A stretch of DNA of 64,000 nucleotides from NCBI GenBank assembly GCA_025059995.1, contig JANXCF010000003.1:1-64000 (forward strand), given 5' to 3'. Every line of letters starts with the position of its first letter. Position 1 is the first letter of the stretch. This DNA comes from Leptospiraceae bacterium (GTDB taxonomy: Bacteria; Spirochaetota; Leptospiria; Leptospirales; Leptonemataceae). Shown one piece after another: positions 1-64,000 of this stretch. The notes below the pieces were generated by a model that was not told the DNA's origin, did not search any database, and worked only from the letters and a program-made list of their open reading frames with translations. The translations under genes were made by a program, and so were the position numbers.

Positions 1-77
1 GTAGGACCATATGATGATGAGAAGTTAGGATTTTACAAAGTAGCAAAGTATTACTACTACCCAGGTTGGTGGGAACC
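1..77 (+). repeat. 77-bp perfect inverted repeat, copy 1
   Basis: Bases 1-77 are the exact reverse complement of 47299-47375. Identity stops at base 78 (g here, t expected). Both copies encode the same stretch of a TRAP solute-binding protein in the same frame. The left end may be cut by the window edge. Confidence 0.95.
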
Positions 78-438
78 GAGTGCGAATTTGAGTTATCTCA
101 TCAATCTCGATGCATGGAAAGAGCTTCCAGAAATCTATCAATCAGTGATCCAAGTAGCAACTACTATAGCAAATCAAGACATGCAAGCAAAGTTTGATTA
201 TCTAAACCCTACTTCTTTAAAAAGAATTTTAGAAAAAGGGGTAGTTTTAAGAAAATTTTCCGATGAAATCCTAAACGAAGCCTATAAGATCACAAAAGAA
301 ATTATGGAAGAAACAGCAAAAGAAAATCCAAGCTACAAAAAAGTATATGAATCATGGAAAAAATTTCAAACCCTTACGAAAGACTGGTTAAAATTGGCTG
401 AACTTACCTTTGAGAGTTTTAATTATCAAAAGAGCTGA
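1..438 (+). CDS. TRAP transporter solute-binding protein (DctP/TakP-like), 3' part only
   Basis: The reading frame is open from base 1, so only the C-terminal ~145 residues are present. They match the C-lobe of the complete TRAP solute-binding protein at 46938-48035: both contain VGPYDDEKLGFYKVAKYYYY and a later LRKFSDEI motif. Such proteins bind carboxylates, often 2-oxo acids in the TakP group, in the periplasm and pass them to a DctQM permease. The first 77 bases equal the 47 kb gene base for base. From base 78 the two diverge to recognisable but clearly different proteins. The end overlaps the convergent folB by 20 bases. No permease gene follows on this strand, so the rest of its operon, if any, lies to the left. 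Confidence 0.85.
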   Translation, partial: VGPYDDEKLGFYKVAKYYYYPGWWEPSANLSYLINLDAWKELPEIYQSVIQVATTIANQDMQAKFDYLNPTSLKRILEKGVVLRKFSDEILNEAYKITKEIMEETAKENPSYKKVYESWKKFQTLTKDWLKLAELTFESFNYQKS

Positions 439-787
439 TTCTTTTTTTGGTGATTTCAATTCCAGTCCTCTTCGCATTAACAATGGCTTTAGGTTTAAAG
501 ACTTGAATCTTAATGCTTTTTAACAAATGGAATTTCTGGAGTAAATGTTCTCCCAAATCATGAGCTAATTTTTCTAGGAGCTTTGGGCTATGATTTTCAC
601 AGAAAGCGAGGATTTCTCGATAGAGTTCTTTATAATTGATTGTGTCAAAGATAGAATCCGAAACAAATGCTTGAGAAAACTCAACCTCGCATTCGATATT
701 AAAAACGACTTCTTGGAACTGGGTTCGCTCTTCTTCTTTTACACCCACTTTCATGATGACACTGAGTTCTTCGATTAAAATTTTCAT
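419..787 (-). CDS. folB: Dihydroneopterin aldolase FolB
   Basis: This 122-residue protein has the FolB length and pattern: a GVKEEERTQFQEV stretch near the N-terminus, the TINY motif in the middle, LLEKLA, and a KPKAIVNA stretch near the C-terminus. FolB splits 7,8-dihydroneopterin to 6-hydroxymethyl-dihydropterin and glycolaldehyde in cytosolic folate synthesis. Its ATG shares one base with the TAA of the upstream pteridine reductase-like gene (TAATG), so the two are probably translationally coupled. The 3' end overlaps the convergent TRAP fragment by 20 bases. Confidence 0.88.
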   Translation of the reverse strand: MKILIEELSVIMKVGVKEEERTQFQEVVFNIECEVEFSQAFVSDSIFDTINYKELYREILAFCENHSPKLLEKLAHDLGEHLLQKFHLLKSIKIQVFKPKAIVNAKRTGIEITKKRISSFDN

Positions 788-1548
788 TATAGGTTTTCTC
801 CACCATCAACAGGAATATTTATACCCGTTAAAAAATCATTTTCGATGATAAATCGAACGGCATGGGTGATATAATCAGGACTACCCGGAAGTCTTAGAGG
901 GATCTTTTTGATGGATTTTTCATAGTAATCAACGGGGTTCCAGCTTTCATTTATGATCCCTTCTTTATTGATTTGGGCAGGGGGTAAAATAGCACCAGGA
1001 GAAATCCCATTCACTCTAACATTAGGAGCTAATTCTTTTGCCAACATATAAGTAAGCTTTTCTAAACAATACTTACTTAATCGATACAAGAAATGATCTG
1101 TTCGATGGAATCTCAAGCTTGCATCCAAAAAGTTAATAACAATCCCCTGATGCTCTTTCTTAAAAAAAACTTTTTTGATAATATAGCTTGGGGTGAAAAA
1201 ATTCACATCAAAAATTTTTCTGTAGTTATCATAATCGAAGTTTTCCCAATTATCGAAATCAGGAAAAATCGATGCACTATTGATGACGATGTGAATCTCT
1301 TCTTTTTCAATGGTTTCGAAAAAACGCTTTCGATCATCTTCTTTTGAGAAATCTGACTGGATCAAATATGAATTGGGATTATAAGCTTGAATAGAAGACA
1401 ATACTTCTTGAGCTTCTTTTTCAGAAGTTCGATAATGAATTATCCATTTTGGCTCAAACTTAGCCAAATCCAAAATGATGCTTTTAGCAATCCGTTTTGC
1501 ACCACCTGTGACTAAGATTGTTTTATTTTTTAGTTCTTCTAGTTTCAT
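787..1548 (-). CDS. SDR pteridine reductase, PTR1/FolM-like
   Basis: A 253-residue short-chain dehydrogenase. The cofactor loop TGGAKRIA (residues 14-21) has the TGxxxRx(G/A) form typical of PTR1/FolM rather than the classical TGxxxGxG. NSAS is at 90-93. The active site reads Asp142, Tyr155, Lys159, with the Asp 13 residues before Tyr as in PTR1, where Asp replaces the usual SDR Ser. The C-terminus has VDGG. Known members reduce dihydropterins or dihydromonapterin with NADPH and can back up dihydrofolate reductase. Coupling to folB supports a pterin role. It overlaps the upstream S41-like gene by 26 bases. The exact substrate is inference. Confidence 0.75.
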   Translation of the reverse strand: MKLEELKNKTILVTGGAKRIAKSIILDLAKFEPKWIIHYRTSEKEAQEVLSSIQAYNPNSYLIQSDFSKEDDRKRFFETIEKEEIHIVINSASIFPDFDNWENFDYDNYRKIFDVNFFTPSYIIKKVFFKKEHQGIVINFLDASLRFHRTDHFLYRLSKYCLEKLTYMLAKELAPNVRVNGISPGAILPPAQINKEGIINESWNPVDYYEKSIKKIPLRLPGSPDYITHAVRFIIENDFLTGINIPVDGGENL

Positions 1549-2785
1549 TTTGCTTTATGAGCTCTAAGATTTTTCTATGATATGGATCATCAAGAGTAGG
1601 TGAATCTGAGGGGGGATAGATGGGAATAAAGTCTTCTATTTCAATCCAATTTTTTTCGTTAGTAGTGGGAATTTCTACATACCCAATCGTGAAGTTAAAA
1701 GCACCATAATTTTCTGTCGGTGATAAAGGGATTTGTTTTCCAATATAGACTGGTATTTCTCTTTTCGGACCTAGGATTGTTGCTTTTGGTGAGTTTTGAA
1801 TCATCTTTGCTAATCCATATGAAAAAGGAGAACTTTTCGTTTGTAGTAAAACAATGATTTTTCCTGTATGAAAGATATCTTCTTTTGTTGTGAAGACTTC
1901 TGGATTTTTTTCTTTGGTGTAGATTTTCATGATTTCTTTTTTAGGAAGAAAGATATCTGAAATCAGAAAAATTTCATGTATATCTCCAGTGGATAAATAC
2001 CTTAAATCCAAAACTATAATGTCAGGTGTGGGGCTATCGAAGAGAATTCGTTTTAATTCCTCACTTGTACCACGAGTTCCAAAGCGGATTTGCAAATACA
2101 GAATATCGGTTTTATCCGGCAATTTCCAAAAGGTTTTTCTTATAGGGATTACTTTTAAGTCAGTTCGTATGAGTTGATATGAAATGCCTTGAATGGTTAA
2201 TTGAAGTGGGGTTTTAGGTTTGCCTCGAATTCTTGCTACGACATCTTCGATTAGAAAATTATCTACGTCCTCACCGTTGATTTGTTGTAAATACTGATTG
2301 GGACGTATTTCTGCTAAATAGGCGGGAGAACCTTCCATCACATCCAAAATAAAAAATTTTCCAATAGATTCTTCATAAAGTATAATGCCAACACCAGATA
2401 GATTTTCCGTTTCTTTCAAACGTTCTATAGTTGAAGGTGTGATGTATAGATTTCTTCCTTTTTTGGTTTTGAGTAATTCATACACAAAATTTTTATAAAA
2501 TGTTTCTGATTGGTTTGCGTCTTTTTGAAAGTTTTTTCGTAGTAATTCGAGGGCATAATCCCGGGCATTGAGGTTTGTGACGTTTTGGTTATTGGGGTCT
2601 ATTTTTTTTACAGCTCTAAAATAATCTTCGTTAATGATTGTATCGGAAAAAAAATAGTGATTTCGAAATTCTTTTTCTAAAGTTTGAAGAAATGCTTCAG
2701 GTTCCAAAAGGGACGTTGTTTTTTCTTTACAATAGACAAAAAAAACGAAAAAAAACAAGCTCAAACTAATTACGACTCTTTGCAT
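1523..2785 (-). CDS. S41 (C-terminal processing) peptidase-like lipoprotein, catalytically degenerate
   Basis: 420 residues. A hydrophobic start ending in FFVYC-KEK (Cys19) looks like a spirochaetal lipobox. A PDZ-like domain (GVGIILYEE to about residue 200) is followed by an S41-like core: [14 protein letters not shown] near 255-268, then [13 protein letters not shown] and ATILGPKRE. In active S41 enzymes this region carries GTASASE and, 25 residues later, a catalytic Lys in FGKG. Aligned without gaps, both positions are proline here (about 320 and 345). It is therefore probably not a working protease, perhaps a binding or scaffolding lipoprotein. It overlaps aroC by 20 bases and the pteridine reductase gene by 26. 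Confidence 0.7.
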
Positions 2786-3956
2786 GTTTTAACCACCATT
2801 TGGGATAGATTGCACGCTGACGAAAATACATATCAATCAATACTAAATTAATCACAGACTCAACAATTGGCACTGCACGAGGTAGGACACATGGATCATG
2901 CCTTCCACCAACAAGCAGGTTTACAGGTTCACCGCTTTCGGAAACAGTCTTTTGGATTTTATGGATGGAAGCTGTGGGTTTGAACGCTAAGCGCATAAGA
3001 ATAGGCATCCCATTAGAAATCCCTCCTTGGATTCCTCCTGAGTGGTTTGTGCGTGTTTGTAAAAGGGGAATGTTTTCGAATCCTTCGATATTTTTGATAT
3101 CTCGATTTTTTTCTATCAGGTCATGTTCGGGTAAATGTTCTTTTCCAGGAACAAAAAAGGAGTCATTATGTTGACTTCCTCGTAATTTTGTGCCAGAAAA
3201 GCCACTTCCACTCTCGAAACCTTTGCAAGCAGGGATACTCAAACAAGCTTTTGCAAACTCAGCATCTAATTTATCAAAAACAGGTTCACCTAATCCAGGA
3301 GGAACATTTCGCACAATCACTCCAATGGTCCCTCCTAAGGAGTCACCTTCTTTTCGAACCTCTTCTATGAGTTTTATCATTTTTTCTGAAGCTTCTTGAT
3401 CAGGACAACGAACGGGTGAGGCATCTACTTCATCTTGGGTTTTTGGTGGATTTTCCATCACTCGGGATTCAATTTCCCCAATGGAATTTACCCAGGCAAT
3501 GGTTTCAATCTCAAGTTCTGATTTTAGAATCTGAGCGGCAATACTTCCTGCAATCACTCGTGCCACAGTCTCTCTTACAGAAGCTCTTCCCCCACCCAAT
3601 GGAGTTCGATAGGCATATTTCGCATGATATGTATAATCAGCATGGGATGGTCGATAAATATCGGCCCATTTTAAGTAGTCTTCAGATTTTATATCAATGT
3701 TTCTCACAATGATGGCTAGGGGTGTGCCCAAGGTCTTGCCTTTGTAAATCCCACTGAGGATTTCGAATTCTTCGGTTTCTTTTCGCTGGGTGGTAAGGCG
3801 ACTTTGTCCCGGTCTTCTTCGTTGGAGTTGATGTCTGACTTTTTCGAAATCAATTTCTATCCCTGCAGGACATCCATCAATTACCACTCCAATTGCCGGA
3901 CCATGAGATTCTCCGAAAGTAGTTACTCGAAATAGTTGATTTGTTGTAGAAGACAT
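2766..3956 (-). CDS. aroC: Chorismate synthase
   Basis: 396 residues, full length. Family signatures are [12 protein letters not shown] at the N-terminus (His of GESHG), [13 protein letters not shown] (about 47-59), [17 protein letters not shown], and [16 protein letters not shown] near the C-terminus. The enzyme removes phosphate from 5-enolpyruvylshikimate-3-phosphate with reduced FMN to give chorismate. It is the first gene of a minus-strand run (aroC, S41-like, pteridine reductase, folB). Chorismate also feeds folate via p-aminobenzoate, which links it loosely to folB. aroE lies at 38.8 kb. Confidence 0.97.
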
Positions 3957-4086
3957 CTACTTCCATAAGTAGAAAAGATTTTTTTGTGTCAATAATTAGA
4001 GAAGTTTTACGGAATTCGAAAAAAACAAAATCACTTGCCATGAAACAAAAACGAAAAATTTTGACTTGCGAAGTGGAGTAAATTCT

Positions 4087-4398
4087 ATGTTTGCGGTGAT
4101 TGAACTCAAGGGCAAGCAGCACATTATCCAAAAAGATCAAGTCTTTGTGAGTGAACTAACGGGTAAAAGTGAAGGAGAAGAATTCGAGATTGATTCGGTT
4201 TTATTAGTCAACAAAGACAATGAAGTAAAAATCGGCACCCCTTATGTGGAAGGAGCAAAAGTAAAGTTAAAAGTAATCAAAAATTTCCGTGGACCAAAAA
4301 TCCGAGGCTTTGTTTACAAAAGAAAAACGGGTTATGCAAAAAGATGGGGACATAGACAAAATTTACAAAAGCTTCAAGTGATTGATATTCTTGTTTAA
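4087..4398 (+). CDS. rplU: Ribosomal protein bL21
   Basis: From the ATG at 4087 the product is 103 residues (MFAVIELKGKQHIIQKDQVF), the normal L21 length. The C-terminal part (RGFVYKRKTGYAKRWGHRQ) is typical of the RNA-binding end. An upstream ATG at 4066 would add seven residues, but the 4087 start has a GGAG Shine-Dalgarno 8-11 bases ahead and matches the family. First gene of rplU-prp-rpmA-obgE-proB, divergent from aroC. Confidence 0.97.
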   Translation: MFAVIELKGKQHIIQKDQVFVSELTGKSEGEEFEIDSVLLVNKDNEVKIGTPYVEGAKVKLKVIKNFRGPKIRGFVYKRKTGYAKRWGHRQNLQKLQVIDILV

Positions 4399-4403
4399 TT
4401 GGT

Positions 4404-4724
4404 TTGATTGAAGTTCTTATTTCTTTCGATACGGCTGAAAGAATCAAAGAAATACAAATTACAGGTCATGCTCCTATAGAAGAAAGTTATAGTTTGGAAT
4501 GTGCAGTCGTTTCTACGATTGTAGAGATACTTTCTTTAGAACTCAAGGAATTTGGAAATGACTTCAACGAAATAAAAGAAAAGGGCTTATGGAGGGTGGC
4601 TTTCCCTGAGAATTCAGAACTTCAATCGAACTTAAAAAGAATTTTGTTTGCTAAACTACTTTTGTTAAAAAAATTAAGTCAAAGTCATTCAGATACTGTA
4701 AATCTAAAAATCAAAGAGGAGTGA
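4404..4724 (+). CDS. prp: Ribosomal-processing cysteine protease Prp (YsxB family)
   Basis: 106 residues from a TTG start five bases after rplU. GHAP near residue 24 holds the family His, and LECAVVSTI near residue 32 holds the nucleophile Cys. Prp cuts an N-terminal extension from L27 in Firmicutes and relatives, and the gene sits between rplU and rpmA as in those genomes. Here the L27 encoded just downstream has no extension: a TGA, Prp's own stop, stands in frame two codons before its ATG. The present role is therefore unclear. Confidence 0.8.
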
Positions 4725-4727
4725 ACA

Positions 4728-6072
<1,345 letters not shown>

Positions 6073-6073
<1 letters not shown>

Positions 6074-7188
6074 TGAACCGAAGTGCATTTCTATCAGAAT
6101 GGGATCAAATCAAAAGGATTGTGATCAAGATTGGCTCCAACTTGATTGTGGATCCAAACACTGAGCAAATTCAATTCGACTTATTAAATCATCTGATTGA
6201 TGAAATTTTGTTTTTACGAAACCAACAGAAAGAAGTAATCCTTGTAAGTAGCGGTGCCATTGCTTTGGGGAAAAAGAAAATTAAAACTTTAATCCAAAAT
6301 GATTCTTATCAAAATCCATCTGTCATAAAAAAGCAAGCCTTAGCATCCATTGGACAGATCGAATTGATGAAATTTTATCAGAACTTATTTGATGAGAAAA
6401 AAATTTTGATTTCGCAGATATTAATCACCGCAAAAGATTTTCGGGATCGGGAAACCTATCTTAACATTGGACATACCTTACAAGAGATCTTAAAATTAAA
6501 TGTCCTTCCCGTAATCAATGAAAACGATACTGTATCAACAGATGAAATCAAATTTGGTGATAATGATTTTTTGTCTGCGGCGGTTGCGGCTTTATTGAAC
6601 TCTCAGCTTTTGATTTTACTGACCTCTGTAGAAGGTTTTTTAATCAATAACCAAAGGGTTTCGTTTTTGGACAAAATTGATTCTGAAATCATCAAGCATG
6701 CAAAAGGACCACAAGGTTTTGGTAGTGGTGGGATGTATTCAAAAATCAAGGTTGGTAAGTTATGCCAACAAGCGGGACTACATCTGGCTATTCTTCCAGG
6801 TAAAGAAAAACATGTTTTGAGAAGATTCTATCAAGGAGATGATATTGGGACCTTGATATATTCTACAAAAAGATTTTTAAGAGCTCGAAAAAAATGGCTT
6901 TTGTTTTCTCGTTCCAAAGGGGCTATCATTGTCGATGAAGGAGCTGAGAAGGCTTTACGCTATAAGAATTCGTCCCTTCTGTGGGCTGGCATCAAAAACA
7001 TCGAAGGAAGCTTTACTTATGGCGATGTTGTAGAAATCAAAAATCAAAAGCAAGAAATTTTAGGACGAGGCATCATTAACATACCTTCACGCATCTTAAG
7101 AAATAGATTGAATCATGAACAATATCCTTTAAAAGAGTTCTTTCCCTTTGAGGTGATTCATCGTGATGATTTAATTTTAGAAGATTAA
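6073..7188 (+). CDS. proB: Glutamate 5-kinase
   Basis: 371 residues: an amino-acid kinase domain (VIKIGSNLI, SSGAIALGK, VINENDTVSTDE, FGDNDFLSA) and a C-terminal PUA domain from about residue 280. It phosphorylates glutamate in the first step of proline synthesis. It overlaps obgE by one base (TAATG). The next step, proA, often adjacent, does not follow; two minus-strand tRNA genes do. Confidence 0.95.
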
Positions 7189-7190
7189 GT

Positions 7191-7275
7191 TGCCCGGGGC
7201 GGGACTTGAACCCGCACGGGCTTTTGGCCCCCAGGATTTTAAGTCCTGTATGTCTACCTGTTCCATCACCCGGGC
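7191..7275 (-). tRNA. tRNA-Leu (anticodon UAA)
   Basis: Read on the minus strand, the acceptor stem GCCCGGG pairs with CCCGGGC and the discriminator is A. The anticodon stem-loop is CAGGACTTAAAATCCTG with anticodon TAA. A class II long variable arm (GGGGGCCAAAAGCCC) and a T arm with GGTTCAAGTCC follow. Length is 85 nt. The CCA end is not encoded. Confidence 0.95.
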
Positions 7276-7279
7276 GTTG

Positions 7280-7351
7280 AGGCGTCGGTGGGATTCGAAC
7301 CCACGATCGGGCTTTTGCAGAGCCCTGCCTTAGCCCCTTGGCCACGACGCC
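7280..7351 (-). tRNA. tRNA-Cys (anticodon GCA)
   Basis: On the minus strand, GGCGTCG pairs with CGACGCC and the discriminator is U, the main identity base of cysteine tRNA. The anticodon arm GGGCTCTGCAAAAGCCC gives anticodon GCA. The T loop is GGTTCGAATCC. Length is 72 nt. It lies four bases upstream of tRNA-Leu, likely in one transcript. CCA is not encoded. Confidence 0.96.
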
Positions 7352-7412
7352 ATGATTTTTCTCAAAAATCTATCATCAAGTAGAATCCGAATATGAAAAT
7401 TTAACTTTCATG

Positions 7413-8462
7413 TCAAGTCATTTTATTGATCCTCCAGCTTGAGGCTTTTCTTAACCGATCATTGATGGCAAAACCAAGACCTCGATTTTCCACATTAAAG
7501 GCAACAATACCATCAAAGTTTTTTTCTAAATCATGTAGTGTTCGATATAGATTTTTCGCTATCTCAAATAAGTTTTCGTTGTGTGAAAGATGAAAGACAC
7601 TATCATGATGTGGAAAATTTCCATATACAATAAAAGCCATTTTTTGTTTTTCTTGTAAAAAATTTCGTAGGGTTTCTTTTTCTGGGAGAACCTTATTTTT
7701 AGTAATGATTTCATCTAATAATTGTGAATAATCTATGATTGAAACTTTACGAAAATCATCGAGAAATTCTTTAGATAGTAAGATCAAAGGAATTTTGGGA
7801 AGGTAATGTTTTTCTAAAAGTCCTGGAGAGTGTAAGGTTTCACCTCCTTTTTTTTGATTTGAAACAATAACTTCATAACCGAGTGATTCAAAATCCTCTT
7901 TTGTAAAGATGCCTGGACGAAGAATTTCAATTGTGCTTTCATCACGAAATAAAACCACGGTCGATTCTATTCCCACATGACAAATCCCTCCATCCACTAC
8001 ATCTACTTTTTCTTGAAAGTAATCCCTGACCATTTCGGCACTGATTGGACTAAGTTTCGTAAAGGGATTGGCAGAAGGAGCGGCAATGGGCTTTTCAACA
8101 GAACGAAGGATTTCTAAAGCAATGGGATGATCAGGAATACGAAATCCACAATAGGGTGAACCTCCCGTAACTATCTCGGGGATCGTCGTTTTTTTTGGGA
8201 AAAGAATCGTCAAAGGACCTGGCCAAAATTTAAATAAAGGTTCATGGTAGTCTTTTAAAAAGACATATTCATCGAGCTGGTTCGGAGAACTAATATGACA
8301 GATTAAAGGGTTGTTTAAGGGTCTTTTTTTTAGTTCAAAGATTTTTCTTACCGCATTTTCGTTCGTTGCCAGTGCGGCAAGACCATAAACCGTTTCTGTA
8401 GGGATTGCTACAACTTCGCCTTGTTTTAGTTTTTCTACAGCTTCTTCAATAGAAATGATCAT
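7413..8462 (-). CDS. L-threonylcarbamoyladenylate synthase (Sua5/TsaC)
   Basis: 349 residues. The N-terminal YrdC domain is clear (GEVVAIPTETVYGLAALA, ELKKRPLNNPL, APSANPFTKLSPISAE). A Sua5 C-terminal domain starts near residue 230 after the SPGLLEKHYLPKIP linker. The enzyme makes threonylcarbamoyl-AMP for the t6A37 modification of ANN-decoding tRNAs. Its transferase partner TsaD is at 55.1 kb. The ATG overlaps the stop of the upstream M16 peptidase gene by four bases, so the two are cotranscribed. Confidence 0.93.
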   Translation of the reverse strand: MIISIEEAVEKLKQGEVVAIPTETVYGLAALATNENAVRKIFELKKRPLNNPLICHISSPNQLDEYVFLKDYHEPLFKFWPGPLTILFPKKTTIPEIVTGGSPYCGFRIPDHPIALEILRSVEKPIAAPSANPFTKLSPISAEMVRDYFQEKVDVVDGGICHVGIESTVVLFRDESTIEILRPGIFTKEDFESLGYEVIVSNQKKGGETLHSPGLLEKHYLPKIPLILLSKEFLDDFRKVSIIDYSQLLDEIITKNKVLPEKETLRNFLQEKQKMAFIVYGNFPHHDSVFHLSHNENLFEIAKNLYRTLHDLEKNFDGIVAFNVENRGLGFAINDRLRKASSWRINKMT

Positions 8463-9781
8463 TTCTTAGGAAGTAGTTTCGCTATAAGAGGTTTTTCTGA
8501 AAAGGTTTTTTGGGCTATCTCTAAAACATCTTCTTTTGTGATGGCTTCTATTTCTTCTATCAAAGTTTCTACAGGGTTTCGATAATCATCTTGTAACATA
8601 CTTTGTAGTAAATAACCGCTTAGTCCTTTGATAGTTTCAATCGAGGACCAAATCTGAGTTTTGATAGTATTTTTTGCGATCATGAAAAGATCATCACTAA
8701 TATACTCATTCATAAGGGATTGGAGTATTAACTGGACCTCCTCTTTTAGTTTTTCGATTTGTTTGGGATCAATACCTGCAAAGATTTCCAAAATAGAAAA
8801 GGACTGATTTCGCAAAATGCTCGAGTAAATTTCATAGCAAGATAAACCCAATTCTTCTCGAACTCGGACATACAAAAGCGAAGAATCCATACCACCCAAA
8901 ATATAATTCATAAAATTCTGCTTGATTCTGTCCTTGTGTTTATACGGAAGAGCAGGAAAAAGCATAAGAAAATACCCTTCTTGAATTCCTTTTTTCTGTA
9001 AGAGGAGTTCTTGTGGTCGATATTGTGCTTTTGGATAGGAAGGTTTTTTGGAGGTTGGCAAATCTTTAAATAATAATTCTACTTCTTTTAGAAATGACTC
9101 AACATCAATATCCCCAACAATAGTAATAAAAGTATTCACCTTTCCGTAGTATTTTGTTTTGAATTGTATCAAATCTTCTCGTTGAACTTCTTTTATATTT
9201 TTTTCTGTCCCTAAAATGGGATGATACTCGGAAAGAAAGTGCTTCATGGATTCTTCGAAAAGATATTGGGTAGGGTCGTCTTCTGCTTCTCGGTATTCAC
9301 TTAAAATAGGCTGAATTTCTTTTTGGAGTTCATTTGCAGGAATCAAAGGATTCACATACATATCTGAAATAATGGGAAAGCCTTTGTGAAAGTTTTCTTT
9401 CAAAATTGAAAGAAAATAATTTGTATGATCATAATCAGTATATGCATTCAAATGTGCACCTAATTTGTTGTAGGAGTGGATAAACTCAATGCTATTAGGA
9501 TAATGTTTGGTTCCTTTAAATAGCATGTGTTCTAATATATGGCTATAACCCCATTCATTTGGTTTTTCAACTTGTGAGCCTGTTCTATTGACAATTTGCA
9601 AATAAACGAGACTTCCGCTTTTAGGGATAAAACCAATATGAATATCGTTTACTTTGAAGTGAATGGGTTCAAAGGATTTGAGCTCAGTAGATTTTTGAAA
9701 ATGAAAGATCTCTTTTTTTAATTTTGTTTTGAATTTTCCTTTCTTTAGGGATTGGGATTGGGAAGGGGATTTTTTTTTCAT
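8459..9781 (-). CDS. M16 family zinc metallopeptidase
   Basis: About 440 residues in one M16 unit. The inverted zinc motif HxxEH appears as HILEHMLFKGT (about residues 81-85), with the third ligand Glu expected in SEYREAEDDP. Second-half landmarks include NYILGGMDSSLLYVRVREELGLSCYEI. Single-unit M16B enzymes usually act as dimers on short peptides. The ATG at 9781 is preferred; a TTG three codons upstream (9790) is possible. No signal peptide is evident, so it is probably cytosolic. Coupled to sua5. Confidence 0.88.
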   Translation of the reverse strand: MKKKSPSQSQSLKKGKFKTKLKKEIFHFQKSTELKSFEPIHFKVNDIHIGFIPKSGSLVYLQIVNRTGSQVEKPNEWGYSHILEHMLFKGTKHYPNSIEFIHSYNKLGAHLNAYTDYDHTNYFLSILKENFHKGFPIISDMYVNPLIPANELQKEIQPILSEYREAEDDPTQYLFEESMKHFLSEYHPILGTEKNIKEVQREDLIQFKTKYYGKVNTFITIVGDIDVESFLKEVELLFKDLPTSKKPSYPKAQYRPQELLLQKKGIQEGYFLMLFPALPYKHKDRIKQNFMNYILGGMDSSLLYVRVREELGLSCYEIYSSILRNQSFSILEIFAGIDPKQIEKLKEEVQLILQSLMNEYISDDLFMIAKNTIKTQIWSSIETIKGLSGYLLQSMLQDDYRNPVETLIEEIEAITKEDVLEIAQKTFSEKPLIAKLLPKK

Positions 9782-9833
9782 GATATCCAAACTATCTTAA
9801 GTTAATTATTAGACATTCTCTTTTCGTTAACAA

Positions 9834-10841
9834 TCAAAAGAAATACGTCAATACCCGATTTCGATAAATGTCGAAAAACAAATCCATGTAATATGTATGA
9901 AATTGAAAGTCCATGATAAAGCCATTGTGTCCACCTTTATCCGTAATGTACAAATGAATATTGGGAATATCTTTAAAGAACTGAAAGTCTTCAACGGGAA
10001 TGATAGGATCGTCTTTGGATGTGAGGATGTAAATAGGAATACTTAAATTTTCGTAGGAAAAGTTTGTTAATGTATATTTCGCAAAATATTCTTCTACGGA
10101 TTTGTATTTGGTGTATTTTAAGATACCTTTTTCTGTGAGTTCCATCAAAGAATCAATTTTGAGAAGTGGCTGAAAATGGTAAAGGTAAGGGAAGTAGTAT
10201 TCTTTAAGTTTTAAAGATTGTTTCCATTTACTAAGAAAATAGGATTTATAGATTTTATCTTCATCAATCACCATAGTGGATTTTTTTGGATCTATAGCAG
10301 GGGATACAGCAAACACAAATTCTAGGCGACCATTTTCTTGTCTTTTTTGTTTTTTTCTTTGGCTATAAAGTAGAGCAAATCGAATAGCGAAATTCCCTCC
10401 CAAAGAAAAACCAATAATAAACGTTGGTAGGGAGTAGCGATTCATGATTTGCATGATGGCATCATAGACTTCTTCAATCAGAGTTCCCATGAAAAGCCCT
10501 TCATTTAAGTGATGGGTGTTTCCATGATCGCGGAAATTAAGCCGAAAGACATGGAATCCATTCGTGATAAGAAAGTTCCCCATTCTCAAAATATAAGAAG
10601 AATCACTACTTCCTTCCCAGCCATGTAGTAGTATCACAATCCCTTTTACTCTTTGTTTTGTGGTCGACGGAGTGAAGTATCCCAAAAGTCTGGTATTATC
10701 TTTCGTTATAATTAGTTCGATTTTGGAAAGTTGACTTAAAAACTTTGCTTGATTTCCAAACTTTAAAGAAGAAAGACTGGTTTGCAAGAAATTGTTCTGC
10801 AACATCTTGGGGATTTTATAGTAGATTTCGTGAGTCACCAT
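9834..10841 (-). CDS. Alpha/beta hydrolase, YheT-like
   Basis: About 335 residues. LLHGWEGSSDSSY is the oxyanion region, GFSLGGN holds the nucleophile Ser, TSKDDPIIP the acid and DKGGHNGF the His, so the triad is complete. The layout fits the YheT/COG0429 esterase-like group, whose substrates are poorly known. An ATG at 10841 is the likely start; a TTG at 10850 would add three residues. The upstream 85 bases are very AT-rich with no clear promoter. Confidence 0.8.
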   Translation of the reverse strand: MVTHEIYYKIPKMLQNNFLQTSLSSLKFGNQAKFLSQLSKIELIITKDNTRLLGYFTPSTTKQRVKGIVILLHGWEGSSDSSYILRMGNFLITNGFHVFRLNFRDHGNTHHLNEGLFMGTLIEEVYDAIMQIMNRYSLPTFIIGFSLGGNFAIRFALLYSQRKKQKRQENGRLEFVFAVSPAIDPKKSTMVIDEDKIYKSYFLSKWKQSLKLKEYYFPYLYHFQPLLKIDSLMELTEKGILKYTKYKSVEEYFAKYTLTNFSYENLSIPIYILTSKDDPIIPVEDFQFFKDIPNIHLYITDKGGHNGFIMDFQFHTYYMDLFFDIYRNRVLTYFF

Positions 10842-10936
10842 GATAATCAATCGTAAAATAAAAGATTAAATGTCAATTATAAAAATTTTAAAGTTTTGCA
10901 ATTTTTAAAAAATAAAATTCATATAAATCACTCTCA

Positions 10937-11980
10937 CTAAAAATGAAAATTCCACATAAATCCCAAAGTCTGTTCATTTTTTGTATTTTTTGTTTCCAAA
11001 ATATCGACAAAAAATAAAGTAAGAAACAAGAAAGAAAAACCCAAAGTGGATCCAAATCGTATTTGATCTTGGTTGTAGTTTTTTATGAGCTTTCTTGCAT
11101 TTAAGCTTTCATAGATTAAATAATTTCTAATAAAAGGGTTATTAGTTGTTCGGTTAACAAAAATCAAGTAATCTAACAGAGATAAGTTATTTTTGTTTAA
11201 AAATAAAGACGGTCGTTGAATCTTCTCGTAGTCCTTTAATTTTTGGTATTGAAAGCCAACTGCTGCGAGGGACAATAAAAAACCATATTTGATAAAGTAT
11301 CCTTTGTCTTTTTTTCCTTCTTCAATGAGAATTTGACCAGGGACGGTTCTACGAATTCTTCTTTCTAATTCGACTACTTTTGGTGAGACTTTAGGTATTT
11401 CTTGAAAGTCAGTTATTTGTTTGATTTTGATCAAAGAAAGGGCAGGGATAGTGGTGAATTTTTTTTCTGAGTTTTGAATGACTATTTCATAATTCTTTGC
11501 TAAGAGCTCTTTAGTAGGGATTTCGATGAAAAGATTTTCGCCATTAAATTCATATTCTAAAGGTTTTTTCTCTAAACCTTCTCGTAAGAAAATTTTGGCA
11601 TCATTTGTGATTCCCGAAACCTTCATTCTAAATTTTTGGGTGTCATCATCAAAATCGGTTAGTGTTTCAATACTTTCAACTTTTGGTGTGGGAATATAGA
11701 TGATTTCAAATTCCTTCCATTCTGTGTAATAAAAAACTTCATTTTTTTGGTTAAGAAGTCCAAGACGTTTTTTATATCTTCCTGGTTTGATTTCTACAGT
11801 AGCTTCCGTTCCTTCAATTTCTTTTGTTAGTAATATTTTTTCTTCAAGATCTGCAATCTCTAATCGATATTTTCTTACATTTTGCACCGCTGCCCATCTT
11901 TCGGTGTAAAATATGGTTTGTTCTTGGGACTGTAATTTTATTGTGATAAAAACAAGAAAAAAAACAATCAAGACTCTCAT
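10937..11980 (-). CDS. Exported/membrane protein of unknown function in the FecR-cyclase operon
   Basis: 347 residues. An N-terminal signal peptide (VLIVFFLVFITIKLQSQ, cleavage near 19) leads to a beta-rich region to about residue 200. Then come two hydrophobic stretches, YGFLLSLAAVGF near 230 and GFSFLFLTLFFVDIL near 320, which may anchor it. I do not recognise the family. The start overlaps the stop of the FecR-domain gene by four bases (ATGA), so the two products are likely made together. A periplasmic partner of the FecR protein is a reasonable guess only. Confidence 0.7.
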   Translation of the reverse strand: MRVLIVFFLVFITIKLQSQEQTIFYTERWAAVQNVRKYRLEIADLEEKILLTKEIEGTEATVEIKPGRYKKRLGLLNQKNEVFYYTEWKEFEIIYIPTPKVESIETLTDFDDDTQKFRMKVSGITNDAKIFLREGLEKKPLEYEFNGENLFIEIPTKELLAKNYEIVIQNSEKKFTTIPALSLIKIKQITDFQEIPKVSPKVVELERRIRRTVPGQILIEEGKKDKGYFIKYGFLLSLAAVGFQYQKLKDYEKIQRPSLFLNKNNLSLLDYLIFVNRTTNNPFIRNYLIYESLNARKLIKNYNQDQIRFGSTLGFSFLFLTLFFVDILETKNTKNEQTLGFMWNFHF

Positions 11981-14070
11981 TCAATTACGATTCGTTCTGG
12001 TGTTAAAAATTCAGGTTTGGATTGAATTTGGTATTCTAAAACAAATCTTACACCCACTTCGTTCGTTGGTATAATTCGTTCTTGGATTTTGCGAACCCCT
12101 TTTACACGAAAATCGTATACTCCAATTCCGAAATCCTCTAAGTTTGTGAGGACCACTTGATTTTGATTGGTTCGGTTCTTCAAGATAGGAGTTCCAGCTT
12201 TGAGTAATTCGTATTCATAGTAATCAACGTGCTTCGCTCTTTCCCATTGGATTGAAATTTGATTTACGGACAGAAGATTAAAGGTTTCGTTATTTTTTGG
12301 AATTATGATTCTTGTGGGTTTAGGTAGAAAATACATAAAAAACTTGGATGATTGGGTGTCTAAAACATCATTTGTATTTAATTTTCGTATATCTACTCTC
12401 CAGAAGTATTCTCCTTCTGAGTTCAATAGATTTGATGGTACAAGGAATTCTTCTTTTAGGGTTTTATTTGTTAAAAGAGGCTTTTGAAAGTTGGGTTCTT
12501 TTGCTAAAGAAACTATAAACTCTACTTCTCTTAGTTCATAGGACCATTTCAGGGGAATTTCTTTTGCATCCTCAAAAAGAAAAAGTTCGTTATTTCTGGG
12601 GAAGCTCAAAGTCAATCTGGGAGTTTCGATGACAAAAAAGGTTCCCACGTCAGAAGGGATTTTATCTTCGTTTATGATTCGCCAGTAATAGGTTCCAGTA
12701 GGAAATTCTCTTTTTACATCAAATGTGGAAACGGTGATATTACTTTGTTCGAATAATATTTCATTAAATTTGGAATCTTTGGCAATTTGGATTGTTTGTT
12801 TATTGGGTGAATCAACCCACCATTTGAAGACATAATTTTTCGTTTTTGTATGAAGAAAATATTCGTTTAAAGGGGAAATCAATTTTGCTGGTTTGAATTT
12901 TTCAAGTTCTTGGATTTGGAAAGATTGTACATCTGAAGTTTCTGTCAATTCTTCTAAGACACCTAAAGCAATAACTTTCCAATAGTAAGTTTGAGTTTGA
13001 ACGTCAATTGGGACATTCACATTGTTAACAAACGTCGAAATCCTTTTGGGATTTGTAAAATTTGGATTAGTATCAATCAAGAGTTCATAGCCTTTTGCTA
13101 ATTCCAATTTTGACCAAGAGAAATTTATATTCAACTCGGTTTTGGTTTTGAAAATTTCTAAGTTTTTTGGTGTGAAGAGCTGAGGTTTTTCTTTTTGGAA
13201 AACAACGAATTTTCTATAAGGAAATAGCGTGTGATCTTGATTTTTCTCGACGATCTTCCAGTAGTATGTGCCAGGCTTAAGTTGGATTTGGGCAATTCTT
13301 TTTATAGGGATTTTGATTAAAGTTGGACGAAACATGGAATTCATAGAAACCCAGAGCTCGTAATTTATTTCAGGATCACCTTGGTATTCAAACTCAATTA
13401 CTTTATCTTTCGTGGTTGTGAAGAATCGTTCATCCTCTAAGGGTTTTATCAAGTTTAGCTTCATTTTGGTTTTTACGATTTTATCTTCGGTTTTTTGAGC
13501 GATTAAGACTTCATCTTTTTTGATTTCTTCTTTTTTTCCTTCTTTGATAAATTCGGCTTTTCCTTGTTGTAGTTGGATGTTTACACTTTCTTTGGTGTTG
13601 GTGATTTTCGCCTCCGCTGATTTTAAATCGATTTCCGAATCTCCGGTTTTGACTTTCACGTTGGTTTCTGCAGTTTTCGTTTCTAAGCTCCCGTAATTAA
13701 AATCGATCTTGGTTTCTTCTTTTGTGAAATTGATCACGATGAAAGAGTTTTCATTTAGGGCAATTTCAGTTCCGTCTTTAAGTTTCAAAACAGCTTCTGA
13801 AAACTCTTCTGTTTTGATGGAGTCTCCGTTATACACGGGATATTCATTTTGGAGTAATTCCCAAAGATTTTGGGTTTGAAGTTTTCTCAGAGCTGTCCTC
13901 TTTTTGAAAACAATCTTCCCGATTGGCTCTTCCTCAACAACATAAGTGGCATAAATATCTTTGTATAGTAGATAACTCAGAATTCCTATGATCAAAAAAG
14001 CTATAACAAAGAAAATATAATCCTTTTTACTTGGTTTGAATTTGATGTAATAGGGTGCTTTGGAGGTCAT
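11977..14070 (-). CDS. FecR-domain membrane protein with repeated beta-sandwich modules
   Basis: 697 residues. One TM helix (about 18-37) puts the rest outside the inner membrane. A FecR domain at about 50-200 (WELLQNEYPVYNGDSIKTEE, AVLKLKDGTEIALNENS, LETKTAETNVKVKTGDSEID) is followed by about five Ig/Fn3-like repeats marked by a (T/E)Y(Y/F)W(K/R) strand. Proteins of this kind in Leptospira-type genomes are usually uncharacterised. It overlaps both neighbours by four bases, between a membrane cyclase and an exported protein. No sigma factor gene is near, so it is not a classical FecIR pair. Confidence 0.75.
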   Translation of the reverse strand: MTSKAPYYIKFKPSKKDYIFFVIAFLIIGILSYLLYKDIYATYVVEEEPIGKIVFKKRTALRKLQTQNLWELLQNEYPVYNGDSIKTEEFSEAVLKLKDGTEIALNENSFIVINFTKEETKIDFNYGSLETKTAETNVKVKTGDSEIDLKSAEAKITNTKESVNIQLQQGKAEFIKEGKKEEIKKDEVLIAQKTEDKIVKTKMKLNLIKPLEDERFFTTTKDKVIEFEYQGDPEINYELWVSMNSMFRPTLIKIPIKRIAQIQLKPGTYYWKIVEKNQDHTLFPYRKFVVFQKEKPQLFTPKNLEIFKTKTELNINFSWSKLELAKGYELLIDTNPNFTNPKRISTFVNNVNVPIDVQTQTYYWKVIALGVLEELTETSDVQSFQIQELEKFKPAKLISPLNEYFLHTKTKNYVFKWWVDSPNKQTIQIAKDSKFNEILFEQSNITVSTFDVKREFPTGTYYWRIINEDKIPSDVGTFFVIETPRLTLSFPRNNELFLFEDAKEIPLKWSYELREVEFIVSLAKEPNFQKPLLTNKTLKEEFLVPSNLLNSEGEYFWRVDIRKLNTNDVLDTQSSKFFMYFLPKPTRIIIPKNNETFNLLSVNQISIQWERAKHVDYYEYELLKAGTPILKNRTNQNQVVLTNLEDFGIGVYDFRVKGVRKIQERIIPTNEVGVRFVLEYQIQSKPEFLTPERIVIE

Positions 14071-16655
14071 TTTTTATCTTTTGATGATTTTGATTTGTCT
14101 AAAATTTCGAATTTTTCTTCTTTATCGTCTTCGAGGACACTTTGATCCTCTGTTATCTGTGGTTTCCAATGGATACCTGCTATTTGTCGTAATTCTTCTA
14201 AGGTTTTCGGAGCCGTGGGATCATCTTTTCTTCCCAAAACACAGTAAATGGTTTGAGGTTCATCTTTCCCCTTTACTTTGATGGCGGGCATCTTTATAAC
14301 GTTGAAAATGTCTTTTACTCTTTCATAAGCATCTTGGGATATTAAGATATCCGTTGCAAAGGGTTTGTTGAGTCCTTCAATTCGGCTTGCTAAGTTAACT
14401 GCATCTCCAATTACAGTGAATTCTAAACGTTTCTCGGAACCAATTTGACCGGAAATCACTTCTCCAGTATTGATACCACATCCAAAGTTAACCACAGGAA
14501 GATTGTGTTCTTTGTTGTATTTATTGAACTCAATTAGGGCTTTTCTCATCATGAGTGCGGCATTAATGGCATTTTCGGTATCATTTCCTTCTGTATAGAC
14601 GGCACCCCATGTTGCCATGATGGCATCCCCAATGAATTTGTCTACAATGCCATGAGTTTTTTCTACACAATCAACCATCAGAGTGAAATAGCGATTTAAG
14701 TATTCCACAACCTCTTCTGGTTTCATTTTCTCAGACATCGCAGTAAATCCCCGAAGATCGGAAAAAAAGATAGTGCAAACTTTTTTCTCTCCACCTAATT
14801 GGATTTCACCTCTCAGAGCTTTTTCAGCTATTTCTTTATTAACGAATCTTCCGAAAGCATCTTTCATTCGCTCACGTTCTTCAAGCCCCTTCACCATTTT
14901 GTTGAAGGAATAAGCCACTAATCCCACCTCGTCTTTGCTTCTTGGAACTACACGAACAGAATAGTCTTCTTCTTCAACTCGACCAGTTGCGAATGCAAGT
15001 TCCTTCAAGGGTATGGAAATATTATTCGCAAAAAAGTATACAATTACCACACTCAAAACCAAGACAATCCCTAAAATGTATAGGTTTCTTCTTTGAGTGG
15101 CAAAAACTTGTTGAAAAGCAATATCCGACTCCGTAATAGAAACAATCCCCATACCTCCAACAGCAAGTTTTTTAAAAGCGCCTATATATTCCTTACCACC
15201 AAAAGGGAAAGTATATAACCCATTATCCACTGTGCTCTTTTGCATAGTTTGGATGATGGGCAGATCCTGAACATTAGCTTGAAGTAGAGTGATATTTATG
15301 TCTGAATGTATCAACAGCTCTGAATAACGATTCACCAATAAAGTTTGACTTCCCACTTGGGAAGGAAAGTCATTGATGATTTTTCTTGCGTTTAAAAAAA
15401 TCAAAGCATACGTATTAGGTTCAAACTTGATGGGGGCTATCATTAACAACACAGGTTTATTTAAAACTTTTGAAACATTGAATAAATTAAAAGTATTCGT
15501 TAAGGATTGTTGGATTTTCTCATTGTAGATAGAAATCAAACCCTCAAAATCCTCACGAATTAAGGCATCAGCTTGCATTAAGTTGTAATTATTCAACCAT
15601 TTTTGTATGGTAAAATTTATATCTTGGGCTTTCAAAATGGCAATCGAATAAATATAAGGGTTTTCGAAAGTAAAAAGATCAATGTAGGTTTCATTTGACT
15701 TCATGTGGTTTTGATAGATGAATTCACTTGTGATGTAGATTTGGTTGACTAAGTCTTCTAATTTCTGCCCCAAAATTTGAACCAAATTGCTATTATTCGT
15801 TTGGATTTGAGTTTCTATATCTCTTTTGAAAAAGTAAGAGGCAATAAAAATCATCAAAGAAAGCGATAGAGTTACTAACACACTAATAATTCCTAATAGT
15901 TTAATTCGAATCGTAAATTTTGATAGTTTAAACCCTTCCTTTCCAGAAGTAGAGAAATCAATATTTTTGATTATTTGAATATTTTCTTTTTTTTCTTTTG
16001 TAGTGTGTATTTCTTTTTGCTCCATTTTTGGTTTTTCATTTAGAGTATTTGTGTTATTTTTGTTTTCATTGATTTTTATTTCTGTTTCTTTCAGATGTTT
16101 TGTTGTTTCGTTTGTTGTTGGGTCAGTTTTTTCTAATTTTTCTATGGTCTCTAAATCTTTTTGACTTTCATTTACTTGTTCGAATTCTAATTGAGTGGTT
16201 TGAGGGGTGTTTTTAGTTTCAGTTTCCTTGTTTTTGATTCGTGTGATTTCTTCTAAAATTTCCTGCTCAAGATTTAAAAATCTTCCGTCATCGTGAAAGG
16301 GGTCATGAGAAAATTTCTTTTCAAAGATTTTTTTTAATTGCTCCGACTCTTTTGAGAAAATAAGTATAGTTCGTTCATTTTCTTTTAGATACTCAAAGAT
16401 TTTATCTTGATGAGCCAAAAGATTACGCTCTAACAACACAACTACTTGGATATTGTTTTGGATGCAATGTATGGCATATTTTTCATAATCTTGGTTGAAT
16501 TTCGGGACTATAAGTATGATTTTTCGAATATCATTTTTTTTTGTTTTTTCACAAAAAGTTCGTATGATATCTTGATTTGACGAAGAAAAAATTTCTTCAA
16601 TCTCAGTTTTTGTAATATAAACTTTGTAATGGATGTTTTTTGGAAGTATTCTCAT
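14067..16655 (-). CDS. Membrane class III adenylate/guanylate cyclase with HAMP and an unusual N-terminal domain
   Basis: 862 residues. An alpha/beta-looking cytosolic domain covers 1-135, and a Lys/Glu/Thr/Asn low-complexity linker about 136-245. TM1 is at 252-276, an extracytoplasmic sensor at 277-525 and TM2 at 526-544. HAMP follows at 545-600 and the class III catalytic domain at about 620-805. Metal Asp residues are D633 (FSDLRGF) and D677 (FIGDAIMATWG); N754 and R758 of VNLASR stabilise the transition state. The EKRLEFTVIGD region favours ATP, giving cAMP, but this is inference. All catalytic residues look intact. First gene of a three-gene coupled operon. Confidence 0.88.
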   Translation of the reverse strand: MRILPKNIHYKVYITKTEIEEIFSSSNQDIIRTFCEKTKKNDIRKIILIVPKFNQDYEKYAIHCIQNNIQVVVLLERNLLAHQDKIFEYLKENERTILIFSKESEQLKKIFEKKFSHDPFHDDGRFLNLEQEILEEITRIKNKETETKNTPQTTQLEFEQVNESQKDLETIEKLEKTDPTTNETTKHLKETEIKINENKNNTNTLNEKPKMEQKEIHTTKEKKENIQIIKNIDFSTSGKEGFKLSKFTIRIKLLGIISVLVTLSLSLMIFIASYFFKRDIETQIQTNNSNLVQILGQKLEDLVNQIYITSEFIYQNHMKSNETYIDLFTFENPYIYSIAILKAQDINFTIQKWLNNYNLMQADALIREDFEGLISIYNEKIQQSLTNTFNLFNVSKVLNKPVLLMIAPIKFEPNTYALIFLNARKIINDFPSQVGSQTLLVNRYSELLIHSDINITLLQANVQDLPIIQTMQKSTVDNGLYTFPFGGKEYIGAFKKLAVGGMGIVSITESDIAFQQVFATQRRNLYILGIVLVLSVVIVYFFANNISIPLKELAFATGRVEEEDYSVRVVPRSKDEVGLVAYSFNKMVKGLEERERMKDAFGRFVNKEIAEKALRGEIQLGGEKKVCTIFFSDLRGFTAMSEKMKPEEVVEYLNRYFTLMVDCVEKTHGIVDKFIGDAIMATWGAVYTEGNDTENAINAALMMRKALIEFNKYNKEHNLPVVNFGCGINTGEVISGQIGSEKRLEFTVIGDAVNLASRIEGLNKPFATDILISQDAYERVKDIFNVIKMPAIKVKGKDEPQTIYCVLGRKDDPTAPKTLEELRQIAGIHWKPQITEDQSVLEDDKEEKFEILDKSKSSKDKK

Positions 16656-16741
16656 TTCTCAGTATATATAAAAACTTATCGATTTTATAAGCAATCTTTT
16701 TTAAAAATAAAAATTCAAAAAAATTACTTTTAGTTCTCACT

Positions 16742-16759
16742 TAATACAAGTAATACAAG
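16742..16759. repeat. Tandem 9-bp repeat in the cyclase/typA divergent promoter region
   Basis: TAATACAAG occurs twice in direct succession, within the AT-rich 141-bp gap between the cyclase (minus) and typA (plus). It could be part of an operator, or chance in AT-rich DNA. Confidence 0.6.
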
Positions 16760-16817
16760 TAAAGATTTAATTGCTTATTTAAAGCAAAAAAAAACTTTGG
16801 ATAAAAAAATCGTAAAT

Positions 16818-18701
16818 ATGATTGCTCAAACACCTTTAGTTAGCATAAGAAACGTAGCCATCATTGCTCACGTTGATCATGGAAAAACCACATTGGTAGA
16901 TGGGCTTCTAAAAGCTTCAGGTCAAATAAAAAAAACAGAAGAAGAAAGGATTTTAGATAATTTAGAGCTGGAAAAAGAAAAAGGTATCACCATCAAAGCT
17001 AAGAATGCATCGATTTATTATAAAAATCATAAAATCAATATCATCGATACTCCAGGGCATTCGGATTTTGGTGGTGAAGTAGAAAGAGTTTTAGGGATGG
17101 CGGATGGAAGTCTTCTTTTAGTCGATGCAGTTGAAGGTCCCATGCCTCAAACACGTTTTGTTTTAGCCAAGAGTTTAAAGTTAGGACATCGCCCAATCGT
17201 AGTCATAAATAAAATCGATCGAGAATTTGCTAATCCTACAAAAGTATTGAATGACATTTTTGACCTTTTCGATGAGTTAGGTGCTACGTCAGAGCAGTTG
17301 GATTTTCCTGTGATATATGCCTCAGCAAAGTTGCAATATGCCACAAAAGAACTCAAACTTTTTGGAATAGAACTTCAAAAAGAACTCCAAAAATCAAACG
17401 AAACACCCACTCTTGCTCCAATTTTGGATTTAATCATTGAGCATTTTCCCAATGCCTATTCCGAGGAAAAAGTGAAAATGCCTCTACAACTACAAATCCG
17501 AAATTTGGATTACGATGACTACGTAGGAAGGGTTGGTGTAGGAAGGATCTTTCAGGGGAAAATTAAAAAAGGCGATATTGTCGATCTTGTCAAAAACGAA
17601 ACCAATCAAATCATACGGGGGAAAATCACCAAAATTTTCGGTTTCGATGGTTTAACAAAAATAGAACTCAATGAAGCTCACACAGGGGATGTCGTGGGAA
17701 TTGCAGGATTTGAAGAAGTCAAGATAGGAGACACCCTTTGTGAAATCGATAAAATCATACCAGGACCTCGAATTGAAATCGAAGAACCCACAGTTTCTAT
17801 GTTTTTTTTGGTTAATGATTCACCGTTTTCAGGAAAAGAAGGAAGGTTTGTTACAACTCGACAATTGCGGGAAAGACTCTTCAAAGAAACCTTGATTAAT
17901 TTCTCAATTCGTGTCTATGAAGATGAAGAAAAAAAAGATCGTTTCGAAGTTCAAGGTCGAGGTGACCTACAACTTGCAATCTTGGCGGAGACTCTGCGAA
18001 GAGAGGGATATGAACTTCAACTTTCCAAACCCGAAGTCATTCTAAAAACTGATCCCACTACTCAAAAAAAATTAGAGCCTTACGAAATCGTCGTAATAGA
18101 TGTTCCAGAAATTTATAGTGGAAATATTATTCAAGAACTAAATCGTCGAAAAGGCATCATGCAGTCCTTTGAAACCTTTTCTCATGGAACCTGTCGGATT
18201 GTGTATTTAGCTCCTACCAGAAGTTTATTTGGTTTTCGTAGTTTTGTTCTGACAGAGAGTAAAGGAACAGCGGCTTTTACATCACGATTTTCCCATTATG
18301 ATACTTTTTTGGGTAGTATTTCGAATCGCATTAATGGAACTTTGGTTTCTATGGTGGATGGGATAGCAGTAGCTTATGCTTTGTGGCAACTTCAGGAAAG
18401 AGGAAGGATTTTCATCGAACCTGGAACTGCTGTTTACAAAGGAATGATTATAGGAGAACATTCAAGAGAAGGAGACTTAGACGTAAATCCAACAAAAGAA
18501 AAAAAATTAACTAATGTTCGAGCAAGTGGTTCTGATGAAGCCATTCGCCTCATCCCACCCATTAAAATGAACCTCGAACAAGCCATTGAATTCATAGAGG
18601 AAGACGAACTTGTTGAAGTCACTCCTCTCAATATTCGTCTTAGGAAAAAATATCTAGATCCCACAGAAAGAAAAAAGATGTCAAAACTTTTAGTGCGTTA
18701 A
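16818..18701 (+). CDS. typA: Translational GTPase TypA/BipA
   Basis: About 627 residues from the ATG at 16818. A TTG at 16797 would add seven residues, and neither start has a clear Shine-Dalgarno. The G domain has [25 protein letters not shown] and NKIDRE. Then come EF-G-like domains II, III and V and the BipA C-terminal domain. EF-G domain IV is absent, as expected for BipA. It binds the ribosome and helps 50S assembly and stress adaptation. It is followed after three bases by an RsbW-like kinase gene. Confidence 0.95.
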
Positions 18702-18704
18702 AAG

Positions 18705-19187
18705 ATGAGTGATAATATTGATAATGTTGTAAAAGAAACTCCCATCATTGCCAAAGGATTTGATTATGAGACTTCAAAAAAAACAGACAAAAAAATCCGG
18801 ATGCAGATAGTTTCCACTCCAAGTTTGTTGAAGCCATTTCGAAATTTTGTTTATGAAGTTTCTGTGAGTTTTGGTATCAAAAAAGAAATTGCGTTCGATT
18901 TAAAATTAATTTCAAATGAAGTCGTTTCAAACATTATCAAGCACGCATATCGATTTGAGTTAGGATGGATTTTCTTTGAGTTTTTATTCCATCGAACTTA
19001 TGTGGAGCTCCGATTTCGTGATTTTGGTAAATATAGTGTTCAGCCGACAGATTTTGTAATGAAAGATTTGTCTGATATTCGAGATAGAGGAATAGGTTTG
19101 TATTTGATTTCAAATATTTCTGATTATTATTACATAAAGAATTCAGAAGAGATGGGGAATTTATTTATAGTCAAAAAGAGGATTTAA
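18705..19187 (+). CDS. RsbW-like anti-sigma/serine kinase (HATPase_c)
   Basis: 160 residues. The GHKL ATPase N-box is NEVVSNIIKHAY, followed by RDFGK (G1) and DRGIGLYLI (G2). The fold and size match RsbW/SpoIIAB-type kinases that bind sigma factors or phosphorylate anti-anti-sigma proteins. No partner sigma or STAS gene is visible nearby, so the target is unknown. It lies between typA (three-base gap) and the lipoate ligase gene (directly abutting). Confidence 0.82.
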   Translation: MSDNIDNVVKETPIIAKGFDYETSKKTDKKIRMQIVSTPSLLKPFRNFVYEVSVSFGIKKEIAFDLKLISNEVVSNIIKHAYRFELGWIFFEFLFHRTYVELRFRDFGKYSVQPTDFVMKDLSDIRDRGIGLYLISNISDYYYIKNSEEMGNLFIVKKRI

Positions 19188-20027
19188 ATGATTATACACA
19201 TCCCTGACTTAAAAACCCGTAATCCGATCATTTCTATTGCATTAGAAGAATCATTGGCCTTTTATTATAGTAAAGTTGAAGATTTTACGGCACTTCTTCG
19301 ATTTTGGTTTAATCCTCCAAGCATTATTTTAGGGAGAAGTTGTAAAGTTTTGGAAAACATAAATAGTGAAGTTTTAATCGCTTTACACAATAAACAAAAG
19401 AAGTTTTTAAAAGATAAAAATATATGTTTGGTTCGAAGACTATCAGGGGGTGGAACTGTTTATCATACCTACGGGAATTTGAACTACACTTTTATAATTC
19501 CTTTGAAGAAATATCCTGAATTCTTTTCTATACCTAATTCTTATAACATCATATTGAATTTTCTCATCAAAGCATTGAAAAAGCAAAATATAGAAGCTCT
19601 AATTCAAGGGCTTTCGGATTTAGTAATAGAAACCAAAGAAGGCTATAAAAAGTTCTCAGGTAATTCCCAGTTTCGAAAATACCATATGTTGGTTCATCAT
19701 GGGACGTTGATTTTACAAAAAAATGTGATAGAAGAAGTCCAAAAAATACTAAAACATCCACCTAAAGAACCAGACTATCGGATGAAGCGAAGTCATGAGG
19801 ATTTTTTGACTACACTACCCAAAGAATTCGATATTTCTCTTTTTTATGAAAGCCTTTTAGAACAACTTCAAGACTACTTCCAGCAGGATCAAATCCGATT
19901 TGTTAATTATTCAGAATCAAAAGAACTAAGAAAAATACTCATAGATAAGGTAAAAAATGTATATTCTAGTTCAGAATGGATATATCAAGGAAAGTATACT
20001 CAAAAAGAAATTATTTTAGATTTTTGA
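19188..20027 (+). CDS. Lipoate-protein ligase / lipoyl transferase (LplA/LipM-like)
   Basis: 279 residues. RRLSGGGTVYHTYGNLNYTF (about 84-103) is the lipoate/biotin ligase core. KFSGNSQF then supplies the catalytic Lys region, and VHHGTLIL follows. The family attaches lipoate or octanoate to E2 subunits and the glycine cleavage H protein. There is no obvious C-terminal accessory domain, so it may be LipM-like or need a separate partner. Its ATG follows the kinase stop directly. The downstream glyA makes a glycine/one-carbon link plausible. Confidence 0.82.
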   Translation: MIIHIPDLKTRNPIISIALEESLAFYYSKVEDFTALLRFWFNPPSIILGRSCKVLENINSEVLIALHNKQKKFLKDKNICLVRRLSGGGTVYHTYGNLNYTFIIPLKKYPEFFSIPNSYNIILNFLIKALKKQNIEALIQGLSDLVIETKEGYKKFSGNSQFRKYHMLVHHGTLILQKNVIEEVQKILKHPPKEPDYRMKRSHEDFLTTLPKEFDISLFYESLLEQLQDYFQQDQIRFVNYSESKELRKILIDKVKNVYSSSEWIYQGKYTQKEIILDF

Positions 20028-20048
20028 TGATTTGGAGGTAAGAATAAA

Positions 20049-21305
20049 ATGCTAAAATCAAATCTATTCAAAACTGATCCTGAGGTTTATGAAATCCTAG
20101 TTAAAGAAGACCTCAGACAAGAAAATTCTTTAGAGATGATTGCCTCTGAGAATTTTGTAAGTAGGTCTGTATTAGAGGCTTATACTTCTACGCTGACCAA
20201 TAAATATGCCGAAGGTTATCCCGGAAAAAGATACTACAATGGCTGTGAGTATGCTGATGAAATCGAAACCTTGGCTATAGAGAGAGCAAAAAAATTATTT
20301 CGTGTAAAACATGTGAATGTGCAGCCACATTCGGGTGCTCAAGCTAACGCTGCAGTATTTTTAGCATTCTTAGAGCCAAAAGATGTTTTTTTAGGGATGG
20401 ATTTATCTCATGGGGGTCATTTGACTCATGGTTCGAAAGTCAATTTTTCTGGTAGAATTTATCAGCCAGTTTTTTACGGAGTCCGAAAAGAAGACGAAAG
20501 AATTGATTTTGATCAACTCTATAAATTAGCTAAAGAACATAAACCCAAAATGATTATAGCTGGGTTCTCTGCTTATCCTCGTGTTTTAGATTTTGCAAAA
20601 TTTCGAGAAATCTCAGATGAAGTAGGTGCCATTTTGATGGCAGATATAGCCCACATTGCGGGAATTATTGCAGCGGGCTATCATCCATCTCCTGTGGGTG
20701 TTGCTCATGTGATTACTACGACTACTCACAAGACTTTACGAGGACCCAGAGGTGGTCTGATCATGACTGATGATGATGAGGTTGCAAAAGTGATAAATTC
20801 CCGAGTATTTCCTGGCACACAGGGGGGACCTCTTATGCACGTAATTGCTGCTAAAGCGGTAGCGTTTGGAGAGGCACTACAACCTGAGTTCAAAGATTAT
20901 ATTAAAAAAGTATTAGAAAATGCCCAGGTTTTGGCAGAAACTTTTCTTCAAAGAGGTTTTCGAATTGTAAGTGGTGGAACTGATAATCATATTGTCTTAT
21001 TGGACGTAGGAATTAAAGGACTTACAGGAAGCAAAGCAGCAGATGAACTTCATAAAATCGGTATCACAGCAAACAAAAACACCATTCCCTTTGATCCCAA
21101 TCCTCCGGCGGTGGCAAGTGGGGTGCGGTTTGGTTCTCCTGCTTTGACAACACGTGGGTTAGGGAAAGATGAATTTAAAAAAATTGGCAACATCATCTGC
21201 GATTTATTAGAAAATATTGACAATGACACCGTCAAAGAGAAACTCAAAGAAGAAGTAAAAGAAATTGTCAAAAGCTTTCCTATGAACTATTTTCGATTAG
21301 AATAA
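20049..21305 (+). CDS. glyA: Serine hydroxymethyltransferase
   Basis: 418 residues, full length. [30 protein letters not shown] and [14 protein letters not shown] (PLP Lys in THKT) are diagnostic. The enzyme interconverts serine plus tetrahydrofolate with glycine plus methylene-tetrahydrofolate. A GGAGGT Shine-Dalgarno lies about 11 bases before the ATG. It forms a run with the lipoate ligase, 21 bases upstream. Confidence 0.98.
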
Positions 21306-21335
21306 AAAATAATTTTTCGTGAACCGATATGAAGA

Positions 21336-21363
21336 TTGACAAGAGAAAGAAGTTATCTATAGA
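21336..21363 (+). promoter_or_regulatory. Candidate sigma-70 promoter of infC
   Basis: TTGACA (21336-21341) and TATAGA (21358-21363) are separated by 16 bases. The -10 ends only nine bases before the infC ATG, so a transcript from here would have almost no leader and would lose the GAGAGG Shine-Dalgarno-like stretch. It may therefore be coincidental. Confidence 0.4.
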
Positions 21364-21372
21364 GAGGTTAGG

Positions 21373-21915
21373 ATGAAGAATAGGCAGTTTCCACCCAAAA
21401 ATAAAAAAGAAGAACATCGAATTAACCGACAAATCAAAGCACAACAAGTGCGTCTTGTCATTGAAGGAGAAGGTGCAAGAATTGTCAGTCTTCAAGAAGC
21501 TCTGAAGATAGCCGAGGAGAAAGGTTTGGATTTAGTGGAAGTTTCGCCTAATCAAGATCCACCTGTTTGTAAGATCATGGATTATGGTAAGTGGAAATTC
21601 GATCAAAGCAAACGAAAAAAAGAACAACAAAAAAAACAACATGTCATTGAAGTCAAAGAGTTAAAATTAGGTCCAAACATCGGAGACCATGATTATCAAA
21701 TCAAGCTGAAGAAAGCCATTGAGTTTTTACAAGAAGGAAACAAAGTTCGTTTGAATCTAAAATTCAAGGGCAGGCAATTAGCTTATCCTGAACTAGGAAT
21801 GGAAATCATCAATCGTTTTTTATCAGATACCCAAGATTATGCAACCATAGAAATACCACCTAAAATGGATGGAAAACAAATCCTCGCAGTTATCGCACCA
21901 AAACATAAAAAATAG
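21373..21915 (+). CDS. infC: Translation initiation factor IF-3
   Basis: 180 residues. The N-domain has EHRINRQIKAQQVRLVI and LDLVEVSPNQDPPVCKIMDYGK, and the C-domain has EVKELKLGPNIGDHDYQIKL. It uses ATG, not the rare AUU/AUC start that allows IF-3 autoregulation in enteric bacteria. It heads the conserved infC-rpmI-rplT cluster. The 67-base upstream gap is too short for a large L20-type leader. Confidence 0.97.
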   Translation: MKNRQFPPKNKKEEHRINRQIKAQQVRLVIEGEGARIVSLQEALKIAEEKGLDLVEVSPNQDPPVCKIMDYGKWKFDQSKRKKEQQKKQHVIEVKELKLGPNIGDHDYQIKLKKAIEFLQEGNKVRLNLKFKGRQLAYPELGMEIINRFLSDTQDYATIEIPPKMDGKQILAVIAPKHKK

Positions 21916-21967
21916 GATTGCAACCTAAAGCTTGAAAAAAAATTAGTTAAATAGCAAAGGAATTTGT

Positions 21968-22168
21968 ATGCCAAAATTAAAAACAAAAAGTTCTGCTTCT
22001 AAAAGATTTAAGTTTACAGCAACGGGGAAAGTAAAAAGAACAAAAGCGTTTAAAAACCATAACCTTACCCATAAAAACTCGAAAAGAAGAAGAAGGTTAG
22101 TAAAGGGTGGTTTTTTACATCCAACAAATAAAAAATTAATTTTATCCATGTTTCCTTATTCTAAATAA
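21968..22168 (+). CDS. rpmI: Ribosomal protein bL35
   Basis: 66 residues, highly basic: [20 protein letters not shown] and the [17 protein letters not shown] region are typical of L35. It lies between infC and rplT. Confidence 0.96.
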
Positions 22169-22180
22169 AAAGAGTCAAAT

Positions 22181-22525
22181 ATGAGAGCAAAAACAACAAA
22201 GATACATCACAAAAAGCGAAGGAAAATTTTGAAGTTAGCAAAAGGTTATCGACAAGCAAGGCATAGGCTTTATAGAGTAGCCAAAACCGTCGTGATGCAT
22301 GCTGGACAGCATGCTTATAATTCAAGAAAGCAAAAAAAGAGGAATTTTCGTTCCTTGTGGATTATGAGGATTAATGCTGCCTCAAGGAATCATGGATTAT
22401 CTTATTCACAACTTGTGGATTTGTTAAAAAAATCAAATATTAAATTGAATCGTAGGTCCTTGGCCAATATTGCATTTTTGTATCCTCAAGTATTTGATAA
22501 AATCGTATTAAAAGTAAAAAAATAA
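22181..22525 (+). CDS. rplT: Ribosomal protein bL20
   Basis: 114 residues. HHKKRRKILKLAKGYRQARH and the NAASRNHGLSYSQLV block are typical. L20 is an early 50S assembly protein. It ends the ribosomal cluster; a 120-base AT-rich gap follows. Confidence 0.97.
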   Translation: MRAKTTKIHHKKRRKILKLAKGYRQARHRLYRVAKTVVMHAGQHAYNSRKQKKRNFRSLWIMRINAASRNHGLSYSQLVDLLKKSNIKLNRRSLANIAFLYPQVFDKIVLKVKK

Positions 22526-22645
22526 AAAATCTGAATATAGATTGTCTTGGAGAGATAAATTTTTCAATCAATATCACAATTTTTTATTTACAAAAACAAA
22601 AGAGATGACGTTAATTACTTTAGAAAATTTTATTAAGGAGTTAAA

Positions 22646-23458
22646 ATGATAACTCTTGAACAATTAGATGAATTAGAGAGTAAAATTATAAAAGCGTTAG
22701 AACTTATTAGCGATCTTCGAACAGAAAACTCAAGGTTAGAGGCAGAAAATCAAAAACTAAGAGATGAGTATGAAAAAATCAGTCAACTGTTAGAAAAAAA
22801 AGAAAAAGATATTAGTTCATTAAAAGAACAATTAGAAAAAGCAAATTTAGAATTAGGGCGTTTAAAAGAAAACGAAAGTGTCTTAGAAAAGAAAATCTTA
22901 CAAATCCTTGCGAAATTAAATTCAGCTGAAACAAACTTTGCAACAAAAAGAAAAGACATACAGGATTCTAATGTTTCAGACAAAATAAAAGATGATTTAA
23001 CCATCATAGAAGAAGACTCAGAAATTGAAGTTAAACTTGAAAAGCCTATTGAAAAACCGCAATTACTGGGCTTATCTTCAAAAAAGACTGATATAATTGA
23101 GAGTATTGATCAAGTAAAAGAACAATCTAATCTTGTTCGAGAAGCAACGCAAGTATCAGAAATGAATGATGATGAAATCATTGTTCTTGATGAAGATGAA
23201 GATGAAATCATTTTATCAGATAATTTAGAAAACGAAACGATTATAGAAGAAACTGCGGATACAATCATAATCGAAAATAGAGAAAAGCGAAGTGATATTT
23301 CTTCAGAAGAAAACTATCAAAAAGATGAAAACAAGGAAACCATTGTTGCTGTGGATGATGAAATTATTTTAGATGATGACGATATTGGTATCTTTGAGCT
23401 TGAGGATGATGAAGACTTTTTAATCATAGAAGAAAATGAAAACAACAAACCAACCTAA
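22646..23458 (+). CDS. Coiled-coil acidic protein paired with zapA
   Basis: 270 residues. Residues 1-95 form a strong heptad coiled coil rich in Leu, Glu and Lys (RTENSRLEAENQKLRDEYEK), similar in style to ZapB or septum-associated coils. Residues 150-270 are very acidic with repeated D/E-I-I-L runs (DDEIIVLDEDEDEIIL). I recognise no named family. A TAAGGAG Shine-Dalgarno precedes the ATG. The 3' end overlaps zapA by 23 bases, suggesting a shared cell-division role. Confidence 0.7.
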   Translation: MITLEQLDELESKIIKALELISDLRTENSRLEAENQKLRDEYEKISQLLEKKEKDISSLKEQLEKANLELGRLKENESVLEKKILQILAKLNSAETNFATKRKDIQDSNVSDKIKDDLTIIEEDSEIEVKLEKPIEKPQLLGLSSKKTDIIESIDQVKEQSNLVREATQVSEMNDDEIIVLDEDEDEIILSDNLENETIIEETADTIIIENREKRSDISSEENYQKDENKETIVAVDDEIILDDDDIGIFELEDDEDFLIIEENENNKPT

Positions 23459-23759
23459 AAAAAATCACAAAGTAAGGGTAGAAATTTTTGGTCAAGAATA
23501 TCAACTTAAAAGTGATAATACCAGTGAAGAATACATGATGATGGTAGCAAATTATGTTGACTCCAAAATGAAGGAGTTATCATCCCAGTTCTCACATCGA
23601 TTATCCCACACTCAATTAGCCATTTTAGCTGCTATAAATATCACAGATGAGCTCTTTCAAGAAAGAAATAAAGCTATTTCAGAAGAAATTGTTCTTAATA
23701 AAACAAAATACTTAATTCAATTATTAGAGGAAGGGATCTTGGGGGATCCCGTAATTTAA
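23436..23759 (+). CDS. zapA: Cell division protein ZapA
   Basis: 107 residues. KVRVEIFGQEYQLKSDNTSEEYMM (in parts) and NYVDSKMKELSSQ, then AILAAINITDELFQE, match the ZapA head and helix. ZapA cross-links FtsZ filaments at midcell. It starts inside the upstream coiled-coil gene, so the two are probably coupled. Convergent with serA, three bases apart. Confidence 0.85.
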   Translation: MKTTNQPKKNHKVRVEIFGQEYQLKSDNTSEEYMMMVANYVDSKMKELSSQFSHRLSHTQLAILAAINITDELFQERNKAISEEIVLNKTKYLIQLLEEGILGDPVI

Positions 23760-23761
23760 TT

Positions 23762-25354
23762 TCATCTTAAATCAACTTGTTTTGCGAACAAAATATTGGG
23801 TAGTTTTTGAAAAGCTTCTAATTGCTCTTTCGTCAGAAGATCATCAATTTTAATGACGGATTTAGCTAGCTCCCCTTTTTTGGTTCTGGATAATTCTAAG
23901 CTTGCAATGTTGATGTTTTCTTTTCCTAAAAAAGTTCCAATGGATCCAATCACTCCTGGAACATCTCGGTTTTGAATAATGAGTAATATCCCTTCTGGTT
24001 CAAATTCTAAGTCAAAGCCGTCCATTTTCACAACGATAGGTTTATTCAAAACTACCGTGTATTTAAGCTTTTGTAGATGATGATCATTTTCGAATTGAAC
24101 ATCCACACTACTAATGAAGTCAGATGTAGATTCATTGAAGTTTTCTATAATCCTTATTCCTCGTTCTTTCGCTAAAACTAGCGCATTCACGAAATTGACA
24201 TTTTCATCACCAGAAAATTTCGATAATGCTCCTTTTACTATGCCCATTTTGATGGGTTCCACTTTTTTCTTAGCTATTTCTCCATTATAGGTGATCTGTA
24301 TTGTTTTTAGGGGACTTTCAATGAGGTTTGCTAACAATTTACCTACTTTTTCAGCCCCAATAAAGTAAGGTTTTAAATAATCCATATCTTCGGGGTCCAT
24401 ACTTGGGAAGTTAATCGCATTTCTTGCAATCCCTTTTGTAAAAAACTCAATGACCTCATCAATTGTTTCCATTGCTACAGCAAATTCCGCCTCGGCTGTG
24501 GAAGCTCCTAAGTGGGGAGTCATGATGCAATTCTCAAACGGAATTAATGGGAAGTTCGGAGGAATAGGTTCTTGTGAAAAAACGTCCAAAGCAACACCAC
24601 CAATGTGCCCTGATTTCAGTCCTTCAACTAATGCTTCTTCGTCGTAAATCCCCCCTCGAGCACAGTTGATCAAACGAACTCCTTTTTTTAATTTATGAAG
24701 ATTTTGTTTGTTGATAAGGTTTTGCGTTGTTTCCGTTAAGGGTGTGTGGACGGTGATGATATCGCTTTTTTCTAGTAATGTATCCAAATCCACAATTTCG
24801 ATTTCTAGATGTGATAAATGTTCACGGTTGATATAGGGATCATATCCTAAAACCTTCATTTGTAGACCCTTTGCTCGTTTTACCACTTCTCGTCCGATTC
24901 TACCCAAACCGATCACTCCCAGCGTCTTATTCATTAACTCAATACCTAAGAATTTACTTTTTTCCCATTTTCCTTGCTTCATGGATTGATTGGCTTGAGG
25001 AATGTTTCTTGCCAAAGCAAACATTAAGGCTATTGCGTGTTCGGCTGTGGTAATGCTACTACCACCCGGAGCATTCATAACAATAATGCCTCTTCGTGAG
25101 GCTTCGCTAATATCAATATTGTCTACACCGACACCAGCTCGAACAATCAGCTTGAGCTTTTTTGCATGTTCGAAAACTTCACCTTTGACTTTCGTTGCTG
25201 AACGAACAATCAAACAATCCACATCTTCGATATCTTTTAAAAGTTCTTCTTTGGAATGTCCGCCTTTATAAATTACCTCGAAGTTCGGAGTGTTTTTGAG
25301 TCTTGAGACTCCTTCTGCATCGAACTTATCTGAAATAAGAACTTTATAAGTCAT
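23762..25354 (-). CDS. serA: D-3-phosphoglycerate dehydrogenase (long form)
   Basis: 530 residues, the long bacterial/mycobacterial layout: substrate and NAD domains with GLGRIGREVVKRA, INCARGGIYDEEAL (catalytic Arg) and HLGASTAEAE (His), an intervening domain from about 320, and a C-terminal ACT domain (NRDVPGVIGSIGTFLGKENI). It oxidises 3-phosphoglycerate in serine synthesis. The ACT domain suggests serine feedback. Divergent from the next gene across 137 AT-rich bases. Confidence 0.96.
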   Translation of the reverse strand: MTYKVLISDKFDAEGVSRLKNTPNFEVIYKGGHSKEELLKDIEDVDCLIVRSATKVKGEVFEHAKKLKLIVRAGVGVDNIDISEASRRGIIVMNAPGGSSITTAEHAIALMFALARNIPQANQSMKQGKWEKSKFLGIELMNKTLGVIGLGRIGREVVKRAKGLQMKVLGYDPYINREHLSHLEIEIVDLDTLLEKSDIITVHTPLTETTQNLINKQNLHKLKKGVRLINCARGGIYDEEALVEGLKSGHIGGVALDVFSQEPIPPNFPLIPFENCIMTPHLGASTAEAEFAVAMETIDEVIEFFTKGIARNAINFPSMDPEDMDYLKPYFIGAEKVGKLLANLIESPLKTIQITYNGEIAKKKVEPIKMGIVKGALSKFSGDENVNFVNALVLAKERGIRIIENFNESTSDFISSVDVQFENDHHLQKLKYTVVLNKPIVVKMDGFDLEFEPEGILLIIQNRDVPGVIGSIGTFLGKENINIASLELSRTKKGELAKSVIKIDDLLTKEQLEAFQKLPNILFAKQVDLR

Positions 25355-25491
25355 GAGTCCAAGTTTTTGTTCTCCAAGTTAGTGAAAAGAAATAATTTTA
25401 ATTTTTAAGTCTATGATGAAATAAAAAATGATTTTGCAGAGAGTTTTCAAAATTCGTTTTACAAAAATTTACTAAGAAAATTTTCAATATT

Positions 25492-26883
25492 ATGAACGCA
25501 AAACAGAATCAATTGTCGTTTGTCAAAGTTTATGAGATTGTCTTTATTTTGGTTTCTATCGCAAATTATTTAATTGTCGTCTTTGATGCTTTGTATTTAT
25601 ACAAATTGCCTTATTATCATGGAACATTGAGGGATATATTGCTACATTACTATCCAGAACAATGGAAATCCCGATTTGATATTATTTCATTATGGGATTC
25701 TTTAAAGGGGATTGAACCACATCGATTTAATTTACGTTTTGAAGAGGAATACCAAAAGCTCAAAGAACTTTATCCAAAACTTGCTGGTGCTACCCCTATT
25801 GAACGCCTTGGTATTGAAAGAGAAATTGATAGACAACTTCAAATTCTCACATCCCTTACAGATGAAATGATTGATAAACGAGGAGTGGATAGTCATTTTT
25901 ACATTGCAGGGAAAGATGGGGTTTTAGAAAAAATCAAAAACAAAATGAGGGCATACAAACCCAATCCCGAAAACTCTGCAAAACAATCATTCCGTGAGTT
26001 TTTCTCTAGAAAAAATTTGGATAATGATCGTTATATCCAAGAATTCGAATATTTCGATAAAGAAATTTTAATCTACATTAGAGAAAATTACTTTCGTTGG
26101 ATTGATGAAGATGGAGAGTTAAAAGACTATTTCTTTAAGATTGATCGTTGGTTTGTTTTGTTTTTCTGGTTCGATTTTCTGGGAAGATGGATTTTGACGG
26201 CTCGAAGATACTCGAGGTGGTACTTGTTTCCCGTTCATCACTTTTATGAAATTTTTAATTTATATCCTCCGCATCATAATACGTGGTTTCGGCTTCTTCG
26301 TATCATTCCTATTTATGTTCGTATGAGGAGAAACCGTTTTCTTCCTGATGAAGGGATTTTACCTGAAATCATTCACGAAAATGCTAAGGTGATTGCGGAT
26401 GAAATCTCAGGTTTGGTGCTTTTGAATATCATTGAACAAACCAAATCCCAGATTGCCCAAAAAGGAAAATTTCAATTAGAACCCCAAACCATTGAAGTCT
26501 TGCAAACGATTTTAAAAAAACAAATGGAAATCTTCAGCTTTAAAGTCATGCCACGTTTAGAACCCCTGATTACCGAAATGGTGCATTTTTCCATTAATCG
26601 TGCGGCAGAACCGTATCTTCTTTCTCCCATTGGACCTGTGGTTCGTTTGTTATTACTTAACATTCACACAACAGTTAGAGAAGGGCTTGAGGCTTCCTTC
26701 AATAGTCCAGAAGGATTAGAACGGCTGAACAAAATCCTTCAGACTTCGTTAGAAGAAACTTTTAATCATTTTGAAAAACAAGAAAACCAAGACCTTCTCA
26801 TAGAAGACATCGTGAAGTTCTTGGAAATCTTGAAGATTGATTTAGAAAACAATTTTGTCAAAAATGGAAATATAACTACTTGA
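25492..26883 (+). CDS. Membrane protein with possible voltage-sensor-like segments
   Basis: 463 residues. TM1 is at about 14-34 (EIVFILVSIANYLIVVFDAL). Near 222-285 there is a helix with FFWFDFLGRWILTARRYSR and then HHFYEIFNLYP, followed by an Arg-rich FRLLRIIPIYVRMRRNR. That order resembles the S3-S4 part of voltage-sensor domains and of an uncharacterised bacterial family with HWY-D-LG-IP motifs. The last ~180 residues look cytosolic and helical. The family assignment is from memory and uncertain. It overlaps the convergent RND gene by eight bases. Confidence 0.6.
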   Translation: MNAKQNQLSFVKVYEIVFILVSIANYLIVVFDALYLYKLPYYHGTLRDILLHYYPEQWKSRFDIISLWDSLKGIEPHRFNLRFEEEYQKLKELYPKLAGATPIERLGIEREIDRQLQILTSLTDEMIDKRGVDSHFYIAGKDGVLEKIKNKMRAYKPNPENSAKQSFREFFSRKNLDNDRYIQEFEYFDKEILIYIRENYFRWIDEDGELKDYFFKIDRWFVLFFWFDFLGRWILTARRYSRWYLFPVHHFYEIFNLYPPHHNTWFRLLRIIPIYVRMRRNRFLPDEGILPEIIHENAKVIADEISGLVLLNIIEQTKSQIAQKGKFQLEPQTIEVLQTILKKQMEIFSFKVMPRLEPLITEMVHFSINRAAEPYLLSPIGPVVRLLLLNIHTTVREGLEASFNSPEGLERLNKILQTSLEETFNHFEKQENQDLLIEDIVKFLEILKIDLENNFVKNGNITT

Positions 26884-29800
26884 TTTTAGCGTAAAATTCA
26901 CTCAATTTTTCTCGTAGGGTCTCAAAATAAGAAAAAATAGCAGGGACTAAAACAACCGTTACAAACGTAGAAAAAAGTAAGCCTCCCACGACCGCGATTC
27001 CCATCGCTGTTCTACTTTTAGAGATTTCTCCATGAAGTCCCAACGCCACAGGAAGCATTCCACCAATCATAGCAAAAGAGGTCATCAAGATGGGACGAAG
27101 TCGAACCATACCTGCTTCTTTGATGGCTTCGTCTTTGGTCATTCCTTTTTCTCGTATATTTTGCATAGCCCGATCCACCATCAAGATTGAATTTTTTGTC
27201 ACAAGCCCCATAAGTAAAATCAAACCAATCATACTAAAAAGATTGAGCATTTCCCCGGTGATGAGAAGAGAAAAAAATGCTCCACTAATGGCAGGTGGGA
27301 TAGCAAAAAGGATTGTGATAGGGATGATGAAAGACTCATACAAAGAAGCCAGAACCAAGTAGATAAATAGTAATGCTAAGCCAAATGCGACGATGATGTT
27401 TTTTACTAAATCCTTGAAGTCCTCAGTTTGACCGATAAATTCATAGCTAATCCCAGGGGGTGGGGGATTTTTTTTGATGATTTCTCTGGTCTTCTCTTCA
27501 GCAGATTGCAATGCACCACCTGGAGCTAACTGGGCATTGACCTCGATGATCCGGGATCGGTCTCTTCGAAGGATATTGGCTGGAGCATACGTATTTTTCA
27601 GTTCACTGATCTCAGAAAGTTTGACGGGTTGAAAATTCAAGTTTGGAACATACAAGGTTTCATAATATTTTTGCAGATTTCGTTGCTCGGGTTTGAGTCG
27701 AAGTCGAACGTAATACTCATTACCATTTTCTCGGAACTTTGCCACCTTTACACCTTCAACAAAATATCGTAGTTCTAAACCTGCCAGTGCTGGAACAACC
27801 CCAAGTAATTGAGCTTTTTGAGGATCAATCTTGATTTGGAACTCTGGTTTTCCGGGTCGATATGAGGTATCAAAGTCCGTAAGATCCTGGATAGTTTGAA
27901 GTTCTGGTAAAAGTTTTCTTACATATTCATCAAGTGCTACGATGTCATTCCCTTTGAAAATCAATTGATAAGGATAATCCACACCTCCTGTGACGGGATT
28001 GTAGTCAGAGATTTGAAGTCGGTATTTTGCGTAGTCTTGAAGTTCTTCTCGTAACAGGTCCTTAAATTCCGTAGTGGTGAGATTTCTTTGGGTGGAAGGA
28101 ACCATTTCTACACCTATGATGGCTTGGTTGGATTCTCCTGTATTTGTCCCAATCGTGATGAATAACTTTTGGACCTCGGGATGTCGTGATACCTTTTGAT
28201 AGAGCTCTAATGCCACTTTTTCGGTTGCTTGGAGAGATGAGCCAGGTGGTAGTTCAAAAGTCATCAAAAACTCACCCGAGTCAAACTGAGGAAGAAATGT
28301 TTTTTGCACAAACAAAGAAGAAACCAAGCTCAAAATGAATACAACGAGAAATATCGTAATAACAAAGATTTTATGCCTCAGTGTAAAGTCGATGGTTCGT
28401 TCATATTGAACATCCAACCAATCTTGTAGCCGTTCGAAATAGCGAATGATGAGATACTTCTTTTCTGAGATGTGTCCACCGAAGTATGCCGAGAGCATGG
28501 GTGCCATCGTGACAGCATCAAACAAGCTAATGAGCATTGCAAATACAACCGTCAAACCAAATTCTTTGAAAAACTGCCCAACAATTCCTGTAAGAAAGCC
28601 AATCGGCAAAAATACAGCAATCACAGTGGCAGAAGTAGCCACTACTGCTAAAAGAACCTCCATTGTTCCTTTTTCAGCTGCTTCAACGGGTGGTTTTCCC
28701 ATCTCCATGTGTCGGAAGATGTTTTCCCTTACAACAATGGCATCATCAATCAAAAGCCCAATACTCAAAGACAAAGATAAAAGTGTCATCACATTTATGG
28801 TAAAATCTGCAACATACATTAAGATGAATGCCCCTAACAAAGAATTTGGGATAGCCACTGCGGTGATAATGGTAGAACGAAAATTCCCCAAAAATAGATA
28901 AACAATCACAATCGTAAGAAAAATCCCGATGTAAATGGCGATCGCTACATCTTCTACATTGAGTTCAATCCATTTAGCCCCATCTCGAACTTGATACAAA
29001 ACCAAGTTTCCCGGTTTGGTTTTTAGCTCTTGGTTTAAGGTTTCTATGGTTTTCTTTACTTTATGGACTACCTCTACGGTATTCGTTCCTGATTGCTTGT
29101 AGATCTGAATAAAGATTGCCGGACTTATTCCTTCGTCTTTGTTGTATAAGTAAGTGATGGTAGTTTTGTCTTCTAAACCATCACGAACTGTTGCAATGTC
29201 TTTAATCTGAATAGAGCTTCCGAGATCTCCAAAAAATATCGTAGCATTTTCGATTTCTTTAAGGCTTCGAAATTCTCCTATTGTGCGAAAGTTCAGTTCT
29301 TCTTGAGAAAGATCAATTTTTCCTGCGGGTATATTGGTTCCATAGTTTTTGATTCTTTCCGCTAAAAGTAATAAGGGTAGGCGATAAAAGTTCAGTTTGT
29401 CTTTATCTACTTCGATGTGGATTTCTCGTTTTTGTCCTCCTAAGATACGAACACCTCCCACGTTGGGAATTTGCTCAAATCGGGGTTTGATTTCATAATA
29501 CGCCACATCATAGAGCTCAGCAGGGGGTAAATTTCCTTTGAGGGCTAAAATGTAAACAGGTTGATCCGCTGGGTCAAAACGAGAAACCAAAGGTTCTTCT
29601 GCGTCCTCAGGGAAATTTATCTTGACTTTGTCAATTGCGTTTTTCACTAATTGCTCTGCATAACGAACATCCGTATCCAAGGAAAACTCAGCAATCACCA
29701 AAGAAAAACTTTCTTGATTCCTCGAGGTTACGTGTTTTATCCCGGGCAGTGTGCTTAATTCTTCTTCTATGGGGCGGGAAATCAATTCTTCGACTTCTTC

Positions 29801-29968
29801 TGGTCCAGCTCCAGGATAAATTGTGCTAACAACAATAAAAGGAAAAGAAACATTAGGAAAAATATCCACTCCAAGCCGTGTCAAAGAAATATAACCCACT
29901 GAGATCGTAAAAATAAATATGCTTGTGATGAAAACTGGTCGCTTGATAGAAAGCCTTGCAATGTTCAT
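26876..29968 (-). CDS. RND superfamily efflux permease (AcrB/MexB-like)
   Basis: 1030 residues, full length. The N-terminus (RLSIKRPVFITSIFIF), IYPGAGPEEVEELISRPIEE, the TM4 acidic pair in GLLIDDAIVVRENI and GLVTKNSILMVDRA (TM10 Lys) are typical of proton-driven RND pumps. These export drugs, lipids or other amphiphiles through a tripartite complex. No membrane-fusion or outer-membrane factor gene is adjacent; the upstream neighbour is an MBL-fold enzyme. Those partners must be elsewhere, or this pump works without local ones. Confidence 0.93.
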   Translation of the reverse strand: MNIARLSIKRPVFITSIFIFTISVGYISLTRLGVDIFPNVSFPFIVVSTIYPGAGPEEVEELISRPIEEELSTLPGIKHVTSRNQESFSLVIAEFSLDTDVRYAEQLVKNAIDKVKINFPEDAEEPLVSRFDPADQPVYILALKGNLPPAELYDVAYYEIKPRFEQIPNVGGVRILGGQKREIHIEVDKDKLNFYRLPLLLLAERIKNYGTNIPAGKIDLSQEELNFRTIGEFRSLKEIENATIFFGDLGSSIQIKDIATVRDGLEDKTTITYLYNKDEGISPAIFIQIYKQSGTNTVEVVHKVKKTIETLNQELKTKPGNLVLYQVRDGAKWIELNVEDVAIAIYIGIFLTIVIVYLFLGNFRSTIITAVAIPNSLLGAFILMYVADFTINVMTLLSLSLSIGLLIDDAIVVRENIFRHMEMGKPPVEAAEKGTMEVLLAVVATSATVIAVFLPIGFLTGIVGQFFKEFGLTVVFAMLISLFDAVTMAPMLSAYFGGHISEKKYLIIRYFERLQDWLDVQYERTIDFTLRHKIFVITIFLVVFILSLVSSLFVQKTFLPQFDSGEFLMTFELPPGSSLQATEKVALELYQKVSRHPEVQKLFITIGTNTGESNQAIIGVEMVPSTQRNLTTTEFKDLLREELQDYAKYRLQISDYNPVTGGVDYPYQLIFKGNDIVALDEYVRKLLPELQTIQDLTDFDTSYRPGKPEFQIKIDPQKAQLLGVVPALAGLELRYFVEGVKVAKFRENGNEYYVRLRLKPEQRNLQKYYETLYVPNLNFQPVKLSEISELKNTYAPANILRRDRSRIIEVNAQLAPGGALQSAEEKTREIIKKNPPPPGISYEFIGQTEDFKDLVKNIIVAFGLALLFIYLVLASLYESFIIPITILFAIPPAISGAFFSLLITGEMLNLFSMIGLILLMGLVTKNSILMVDRAMQNIREKGMTKDEAIKEAGMVRLRPILMTSFAMIGGMLPVALGLHGEISKSRTAMGIAVVGGLLFSTFVTVVLVPAIFSYFETLREKLSEFYAKIK

Positions 29969-29986
29969 AATATTCTAAATTAAATT

Positions 29987-30009
29987 TAACTGATTAGTTA
30001 GTCAAGTTA
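29987..30009. promoter_or_regulatory. Candidate operator/promoter upstream of the RND permease
   Basis: TAACT (29987-29991) and AGTTA (30005-30009) are inverted arms around a 13-base core. On the minus strand TTGACT (30005-30000) lies within it, with a weak TAATTT 17 bases on. The layout would suit repressor binding over the -35 of the pump gene. The arms are short and the region is AT-rich. Confidence 0.3.
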
Positions 30010-30047
30010 TGGAATTTTTTACTTCCGATAATAGGAATTATGTCGCA

Positions 30048-30995
30048 TTAGGTTTTCTTTTTTCGTTGGGCTGCGTAAACAATCCCCATGGCGTTTAGTT
30101 CTGCATCCATCTCGAATAAGAAACGGCGTTCCTCAGTTTCCATCATTCCCAGTTGTTTCAATTTTGTCCTGAAATATTCCATGAGTTCGTTTTTGACCTG
30201 TTGATGTTGTTCTTCTTGGGATTTATTACTTTTTACGCACCAGTCAAGGAGCTCTTCTGAGAATTTGAGTCCTTCCTTGAGTTGGTTTTTGGCATTTTCT
30301 AGATCTTGAATCATGCCATAATGAGTTAAAAAAACCTTATCACATTTTGTCTCTAAGATTTTATCTATCGAAAGGTAGGCTTCTTGAGGATCGAAATCCG
30401 TGGGGGTCGTCGTTGGCACGATAAAAAGTCCTTTTTCTTGTAAAGCCGGGTATGCCAAGCCAAAAGAATCTCCACTGAATACGCCATTGGTTTTGGAGTC
30501 GTAGATCACGAAGTGATGGTTGGCATGACCTTTGGTATGCAAGAACTTCAATTTTCTTGATCCAAATGTAATTTCTTCTCCGTCTTCAATGACTTGAACT
30601 CGGCTTTCTTCTATCGGAAGGATTTCTCCATAAAGTTGTCTAAATCTTTCTTCCCCATAGACTTGGATGGAACTTTGGATCAAACGACTGGGATCGATCA
30701 TGTGTCTTGCAGCCCTTGGGTGTGCTAAAAGCTTTGCGTTAGGAAAAAGTTCCATGAGTTTTCCTGCACCACCTGCATGATCCAAATGAACATGCGTAAT
30801 AATTACATAATCAACATTCTCAAGCTTGATAGAAGAATTTTTCATTTCCTCTAAGATATAAGGAACCGCATAGTTGGTATTGGTTTCGATAATTGCTGCT
30901 CTATCTTCTTCTATCATTAAGTAGCAACAAGCAATTCCTTCTCTTACGTAGTGTGCATCGATGATTTTGATACTATCAACAGTCTGTGTTTGCAT
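30048..30995 (-). CDS. MBL-fold metallohydrolase
   Basis: 315 residues. The metallo-beta-lactamase motif HVHLDHAGG (HxHxDH) is complete, with later metal His in HTKGHANHH and Asp in SGDSFG. The C-terminal ~80 residues are helical and charged. The layout suggests a glyoxalase II-like or flavodiiron-like thioester/phosphoester hydrolase, but substrate cannot be told. No signal peptide is visible, so it is probably cytosolic. It lies just upstream of the RND gene on the same strand. Confidence 0.82.
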   Translation of the reverse strand: MQTQTVDSIKIIDAHYVREGIACCYLMIEEDRAAIIETNTNYAVPYILEEMKNSSIKLENVDYVIITHVHLDHAGGAGKLMELFPNAKLLAHPRAARHMIDPSRLIQSSIQVYGEERFRQLYGEILPIEESRVQVIEDGEEITFGSRKLKFLHTKGHANHHFVIYDSKTNGVFSGDSFGLAYPALQEKGLFIVPTTTPTDFDPQEAYLSIDKILETKCDKVFLTHYGMIQDLENAKNQLKEGLKFSEELLDWCVKSNKSQEEQHQQVKNELMEYFRTKLKQLGMMETEERRFLFEMDAELNAMGIVYAAQRKKKT

Positions 30996-31035
30996 AAGGA
31001 AAAAATATCATAGAACAAATAAAGGCAAACAAAAT

Positions 31036-31872
31036 TTAGAATTTTTCTTTTCTTAAAATATAAACTTCGTTGAACATGGGTATCCAAAAACCATAAGATT
31101 CCCTTTTTTCATTTACATAACAACCCACGGGGAAAGCTCTGATGGTTCGGTTTATGTCTTTTGTGTTTTCGATGATTTTTGGTTTTGATGGTTTAATGCA
31201 TATCTCGGGATTTTTTTTATCCCATTCAGAACAATCATGATGCTGTTCAATGGTCTTTTCTTTTTTTATGTGAAGAAGAATTTGATTATCTTTGATTTCG
31301 TACGTTCCATATTGATACGTTTCAACAAGTGAAATCAATCTTCCTTCTTCATCAGCCACCATGTGAGAAAGATGATAATCGATTTCGCTATCATAATCTG
31401 CCATGTAATTTACAAACTGATCTTTGTCTTTGAATTTCCAATAAATATCATACCCTGCATGGGGAGTGCCATCACAAAGACCTATATCAATACCAAAAGT
31501 CAAATTACTAAGATTTGGAATTTTATTTTCTATTTTAGCAAACTCGGGAAGAAACGAAACAAACTCTTGTTGGACATACCCAATCTGGTTTTGGATTTCA
31601 ATTTTTTTCCATTCGCTTAATGTATATGGATCATAAACTTTAACCCACTCTTCTTCTGAAATGCGAAATATGACTTTTGAGCTTAAATTCGGTTTTTCAT
31701 AAACATAAATGGGATACTCGAAATTCAAATCTTTCAATCCAACTATTCCTATGTTAACAACATGGTCTGGGTTATTTTGATGGTTTTGATTTTGCTCAGG
31801 CTTCTCTTTACAATTGAATGTTCCAAAAAGAACAAACAAAAACAAAATCTTAAGAAAGACTAACCTTAACAT
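31036..31872 (-). CDS. Lipoprotein with SH3-like domain
   Basis: 278 residues. The signal peptide ends FGTFNC-KEK (Cys21), a plausible spirochaetal lipobox, followed by a Gln/Asn-rich tether. Residues about 45-110 (YVYEKPNLSSKVIFRISEEE, then KKIEIQNQIGYVQQEFV) look like a bacterial SH3 domain, often peptidoglycan-binding. The rest is unrecognised and has several Cys. Only a short gap separates it from the divergent purS. Confidence 0.65.
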   Translation of the reverse strand: MLRLVFLKILFLFVLFGTFNCKEKPEQNQNHQNNPDHVVNIGIVGLKDLNFEYPIYVYEKPNLSSKVIFRISEEEWVKVYDPYTLSEWKKIEIQNQIGYVQQEFVSFLPEFAKIENKIPNLSNLTFGIDIGLCDGTPHAGYDIYWKFKDKDQFVNYMADYDSEIDYHLSHMVADEEGRLISLVETYQYGTYEIKDNQILLHIKKEKTIEQHHDCSEWDKKNPEICIKPSKPKIIENTKDINRTIRAFPVGCYVNEKRESYGFWIPMFNEVYILRKEKF

Positions 31873-31962
31873 ATAAAGAAAAAAACATGGATAAATCCTT
31901 TGTCAAGTGATCGCATAGTTAATTTTGTTTGTCATGGATTTAAACCAAAAAAAGTTGTTTTT

Positions 31963-32223
31963 GTGTTCGAAGTTCGTATTTATATAACACTTAAAGAATC
32001 TGTTTTGGATCCGCAAGGAATGACTATCTTAAAAAGCCTTAAAGATTTAGGATACCATCAAGTGGAGAATGTTCGCATGGGGAAATTCCTTCAACTTTGG
32101 ATCAATGAAACCAATCCTGAAGTAATAAAAACCATGACAGATGAAATGTGTAAAAAGCTCTTAGTGAACGAAGTAATTGAAACCTATCATTACGAAATCA
32201 TATCCCATACTACAAAAAAGTGA
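31963..32223 (+). CDS. purS: Phosphoribosylformylglycinamidine synthase subunit PurS
   Basis: 86 residues from a GTG at 31963 (FEVRIYITLKESVLDPQG), the normal PurS size. The frame stays open upstream to a start codon at 31900, but those 21 residues are not PurS-like. PurS bridges PurQ and PurL in the FGAM synthase complex. It overlaps purQ (GTGA). Confidence 0.88.
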   Translation: MFEVRIYITLKESVLDPQGMTILKSLKDLGYHQVENVRMGKFLQLWINETNPEVIKTMTDEMCKKLLVNEVIETYHYEIISHTTKK

Positions 32224-32873
32224 AAGCAGGTGTTATTACTTTTCCTGGTTCAAACTGTGATCGAGATGTTCAATATGTTTTGGAGAATTTTTTTTCGATT
32301 AAAACTTCCATTTTATGGCATAATCAAACTTTTGATGATAAAGGCTATGATTTGATAGTTCTTCCTGGGGGATTTTCTTATGGGGATTATCTTCGCTGTG
32401 GTGCTATAGCCAAATTATCCAAAGCCATGAATTCTGTTTATGAACATGCAAAAAAAGGAAAACCCATTTTGGGGATTTGTAATGGTTTTCAAATTCTTTG
32501 TGAGGCAAAACTCCTTCCCGGAGTTCTGATACGAAATCAAAATTTACTCCACATAGCAAAAGACGTCCCTATCGTAAAAGGAAATTTTGAACCTTTTCAG
32601 CATTTATCTCGAACTTATTGGATACCAGTTTCCCATTCGGAAGGAAATTACTATGCCGATGAGGAAACAATCAAACAGCTCAAGGACGAAGGAAGGATCG
32701 CTTTTTATTACGAAATCAATGTTAATGGCTCAAAGGAAAATATCGCGGGTATCTTGAGTGAAAACAAAAAAATCTTGGGTATGATGCCACACCCTGAAAG
32801 AGCCACCGATCCTCTAAACGGAAAAACAGACGGCTATATCCTATTAAAAGCCATACTTGATGCCTTATTATGA
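32220..32873 (+). CDS. purQ: FGAM synthase glutaminase subunit PurQ
   Basis: 217 residues from a GTG that overlaps the purS TGA. VITFPGSNCDRD, GGFSYGDYLRCGAIA, LGICNGFQIL (nucleophile Cys) and MMPHPERA are PurQ signatures. It releases ammonia from glutamine for PurL. No purL is in the window; a separate small PurL elsewhere is expected. Confidence 0.95.
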   Translation: MKAGVITFPGSNCDRDVQYVLENFFSIKTSILWHNQTFDDKGYDLIVLPGGFSYGDYLRCGAIAKLSKAMNSVYEHAKKGKPILGICNGFQILCEAKLLPGVLIRNQNLLHIAKDVPIVKGNFEPFQHLSRTYWIPVSHSEGNYYADEETIKQLKDEGRIAFYYEINVNGSKENIAGILSENKKILGMMPHPERATDPLNGKTDGYILLKAILDALL

Positions 32874-32877
32874 TTTT

Positions 32878-35016
32878 ATGATTCTCATAGGAGTTTCATT
32901 AAACCAAACAGCTCTGGACTGGGATGGAAATTTAGAAAGAATCCTTTTCTCGTTGGATTTCATCAAAGAGAAGTTTTCTTTTGATAATACGGCGAAAGTT
33001 GTTTTGTTCCCAGAACTTACGATTTCGGGCTATGGTTGTGAAGACGGTTTTTTGATGTCATACACAAAAACAAAATCATTAGAAAATTTATATCTAATCA
33101 TAAATCATACCAAACAATTACCAAATACTTTAGTTTTTGTTGGACTTCCTTTTTACATGAGGGGAAATCTATACAACACAATGGCAGCGATTTATAGTGG
33201 TGAGCTCTTGGCTATTGTTCCAAAAAGTTATTTGGCTGGTGAGGGTATTCATTATGAACCCCGATGGTTCGTGCCATATAAAGCCAATTGGAAAAGGATA
33301 CAACATGAAATTTACAAAAAAGAGTTTGGTTTTTACTTCGGTCAGGGAATATTTGAATTTGCTAACATCCGGATGGTTATTGAAATTTGCGAAGATAGTT
33401 GGGTAGTTCATCGTCCTTCTTTGCGTTTTTATGGTCATGATTTGGATTTGATTTTGAATCCTTCCGCTTCGCATTTTGCTTTGGGAAAGCACAATATCAG
33501 AAAAAACATTGCGATCACTATTTCGCAATATCAATATAGTTATTACTTAAGTGTGAATTTGTTGGGGAATGAAGCAGGGAAAGCCATCTACGATGGAAGT
33601 ATTCTTCTTTCTTTGAATGGAAAAATGCTCTATGAAAATGAACGCTTCAGCTTTTCAGATGTTGTGATTCGAAGTTTTAACTTGGATTTTCGGGAGGTAC
33701 ACAACAAACGAGATCGCATATATTCACGTAGAAATGATAGAAAAAAAACAAAACAAATTGAAATCTTAAAAATTCCTTTGTTATCTCAAAAAAGACCCAT
33801 ATTTGAAGCTACAATTCAAACCGAAGAAACAAAAATAAAAAACGAAAATTTTATTCTCATTGACTATAGTCATGTATCACAACTGCCTTTGATTGAGAAT
33901 CAACACCAAAATGAATACCAAGAATTTTTGGATGCAGAAAGGCTTGGATTATTTGATTATTTAAGAAAAACCCAAAATCAAGGATTTACGATTTCTTTAT
34001 CGGGTGGAGCTGATTCTTCTGTTTGTGCCATTTTGGTATACCAAATGGTTCGAAAAGCTGTCATAGAAATGGGAATAAAAAATTTCCTAAAGAAATCGAA
34101 ACTGCCAATATCCTTGGAAGACTTCTCTTCACTTACAGAAGAAGAACAAATCAAATCCCTTATGCCCAAAGTATTACATACAATCTATCAAAAAACAAAG
34201 CAAAACTCAGAACAGACTTTTCTATTGGCAAATGAATTAGCAGAAGAAATCCAAAGTGATCATTTTAATTTAGATATTCAAAATGTGTTTGAGTTTTTGA
34301 TGGATCATTTAGAAAAAACTTTTTCGATTCAGTTTGATTGGGAAAAGCATGATTTGATTTTACAAAACCTACAATCTCGCATCCGAAGTCCCATCGTTTG
34401 GACCTTAGCCAATTTGACCCACTCAATCTTGTTAACAACTTCGAATCGAAGTGAAGCAAGTGTAGGTTACTCAACGATGGATGGTGATACTTCTGGGGGA
34501 CTCGCTCCAATTGCTGGCGTTGATAAACCTTTTCTTTTAGGATTTTTGGAATTTATTTCGAAATATACGGATAAATACACCAAGCCCATCAAGACTGCTC
34601 AGAAGATTGCCAACCAGCCACCATCAGCAGAATTACGACCATTGGAAAAAAAACAAACAGACGAAAAAGACCTCATGCCTTATCCATTGTTAGCCATGAT
34701 TGAAAAATTAGCAATCGAAGAACTTCTTTCTCCTGAGGAAATCAAAACAAAACTACTGAACTACAAAACAAAAAAACTCCCTCAAATACAATATTCCCTC
34801 CCCTATTTCGAGAAGTTTCTTATAGTGTTAGAAAACATCTCAGAGTCTCAATTAGATAATTACATTAATACCTTTTTTCGTTTGTGGCAGCAATCTCAAT
34901 GGAAACGAGAGAGATTTGCTATTTCTTTTCATATAGATAGCTATAATGTGGATCCAAGAGGATGGTTTCGTTATCCTGTCATATCGAAAGCACCAAAAAT
35001 TAAAAAAAATAATTGA
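32878..35016 (+). CDS. nadE: Glutamine-dependent NAD+ synthetase
   Basis: About 712 residues from the ATG at 32878. Starts at 32857 (TTG) and 32860 (ATG) would overlap purQ. The N-terminal nitrilase-type glutaminase has the Glu of FPELTISGYG, the Lys of VPKSYLAGEG and the Cys of IEICEDSWV. The C-terminal synthetase has the PP-loop SLSGGADSS and TTSNRSEASVGYSTMDGDTS. It amidates deamido-NAD to NAD. It is long for the family, with a charged insert between SGGADSS and the SNRSE block. It directly follows purQ. Confidence 0.93.
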   Translation: MILIGVSLNQTALDWDGNLERILFSLDFIKEKFSFDNTAKVVLFPELTISGYGCEDGFLMSYTKTKSLENLYLIINHTKQLPNTLVFVGLPFYMRGNLYNTMAAIYSGELLAIVPKSYLAGEGIHYEPRWFVPYKANWKRIQHEIYKKEFGFYFGQGIFEFANIRMVIEICEDSWVVHRPSLRFYGHDLDLILNPSASHFALGKHNIRKNIAITISQYQYSYYLSVNLLGNEAGKAIYDGSILLSLNGKMLYENERFSFSDVVIRSFNLDFREVHNKRDRIYSRRNDRKKTKQIEILKIPLLSQKRPIFEATIQTEETKIKNENFILIDYSHVSQLPLIENQHQNEYQEFLDAERLGLFDYLRKTQNQGFTISLSGGADSSVCAILVYQMVRKAVIEMGIKNFLKKSKLPISLEDFSSLTEEEQIKSLMPKVLHTIYQKTKQNSEQTFLLANELAEEIQSDHFNLDIQNVFEFLMDHLEKTFSIQFDWEKHDLILQNLQSRIRSPIVWTLANLTHSILLTTSNRSEASVGYSTMDGDTSGGLAPIAGVDKPFLLGFLEFISKYTDKYTKPIKTAQKIANQPPSAELRPLEKKQTDEKDLMPYPLLAMIEKLAIEELLSPEEIKTKLLNYKTKKLPQIQYSLPYFEKFLIVLENISESQLDNYINTFFRLWQQSQWKRERFAISFHIDSYNVDPRGWFRYPVISKAPKIKKNN

Positions 35017-35046
35017 CACAAGAAGATTATTAATTGAATTTTTGCT

Positions 35047-37533
35047 ATGTTATCAATAGAAAGTAAACTTGCAACTCTACTTCGAGAAAAAACAAAAATC
35101 GATAAAGAATCTTTTACAAAACATCTTGTTCATCATTTAGAGTACACTGTAGGAAAGTATGTTTATAACACCCATGAAAAAGACATCTTTTTAGCATTAG
35201 CGTATACAATTAGAGATTATCTTATCGATAGATGGAATGAAATAAGTGAAATTTATAAAAAACAAAAAGCAAAAAAAGTCTATTATCTATCCATGGAATT
35301 TTTGATGGGGAAAATGCTAAAAGCTAATTTAATCAACTTAGGACTCTATGATTTAGCAAAAGAAATAAGTAGGGAATTAGGCTTTGATTTAGAAAAAATT
35401 TTTGAAGAAGAACCAGATGCAGGTTTAGGAAATGGAGGTTTGGGAAGGCTTGCTGCTTGTTTTTTAGATAGTTTGGCTTCGTTGGATTACCCTGCAACTG
35501 GCTGTGGTCTTTTGTATGAGTATGGCATTTTTGAACAAAAAATTTATCAAGGAAACCAAGTAGAACATCCTGATCACTGGTTAGAAATTCCTAGTCCATG
35601 GCTCATCCAAAGAAGAGAATATATATATCCAATTGGATTTTATGGAAGGGTTGAGGAATATGTTGATTTTCATGGAGTAAAAAGAAGAAAATGGATACCC
35701 GACCAACAGGTCTATGCTCAAGCTTATGATATGCTTATTCCAGGGTTTCAAACGAACACAGTTGTGAATTTACGTTTATGGAAAGCAGAAGCATCGAAAG
35801 AATTTGATTTTAATTTTTTCAGTCATGGGGATTATGTAAAAGCTGTCCAAGAGAAGATTTTTTCAGAAAATATTACCCAAGTGCTTTATCCAAATGATAA
35901 TAACCTTCAAGGAAGAGAGTTAAGATTAAAGCAAGAATATTTTTTAGTCTCCGCTACCATACATAATGCCTTGGTAGAAGTTTTTTATGAATATGGAGAA
36001 GAGACATTAGATCATAGCAAAATTCCTGAGAGAATCTTTTTTCAATTGAATGATACCCACCCTGCTATTGGTATCGCAGAATTCATCAGGATTCTGGTTG
36101 ATGATCACAAGCTTGATTTCAAATACGCCTGGGATTTGGCAAAACAATGCTTTGGATATACGAATCATACTGTCATGCCTGAGGCATTGGAAAAATGGGA
36201 TGTGGATTTACTACGCTATTTACTTCCAAGACACTTAGAGATTATTTATGAAATGAATCACTATTTCTTGCAAGAACTTCGTCAAAAAGGAGTGAGTGAA
36301 GATATAATAAGAAATGTTTCTTTTGTTGAGGAAACACTTCCTAAAAAGATTCGCATGGCAAATTTAGCTATCGTAGGATCAAAGATCACAAATGGTGTTT
36401 CCGAAATCCACACAGACATATTAAAGAAAAAAGTTTTCAAAGACTTTTATCAACTCTTTCCAGAAAAATTCCAAAACAAAACAAATGGAATTACTTTTCG
36501 TCGATGGTTGTTTAGTGCTAATGAAGAATTAGTAAAGTTAATCCAAGAAGCGATTGGAACAGATTGGATGAAGGATTTTACTTTATTAAGAAAACTTGAG
36601 AATTATCTCGATGATAATCAATTTTTAAAAAAGTTCAAAGATATAAAGTATCAAAAGAAACTACAGTTGACAAAGTATATTTATAACACTTTAGGAATCA
36701 AAATTGATCCCCAAAGTATCTTTGACATCCATGTAAAAAGAATTCATGAATATAAGCGTCAGCATTTAAACTTGATGAGAATTATTAACGATTATTTCTA
36801 TTTGAAAGAAAATCCTGATGCTGCTTATTATCCGAAGGTGTTTATTTTTAGTGGTAAGGCAGCTCCAGGTTATTATCGAGCAAAGCTAATAATCAAGCTT
36901 ATTCATGCTGTTGCTGATAAAGTCAATCATGATAGAGACATCGGAGATAAAATGAAAGTAGTATTTTTACCCAATTATGGGGTGTCTTTAGCTGAGCTCA
37001 TCATCCCAGCAGCAGATATATCTGAGCAAATTTCAACTGCGGGAACTGAAGCCTCTGGCACAGGGAATATGAAGTTCATGCTCAACGGGGCATTAACCAT
37101 TGCTACCCTCGATGGAGCAAACATTGAGATGCTCGAAGAATTAGGACACGATAACATTTATATTTTCGGAAAGACCATTCAAGAGTTAGATGAATTACGA
37201 CCCAAATATAACCCTGTCGAAATCTATAAAAAAGACGAAGTAATCAAGAAAATACTTGATTCTATTTTTTATAATGTATTCAATCCATCGAGACCAGGAG
37301 AATTCCAAGAACTATTCCATGCTTTAACCTATGGTGGAGATGTTTATTTTCTTTTGGCGGACTTTCATGATTATTGGAAAACTCACAGAACGATAGAAAA
37401 TGATTTTCAGAATGAAAAAGAGTGGACTCGAAAAATGGTAATCAATACTTCGAGGTCTGGAAGATTTTCTTCGGATCGAACCATTGAGCTATATGCAAAA
37501 GAGATTTGGGGACTAAAACCGATCCAAAACTAA
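35047..37533 (+). CDS. glgP: Glycogen/alpha-glucan phosphorylase
   Basis: 828 residues, full length. KVYYLSMEFLMGKML, LGNGGLGRLAACFLDS, the KRIHEYKRQHLN block and GTEASGTGNMKFMLNGAL (PLP Lys in NMKF) are diagnostic. It releases glucose-1-phosphate from alpha-1,4-glucan in the cytosol, so the cell should store glycogen or use maltodextrins. The 3' end overlaps the convergent FliG-like gene by four bases. Confidence 0.96.
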   Translation: MLSIESKLATLLREKTKIDKESFTKHLVHHLEYTVGKYVYNTHEKDIFLALAYTIRDYLIDRWNEISEIYKKQKAKKVYYLSMEFLMGKMLKANLINLGLYDLAKEISRELGFDLEKIFEEEPDAGLGNGGLGRLAACFLDSLASLDYPATGCGLLYEYGIFEQKIYQGNQVEHPDHWLEIPSPWLIQRREYIYPIGFYGRVEEYVDFHGVKRRKWIPDQQVYAQAYDMLIPGFQTNTVVNLRLWKAEASKEFDFNFFSHGDYVKAVQEKIFSENITQVLYPNDNNLQGRELRLKQEYFLVSATIHNALVEVFYEYGEETLDHSKIPERIFFQLNDTHPAIGIAEFIRILVDDHKLDFKYAWDLAKQCFGYTNHTVMPEALEKWDVDLLRYLLPRHLEIIYEMNHYFLQELRQKGVSEDIIRNVSFVEETLPKKIRMANLAIVGSKITNGVSEIHTDILKKKVFKDFYQLFPEKFQNKTNGITFRRWLFSANEELVKLIQEAIGTDWMKDFTLLRKLENYLDDNQFLKKFKDIKYQKKLQLTKYIYNTLGIKIDPQSIFDIHVKRIHEYKRQHLNLMRIINDYFYLKENPDAAYYPKVFIFSGKAAPGYYRAKLIIKLIHAVADKVNHDRDIGDKMKVVFLPNYGVSLAELIIPAADISEQISTAGTEASGTGNMKFMLNGALTIATLDGANIEMLEELGHDNIYIFGKTIQELDELRPKYNPVEIYKKDEVIKKILDSIFYNVFNPSRPGEFQELFHALTYGGDVYFLLADFHDYWKTHRTIENDFQNEKEWTRKMVINTSRSGRFSSDRTIELYAKEIWGLKPIQN

Positions 37534-37871
37534 GGGATTTCTTTTTTCTTTCCATAAAAATAAATACCTTGTTTGATGATTAAACCCTTTTCGTAAAGAT
37601 TTTGGGCGATGTCTGCAATACTTTTGAGGGCTTCTTGGGAATGAAGGTTTTGGGAGTCTTTTTCTCTTTCAATGGCAAAGAACAATAACTTTTTTTGTTT
37701 TTCGTTCAAGATACTTAACAACGTTGCTGATAGTCTCGGATCCATCACAGGAAAAGCAGTGGCTAAAACATTCAAAGGAGTTTCTTGCAATACGTAATAT
37801 AAAGCTAAACTATCAAAAAAAAGTAAATCTTTTATTTGTATGGAATTTTGGTTGAATTTGTTTTCTTTCAT
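37530..37871 (-). CDS. Stand-alone FliG C-terminal-domain-like protein
   Basis: 113 residues. Residues 13-98 line up without gaps with the last ~86 residues of flagellar switch protein FliG: the IKDLLFFD, VLQETPLNVLATAF, ALKSIADIAQNLYEKGL order. In FliG this domain contacts the stator through a helix carrying Arg and an Asp/Glu pair. Here the equivalents are Lys58, Phe65 and Ala66, so the acidic torque residues are lost. The FliG N and middle domains are absent. It may be a regulator, a FliG decoy or a non-motor adaptor. The alignment is from memory of the family. Confidence 0.6.
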   Translation of the reverse strand: MKENKFNQNSIQIKDLLFFDSLALYYVLQETPLNVLATAFPVMDPRLSATLLSILNEKQKKLLFFAIEREKDSQNLHSQEALKSIADIAQNLYEKGLIIKQGIYFYGKKKEIP

Positions 37872-37909
37872 GTTTCTTTGTATTTCGATAACTAAAAGAA
37901 AACCTTTGT

Positions 37910-37939
37910 TTCACTTTTATCAAGTTTTTTTGTTATAAT
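37910..37939 (+). promoter_or_regulatory. Candidate promoter of the 131-residue exported protein
   Basis: TTCACT (37910-37915), an 18-base spacer and a perfect TATAAT (37934-37939), 14 bases ahead of the ATG at 37954. Confidence 0.45.
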
Positions 37940-37953
37940 CCGAGTTTTTAGGT

Positions 37954-38349
37954 ATGAAAAAGAAATTCTTATTGTTTATTTTGGCTTTACTTTCTTTTGG
38001 ATTGAATGCCGAAACAAGGATTTATTATTACAATGGAGCAATCCAAGATTTTGTTCAAAAATTCATCGATGAGCTTTCTGAGTCAAAACTCAAATTTCAA
38101 ATTGTTAAATACTATAATGAGAATACCGATGGAGTTTTAGGGTTTCGAATGTTGATTTTGCCCGGAAGAAGATTAGTGGATATAAGAATCATTGATGATC
38201 ATCAAAAAACCACAATCGTAAAAATTTTTTATGAAAATCCATGGGATGGGAAAATGTTTCATGACATGTTCACAAAACTCAAACTAAAAGAACAAGGAAA
38301 TCAGAATTTTGATGATTCGTTGCCGCCGGGTTGGCCAAGAATTAACTAA
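37954..38349 (+). CDS. Small exported protein of unknown function
   Basis: 131 residues with a classical signal peptide (KKKFLLFILALLSFGLNA, cleavage before ETRIYYYNG). The mature ~112 residues are mixed alpha/beta with a PGRRLVDIRIIDD strand and a tail ending SLPPGWPRIN. No family recognised. It has its own good -10 box and overlaps the convergent membrane protein gene by four bases. Confidence 0.65.
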   Translation: MKKKFLLFILALLSFGLNAETRIYYYNGAIQDFVQKFIDELSESKLKFQIVKYYNENTDGVLGFRMLILPGRRLVDIRIIDDHQKTTIVKIFYENPWDGKMFHDMFTKLKLKEQGNQNFDDSLPPGWPRIN

Positions 38350-38678
38350 TCTCTGCGTTCTCGATCATGATTTACGTAATTGTATAACCACAAAATCCCA
38401 AAAGCTCCAATAAAAGCGGTGATTAAGTTCACACGAACAAAAAAGCTTTCACCGAACTTGGGACTCATAAGCCAATTTACTAAAGGAATAAACCATGAGC
38501 CAGAAAGTAAAGTAATCAAAACAGCACCAATAAAGCCAATTATCCAAGCTCCGATAAGTTTACCGGGCAAAGCTTTTCGTTTATAGACAAAATAATACCA
38601 TGCTCCAATGAAAGACACAATAGAGTAAGCTATGATTTCTGCAATGTATTGTAGAATTTGTATGATGGTATCATCCAT
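38346..38678 (-). CDS. Small membrane protein of unknown function
   Basis: 110 residues with three likely TM helices: about 12-32, 43-65 (a Gly-rich IGAWIIGFIGAVLITLL) and 83-103. The Gly-rich middle helix recalls small GlsB/YeaQ-type membrane proteins, but this is not a firm match. Divergent from aroE. Confidence 0.6.
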   Translation of the reverse strand: MDDTIIQILQYIAEIIAYSIVSFIGAWYYFVYKRKALPGKLIGAWIIGFIGAVLITLLSGSWFIPLVNWLMSPKFGESFFVRVNLITAFIGAFGILWLYNYVNHDRERRD

Positions 38679-38716
38679 AATAATGGCTCCTCAATGATTT
38701 CTAACGAGATTAAAAG

Positions 38717-38735
38717 ATTGTCATTAAGAGACAAT
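38717..38735. promoter_or_regulatory. Inverted repeat upstream of aroE
   Basis: ATTGTC (38717-38722) and GACAAT (38730-38735) form perfect 6-base arms around a 7-base loop, in the gap between the small membrane protein and aroE. An operator or a weak hairpin are both possible. Confidence 0.35.
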
Positions 38736-38758
38736 AAAATTTTCTGATTTATCACTTT

Positions 38759-39607
38759 ATGAATATCGATGGTGAAACAAAAGTATATGGTATCATTGGA
38801 AATCCTTTATCCCATAGTTTAAGTCCCATCATCCATAATCACATATTTTCACATTATAAAATGAATGCTGTATATATTCCTTTTGCTGCAGAACTCAACA
38901 AAAACGAAAAAAAATATATTCAAACATTATTAAAAAACTTTCACGTTCAGGGTCTATCAGTAACGATTCCCTATAAAAGTTTTGCTTATGAAATTGCACA
39001 TCTGCATGATGAGATTTCGAAATTCACTCATGCAAGTAATACATTGATGTTTAAAGATCAAAAGATTATGGCTTACAATACTGATGGCATTGGAGCTCTA
39101 CGTGCATTACAAAAAGTGTCATCTCTTCATGACAAATCAATTTTGATTTTGGGTTATGGTGGATCCTCAAGTGCCATAACAGGAGCCTTGATCCACTACG
39201 AAAAACCCAAAAGAATCGTCATCACAGGAAGAGACCCCAAAAAAGGAAAAAACTTCCTCAAGAAATTTAAGGGACACCCAGTGGAGTTCATCGAAAACGA
39301 AAAATTAGAAGACAACTACGAAATCATCATAAACACAACACCTATTGGAATGAAAAACTTTCCAGAAAAAAAATTGTTTATCGATGAAGGCTTGATTAAC
39401 AAAGATCAAGTTGTGATGGATATTGTGTATAATCCCATCGAAACTCCCCTATTGAAGCTGGCAAAAAAAAAGAAAGCAACAGTAATTGAAGGTTATTGGA
39501 TGTTTCTTTATCAGGCAATCTATCAAAGCGAGCTCTTTATAGAAAAAAAAATTGAAGAACCTCTCATTCAAAAAATCAAGCAGTTAATCCTAAAAAACTT
39601 AAAATGA
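38759..39607 (+). CDS. aroE: Shikimate dehydrogenase
   Basis: 282 residues. IIGNPLSHSLSPIIHN (shikimate-binding Ser pair), GLSVTIPYK (catalytic Lys), YNTDGIGA and the NADP loop GYGGSSSA followed by ITGRD are typical. It reduces 3-dehydroshikimate. It overlaps folC by four bases (ATGA), heading an aroE-folC-pepP run. Confidence 0.95.
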   Translation: MNIDGETKVYGIIGNPLSHSLSPIIHNHIFSHYKMNAVYIPFAAELNKNEKKYIQTLLKNFHVQGLSVTIPYKSFAYEIAHLHDEISKFTHASNTLMFKDQKIMAYNTDGIGALRALQKVSSLHDKSILILGYGGSSSAITGALIHYEKPKRIVITGRDPKKGKNFLKKFKGHPVEFIENEKLEDNYEIIINTTPIGMKNFPEKKLFIDEGLINKDQVVMDIVYNPIETPLLKLAKKKKATVIEGYWMFLYQAIYQSELFIEKKIEEPLIQKIKQLILKNLK

Positions 39608-40821
39608 CTTTTTTTGAAGAGGATCTAAACAAAAGAGTCAATCCAGAGAAATCACGAAACTTTTCAGAAGCATTTTACGAGGAACATCTATTAATTTTAA
39701 AAAAAATTTATAAAAAAATTCAAATTTTATTTCCCATCAAGCCATTAAAAATTAGCATCGTAGGAACCAATGGGAAAGGTTCTACAGGAAGTTTTTTGTC
39801 TCAGTTATTTTATCTTGATGGTGATACTGTTGGACTTTATACTTCTCCCCATTTAGTTTCCATTACGGAAAGAATTCAAATCCAGCAAAAGAGCTTGGAT
39901 ATCCAAACCCTAAACTTTTACTACCAAAAGTTTTTTGAAACGATATTACAACCAGAATTTTTAGATGAATACCAAAAACTTACGTATTTTGAAGCACTTA
40001 CAATTTTTTGTGTGTATTTGTTTTATGAGAAAAATCTTCAAGTTCAAATTTACGAGGCGGGTTTAGGTGGAAGGCTTGATGCAACCAAGATAGTAGAACC
40101 GGAGGTAGTGATTTTAACTACCATCAAGTTGGATCACACAAAGATCTTAGGATCTACCCACGAGAAAATCCTAAAAGAAAAATTGGGAATTATCTCTTTA
40201 AATACGAAAAAGCTTTTTATCGGAGATCAACAGCTAAGACCCTATATAGAAAAAATTCCCATAAATGTTGAGAAAATTTACTATTTTTGTTTACGACCGC
40301 ATTGGATCTATTTAGAAAATTTCAAGGGTTTTGCCTGTTTTGTTTTTGAAAATCTGAAAGAAAAAAAAGTATCTCTAAAAGTTTATCGGGAGCTCAAGAG
40401 CCCTCAAGGACGTTTGGAAATACACAAAATCCAAAATCAGTATTTTATTTATGATGTTGCTCATAATGTTTCAGCAATTTATTTTTTTTTGGTTTCATTA
40501 AAGAAAAAATTTGCTGAACTTGGTCCCGAGAATTCTCTTTTTTTGGTGGGTTTTTTGAAGGATCGAAGTTATAAAAATCTAAATCGGCTCTATCGTTGGA
40601 CCAAAATCCAAAGTTTTGTTTCCAACCCAGTGATTGTAGGAAAGCCTGAGTTTTTAGAACAAAATACCTCTCAAAATCAAGTTCTTTACTTCCATGATTT
40701 AAAGGAATTTATAGAAAACATAAAAGAAAAAAAATTCATTATTTTTTGTGGAAGTTTTCGTCTTTATGTATTATTTGGAGAAATCATTAATTACCAAAAA
40801 AAAGCACTTACGGAAACATGA
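39604..40821 (+). CDS. folC: Folylpolyglutamate/dihydrofolate synthase
   Basis: 405 residues. The P-loop GTNGKGSTGSFLS, YTSPHLVSITERIQI, EAGLGGRLDATK and YDVAHNVSA match the FolC Mur-ligase fold. It adds glutamate to dihydropteroate and/or folate. Four-base overlaps join it to aroE upstream and pepP downstream. Confidence 0.94.
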   Translation: MTFFEEDLNKRVNPEKSRNFSEAFYEEHLLILKKIYKKIQILFPIKPLKISIVGTNGKGSTGSFLSQLFYLDGDTVGLYTSPHLVSITERIQIQQKSLDIQTLNFYYQKFFETILQPEFLDEYQKLTYFEALTIFCVYLFYEKNLQVQIYEAGLGGRLDATKIVEPEVVILTTIKLDHTKILGSTHEKILKEKLGIISLNTKKLFIGDQQLRPYIEKIPINVEKIYYFCLRPHWIYLENFKGFACFVFENLKEKKVSLKVYRELKSPQGRLEIHKIQNQYFIYDVAHNVSAIYFFLVSLKKKFAELGPENSLFLVGFLKDRSYKNLNRLYRWTKIQSFVSNPVIVGKPEFLEQNTSQNQVLYFHDLKEFIENIKEKKFIIFCGSFRLYVLFGEIINYQKKALTET

Positions 40822-42230
40822 TGGCAGAATCGAAAATCAACTGGCAAGTTCCGAGAAAATTGTATTTTCCGATACCAAAAGAAGAACTCCAACAAAGGAT
40901 TTCGAGGCTGCAGAATTTTTTAGATAGGAATTCCGTTTGTGTTGTGATTTCGGCTATCCCCACTCTGTCGTATGATTCGATTTATTACCGTTTTCGCCAA
41001 AATACGGATTTTTTTTATTTAACAGGGTTGGAGATTTCTCCTGCGGCATTGATAATCACACCTGAGAATGTGATCTTGTTTTACAATGAACCAAAATCTG
41101 AGGATGAAATTTGGACCGGTGTCAAACCCAATCATCAAGAGATTCGTTCTTATTTAGAATTTATTGAAAATGTATATCCTTATGATTCCTTTAAGGTCAA
41201 GCTCTTTGATTTTTTAGAAAACAAAAAAAGAGTTTATTTTCCTTTTGGAGTGAATGAAGAGTTAGATCGTTATTTTTTTCAAAATCTTGAATACAAAATC
41301 CGAAGGGGAAGAGCTAATGTTTATTTCCCTACGAGGATTTTTCATTCATATGAGTTATTTTTTGAACTTCGTATCAAAAAATCAGAATACGAAATCCAAG
41401 AGATACAATCCATCATGGAAATTACAAAAGAAGGATTTTACCAAGTATGGAAAAATTTAAAAACATGCCAGTATGAATATGAACTTGAATCCATACTAAT
41501 TGAAACCTACAAAAAACATGATGCTCAACCTGCTTATCCGCCCATTGTTGCTCAGGGGGAAAATGCCTGTATCCTTCACTATGTCCAAAACCGAGATAAG
41601 CTAAACCCACAAAACTTAATTCTGATTGATTCAGGTGCCAGTAAACATTATCTAAATACTGATATTACGAGAACCTTTCCTAAAAGTGGAAAATTTATCT
41701 CTATCCAAAAGATGCTCTATGAAGTAGTTTTGGAGGCTCAAAGGAAAGCTATCGAAGTATCCCAAATCGGAAGTTGTTTTGAAGATGTACACTACTCTGC
41801 TTTACTGGTGCTTATTGATTTCCTAAAACAAGAAAAAATCCTTCAGGGTTCGATAGAAGAAATCATCGTAAAAGAACTTTATAAACCATACTTCATGCAT
41901 CGGATTGGTCATTGGTTGGGTTATGATGTTCATGACAAGGGATTTTATCTTTTCCCTTTCAAGAAAAAGCATGATCGTATCTGCCGAAGTCAATATTACC
42001 AAAGATTTCATCAAAAACCATCACCGCCTTATAGAAAGTTCGAAGAAAACATGATTTTGACGATTGAACCCGGGTTGTATTTTTCTCATGGTTTGGAGGT
42101 TCCAGAAGAATGGAAAGGGATTGGAATACGAATAGAAGATAATATTTTGATTTCAAAAGGAGTTCCAAGGGTTTTGTCAGAATCCATTCCCAAAACCATT
42201 CCAGAACTCGAAAATCTAATCGAATCGTAA
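40818..42230 (+). CDS. pepP: Xaa-Pro aminopeptidase (PepP, M24B)
   Basis: 470 residues. The N-terminal aminopeptidase P domain (YFPIPKEELQQRISRLQNFL, FRQNTDFFYLTGLE) precedes the pita-bread domain. Metal ligands are the Asp pair in IDSGASKHYLNTDITRTFP, His in HRIGHWLGYDVHD, Glu in LTIEPGLYF and Glu in GIRIEDNIL. It removes N-terminal residues before proline. It overlaps folC by four bases. Confidence 0.92.
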   Translation: MMAESKINWQVPRKLYFPIPKEELQQRISRLQNFLDRNSVCVVISAIPTLSYDSIYYRFRQNTDFFYLTGLEISPAALIITPENVILFYNEPKSEDEIWTGVKPNHQEIRSYLEFIENVYPYDSFKVKLFDFLENKKRVYFPFGVNEELDRYFFQNLEYKIRRGRANVYFPTRIFHSYELFFELRIKKSEYEIQEIQSIMEITKEGFYQVWKNLKTCQYEYELESILIETYKKHDAQPAYPPIVAQGENACILHYVQNRDKLNPQNLILIDSGASKHYLNTDITRTFPKSGKFISIQKMLYEVVLEAQRKAIEVSQIGSCFEDVHYSALLVLIDFLKQEKILQGSIEEIIVKELYKPYFMHRIGHWLGYDVHDKGFYLFPFKKKHDRICRSQYYQRFHQKPSPPYRKFEENMILTIEPGLYFSHGLEVPEEWKGIGIRIEDNILISKGVPRVLSESIPKTIPELENLIES

Positions 42231-42295
42231 TTTTTTGACAAGGAATCTAAAAATATTTAGTTGTTAAAAATTCAAAATCCAAAAGAGTGTGATTT

Positions 42296-43276
42296 ATGAT
42301 TGCAGAAATCCCACTTGGCTTTACTATTCCTGGAACTTCCATCAATTCCATCTCTACGTTTAGTTTAATGATGATGTTGGCTTTTTTAGTAGGTTCGTAT
42401 TTAGCCGCTAAAGAAGCCATGAGGAAAAACTTAGACTCTAAAGCCGTAGAAACCCATGTGTTTTTATCAGTAATCGGAACCATCATTGGAGCAAAGATTG
42501 GATTTGTTTTTGAGGTTTGGGAAAGGATTTGGATACCTGATCCTGAAGGCTTTTGGACTACCCTTAAATACGTTTTGTTTTATTTTCATGGCATGGGAGA
42601 AAAATACCCTGGAATTGCCGTTGGCTTGTGGGAGTCTCTTTTTAGTCGTGGTGGTTTGGTGTTTTATGGAGGAGTTTTTGGAGCAGCTCTATTTATCTAC
42701 ATTCATATAAAAATCAAAAAACTTGATACTTGGACGTATGGAGACATCTACTCTATGATGTTAGCGATTGGTTATGGAATTGGTAGAATGGGTTGTTTAA
42801 TTAGTGGTGATGGTTGTTATGGCTATGCCTCGAATGTTGACATTCCTTTGCTTACAATGGTCTACGGACCCAAATCTGTGATGAGCACTATGGGGGTTCG
42901 GGTTTGGAATACTCCCTTGATGGAAGCTGTTTTGAGTTGGATTTTATTTGCTTGGATGTGGTTCAAAGGACGTCACATGAATTTCAAACCCGGCTTTATG
43001 ACAGCTCTCTTGATGATCTACAACGGCATTGCAAGGTTTTTGGTTGAGTTTCTTCGCCTCAATGATGCTGTGATACCGATTTTACCTCATCCGAGTTATA
43101 ACGGTCAGGATTTAATACATCATAATTTTTGGCCTGGAAATCCTCCGGCCTACTACTTCGAAAATTGGCATTGGTATGGATTCACCCAAAGTCAAATTGT
43201 CGGTATTGTGATTGCTATTGCCGGATTGATTTGGCTTTGGCGTGGAAAACTCTATCAAAGAGAGACTACAGCATAG
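42296..43276 (+). CDS. lgt: Prolipoprotein diacylglyceryl transferase
   Basis: 326 residues with about seven TM helices. RGGLVFYGGVFGA and GYGIGRMGCLISGDGCYG correspond to the Lgt H-GG and GRxGN motifs, here in the Tyr and Cys/Asp variant form. The C-terminal GIARFLVEFLR matches the R-x-x-x-E region. It adds diacylglycerol to the lipobox Cys of prolipoproteins, several of which are encoded in this window. The divergent motif leaves some room for a paralogous function. Confidence 0.83.
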   Translation: MIAEIPLGFTIPGTSINSISTFSLMMMLAFLVGSYLAAKEAMRKNLDSKAVETHVFLSVIGTIIGAKIGFVFEVWERIWIPDPEGFWTTLKYVLFYFHGMGEKYPGIAVGLWESLFSRGGLVFYGGVFGAALFIYIHIKIKKLDTWTYGDIYSMMLAIGYGIGRMGCLISGDGCYGYASNVDIPLLTMVYGPKSVMSTMGVRVWNTPLMEAVLSWILFAWMWFKGRHMNFKPGFMTALLMIYNGIARFLVEFLRLNDAVIPILPHPSYNGQDLIHHNFWPGNPPAYYFENWHWYGFTQSQIVGIVIAIAGLIWLWRGKLYQRETTA

Positions 43277-43321
43277 ATTAAAATTGAATTGTCTTGTTGT
43301 TGAAACAAAAAAAATCAATCT

Positions 43322-43984
43322 ATGCAAAAAAGAAATGAACACATAAGAAAATTAGAATTGATTATAGAAAAAATTATCGAACAACCGGAACTCCATGCAA
43401 AATGGTTAAATACTTTGAGCTTTTTAGAACATTCGGGTTCCCGAAAAATCCACAAAGCAAACTTAGGAAAATACATAAACGAATCAATACTATCCCATGC
43501 AAGTGAAGAGGCACGTCATGCTTATTTTTTCAAAAGAATGATGAAGAAAGTTTTACCAGAGAAGAGCCAAGAAATGAATTATCGTTATAGCAATCTTTTG
43601 TTGGGTTTTCAAGCTTATCGCTATTTCCATGGATTGGATTTACAAGTATATCGATATTTCAAACAAAGCTATAAACGAGAAGACCTGCGTTTTATCTGCT
43701 ATGCCTATGTTACGTATCTAATAGAAGAACGAGCAAGTTTGGTTTTTGGAATTTACGAAGAACGCTTAAAGAAAAAATTACCTGATATTTCCATTATGAG
43801 TGTCATCAAAGAAGAAGAAAAACATCTGAAAGAAATCTATGAACTACTTATTTCTTTTGATCCCAATCATTCTGAAAATCTGGCTTATCTTTCAGAAGTT
43901 GAAGCAAATCTTTTTGAACAATTCCTCACTCGTCTGGAAAAAAAGGTTCTTCTTTCCAGTGAGGATTCAGTGTTGGTTCAGTGA
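43322..43984 (+). CDS. Ferritin-like di-iron protein
   Basis: 220 residues, nearly all helical. Four candidate metal positions fit a four-helix di-iron bundle: Glu36 (FLEHSG), Glu63/His66 (EEARH), Glu135 or Glu136 (LIEERA) and Glu165/His168 (EEEKH), giving two ExxH motifs. Such proteins include oxidases, rubrerythrin-type peroxidases and desaturase relatives. No signal peptide or rubredoxin domain. The exact family is not recognised. It overlaps the convergent 298-residue gene by 59 bases. Confidence 0.65.
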   Translation: MQKRNEHIRKLELIIEKIIEQPELHAKWLNTLSFLEHSGSRKIHKANLGKYINESILSHASEEARHAYFFKRMMKKVLPEKSQEMNYRYSNLLLGFQAYRYFHGLDLQVYRYFKQSYKREDLRFICYAYVTYLIEERASLVFGIYEERLKKKLPDISIMSVIKEEEKHLKEIYELLISFDPNHSENLAYLSEVEANLFEQFLTRLEKKVLLSSEDSVLVQ

Positions 43985-44822
43985 GAGGTTCGTAAGAAAA
44001 ATCTTGATCATACATGCCTTTGACCTCGTCTAGCATCTTTTGTTTTATAGGGCGAGGTCGCCCTTCTTGGTTTAAAAACTGAGCAATGATTTCTAATTTT
44101 GTTTCTACTCGATTCAAATGTCGCTTGATGATACGTTCAAAATCCAATTGCTTATGGATAATTTCATATCGGTGGGTTTCTATCAAACCCAAATCCAACG
44201 TAAAAACGTAAGCACTTGCATTTTCTGCATATTCTTTGGCTTTCTGCCAGAATTTCAAAGCTTCGTTATAATACGTTCTTGCGATCAGGAAAGAAACTTC
44301 TAAATCATCCGCAACATCCAAATCATGAAAATACAAGTGCCTTTTATCGTATAAAGAACCCAAACGTAAATACATTCTTGTTAATAACAAATGAATTTCC
44401 ATAAACATTAATAAACGGTATTTATGGTATTCTTCTTCGTTTTGGATTTTACACAGAGCATTTCTTGGATGTCGAAATTTTGATGAAAGCGCTAAGTATA
44501 GATAATAAATAGCCTCTTTGAGCTCTGGAACATTATAACCAATTTTTAGACCGTATAACAAGTAAAAATCCTCTAAAAACAAGGGTTGGAATTTCTTTTG
44601 ATGATTAGGTATCCAGTCAGAAAATTTTACCCAACGACCTGATCGATCGTAGTAATAATTTAGACGTAACTCTCCGGATGGGTGCTGTGGATAGTAGGGA
44701 TCCTTGAGTCCATAGGTTTCTGATGATAATTCGTTTGTAATAATGAGAAAAAATAAAATTACAATTAAAAATTTAAACACTAAATTAAAAATCGGAATTT
44801 TAAGAAAAATCCTGATACTCAA
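43926..44822 (-). CDS. Exported helical protein of unknown function
   Basis: 298 residues. An N-terminal hydrophobic segment (LIVILFFLIITNELSSE) could be a signal peptide or anchor. The rest is helix-rich with TPR-like spacing (LIARTYYNEALKFWQKAKEYAE), and a Pro-rich tail ends EEPFFPDE. The start overlaps the HMA gene stop by four bases, so it may belong to the end of the TRAP operon. It resembles conserved hypotheticals of Leptospira-type genomes; no function can be given. Confidence 0.65.
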   Translation of the reverse strand: MSIRIFLKIPIFNLVFKFLIVILFFLIITNELSSETYGLKDPYYPQHPSGELRLNYYYDRSGRWVKFSDWIPNHQKKFQPLFLEDFYLLYGLKIGYNVPELKEAIYYLYLALSSKFRHPRNALCKIQNEEEYHKYRLLMFMEIHLLLTRMYLRLGSLYDKRHLYFHDLDVADDLEVSFLIARTYYNEALKFWQKAKEYAENASAYVFTLDLGLIETHRYEIIHKQLDFERIIKRHLNRVETKLEIIAQFLNQEGRPRPIKQKMLDEVKGMYDQDFSYEPLTEPTLNPHWKEEPFFPDE

Positions 44823-45025
44823 ACTCGAATGGGGGTATAACCTGTATCTTCAATGGCTTGATAAATTTCCTCGAGTTGGATACGGTGTTCGTATTCCACT
44901 TCTACTTCTTTTTTTTGGTGATTGGCTTTTGCATTGATGACGTTGGGAATTTTTTTTACAGCATTTTCTACTGCCATTTCGCAATGGCGACAAGTCATAC
45001 CTTCCACTTTGATAATGACTTTCAT
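44819..45025 (-). CDS. Heavy-metal-associated (HMA/CopZ-like) metallochaperone
   Basis: 68 residues, one HMA domain. GMTCRHCEMAVENAVKKIP holds the metal-binding CxxC, and the remaining beta-alpha-beta pattern ends IEDTGYTPIRV. Usually a copper chaperone. It starts six bases after dctM and overlaps the next gene by four, an unusual place with no metal-transporting ATPase adjacent. Confidence 0.87.
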   Translation of the reverse strand: MKVIIKVEGMTCRHCEMAVENAVKKIPNVINAKANHQKKEVEVEYEHRIQLEEIYQAIEDTGYTPIRV

Positions 45026-45031
45026 AGCATT

Positions 45032-46345
45032 TTAATAATTTACTATTTCAGGAAAAACGATCATAATGATGAGACCTATGAGTTGTATTATTATGAATGG
45101 CACAACTCCACGATAAATGTCCTGGATTTTGAGTTCTGGTGGAGCTACTCCTTTTAAATAAAACAAAGAAAACCCAAAAGGAGGTGTCAAAAACGATGTT
45201 TGGAGGTTCATTCCAATCATCACACCAAACCAAACCATGTCAATGTCTAACTTTATAGCGGCAGAGACCACCATGGGAACGACGATAAACACAATCTCAA
45301 AAAAATCAATGAAAAACCCCAAAATGAAAATCACAAAATTCACGAAAAACAAAAATCCCCACTTTCCTCCTGGAAGATTCGTAAGCAAATGATCAATCCA
45401 AACATCCCCATTGAAACCACGAAAGACTAAGGCAAATACGGTTGAGCCAATTAAAAGAAAAACCACCATAACTGTTAGTTTTGCGGTATCATCCATGGCT
45501 TCTTTGAGGTTTTTTAGATTGAGTTGCTTGTTAAGTGCGGCTAAAATCATTGCTCCGACTGCACCTAAGGCTCCAGCTTCTGTTGGAGTTGCAATCCCAG
45601 CGAAAATGCTTCCTAAAACCATCAGAATCAAAAACAAAGGAGGCAGGAGAACAAAAATTACTTTTTTGATGAGCTCCACTGTGGGGATATTACGAACTTC
45701 TTTAGGTAATGCAGGCACCAAATCAGGACGAACCAGTGCTACAATGATTATAAAAATAATGTACAATCCCGAAAGAAGAAGTCCTGGATACACGGAACCC
45801 AAAAACAAATCCCCGACAGACACACCCAATTGATCTCCTAATACCACCAAAACCACACTTGGAGGGATTACTTGTCCTAAGGTTCCTGAGGCACAAATCA
45901 CCCCAGCTGAAAGTTCTTTTGAGTAATTGTATCTTAACATGATGGGAAGAGAAATCAAGCCCATAGCAACCACTGTGGCTCCTACAACACCTGTTGCAGC
46001 TGCAAGAAGAGTTCCTACAAAAACAACAGCGATTGCTAATCCACCTCGAAGAGGTCCGAAAAGCATTCCTATGGTTGTAAGCAGATTCTCAGCAAGCTTG
46101 GATTTTTCTAAAACTGTGCCCATGAAGATAAAAAACGGGATGGCAAGAAGAACATAATTGGACATGATACCAAAGAGTCTTTCAGGAAGTGTATTAAAAA
46201 AAGAAAAATCAAAAATACCAAGCAATATGCCAATGACAGAAAAGAAAATCCCAGTTCCTGCTAAAGCAAAAGCCACAGGATAACCACTGAACACAAAGAT
46301 TAGTAATCCAATAAACATCAGAGGACCAAAAATGTTTTCCATCAT
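45032..46345 (-). CDS. dctM: TRAP transporter large permease DctM
   Basis: 437 residues with about 12 hydrophobic helices. GVVGATVVAMGLISLPIMLRY, ICASGTLGQVIPPS and ATPTEAGALGAVGA are DctM signatures. It forms the sodium-coupled transport domain. It overlaps dctQ by four bases. The gene order dctP-dctQ-dctM is complete. Confidence 0.94.
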   Translation of the reverse strand: MMENIFGPLMFIGLLIFVFSGYPVAFALAGTGIFFSVIGILLGIFDFSFFNTLPERLFGIMSNYVLLAIPFFIFMGTVLEKSKLAENLLTTIGMLFGPLRGGLAIAVVFVGTLLAAATGVVGATVVAMGLISLPIMLRYNYSKELSAGVICASGTLGQVIPPSVVLVVLGDQLGVSVGDLFLGSVYPGLLLSGLYIIFIIIVALVRPDLVPALPKEVRNIPTVELIKKVIFVLLPPLFLILMVLGSIFAGIATPTEAGALGAVGAMILAALNKQLNLKNLKEAMDDTAKLTVMVVFLLIGSTVFALVFRGFNGDVWIDHLLTNLPGGKWGFLFFVNFVIFILGFFIDFFEIVFIVVPMVVSAAIKLDIDMVWFGVMIGMNLQTSFLTPPFGFSLFYLKGVAPPELKIQDIYRGVVPFIIIQLIGLIIMIVFPEIVNY

Positions 46346-46917
46346 ATACTTTTCTCCGTAATAGGTCGATCTTCGGGGAATTCTTTATGAGTTTTTAGGT
46401 GAATATAATTTTTAATAAAATACGATATACCTTGTAGAAGTAAAAGAACAAAAGAGATGGGCACAAAAGTCTTCAAAGGAAAGCGAGGAAGTCCCCCGGG
46501 ATCAGGGGACATCTCGAGAACCTTCCAAGAATTCACAACAGAGGGTATTGAAACCACAATCATCAATAAACTAAATGGCATGAGAAAAAAAAGAGTTCCA
46601 AAAAGATTGATTTTTGTTTTTACTTCATCCGAAAAACGATTGTAGAGAATGTCAATCTTGACATGAGCATTGTGAAGAAAGGCATAAGACCCTCCCAAAA
46701 GAAAAATCAAACTAAAAAGATACCACTGGGTTTCAATAAACGCATTCGAACTCAAATCCAATCCCAAATATTTACCCAAATATCTCGTGATAGCATTATA
46801 TGCAGAAATGATGGTCATGATCCCAACAAGCCAAATGTGGAATCTACCTATCTTGTTAATAAAAGCATCGATTTTTGTTGATAGAGATATCAACTTTTCA
46901 AATTTCTGGTTTTCCAT
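46342..46917 (-). CDS. dctQ: TRAP transporter small permease DctQ
   Basis: 191 residues with four TM helices. The ETQWYLFSLIFLLGGSYAF and NAHVKIDILYNRFS motifs are typical of DctQ of 2-oxo-acid/mannitol-type TRAP systems. It stabilises DctM and helps dock the binding protein. It lies 20 bases after dctP. Confidence 0.9.
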   Translation of the reverse strand: MENQKFEKLISLSTKIDAFINKIGRFHIWLVGIMTIISAYNAITRYLGKYLGLDLSSNAFIETQWYLFSLIFLLGGSYAFLHNAHVKIDILYNRFSDEVKTKINLFGTLFFLMPFSLLMIVVSIPSVVNSWKVLEMSPDPGGLPRFPLKTFVPISFVLLLLQGISYFIKNYIHLKTHKEFPEDRPITEKSI

Positions 46918-46937
46918 AGTTTTCCATAGAAATAAAG

Positions 46938-48035
46938 CTACTTCAAGTTAAAACCAAAACTTGCATAGGTTAGTTCTGTTGTTTTGAACCAATCGTTAAT
47001 ATCACCACGGAATTTTTTCCAAGAATCATAAACTTTTTTATATACTTTATCTTTTGATGCTAATTCTTCCATAATTTCTACTGATTTTTTATATGCTTCA
47101 TTCATGATTTCATCAGAGAATTTTCGAAGTTGAACACCTTGTTTCAACATTTTTTGAAGTGCTTCTGGATTTTTGGCATCATACTTTGCGACCATATCAA
47201 CATTTGCATATCCACATGCTGCTTCTAAGATTGCCTTGTAGTTTTCTGGCAAACTTTCCCAAGACTTTTTGTTCACTAAGAATGTTAGGGTTGTTCCAGG
47301 TTCCCACCAACCTGGGTAGTAGTAATACTTTGCTACTTTGTAAAATCCTAACTTCTCATCATCATATGGTCCTACCCACTCTGTAGCATCAATCGCTCCT
47401 CGCTCCAACGCTGGATATATGTCTCCTCCCGCCAACACCTGAACATTCACTCCCAAAGCACTCATCACCTTCCCACCTAACCCCGGTATCCTCATCTTCA
47501 ATCCCTTTAGGTCTGCCAAAGTGTTGACTTCTTTTCGGAACCATCCCCCCATCTGAGCTCCTGTGTTTCCACCGGGAAAGTTGATGATGTTGAATTCACT
47601 GTAGATTTCACGTATAAGTTGAAGTCCACCTCCATGATAGAGCCAAGCGTTTTGTTGTCTTGCGGTGAGTCCGAAGGGAACTGCGGTATCGAAGGCTAAA
47701 GCTTCGCTTTTTCCTGTGAAGTAGTAGGAAGCGGTGTGAGCCATTTCGACGGAGGCGTTTTGGACAGCGTCCATGACTTGGAGACCTGGGACGAGTTCAC
47801 CTGCTGGATAGACTCTGATGTTGAATTTTCCGTTGGTCATCTTGCGAACATATTCTGCCATCACCTCAGCACTACCGTAAATGGTATCTAAGCTACGAGG
47901 ATAGCTCGAGACACAACGCCACTCAATTTTAGGAAGACTTTTGGCTTGTGAAAACAAATCCCTCAAAAGAAGAACACTACTACTTGTAAAAAATAACTTT
48001 TTAAGAAAGCCTTTTCGTGAAAACTCAAACTTCAT
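46938..48035 (-). CDS. dctP: TRAP solute-binding protein DctP (TakP-like)
   Basis: 365 residues. The N-terminus SRKGFLKKLFFTSSSVLLL resembles a Tat signal with RK in place of RR. The mature protein has YPAGELVPGLQVMDAVQNAS, RIPGLGGKVM and ATEWVGPYDDEKLGFYK, typical of TakP/DctP proteins for 2-oxo or aromatic carboxylates. Bases about 47395-47820 are near 50% G+C with C-ending codons, while the 3' third is about one third G+C like the rest of the window. The switch lies beside the 77-bp repeat shared with base 1. A truncated paralogue is at 1-438. Confidence 0.93.
   Translation of the reverse strand: MKFEFSRKGFLKKLFFTSSSVLLLRDLFSQAKSLPKIEWRCVSSYPRSLDTIYGSAEVMAEYVRKMTNGKFNIRVYPAGELVPGLQVMDAVQNASVEMAHTASYYFTGKSEALAFDTAVPFGLTARQQNAWLYHGGGLQLIREIYSEFNIINFPGGNTGAQMGGWFRKEVNTLADLKGLKMRIPGLGGKVMSALGVNVQVLAGGDIYPALERGAIDATEWVGPYDDEKLGFYKVAKYYYYPGWWEPGTTLTFLVNKKSWESLPENYKAILEAACGYANVDMVAKYDAKNPEALQKMLKQGVQLRKFSDEIMNEAYKKSVEIMEELASKDKVYKKVYDSWKKFRGDINDWFKTTELTYASFGFNLK
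47299..47375 (-). repeat. 77-bp perfect inverted repeat, copy 2
   Basis: Reverse complement of bases 1-77 with no mismatch. It lies within dctP, coding for the VGPYDDEKLGFY to PGWWEP stretch. Upstream in the gene the G+C is high; downstream it drops. Confidence 0.95.
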
Positions 48036-48097
48036 AAAGACTCCCCACGAAAAGTCATGATAAAAGATAAAAATTTAGTTTCTTGGTTTCATGACAA

Positions 48098-48117
48098 TAG
48101 AATTTTGAATCATTCTA
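48098..48117. promoter_or_regulatory. Inverted repeat just before cca
   Basis: TAGAAT (48098-48103) and ATTCTA (48112-48117) are perfect arms around eight bases and end one base before the cca ATG. The left arm also looks like a -10 box. The dctP start lies 63 bases to the left, so it could serve either gene. Confidence 0.3.
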
Positions 48118-48118
48118 A

Positions 48119-49480
48119 ATGGAAATTGACTTTTTTTTAGAAGAATTAATCGATAAAGTTTTATATAAAAAAATTTATAAAATTTCTTCAATTTTTCATC
48201 AAAACCATTTTGAGTGTTATCTTGTTGGTGGTTTTTTGAGGGATGTTTTATTGAAGCGTGCTTATCGTTCAAAAGATATTGATATAGCCACCAATGCAAG
48301 ACCAGAAGAGGTAAGCAAGTTATTTCACAAAGTCATTCCAACTGGGATCAAGCATGGCACCGTAACAATACTTTTCGAAGGTTTAAAAATAGAATGCACC
48401 ACTTATCGCAAAGAAGGAATCTATCGAGATCATCGACATCCGGAAAAGATCGATTATGCAAAAACCATCTACGATGACCTGAGTAGACGAGACTTCACGG
48501 TCAATGCCTTTGCTTATGATGTTTTGAGAAACAAACTCATTGATTTATACAATGGCATGAGTGATCTTGAGAAAAAAATCCTTCGTTCTGTGGGTAATCC
48601 CATTGAGCGTTTTTTAGAAGACGGTCTTCGTCCAATACGAGCTCTGAGATTTCTTTCTACATTAGGATTCAAACTCGAGGACAAAACAGAATCTGCCATC
48701 AAGAACGAAGCTGTTCGAAAATCCATCCAAAGTATATCCATCGAAAGGTTTACGGACGAACTTTGGAAGTCTTTTCAAGCTAAACAAACTTCTTTCATGT
48801 TAAAGAAACTATATGAATTAAATCTATTAGAATTGTTTTTACCAGCTTCATTCTTAAAAATCAAAGAACCATCAAGGTATTGGTTTTTGTATTTGGATCA
48901 GTTTTCTAGTGATGTTTTCAAAATGGCACTTTGGTTTTGGAGTCATAAATTTTCTTCTTATGAAGTAGGAAAGCATTGGAAATTCTCCAACGAAAAAATC
49001 CAACACATTTCTTTATATATCACCTTGATAGAAGATTTTATCAAATATCATCCCTTTTCTGAATTCACAAGTGATGAAATAAATCACAAGCTCCTACAAG
49101 ATTACTCAAAAATAGAAATCCAACGGAAACTCAGAGGCTTTCGAGAAATCTTGAGCAAAATCAAAAAAGAATTAGGTGAAAACTCATTAAAATTCCTAGA
49201 TAACTTCAAAGAATGGTTTCTGCAAGAATCATTCAACTTGAATGAAAAAAAAATTCAAACTTCAAAACTACTTTTAGAGTTTTATCTGTGGTTGAAATTT
49301 TCTTTAGATAACGAACCTCTGGTTATTAAAGACTTAGCTGTAAATGGTATTGACCTACAAAAAGCAGGGTATCAAGGAAAAAAAATTGGGGAAAAACTAC
49401 AAGACCTATTGAACTTAGTCTTGGAAAATCCCCAACACAACCAAAAAGACTTTTTGATTAGTAAATTAGTCAATCCATAG
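48119..49480 (+). CDS. cca: CCA tRNA nucleotidyltransferase / poly(A) polymerase family
   Basis: 453 residues. The class II nucleotidyltransferase head has LVGGFLRDVLL and KDIDIATNARPEEV (catalytic DxD). RRDFTVNAFAYD and ERFLEDGLRPIRALRFLSTLGF follow. It adds CCA to tRNA 3' ends. Neither tRNA gene in this window encodes CCA, so such an enzyme is needed. A separate poly(A) polymerase role cannot be excluded. No Shine-Dalgarno is seen. It overlaps the convergent alkaline phosphatase gene by 15 bases. Confidence 0.92.
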   Translation: MEIDFFLEELIDKVLYKKIYKISSIFHQNHFECYLVGGFLRDVLLKRAYRSKDIDIATNARPEEVSKLFHKVIPTGIKHGTVTILFEGLKIECTTYRKEGIYRDHRHPEKIDYAKTIYDDLSRRDFTVNAFAYDVLRNKLIDLYNGMSDLEKKILRSVGNPIERFLEDGLRPIRALRFLSTLGFKLEDKTESAIKNEAVRKSIQSISIERFTDELWKSFQAKQTSFMLKKLYELNLLELFLPASFLKIKEPSRYWFLYLDQFSSDVFKMALWFWSHKFSSYEVGKHWKFSNEKIQHISLYITLIEDFIKYHPFSEFTSDEINHKLLQDYSKIEIQRKLRGFREILSKIKKELGENSLKFLDNFKEWFLQESFNLNEKKIQTSKLLLEFYLWLKFSLDNEPLVIKDLAVNGIDLQKAGYQGKKIGEKLQDLLNLVLENPQHNQKDFLISKLVNP

Positions 49481-50611
49481 TACTTTGATTTTTTTGAAAA
49501 TGTCTGTATTATCGTAAAAACCTTGAAAAACTTCGGCACCTGGTCCATGAGCAAATACGGGAACTAAAACCCCTGTGTGGCGTGTACTTGCAAATTTGGT
49601 TTGGAATTCCCATTGGTTAGGTTTCTTTGGATCAGGCTTACCGCTGGTGATGGTAAAACCGCCAGTTTCGTGATCTGAGGTTGCAATCACCAAGGTCTCT
49701 TTGTGCTTTTGAGCAAATTCTAACGCAACGCCAACAGCTCTATCAAAATCCAACATTTCTTCTAACAAATACGAAAAATTGTTATCATGGGATGCCCAAT
49801 CAATTTGTGAACCCTCAACCATTAAAATGAAAGGTTTGTTCTTTGCCTCAAAGACTTCTAATGCTTTTCTTGTCATGACTTCTAACGCATCTTTGGGACG
49901 AGATTTCGAATAATCAGACCTTTTGGATAGATAATCATAATATTCTAAGTTTTTATTCAGCTCTGTTTTAATAGCAGGTGGAAGTCCATCCTTTGCCAGT
50001 AATGCTATGAACTTTTGATTTGGATCCTTCACACGAAAACGTTTTATCTCGCTTAAGTCATAAAATATGCGATAATTTTTTTCTTCTAATTTTTTGATTA
50101 AATCTATGCCATCGGGTCGGTTTTTAAAGTATTCAATACCACCACCAAAAGCAACGTCAGGTTCAATCTCAACCACATCCATTGCTAAATCATAATAATC
50201 TTCTCGATGTGGAGCATGAGCCAGAAACACCGCTGGAGTTGCATGAACAATCGAAGATGTCACCACTACTCCAAAAGCATATCCTTTTTCTTTAGCATAC
50301 TCCATAATGGTTTTGATGGGTTCCTTTTGCATGTTGACCGAAATTCCATTGTTGTAGGTTTTTTGTCCAGTTGCGATGGCAGTTCCAGCGGCAGCTGAGT
50401 CAGTAATTAAGTTATCCAAAGAATGGGTCGTTGTAAAACCAATGTGCTGGAACTTCGTTATGTTCAAATGTTTGTTAGAGCTATACATCGCAGCTGAGAT
50501 GTGTCCAATCCCCATTCCATCACCAATAAGTAAAATTACATTCTTTGGCTTTGTATTGTATATGAGTAGTAAGGGCAAAATCAAGATGAGAAATATTGAT
50601 TTTTTCTTCAT
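49466..50611 (-). CDS. Alkaline phosphatase (PhoA superfamily)
   Basis: 381 residues with a signal peptide or anchor (KKKSIFLILILPLLLIY). NVILLIGDGMGIGHISAA (metal Asp), TDSAAAGTAIATG (nucleophile Ser), VEGSQIDWASHDN and ATSDHETGGFT carry the two-zinc/magnesium site. It hydrolyses phosphomonoesters in the periplasm. I see no Pho box upstream. Confidence 0.92.
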   Translation of the reverse strand: MKKKSIFLILILPLLLIYNTKPKNVILLIGDGMGIGHISAAMYSSNKHLNITKFQHIGFTTTHSLDNLITDSAAAGTAIATGQKTYNNGISVNMQKEPIKTIMEYAKEKGYAFGVVVTSSIVHATPAVFLAHAPHREDYYDLAMDVVEIEPDVAFGGGIEYFKNRPDGIDLIKKLEEKNYRIFYDLSEIKRFRVKDPNQKFIALLAKDGLPPAIKTELNKNLEYYDYLSKRSDYSKSRPKDALEVMTRKALEVFEAKNKPFILMVEGSQIDWASHDNNFSYLLEEMLDFDRAVGVALEFAQKHKETLVIATSDHETGGFTITSGKPDPKKPNQWEFQTKFASTRHTGVLVPVFAHGPGAEVFQGFYDNTDIFKKIKVLWID

Positions 50612-50751
50612 GTTTAACGCATTAAACTAACAGAAAAACTTGTAAATTTCAATTTATGTAAAAATCTTTACAAAAAAGTAAAAAAGAGAAAAACTAGGAA
50701 TTTTATAAAGCTGTTTGACTAAATATTGAAAAAAAAATTTTTAGTTATTTT

Positions 50752-51072
50752 ATGATGACTCATTACCGTGAATATGAATTGGTAGTTATTTTGAGTCCAG
50801 AGCTTTCCATTGAGCAAGCCAAAGAAACACTAGAAGAAATATTTCAAGAATTCCAAGTGAAAAACTTAAACTTAGATATAAAAGGAAGACAGGATCTCCA
50901 ATACGAAAGACGTAAATTCACAAGTGGAATATATGTTTTTGGTGATTTCATCATGGATAAAAACAAAACATCAGAATTGAAATTTAAACTCCAAACCCAC
51001 CCAAAAATTTTACAATTTTATTTAAAAAAAAGTTCAAAAAAGAAAGACATAATACAAAAAAAGAGTAACTAA
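50752..51072 (+). CDS. rpsF: Ribosomal protein bS6
   Basis: 106 residues. YREYELVVILSPELS and the RRKFTSGIYVFGDF block are S6-like; the tail is very Lys-rich. Two consecutive ATGs (50752 and 50755) could start it, and neither has a Shine-Dalgarno. TTGACT at 50715-50720 may be a -35. First gene of rpsF-ssb-rplI-dnaB. Confidence 0.92.
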   Translation: MMTHYREYELVVILSPELSIEQAKETLEEIFQEFQVKNLNLDIKGRQDLQYERRKFTSGIYVFGDFIMDKNKTSELKFKLQTHPKILQFYLKKSSKKKDIIQKKSN

Positions 51073-51080
51073 CTTTTAGT

Positions 51081-51509
51081 ATGAGTGATATGAACTACGT
51101 TTTTTTGATTGGGAGATTAACGGCAGATCCAGTATTTAGAGTTGCACAATCATCGGGAGGTTCCTTTTGCACGTTTCACATAGCCAACAACCGAAGATTT
51201 AAAAAACAAAATGGTGAACTTGCAGAGGAAACCAGTTTCGTTCCTTGCATTGCGTGGGGGAAGCTTTCAGAATTTTCACGTAATTACTTAAAGAAAGGGA
51301 TGCTTGTTGCCATTGAAGGAAGACTACGTCAAAATTCATGGCAAAATGAAGAAGGAAAGACTGTAAGCACAATCAATGTAGTAGTAAATAATATTCAGAT
51401 TTTAACTCCAAAATCCCAATCTGAAACATCCCAACAACGGGAAGAACCAGTATCCTCAGAAGATATCAATCCTGTTTTGGATGGAACGGAAGACGATATA
51501 CCGTTTTGA
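51081..51509 (+). CDS. ssb: Single-stranded DNA-binding protein
   Basis: 142 residues. An OB fold (MNYVFLIGRLTADPVFR, FCTFHIANNRRF, FVPCIAWGKLSEF, LVAIEGRLRQNSW) is followed by a flexible tail ending in acidic DGTEDDIPF, the motif that recruits replication partners. It lies between rpsF and rplI; the usual rpsR after ssb is missing. Confidence 0.95.
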   Translation: MSDMNYVFLIGRLTADPVFRVAQSSGGSFCTFHIANNRRFKKQNGELAEETSFVPCIAWGKLSEFSRNYLKKGMLVAIEGRLRQNSWQNEEGKTVSTINVVVNNIQILTPKSQSETSQQREEPVSSEDINPVLDGTEDDIPF

Positions 51510-51518
51510 TTTTAAATC

Positions 51519-51524
51519 AGGAGG
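51519..51524 (+). promoter_or_regulatory. Shine-Dalgarno that fixes the rplI start
   Basis: AGGAGG at 51519-51524 lies five bases before the ATG at 51530, which gives a standard L9 N-terminus rather than a longer frame starting at 51506. Confidence 0.85.
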
Positions 51525-51529
51525 AACTT

Positions 51530-52072
51530 ATGAAAGTAATTTTAAAACAAGATATTCCCAATTTAGGTGATGCTGGTGATGTAGTTAAGGTATCCCCAGG
51601 TTTTGCGAGAAATTACCTAATACCGAAAAAATTAGTGATTCCTTATGATGAATCCAGTAGAAAAGTATTAGAACATCAAAAAAGAATCATCGAAATAAAA
51701 AGACAAAAAAGAAAAAAACAAGTCCAAGAAATAGCAAAGATTCTCGAAGAACTTAAAGAAATCGAAATACCCATGCGAGTTGGAGCAAAAAATAAGCTGT
51801 ATGGATCTGTGACACCCGCAATTGTGGCAAAGGCTTTAGAAGAGAAGGCTAAAGTCTCGATTGACAAAAGAAAAATTCTATTAAACGAACCTATCAAACA
51901 ATTGGGAGATTTTAAAATCAAAATCGAATTATCTGATGAACATCAAGTGGGAATAATAGTCAAGGTGGTGCCATATCAAGAAGAAAGTCAGGAAACACAA
52001 GAAAAAGAAGAAATAACAAAAACAGAAGAAAACAAAGAAATTTCTCCCGAGGAAACCAAAAACAACTCATAG
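51530..52072 (+). CDS. rplI: Ribosomal protein bL9
   Basis: 180 residues from the ATG at 51530 (MKVILKQDIPNLGDAGDVVK, then SPGFARNYLIPKKL), with a strong AGGAGG. The normal N-domain, long connecting helix and C-domain are present. The last ~30 residues form an extra Glu/Lys/Thr-rich tail not seen in short L9 proteins. Directly followed by dnaB. Confidence 0.95.
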   Translation: MKVILKQDIPNLGDAGDVVKVSPGFARNYLIPKKLVIPYDESSRKVLEHQKRIIEIKRQKRKKQVQEIAKILEELKEIEIPMRVGAKNKLYGSVTPAIVAKALEEKAKVSIDKRKILLNEPIKQLGDFKIKIELSDEHQVGIIVKVVPYQEESQETQEKEEITKTEENKEISPEETKNNS

Positions 52073-52075
52073 GAG

Positions 52076-53458
52076 TTGTTTATTATTCCTACTGAATCCA
52101 GCTTGGATTTACCCAAAGACATAGAAGCAGAAATCCAAGTGCTGGGCGGTATCATGATACGCCCAGATATTTTCTTTCAGATTTCCCATATCATCAAAAG
52201 TGAAGACTTCTTTTTGAGGTCTCATCAAATCATTTTTAAATCTCTTGAACATTTAATCCGTGAGTCTGATTCAACAACAGAAATTGAGCCAATTCGATTT
52301 ATTCAATATTTAGAAGATCACAACAAATTAGAAGAAGTCGGAGGAGCTGAGTATATATTTTCCATCACTGATAAAACCACCTCTCCTACTAATGCCATCC
52401 ATCATGCTATAAGGATTCACAATTTTTCCGTCAGAAGAAAGCTAATTCAAAAATTATATGAACTTGCAAACAAAGCCTTCGAACCCCACGAAAACGAAGC
52501 AAGCTTTATTAAAACAGTCGAAGAAGAATTATTGAAAATCACGGGAGAAAGCATAGTCTCCAGCATACAACCGATTGAAAGTTTTAAAGAAGAATTCCTA
52601 CAATACATTGGGAAACTTTTTGAAGCAAAAGGAGGATTAACGGGTCAACCTACGAGGTTTCATGAACTCGATCGCATGACATCTGGTATCCGAGGTGGAG
52701 AGTTGATTTTACTTGCGGCAAGACCCGGAATGGGAAAATCCACTTTTGCTCTAAACATTTCCATGAACATTGCCATGTATTACCAAAAACCTGTTATCAT
52801 TTTCTCTCTGGAAATGAGCCGAATGGAATTAATCTTGAGGATGTTGAGTGCTGAAGCCCAAATCAATCATAGTGATCTTAAGCGCGGACATATCCCACGC
52901 CATAAATACGATGCCATCAAAGAAGCCATAGCAAGGATTTTTTCTTCTCCCATCTACATTGATGATACGGGAGTTTTAGATATTTGGGATTGCATAGCAA
53001 GAACAAGAAAACTCGAGATTGAACTACGTCGACAAGGGAAAGAACCTGGCATTGTCATCATCGACTACTTACAACTTTTATCGGATCCTGAGACCAAAAA
53101 ATTTGGACGTCAAGTGGAAGTAGCCAGTATTTCCCGAAGCTTGAAGCTTTTAGCAAAAAAAACGAATCTGCCCATTCTTGCTTTATCTCAAATGAATCGT
53201 TCTGTTGAGCAAAGACGAGGTGAAAACGCACGACCTCAACTTTCGGATTTACGGGAATCAGGAGCTCTCGAGCAAGATGCAGATATTGTAATGTTTATCC
53301 ACAGAGAAACACAGTTCGACCAAAATGATGCAGAGGACCCCGAAAATTTCGGAAGAGCGGAAATCATCATTGCCAAACACAGAAACGGACCATTAGGTAG
53401 CTTCAAACTTGCCTATCGACCAGAAATGTTTCGTTTTGATAACTTAGAAAGTTTTTAA
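52076..53458 (+). CDS. dnaB: Replicative DNA helicase DnaB
   Basis: 460 residues by the longest frame. The N-domain (LPKDIEAEIQVLGGIMIRP) and RecA-like core (AARPGMGKSTFALNIS Walker A, PGIVIIDYLQLL Walker B, KHRNGPLG) are clear. The start is uncertain. The TTG at 52076 directly abuts an AGGAG. ATT codons at 52082 and 52085 sit at ideal Shine-Dalgarno spacing. The next TTG is 52106, and the first in-frame ATG comes only after ~26 residues of conserved N-domain. A non-ATG start is therefore needed. Confidence 0.93.
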   Translation: MFIIPTESSLDLPKDIEAEIQVLGGIMIRPDIFFQISHIIKSEDFFLRSHQIIFKSLEHLIRESDSTTEIEPIRFIQYLEDHNKLEEVGGAEYIFSITDKTTSPTNAIHHAIRIHNFSVRRKLIQKLYELANKAFEPHENEASFIKTVEEELLKITGESIVSSIQPIESFKEEFLQYIGKLFEAKGGLTGQPTRFHELDRMTSGIRGGELILLAARPGMGKSTFALNISMNIAMYYQKPVIIFSLEMSRMELILRMLSAEAQINHSDLKRGHIPRHKYDAIKEAIARIFSSPIYIDDTGVLDIWDCIARTRKLEIELRRQGKEPGIVIIDYLQLLSDPETKKFGRQVEVASISRSLKLLAKKTNLPILALSQMNRSVEQRRGENARPQLSDLRESGALEQDADIVMFIHRETQFDQNDAEDPENFGRAEIIIAKHRNGPLGSFKLAYRPEMFRFDNLESF

Positions 53459-53513
53459 AACTGCTTTTGATTTTTTCAAAAAAAAAGTAAAATTGAAAGA
53501 TTATTACTTTGTG

Positions 53514-54845
53514 ATGAAAGAAAAAAGAAAATATATTTGTTCTAACTGTGGTGAACTTCATCTAAGATGGAATGGTAAATGCCATAAATGTGGCTCGTGG
53601 AATACTATCATCGAAATCGATGCAAGCACCATTGAAGAAGATCTCAAAGACATTCACATTCAAGATTTATCGGACATCAATACAAAATTAGATTATCGGA
53701 TTAAAAGCGGTATACCGGATTTGGATTTGGTTTTGGGAGGAGGATTTGTTCCAGGTTCGTTGATTTTACTAGGAGGTGAACCCGGTGTTGGTAAATCCAC
53801 TTTAATGCTCACTATTGCTGAAAATTTTGCCAAATCCCAAAAAAAAGTTTTGTATTTCTCAGGAGAAGAATCACCAGAACAAATCAAAATCCGAGCTGAA
53901 CGTTTGAAAATCTCAGGAAAAAACATTTATCTTTCCAAAGAGACCCATTTATCAAAAATCATCGCTCTCGTATTGAGGGAAAAACCAGAATTGGTAATCA
54001 TTGATTCTGTGCAAACCATTCAAACCGAAAACGGAAATTTACCTGGGACGGTATCCCAATTAAAATACGTAGCTTTTCAGTTGATGGAAATAGCAAAGCA
54101 AACCTATATTCCCATGATTTTGATTGGACACATCACAAGAGAAGGAACCATAGCAGGACCTAAGCTTTTAGAGCACATGGTGGATACCGTGCTTTATTTC
54201 GAGAGTGATCGTTTAAATCATTTTCGAATCCTTCGGGCTATAAAGAATCGTTTTGGAAATGTGGGAGAGGTAGCCCTTTTCGAGATGCATCCTGATGGCT
54301 TGAAGGTTTTACAAACCATCCCTCAAGAAATCCATCGAGTGCCAAGCGCCGGTTGTGCTTACTCAGCCATTTTAGAAGGAAGCCGTTCCATCGCTGTGGA
54401 AGTCCAAGCATTGGTAACAAGAACCAATCATGGACCAACAAAACGAATGGCGGAAGGTCTTGATGTTCGAAGAGTGATACAAATTACTGCTGTGATGGAA
54501 AAGTTCCTAAAAATCAACCTTAACGAGCAAGATGTATTTACGAACTTAGCAGGTGGTCTAACTGCTCACGAACCGGGATTAGATTTAGCGATTGCAACGG
54601 CAATCCTTTCATCCCACTGGGAAAAACCGATTCCTAAAACAAAAGCATTCTTAGGAGAAATCGGACTTACAGGAGAAATCCGCCCTATCCCCAGAATCAA
54701 TGCAAGAGTAAAAGAACTTCATAATCTGGGAGTCAGTTCCATCATAATTCCAGTTTCCCAAAAAAAGGAAGTCGATTTTCTTGATCTTGATATAAAAGAA
54801 ATTGAACATATCAAAGACATTCAAGGAGTATTTCATGAAGAATAA
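53514..54845 (+). CDS. radA: DNA repair protein RadA
   Basis: 443 residues from the ATG at 53514; a TTG at 53493 would add seven. A C4 zinc finger (CSNCGELHLRWNGKCHKCG), RecA-type Walker A (GGEPGVGKSTLML), the RadA signature KNRFGNVGE and a C-terminal Lon-like domain are all present. It promotes branch migration in recombination repair. It overlaps the next lipoprotein gene by 11 bases. Confidence 0.95.
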   Translation: MKEKRKYICSNCGELHLRWNGKCHKCGSWNTIIEIDASTIEEDLKDIHIQDLSDINTKLDYRIKSGIPDLDLVLGGGFVPGSLILLGGEPGVGKSTLMLTIAENFAKSQKKVLYFSGEESPEQIKIRAERLKISGKNIYLSKETHLSKIIALVLREKPELVIIDSVQTIQTENGNLPGTVSQLKYVAFQLMEIAKQTYIPMILIGHITREGTIAGPKLLEHMVDTVLYFESDRLNHFRILRAIKNRFGNVGEVALFEMHPDGLKVLQTIPQEIHRVPSAGCAYSAILEGSRSIAVEVQALVTRTNHGPTKRMAEGLDVRRVIQITAVMEKFLKINLNEQDVFTNLAGGLTAHEPGLDLAIATAILSSHWEKPIPKTKAFLGEIGLTGEIRPIPRINARVKELHNLGVSSIIIPVSQKKEVDFLDLDIKEIEHIKDIQGVFHEE

Positions 54846-55089
54846 ATCGCTTTTATTGTTTTTGATATTCGCCTCATGTAGTGCCGAACCAACAAAAGTG
54901 GATGTAGAAAGGGTCATCAAGCATTTTATTCAACTACGAATTCAAAATGAAATCACAGGATCAAAACAATCCGATATGGAACTTTTTTATATAAGTTGCA
55001 GGAACAACCGAGTGAATTGCGATAAAGTATTAGAAATCCTAAAGAAGGAAAATCCTGAATTCTATCAAACTCTCACACAAAATCAATAA
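54835..55089 (+). CDS. Small lipoprotein of unknown function
   Basis: 84 residues from the ATG at 54835, which has AAGGAG eight bases ahead. The signal KNKSLLLFLIFASC-SAE puts the lipid on Cys15. The mature part is helical with two more Cys (FYISCRNNRVNCDK) that could form a disulphide. The frame is open further upstream, but those residues lie inside radA and the lipobox argues for this start. No known family. Confidence 0.7.
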   Translation: MKNKSLLLFLIFASCSAEPTKVDVERVIKHFIQLRIQNEITGSKQSDMELFYISCRNNRVNCDKVLEILKKENPEFYQTLTQNQ

Positions 55090-55092
55090 AAT

Positions 55093-56103
55093 ATGATTGG
55101 AATGGGGATTGAAACTTCTTGTGATGAAACCAGCATTGCCTTCGTAAAAGAAGGAAAGGTTTTATTATCGAATGTGGTGTATTCCCAAATCAAAGAACAC
55201 CAAAAATTCTATGGCGTTGTTCCTGAAATTGCCAGTCGTTCGCACTTATTAAAAATCAACGAAGTATACGAAAAAGCCATCAAAAGCTCCAAAATCCAAC
55301 CAGAAGACATTTCCTATGTTGCCGTTACAAACCGACCTGGGCTGGTGGGCTCTTTGATGATAGGAGGACAATTTGCAAAAACCTTTTCTTTGGTTTATCA
55401 AAAACCCATTGTAACTGTAGATCACGTTGAGGCTCATTTTTATGCAAACTTCTTGGAACGACAAGAAGAACCAACCTATCCCTTTTTGGGCTTACTTTTA
55501 TCGGGAGGAAATACCGCCATTTATCATGTGGAAGGTTTAGGAAAACTCCAAACCATTGCAAACACACAGGATGATGCTCTTGGTGAAGCTCTCGATAAAG
55601 CATCAAGTCTTTTACAATTAGGCTATCCGGGTGGACCTCAAATTGAAAAGATGGCAAAAAAACACCAACCACAAAAAAACGATGAAAAACTCTTCCCAAA
55701 AATCTTAAAAGATCTACACGAAGAAGAAATCACTTTTTCTTTTTCTGGAATCAAGACTGCTTTATTATACCTTATACAAAAACAAAATTCTTTTTCTATT
55801 CCAAATATTTGCTATGACTTCCAAGAAACATGTTTTGAACTTGTTATCAGAATGCTAAAACGTGCCATCATAAAAACGAAAATCAAAAGGGTTGAAGCCG
55901 GAGGTGGGGTTTTAGCCAACGAGGAATTACGAAAAAAGCTCCACGAATTATCCAAAGAAATGGATGTTCAAATCTACTACCCAAAAAATAAACTCTTTTG
56001 CACTGATAATGGAGCCATGATCGCAACTTTAGGTTATTATTTATTCAAAGAAGGAAAAATTTCTGATCTTGATTTTAATGTTTATTCACATCAACTGATT
56101 TAA
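55093..56103 (+). CDS. tsaD: tRNA N6-adenosine threonylcarbamoyltransferase TsaD
   Basis: 336 residues. IETSCDETSIAFV, VPEIASRSHL, the metal motif HVEAHFYAN and FSFSGIKTALL match TsaD. It transfers threonylcarbamoyl from the Sua5/TsaC product to A37 of tRNAs; that gene is at 7.4 kb. Three bases follow the small lipoprotein gene. Confidence 0.96.
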   Translation: MIGMGIETSCDETSIAFVKEGKVLLSNVVYSQIKEHQKFYGVVPEIASRSHLLKINEVYEKAIKSSKIQPEDISYVAVTNRPGLVGSLMIGGQFAKTFSLVYQKPIVTVDHVEAHFYANFLERQEEPTYPFLGLLLSGGNTAIYHVEGLGKLQTIANTQDDALGEALDKASSLLQLGYPGGPQIEKMAKKHQPQKNDEKLFPKILKDLHEEEITFSFSGIKTALLYLIQKQNSFSIPNICYDFQETCFELVIRMLKRAIIKTKIKRVEAGGGVLANEELRKKLHELSKEMDVQIYYPKNKLFCTDNGAMIATLGYYLFKEGKISDLDFNVYSHQLI

Positions 56104-56175
56104 TGATAAAAATTTGAGTTGTCAAAATAGCAATGAAAAAAAATCTTTCACAATCTTTCATAAAGCGAGTTTATT

Positions 56176-56364
56176 ATGGGTGTTCCAAAGAGGAAAATCT
56201 CAAAAGAAAAAAAGCGAAAACGAAGGTCCCATCATGCTTTAGGGAAACCCAATCTGGTGACTTGTAAGAATTGTGGGAGTTTGATCAAACCACATCGAGT
56301 TTGTCCAGTTTGTGGGTTTTATAAAAATCGCATTGTCTTAGAAAAAATTCGAACAAGAACCTAA
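56176..56364 (+). CDS. rpmF: Ribosomal protein bL32
   Basis: 62 residues. [20 protein letters not shown] and the zinc ribbon [18 protein letters not shown] identify a zinc-binding L32. Its usual partners, YceD/DUF177 upstream or plsX downstream, are not adjacent. A good terminator follows. Confidence 0.93.
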
Positions 56365-56369
56365 AAAAA

Positions 56370-56397
56370 AAAGAAACATCCCGAAGGATGTTTCTTT
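56370..56397. terminator. Bidirectional Rho-independent terminator
   Basis: A 12-bp perfect stem (AAAGAAACATCC with GGATGTTTCTTT) encloses a CGAA loop. T runs on the plus side and A runs, read as T on the minus side, flank it. It serves rpmF and the convergent thiolase gene, and is the only clear terminator I found. Confidence 0.9.
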
Positions 56398-56401
56398 TAA
56401 A

Positions 56402-57724
56402 TCATTGAGCTCGCTCAATCATTAAAGCACCTGCTACCCCACCATGAGCGCAAGCCGTCGTAATCACTCGATTGATGTCGTGGTTGTATTGAAAATCCAT
56501 TACAGCATTGGCTATTAGACGGATCCCCGTTGCACCAAAAGGGTGTCCTATGGCAATAGAACCACCGTAGATATTGATTCGCTTTTCTTCAAAGCGTTTT
56601 TGCCAATCAAATCCTGTTTGGAGTCGTATCTCTTCTAAAGCTCCCGCAGCGGTTGCAGCAAATGCTTCATGAATTTCAATGGCATCAATATCGTTAGGAG
56701 ATAACTGAAATTCTTTTAGTAATTCCAAAGTTGCTACTGCTTGTCCAATTCCCATGATGTTAGGATGAACTCCTTTCATCTTCCATCCTGTGAGGTAAGC
56801 AAGGATTGGTAGTCCCAGTTCTTTTGCTCTTTCTGGTGTTGTCAAAATCAAGCCTGCGCCTCCATCAGATCTAGGAGAAGCATTAAAGATGGTCACGGTT
56901 GGACCAATGTCATTTTTTAGGTCCTTTGCATATTTTGTTTTGAATTCCTCCCACTTCATAGCTGGGTTATCAAAAAGTAAAGTAGCTCTTTCCATGCGGC
57001 TGGGGTTTTCAACAATACCTTTTCTTAAAAGGACCGCCTCATCTGCCTTCAAAGGATTTCCTTCATCATCAATTACTTCTATCATGAAGGGTTCGTATTT
57101 ACCTTCATTAGTTGCCTCATAAGCCCTTTTGAAACTTTCATAAGCAAGATGATCTTGGATTTGTCGAGAGATTTTATAATTTTGAGCAACTATTTCTGCC
57201 GTCATTGCCATGCCATAACTTGTTTCTCCATCCCCTAATCCATCTTCTAAGGTATCTCTGATTTCGACTCCTTCGGGGAGTTTATCTGGAAGTAATTTGA
57301 TTAGTTTATCCAAACTTCCGGTTTTTTTGTTTTGTCGGGCGTTCTTAATGATAAAAGGCATTGAAGTTTGGGATTCTTCTCCAATCACAAGGAAAACGGA
57401 ACCCTCACCTAAAAGTATCCTTCTTGCCGCTTCTACTACTGCTTCCATGGATGATACACAATTTTGATTTACCGTGATGGCGGGAATTTCATCCGGCAGT
57501 CCTACGAGATTGGCAATGACCCTCGCTGAGTTTGGAGCAAACGGGAAACCTTCACCTACAATCACACCATCAATCGCTGTTTTGTCTATCCCAGTTGTTT
57601 TTAAAATATCTTCTGCTACCATTTTTCCTAAGTGATGGGCAGGGAATCTTCCTAAGCCTTTCGCAATTTGAGCAAAGGGTGTTCTTCGAATGGAGCAAAT
57701 AGCTAACTTTTTTTCTAATTTCAT
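56402..57724 (-). CDS. Thiolase (acetyl-CoA C-acyltransferase)
   Basis: 440 residues. The nucleophile Cys is in NQNCVSSMEAV, the His in EIHEAFAATA, GHPFGATG is present, and the second Cys is in CAHGGVAGALMIERA. The length and N-terminus resemble FadI/FadA-type thiolases of beta-oxidation. It cleaves 3-ketoacyl-CoA, or condenses acetyl-CoA. No other beta-oxidation gene is adjacent. Divergent from apt. Confidence 0.92.
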   Translation of the reverse strand: MKLEKKLAICSIRRTPFAQIAKGLGRFPAHHLGKMVAEDILKTTGIDKTAIDGVIVGEGFPFAPNSARVIANLVGLPDEIPAITVNQNCVSSMEAVVEAARRILLGEGSVFLVIGEESQTSMPFIIKNARQNKKTGSLDKLIKLLPDKLPEGVEIRDTLEDGLGDGETSYGMAMTAEIVAQNYKISRQIQDHLAYESFKRAYEATNEGKYEPFMIEVIDDEGNPLKADEAVLLRKGIVENPSRMERATLLFDNPAMKWEEFKTKYAKDLKNDIGPTVTIFNASPRSDGGAGLILTTPERAKELGLPILAYLTGWKMKGVHPNIMGIGQAVATLELLKEFQLSPNDIDAIEIHEAFAATAAGALEEIRLQTGFDWQKRFEEKRINIYGGSIAIGHPFGATGIRLIANAVMDFQYNHDINRVITTACAHGGVAGALMIERAQ

Positions 57725-57766
57725 AAGTCGAAAAGAATTTGTCGAAAAACTTCGTCAAATCATGTT

Positions 57767-57796
57767 TTGACTCACAAATCAATTTTTTGATATAAC
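57767..57796 (+). promoter_or_regulatory. Candidate promoter of apt
   Basis: TTGACT (57767-57772), an 18-base spacer and TATAAC (57791-57796), giving a leader of about 48 bases before the apt ATG. The best -35/-10 pair I found. Confidence 0.5.
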
Positions 57797-57850
57797 TCAA
57801 ATTACAGTAAGATTTACTTGATTTTATTTATGTAAAAAAAAATTTACAGC

Positions 57851-58399
57851 ATGCATTCTGTAACTGCTGACTATATAAAAACAAAAATCCGAACCATTCC
57901 TAATTGGCCAAAAGAAGGCGTGATGTTTCGGGACATTACTCCCCTATTTCAAGACCCAAAAGCTCTTAGAGGTTTCATGGATGCCTTCGTACAAAGGTAT
58001 ATTGACAAAAAAATTGATGTCGTTGCTGGAATTGATGCTCGTGGTTTTTTGATTGGGGTTGGAATTGCCTATGCCCTGAATGTTTCTTTTGTTCCCATTC
58101 GTAAAAAAGGAAAACTCCCGTGGAAAACCATCTCTCAAGAATATGAACTCGAATATGGAAAAGAAGAAATCGAAATTCATATTGATGCCTGCAAAAAAGG
58201 AGATCGGGTAGTTATCATAGATGATTTGATAGCCACTGGTGGAACCATGCTTGCGGGGATTGAACTCATCCGTAGGTTAGGTGGTGAAGTCGTGGAAGTC
58301 GCTGCCATTGTGGATTTACCTGACCTTGGGGGTTCGAAAAAAATTCAAGAACAAGCTAAAGTTCCTGTTTTTACAATCTGTGAGTTTGAAGGTCATTAG
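57851..58399 (+). CDS. apt: Adenine phosphoribosyltransferase
   Basis: 182 residues. [31 protein letters not shown], the PRPP motif [14 protein letters not shown] and the C-terminal IVDLPDLGG stretch match Apt. It converts adenine plus PRPP to AMP for purine salvage. The 3' end overlaps the small exported protein gene by 14 bases. Confidence 0.96.
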
Positions 58400-58766
58400 T
58401 ATTTTTTTCTTTTCTTGTGTAGTTTTGTGGGCAAAGCCTAATAAACCACCCTCTTACGAAGAAGGGAAAAACCTTGCCAAAACCTTAATCGATAGTATCT
58501 TTCCAAGACCAGAACAATCACCCTCATGGGAAATTCATTATGCTCCAAAAGGAAAACGTATTTTGAGAAAAATAGGTCCTCAAGGATGGATTTACTATTA
58601 CCAATACCAAATCAAGATCCCCCTCTATCGAAACTTAGATGGAAATGTTCAAGCCCACTCCTTTCGAGAAGAAACGTTCTTTTTAGTTATCCAACCTCAA
58701 AAGATAGAAATTTCCTTTTTGCGAGAGGATCTTTTACCCGGCCATTCGGGTGTCTTCCTTCAATAA
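58386..58766 (+). CDS. Small exported protein downstream of apt
   Basis: 126 residues from a TTG at 58386, which gives a compact signal peptide ([16 protein letters not shown], then [11 protein letters not shown]). FFFSC could instead be a lipobox. The frame stays open into apt, but that part reads as shadow. The mature part ([20 protein letters not shown]) looks beta-rich; the family is not recognised. It overlaps apt by 14 bases and the convergent M3 peptidase by 33. Confidence 0.6.
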
Positions 58767-60803
58767 TTCGAATTTTTTGAGTAAGGATTCCACTTGGGGT
58801 TCTCTTCCTCGAAATTGTACGTAGAGGACGAGAGGATCCTCTGTGTTTCCTTTTTCTAAGATGGTTTTTCGAAAGCGTGTTGCAACATCACGATTGAAAA
58901 TGCCTTGTTCTTTGAAGAACTGATAGGCATCAGCCTCTAAGACTTCTGCCCATTTGTAGGAATAATACCCTGCAGAATAACCCCCAGCAAAGATGTGAGA
59001 AAAACTTGTGGCAATACATAGTTCTTTTGGTTCTTCAAATAATCGTGTTTTTTCTGTGACTTTTCGTTCAAACTCTTGGATATCGGTAATCTCTTCATAT
59101 GGTGTCGTATGAAAATACATATCCAAAAAACCATATTGAAGTTGAGTGAGAAATTGTATCCCTGCATGGAATGTTTCTGATTTTTTTATGTTATTTAAGA
59201 TTTCTTGTGGAATAGGTTCTTTGGTTTGGTAATGGCGAGCAAAAAGGTCCAAAGTTTCTTTCTCTCGTAGCCAATTTTCCATGATCTGAGAAGGGAGCTC
59301 TACAAAATCCCAATAGACATTTGTTCCTGCTAAACTTCGATATGTAACATTCGAAAAAAGTCCATGCAGTGCATGACCAAACTCATGAAATAATGTTTCC
59401 ACTTCTTCCAAAGTCAATAGAGAAGGTTTGGTTTCTGTGGGTCTTGTAAAATTGCAAACAATCCCAACATGAGGGCGTATCACTTCATCAAAAAACAAAC
59501 CTTGCTCTCTAATAGTGGTCATCCATGCACCGCTTCGTTTTGTCTCTCTGGGAAATAGATCAAAATAAAACAATCCTAAAAATTTCTTATCTTCATCATA
59601 AACCTCATAAACTTGAACCTCTGGATGATAAACAGGAATGTTCTCGTTTCTTTGGAAAGAAAGTCCATAAAGCTTGTTTGCCACCAAAAAAATCCCCTCA
59701 ATCACATTTTCTAAAGAAAAATAAGGTCTTAGAGCTTCTTGATCTAATTGAAATAATTCTTTTTTGTATTTCTCCGAATAAAAACGATAATCCCAAGGAT
59801 GAAGTTTTTCTTTTTCGGGGAAATTTTTTTTAACCCATAATTCCAATTCTTGTAGTTCTTCTTTGGCTTTGGAATAAACATACTGATAGAGTTTTTCTAA
59901 AAACTCAAAAACGTTATTAGGGGTTTTTGCCATTCGTTCTTCTAATACATACTCTGCATGATTTTGATATCCAAGAAGCTTAGCTCTTTTCTCTCTGAGT
60001 TCCAAAATACGCTTAATGATAGGACGATTGTCAAAATTTTCTTGTAAAGCCCGACTACGATAAGCAAGATAGAGTTTTTTTCGAAGTTCTTCTTTTTCTG
60101 CATAGGTCAAAAATGGTAAATACTCAGGAAATTGGAGGGTAAAAACATAGCCCTCTTTGTTACGTTTTTTTGCGTTCTCTTTGCCTTTTTCTTTCAGGAA
60201 TTCTGGTAACCCTTTCAGATCTTCTTCGCTGGTAAGATGTAATTCAAAAGCATTTGTTGCTTTCAGAACATTTTCTGAAAATTTTGGAGAAAGTTTTGCT
60301 AATTCTTCATCGATTTGTCGAAGTTGTTGTTTTTGATCTGGCGGAAGTAAAGCTCCATTTCTTTTGAATTGATTCCAGTAGTATTGAAGGAGTCGTTCTT
60401 GTTCTTTGTTTTGAACTCCTTTTTTGGTTTGATAAACATAATCAACTTTTTGAAATAACTCTTCGTCTAAAAAAACATCATTAGAAAACCTTGCTAAAAA
60501 CGTGGAAACTTCTTGAGCTATTGCTTGGATTTCTTCAATACATTCTGCATTAAATAAAACTTGAAAAATGGAATGAACCTCAAACAACTCTTGGGGAGCC
60601 ACCTCCAAAGCCAAGATGGTATTATTAAAATCAGGAACTTCTGGATTGTTTTTGATTTTCTGGATTCTTTCTTTTGCTAACTTTTCATAATGTTCCAATG
60701 TGGGTAGAAAATCCATTCCTTTTCGTTCAATGATTGTTGTAAAATCAATCGGCTGATGTGGTTGAAGATGAAGTAAAGGATTATAAGTATCACTTTTCAT
60801 CAT
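58734..60803 (-). CDS. M3 family oligopeptidase (PrlC/OpdA-like)
   Basis: 689 residues. The zinc motif FHEFGHALHGLFS (HExxH) and the later SHIFAGGYSAGYYSYKWAEVLEAD (in parts) match oligopeptidase A of family M3A. It degrades short peptides in the cytosol. The 5' region is open with ATGATG at the start (60803/60800). It overlaps the small exported protein gene at its 3' end. Confidence 0.93.
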   Translation of the reverse strand: MMKSDTYNPLLHLQPHQPIDFTTIIERKGMDFLPTLEHYEKLAKERIQKIKNNPEVPDFNNTILALEVAPQELFEVHSIFQVLFNAECIEEIQAIAQEVSTFLARFSNDVFLDEELFQKVDYVYQTKKGVQNKEQERLLQYYWNQFKRNGALLPPDQKQQLRQIDEELAKLSPKFSENVLKATNAFELHLTSEEDLKGLPEFLKEKGKENAKKRNKEGYVFTLQFPEYLPFLTYAEKEELRKKLYLAYRSRALQENFDNRPIIKRILELREKRAKLLGYQNHAEYVLEERMAKTPNNVFEFLEKLYQYVYSKAKEELQELELWVKKNFPEKEKLHPWDYRFYSEKYKKELFQLDQEALRPYFSLENVIEGIFLVANKLYGLSFQRNENIPVYHPEVQVYEVYDEDKKFLGLFYFDLFPRETKRSGAWMTTIREQGLFFDEVIRPHVGIVCNFTRPTETKPSLLTLEEVETLFHEFGHALHGLFSNVTYRSLAGTNVYWDFVELPSQIMENWLREKETLDLFARHYQTKEPIPQEILNNIKKSETFHAGIQFLTQLQYGFLDMYFHTTPYEEITDIQEFERKVTEKTRLFEEPKELCIATSFSHIFAGGYSAGYYSYKWAEVLEADAYQFFKEQGIFNRDVATRFRKTILEKGNTEDPLVLYVQFRGREPQVESLLKKFELLKEDTRMAG

Positions 60804-60903
60804 GAGAATAAAGAAACTTTTTTTCTTTTTTTGTCAAGTGTCAACCCAACCTGATGTTAGAGTAGATATTGACCTATAATTAGTCAAAAAAAAAGTTTAT
60901 CGA

Positions 60904-62067
60904 ATGAAGAGTCGTTGGCAGGAGTTGTGGAAGTTTCTTTTGAGTCGATATTTTTTAATCCCCATCAGTTTAATTGTTTTTTTAGAAATCTTTCTTCGAT
61001 TGGGTTGGTATGATTTTTTTCTCAAACCCCAATCCTATGCAGCAAATATTTTGAGGATCAAACACATCATCAAAACATCCCCAATAAAACCCAATTTCCT
61101 CATTGTAGGTACTTCCGTTCCTCATCAAGGGATACTTTTAGATTTGTTGAATGATTTAGCACAAGCTAATGACCTCCACTGGAAATTCCAGAGCATTGCA
61201 ACACAAGCAGCTTTTTTAGAAACCCAAACTCTACTTTTGGAATATACCCTTCAATATCATCCGCAGATTAAATACATTATACATTTTGCTGATTTGGATT
61301 TTCCATGGCAACAAAGCCGCAATTTAGAAACTGCCAATCGTTCCATGTTAGCTCAGTTTGAGCTCCAAAAAACAATGGAGTTGTTGAAAAAAAATGAATA
61401 TCAAATCACTTTTGAGGACTATCGATTTTTCTATGTGAAGATTTTCACTTACCAACAAGATTTAAAGGATTTTCTTTTGAATCCTTTTGGCAGATGGAAG
61501 AGCATCAAAAAACACCAAGAAAAATCAAATAGCTTATATCCCTATATCAATGATGCAAAATATAGCATTGGGATCTATGCAAAAACGATTCATGAATGTA
61601 TAGAGAATGCAACGAAGGGAATCCCTTTCTTTCAAAACCAAATCCAAATAACTGATGAACCTCACAGAAAAGCCGTTCTCGATACATGCAGACTTTCGGA
61701 AATTGAATTGATGAACGAACCAGAACGAGAACAAAAAGAAAGGCTATTTATCCTCAGACTTTCTAATTTATATAAAATTATTCAAGAACAAAATTTAGGT
61801 TTGATTGTTGTTTTCCCACCCTATTCCTTTTTTGCAAAAAATCTTCGAAAAGAAGAAAAATTTGAATTCTGGAAAAAGACTCTCTTTTCGTTAAATCCAA
61901 ATGTCATATTATTGGATTTACGTTTTGTTTTGGATGATGAAGAAAACTTGACTTACTTTTATGATACAATTCACTTAAACCAATATGGCGCAGAAGTTTT
62001 TACTCGAATTTTTTTCAAGAAGTTATTAGGATTACAAAAAAATTTCGTTTTCAGAGAGCTTAGATAA
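60904..62067 (+). CDS. SGNH-like membrane protein (DUF1574-like)
   Basis: 387 residues. One N-terminal TM helix (about 15-35, FLIPISLIVFLEIFLRLGW) puts the rest outside the inner membrane. NFLIVGTSVPHQGI resembles SGNH block I with Ser, and FYDTIHLNQYGAEVF matches block V (DxxH). That arrangement is seen in the DUF1574 family of Leptospira and in DltD/AlgX-type acyl-modifying proteins. A role in modifying a surface glycan or lipid is inference. Confidence 0.62.
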   Translation: MKSRWQELWKFLLSRYFLIPISLIVFLEIFLRLGWYDFFLKPQSYAANILRIKHIIKTSPIKPNFLIVGTSVPHQGILLDLLNDLAQANDLHWKFQSIATQAAFLETQTLLLEYTLQYHPQIKYIIHFADLDFPWQQSRNLETANRSMLAQFELQKTMELLKKNEYQITFEDYRFFYVKIFTYQQDLKDFLLNPFGRWKSIKKHQEKSNSLYPYINDAKYSIGIYAKTIHECIENATKGIPFFQNQIQITDEPHRKAVLDTCRLSEIELMNEPEREQKERLFILRLSNLYKIIQEQNLGLIVVFPPYSFFAKNLRKEEKFEFWKKTLFSLNPNVILLDLRFVLDDEENLTYFYDTIHLNQYGAEVFTRIFFKKLLGLQKNFVFRELR

Positions 62068-62088
62068 AATTTATTACTTTGTTTTCAT

Positions 62089-62781
62089 ATGAAAATATGC
62101 TATTTTCAACACGTTGATTTCGAAGATCCTGCAGCGATTTTCGATTGGGTAAAAGAGAGAAATTATATCATAAATGGTTTCCATATTTATCAAAATCAAA
62201 TCTTCCCAAATATTGATGATTATGATCTTTTTATCTTCATGGGGGGGTCCATGAGTGTTTATGAAGATGACCAATATCCATGGTTGAAGCAAGAAAAATA
62301 CTTTCTCGAGAAAATTATTAAACAACAAAAAAAGATTTTGGGTATTTGTCTCGGAGCTCAATTAATAGCGGAAGTATTGGGTGCGAAAGTATACCCAAAT
62401 CATCACAAAGAAATCGGATGGCATATAGTCAACTCCACTGATGAAGCAAAGAAATACGGTATTTTTCCTGATGTATTCCATGCATTCCATTGGCATGGAG
62501 ATACTTTTGATAACCCGAATGGTTCCAAACATTTGTTTTATAACGATGCAACCCAACATCAAGGCTTCGTATATCAAGATCACGTTTGGGCTTTTCAGTT
62601 TCACTTAGAAACTAACTTAGATAGCATCCAAAAATTATATCATCATTCGAAAAGTGATTTGAACGCTTTAAATCAAACCTATATTAAACCTTTCAATATC
62701 GAAGAATCCATGATCCATATTCCAACTTCGAATGGAATACTTTTTCGTTTTTTGGATTTTCTAAGTGGGTATCAAAAATAA
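62089..62781 (+). CDS. Class I glutamine amidotransferase-like protein
   Basis: 230 residues. LGICLGAQLIAEVLGAKVYP holds the nucleophile Cys, and WAFQFHLETN supplies His and Glu, so the triad is intact. It is a free-standing GATase1 of the GMP synthase-like/YfeJ type; its amidation partner and substrate are unknown. The C-terminal SNGILFRFLDFL is typical of this group. Confidence 0.83.
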   Translation: MKICYFQHVDFEDPAAIFDWVKERNYIINGFHIYQNQIFPNIDDYDLFIFMGGSMSVYEDDQYPWLKQEKYFLEKIIKQQKKILGICLGAQLIAEVLGAKVYPNHHKEIGWHIVNSTDEAKKYGIFPDVFHAFHWHGDTFDNPNGSKHLFYNDATQHQGFVYQDHVWAFQFHLETNLDSIQKLYHHSKSDLNALNQTYIKPFNIEESMIHIPTSNGILFRFLDFLSGYQK

Positions 62782-62815
62782 AAATGAGTCTCAATTTTAG
62801 CGAAAAATTTTCCTT

Positions 62816-62857
62816 TTGACAACATTATGACAACTTTAATTTTTCATATGATAAAAT
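62816..62857 (+). promoter_or_regulatory. Candidate promoter region of hemA
   Basis: TGACAAC occurs twice (62817-62823 and 62828-62834), 11 bases apart, first within TTGACA and then within ATGACA. ATGACA (62827-62832) with GATAAA (62850-62855) has a 17-base spacer; TAAAAT overlaps. The leader to the hemA ATG would be about 35 bases. Confidence 0.35.
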
Positions 62858-62895
62858 CTGGAATAAAACTATATCAAAGCCAAAAAAGGAACCAT

Positions 62896-64000
62896 ATGAA
62901 CTCTTTAGGCGTCATCAAAGTAAGTCATGAAATGATGGATAGTTTGGAGCTCTTAACCCCTTGGAAAGAAGGCTTGGATTTCTCCAAAGTAAAAGAAATC
63001 ATCCAGCGATCTCCTTATAAGATTGATAGTTTTGTTTTTCTTTCTACATGCAATCGAGTTGAAGTTATTTACAAAATCCATGATCCTCAAAACCACAAAG
63101 CATTTTATCATTATATATTAGAAAACTTTCCCAAAATCCCTATTCAACCTGAACACATTACGGGAAGACCTGTTGCATTACATCTTTTAAAACTTGCTGC
63201 GGGTTTAGAATCCATGGTTCTGGGAGAAACCGAAATCCGATACCAACTCAAAGAAGCAGTAAAACAGAGTTTCCAGAACCAGCTCTTAGATTCTGTTATG
63301 AATCAGTTTTGGCAATCCATCTTTCGTGAAAGTAAGGAAATACGAAAACATATACCATCCAATATACCATTATCAATATCATCTTTAAGCATAAGAAACT
63401 TAGAAGAAAAATTAGGAGGTTTCGCAGCCAAAGAAGAACTCTTTGTTGTTATTGGATCAGGTCCTATCAGCAAAGCAAGTGTTGAATATATCAAAAAATG
63501 GAATGGGAGTAACGTCATTTGGGTAAACCGAACCCTCGAAAAAATACAAGAAGAAGCAGTAAGACTTAATGTTGATACAATTGGATTGGATGTGTTTTTA
63601 GATCAAGAAAGATTTCAAAAAATATACTCCCAACCAATTTGTGCAATTGTGACCGCCACTTCTGCAACATACCCCATTTTGACAAAAGAAATAGTTTCGA
63701 AGATCAAGAAGCAAAAGTTAGTCATTATGGATTTAGCAATCCCGAGTGATGTAGAAGAGGAAGTAAAGACTTTATCTAACGTAACAGTAGTAGATCTCCA
63801 ATCCATCAAGGAACAATTAGAAAAAAACAAGAAACGAAGAGAAGAAGCAGCTAAAAATGCGTTAGAAGTTTTAGAAGATTCTTTTTATCGAGTAGAAACG
63901 GTATGGATTACTTCTATGTCATCACCCATGATTAAAGAAATCCAGGAGAAGGTACATTATCATTCTCGAAAAAGATTAGAGAATCTTTTCCAAGGTCACC
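62896..64000 (+). CDS. hemA: Glutamyl-tRNA reductase, 5' part
   Basis: 368 codons are present and the frame continues past the window edge. The ATG at 62896 has AAGGA five bases ahead. FLSTCNRVEVIY holds the catalytic Cys, GLESMVLGETEIRYQLKEAV the substrate region, and ELFVVIGSGPISKAS then VNRTLEKI the NADPH domain. The final stretch starts the dimerisation helix. It reduces glutamyl-tRNA(Glu) to glutamate-1-semialdehyde, the first step of C5 tetrapyrrole synthesis. Other hem genes may follow to the right. Confidence 0.95.
   Translation, partial: MNSLGVIKVSHEMMDSLELLTPWKEGLDFSKVKEIIQRSPYKIDSFVFLSTCNRVEVIYKIHDPQNHKAFYHYILENFPKIPIQPEHITGRPVALHLLKLAAGLESMVLGETEIRYQLKEAVKQSFQNQLLDSVMNQFWQSIFRESKEIRKHIPSNIPLSISSLSIRNLEEKLGGFAAKEELFVVIGSGPISKASVEYIKKWNGSNVIWVNRTLEKIQEEAVRLNVDTIGLDVFLDQERFQKIYSQPICAIVTATSATYPILTKEIVSKIKKQKLVIMDLAIPSDVEEEVKTLSNVTVVDLQSIKEQLEKNKKRREEAAKNALEVLEDSFYRVETVWITSMSSPMIKEIQEKVHYHSRKRLENLFQGH

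Follow-up and report, generated by a model that had tools for sequence, protein, structure and literature searches.

The dctP genes at the contig start

The stretch of DNA analysed here (the window) comprises the first 64,000 nucleotides of a 420-kb contig, C3 (G000:C3:1-64000), from a genome assembled as 17 contigs with a total of 2.38 Mb. It holds a complete dctP gene, copy A, which is followed on the minus strand by genes for the small and large permeases of a TRAP transporter, and it opens within the 3' part of a second dctP gene, copy B, lying in the opposite orientation (Table 1). Copy A contains the DctP domain (PF03480, E 7e-72) and is similar over its full length to the ketoacid-binding protein 7ug8 and to 2hzk/2hzl (E 1e-124 or better); 2hzk is the TakP structure. 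The full-length match, the WVGPYDDEKLGF motif and the succession of dctQ and dctM behind the gene are all shared with the TakP-type TRAP solute-binding proteins, and on these sequence features A and B are predicted to be ordinary TakP-like TRAP ketoacid-binding proteins. Copy A differs in one respect, in that a lipobox-like cysteine found in B and in all six copies of the congeneric genomes considered below is absent from its head (window 47946-48035, minus strand).

Table 1. Features of the window that bear on the two dctP copies
Feature	Position	Strand	Remarks
Shared-tract end, C3 side	1..77	+	exact to 47299-47375 reversed
dctP copy B, 3' part, 145 codons + stop	1..438	+	PF03480 C-terminal match; 5' part = C4 1-280 (minus)
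Segment between the inverted dctP copies, 46.5 kb	439..46937	.	orientation relative to flanks ambiguous
dctM, large TRAP permease	45032..46345	-	TIGR00786, 365 bits
dctQ, small TRAP permease	46342..46917	-	weak YiaM match; position conserved in G1, G2, G3, G13, G14
dctP copy A, 365 aa, TRAP ketoacid-binding protein (predicted)	46938..48035	-	a-type head, b-type remainder
Inferred 573-bp tract common to A and B	47299..47871	-	in B: 47299-47375 and 47765-47871 seen; 47376-47764 in gap
107 bp exact to C4 bases 1-107	47765..47871	+	
Nucleotidyltransferase, cca-like	48119..49480	+	adjoins copy A head, as beside copy a in congeners; cca name by inspection

An earlier note on this DNA had reported that the reverse complement of 47299-47375 reappears as bases 1-77 and that the identity then stops at once. 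Both observations hold: the match is without a single mismatch, and at base 78 identity falls to about 71% across the rest of the gene. Base 1 is the end of the contig, which the note had asked to be checked. The match is the sole exact direct or inverted repeat of at least 20 bp within the window, and the further dctP copies carrying the same bases that the note had proposed to look for were not found in the genome, where the 77 bases occur at these two places only. A second match involves another contig, C4. Its bases 1-107 agree at every position with window 47765-47871, which falls within the 5' part of copy A, and its bases 1-280 encode, on the minus strand, the first 93 residues of copy B. 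The genome contains exactly three dctP pieces, namely A as a whole, the tail of B at C3:1 and the head of B at C4:1. Since C4 carries the head and C3 the tail of B, C4 (reversed) and C3 abut, with copy B split between them. If B is colinear with A, 389 bp of it (equivalent to 47376-47764) would lie in the assembly gap between the two contigs, and the sum of 280+389+438 = 1107 nt gives 369 codons, in frame. Base 1 is best read as an assembly break inside copy B, with the missing 5' part of the gene beginning C4.

In 2000 column-shuffled versions of the A/B alignment the longest exact run did not exceed 31 bp and none reached the observed 77 or 107 bp, so that chance is excluded as the source of the identity. 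The two copies, inverted and 46.5 kb apart, would share a tract of about 573 bp in their central part, its identity over the 389 bp of B in the gap being inferred from the two visible ends. This tract corresponds to residues 56-245 and covers most of the binding core, and 2-oxoacids of one kind are therefore probably the ligands of both A and B.

Some features of the assembly itself were also noted. Six contigs of 510-1111 bases (C12-C17) are wholly masked as N and could hide the middle of B. C1 and C3 measure exactly 483000 and 420000 bases, which suggests trimming or editing and not natural assembly ends; the opposite end of C3 (419542-420000; L024 19542-20000) lies inside a 23S rRNA gene, at model positions 2471-2925.

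The central tract in congeneric genomes

Three congeneric genomes, G1, G2 and G3, have two dctP copies each, denoted a and b, which are arranged in tandem as cca-a-b-dctQ-dctM in G1 and G2 and are dispersed in G3. In G1, exact runs of 350 and 180 bp common to both copies fall in the central region that corresponds to the A/B tract, and the copies differ at 3 of 82 four-fold degenerate sites in the tract but at 8 of 27 in the tail; for comparison, 38 of 73 four-fold sites in the tract differ between G1_a and G2_a. The copies of G2 display the same homogenisation in weaker form (15/74 four-fold differences in the tract), and those of G3 are not homogenised, their longest exact run being 29 bp. 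Between A and B there is no difference in the 184 bp visible, and A differs from the congeneric copies at 46-49 of 68-76 four-fold sites. In the tract, the paralogues A and B are closer to each other than are congeneric orthologues, synonymous sites included. Central homogenisation of dctP has thus occurred independently within the genus. Two further observations were made in G1. Its dctP pair (L122 7519-10104) has a second homogenised stretch near the 3' end, a 125-bp exact run apart from the central one. The intergenic sequence upstream of G1_b (L122 ~8840-8990), between the tandem copies, is G+C-rich and repetitive-looking (CGGGTGGGA..., CGACGACAAC), at odds with the A+T-rich genome.

That purifying selection on the ligand-binding core could by itself yield the identity is scarcely credible: the protein segment is indeed conserved even in TakP, but not one synonymous difference is seen in 184 bp, while in the tract some half of the four-fold sites, or more, are different in orthologues from other species. 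Intragenomic gene conversion is well supported as the origin of the A/B tract, and is its best explanation because the congeners show the same central homogenisation. RecA-type recombination between the paralogues would have homogenised the tract, with the signal peptide or head and the C-terminal tail remaining diverged. Gene conversion between paralogues is an event of a known kind. As in the concerted evolution described for bacterial paralogues (PMC6053082), two paralogues of one genome resemble each other more than orthologues of different species do, and the tracts have sharp edges; the dctP genes depart from those cases in being homogenised at the gene centre only, with both ends diverged. 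That prokaryote survey names concerted evolution of partial sequences as worth future study, and our literature search for gene conversion in TRAP dctP found no paper.

It could also be supposed that B received two separate short conversion patches, of 77 and 107 bp, around a diverged middle. The middle of B lies in the assembly gap, and the a/b pair of G2 is itself a patchwork with runs of 76, 67, 62 and 59 bp, both of which would suit such patches. We nevertheless consider them unlikely, as reads normally reach across repeats of 77-107 bp and a continuous long repeat better accounts for breaks on both sides.

Origin of the contig break

For the 77-bp match the earlier note had put forward gene conversion and, as the alternative, a contig ending at a branch of the assembly graph. 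Both seem to apply, and they are not mutually exclusive. The more specific suggestion that 77 is the k of the assembler fared less well. A break at a graph branch predicts an equal overlap of k bases on both sides of one repeat. Each of the 22 contig ends that could be read was compared with the other contigs and with distant positions, and besides C3:1 and C4:1 none of the other 20 overlaps another contig; C11 shows no more than an imperfect local repeat of its end, about 1 kb further into that contig. With overlaps of 77 and 107 on the two sides of the same repeat and none at the other ends, a plain k = 77 signature is unsupported. It is accordingly very improbable that the contig simply begins with the 77 bases common to a graph branch, even though 77 is a common k and base 1 a contig end; a graph branch would in any case still require the 77-mer to be present in two contexts, so that the shared sequence would need explaining all the same. 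In its published settings MEGAHIT uses a k series of 27-127 in steps of 10, and both 77 and 107 fall within this series, which offers only a lead.

The best explanation is that the contig breaks off at base 1 because of a real tract, probably a converted one: a tract of about 573 bp would have been too long for the assembler, and B would have been cut as a result. A contig break can in this way mark a real, biologically made repeat.

Head and tail types and the 46.5-kb segment

In trees of the tail region A falls among the b copies and B among the a copies (AU p 0.996, with the other groupings below 0.005). Trees of the head region place A beside a and B beside b (AU p 0.993, with the other groupings below 0.01), from a short alignment of 24 columns with two clean diagnostic residues, in which KH/SH p is 0.051 for one disfavoured tree. 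Synteny follows the same division, the head of A adjoining the cca-like gene as that of a does in G1 and G2, and its tail leading into dctQ-dctM as that of b. In G1, G2 and G3 the head and tail types stay together in each copy. As assembled, and as far as these sequence groupings indicate, A (a-head and b-tail) and B (b-head and a-tail) form a pair of reciprocal mosaics, with the joins lying in the tract. Simple pairwise conversion, one of the possibilities first raised for this locus, is thus an incomplete description, as the head and tail types of A and B are exchanged as well.

Given the inverted arrangement of A and B, a crossover within the tract would invert the 46.5-kb segment between them, and would yield the exchanged heads and tails as assembled. 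We lean slightly towards this exchange having occurred in the cell and not in the assembler. It is a serious possibility, at somewhat less than even odds, that the assembler switched copies inside a real shared tract, the centre of a having been converted by b, and drew the 46.5-kb segment backwards. The true genes would then be aa (on the cca side, on to folB) and bb (on the desaturase side, on to dctQ-dctM). Such a mis-join leaves the parental heads and tails intact, as they are in the three congeners, and needs conversion alone. Genes with a b-head have a GGAGAGA-like ribosome site in common and B has GGAGAGA, and the a-head/b-tail join of A crosses the very repeat at which the assembler failed elsewhere. 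The cumulative GC skew of C4 (reversed) plus C3 likewise permits it, having one peak whichever orientation is chosen (at 44.0 kb as assembled, at 26.0 kb inside C4 if flipped). However, graph assemblers usually break at unresolved repeats and do not join across them, and read pairs may have supported the join in A. The order of genes in the congeners keeps only the cca-dctP, dctPQM and aroC-folB blocks, the rest being too shuffled to fix the orientation of the segment. The skew maximum suggests that the replication terminus is near window ~44-48 kb, beside the dctPQM operon; a search for a dif site gave no convincing match.

An exchange in the cell would resemble the inversions that arise by homologous recombination between inverted repeats (PMC9584773, PMC7478630), in that a segment close to the skew switch lies between identical tracts in inverted orientation and has reciprocal mosaics at both ends. 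Unlike in those systems, the repeats would be a converted tract in protein-coding paralogues and not rRNA genes or IS elements, and the inversion itself is a proposed one. We regard it as quite improbable that the inverted copies form a recombinational switch with both orientations coexisting in the population. Were this so, each flip of the 46.5-kb terminus-proximal segment would change the head that drives dctP-dctQ-dctM, the choice being between the lipoprotein-like b-head and the cysteine-less a-head, both heads having a promoter and a ribosome site of their own.

We assign a probability of roughly 0.8 to the account as a whole, comprising a break within B, a shared converted tract and an exchange of heads and tails. 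In the deposited assembly, copy A may be chimeric, made up of parts from two transporter genes. For the genus, the comparisons point to repeated homogenisation, in the duplicated binding proteins of these spirochaetes, of the ligand-binding core alone, which would leave the ends free to diverge.
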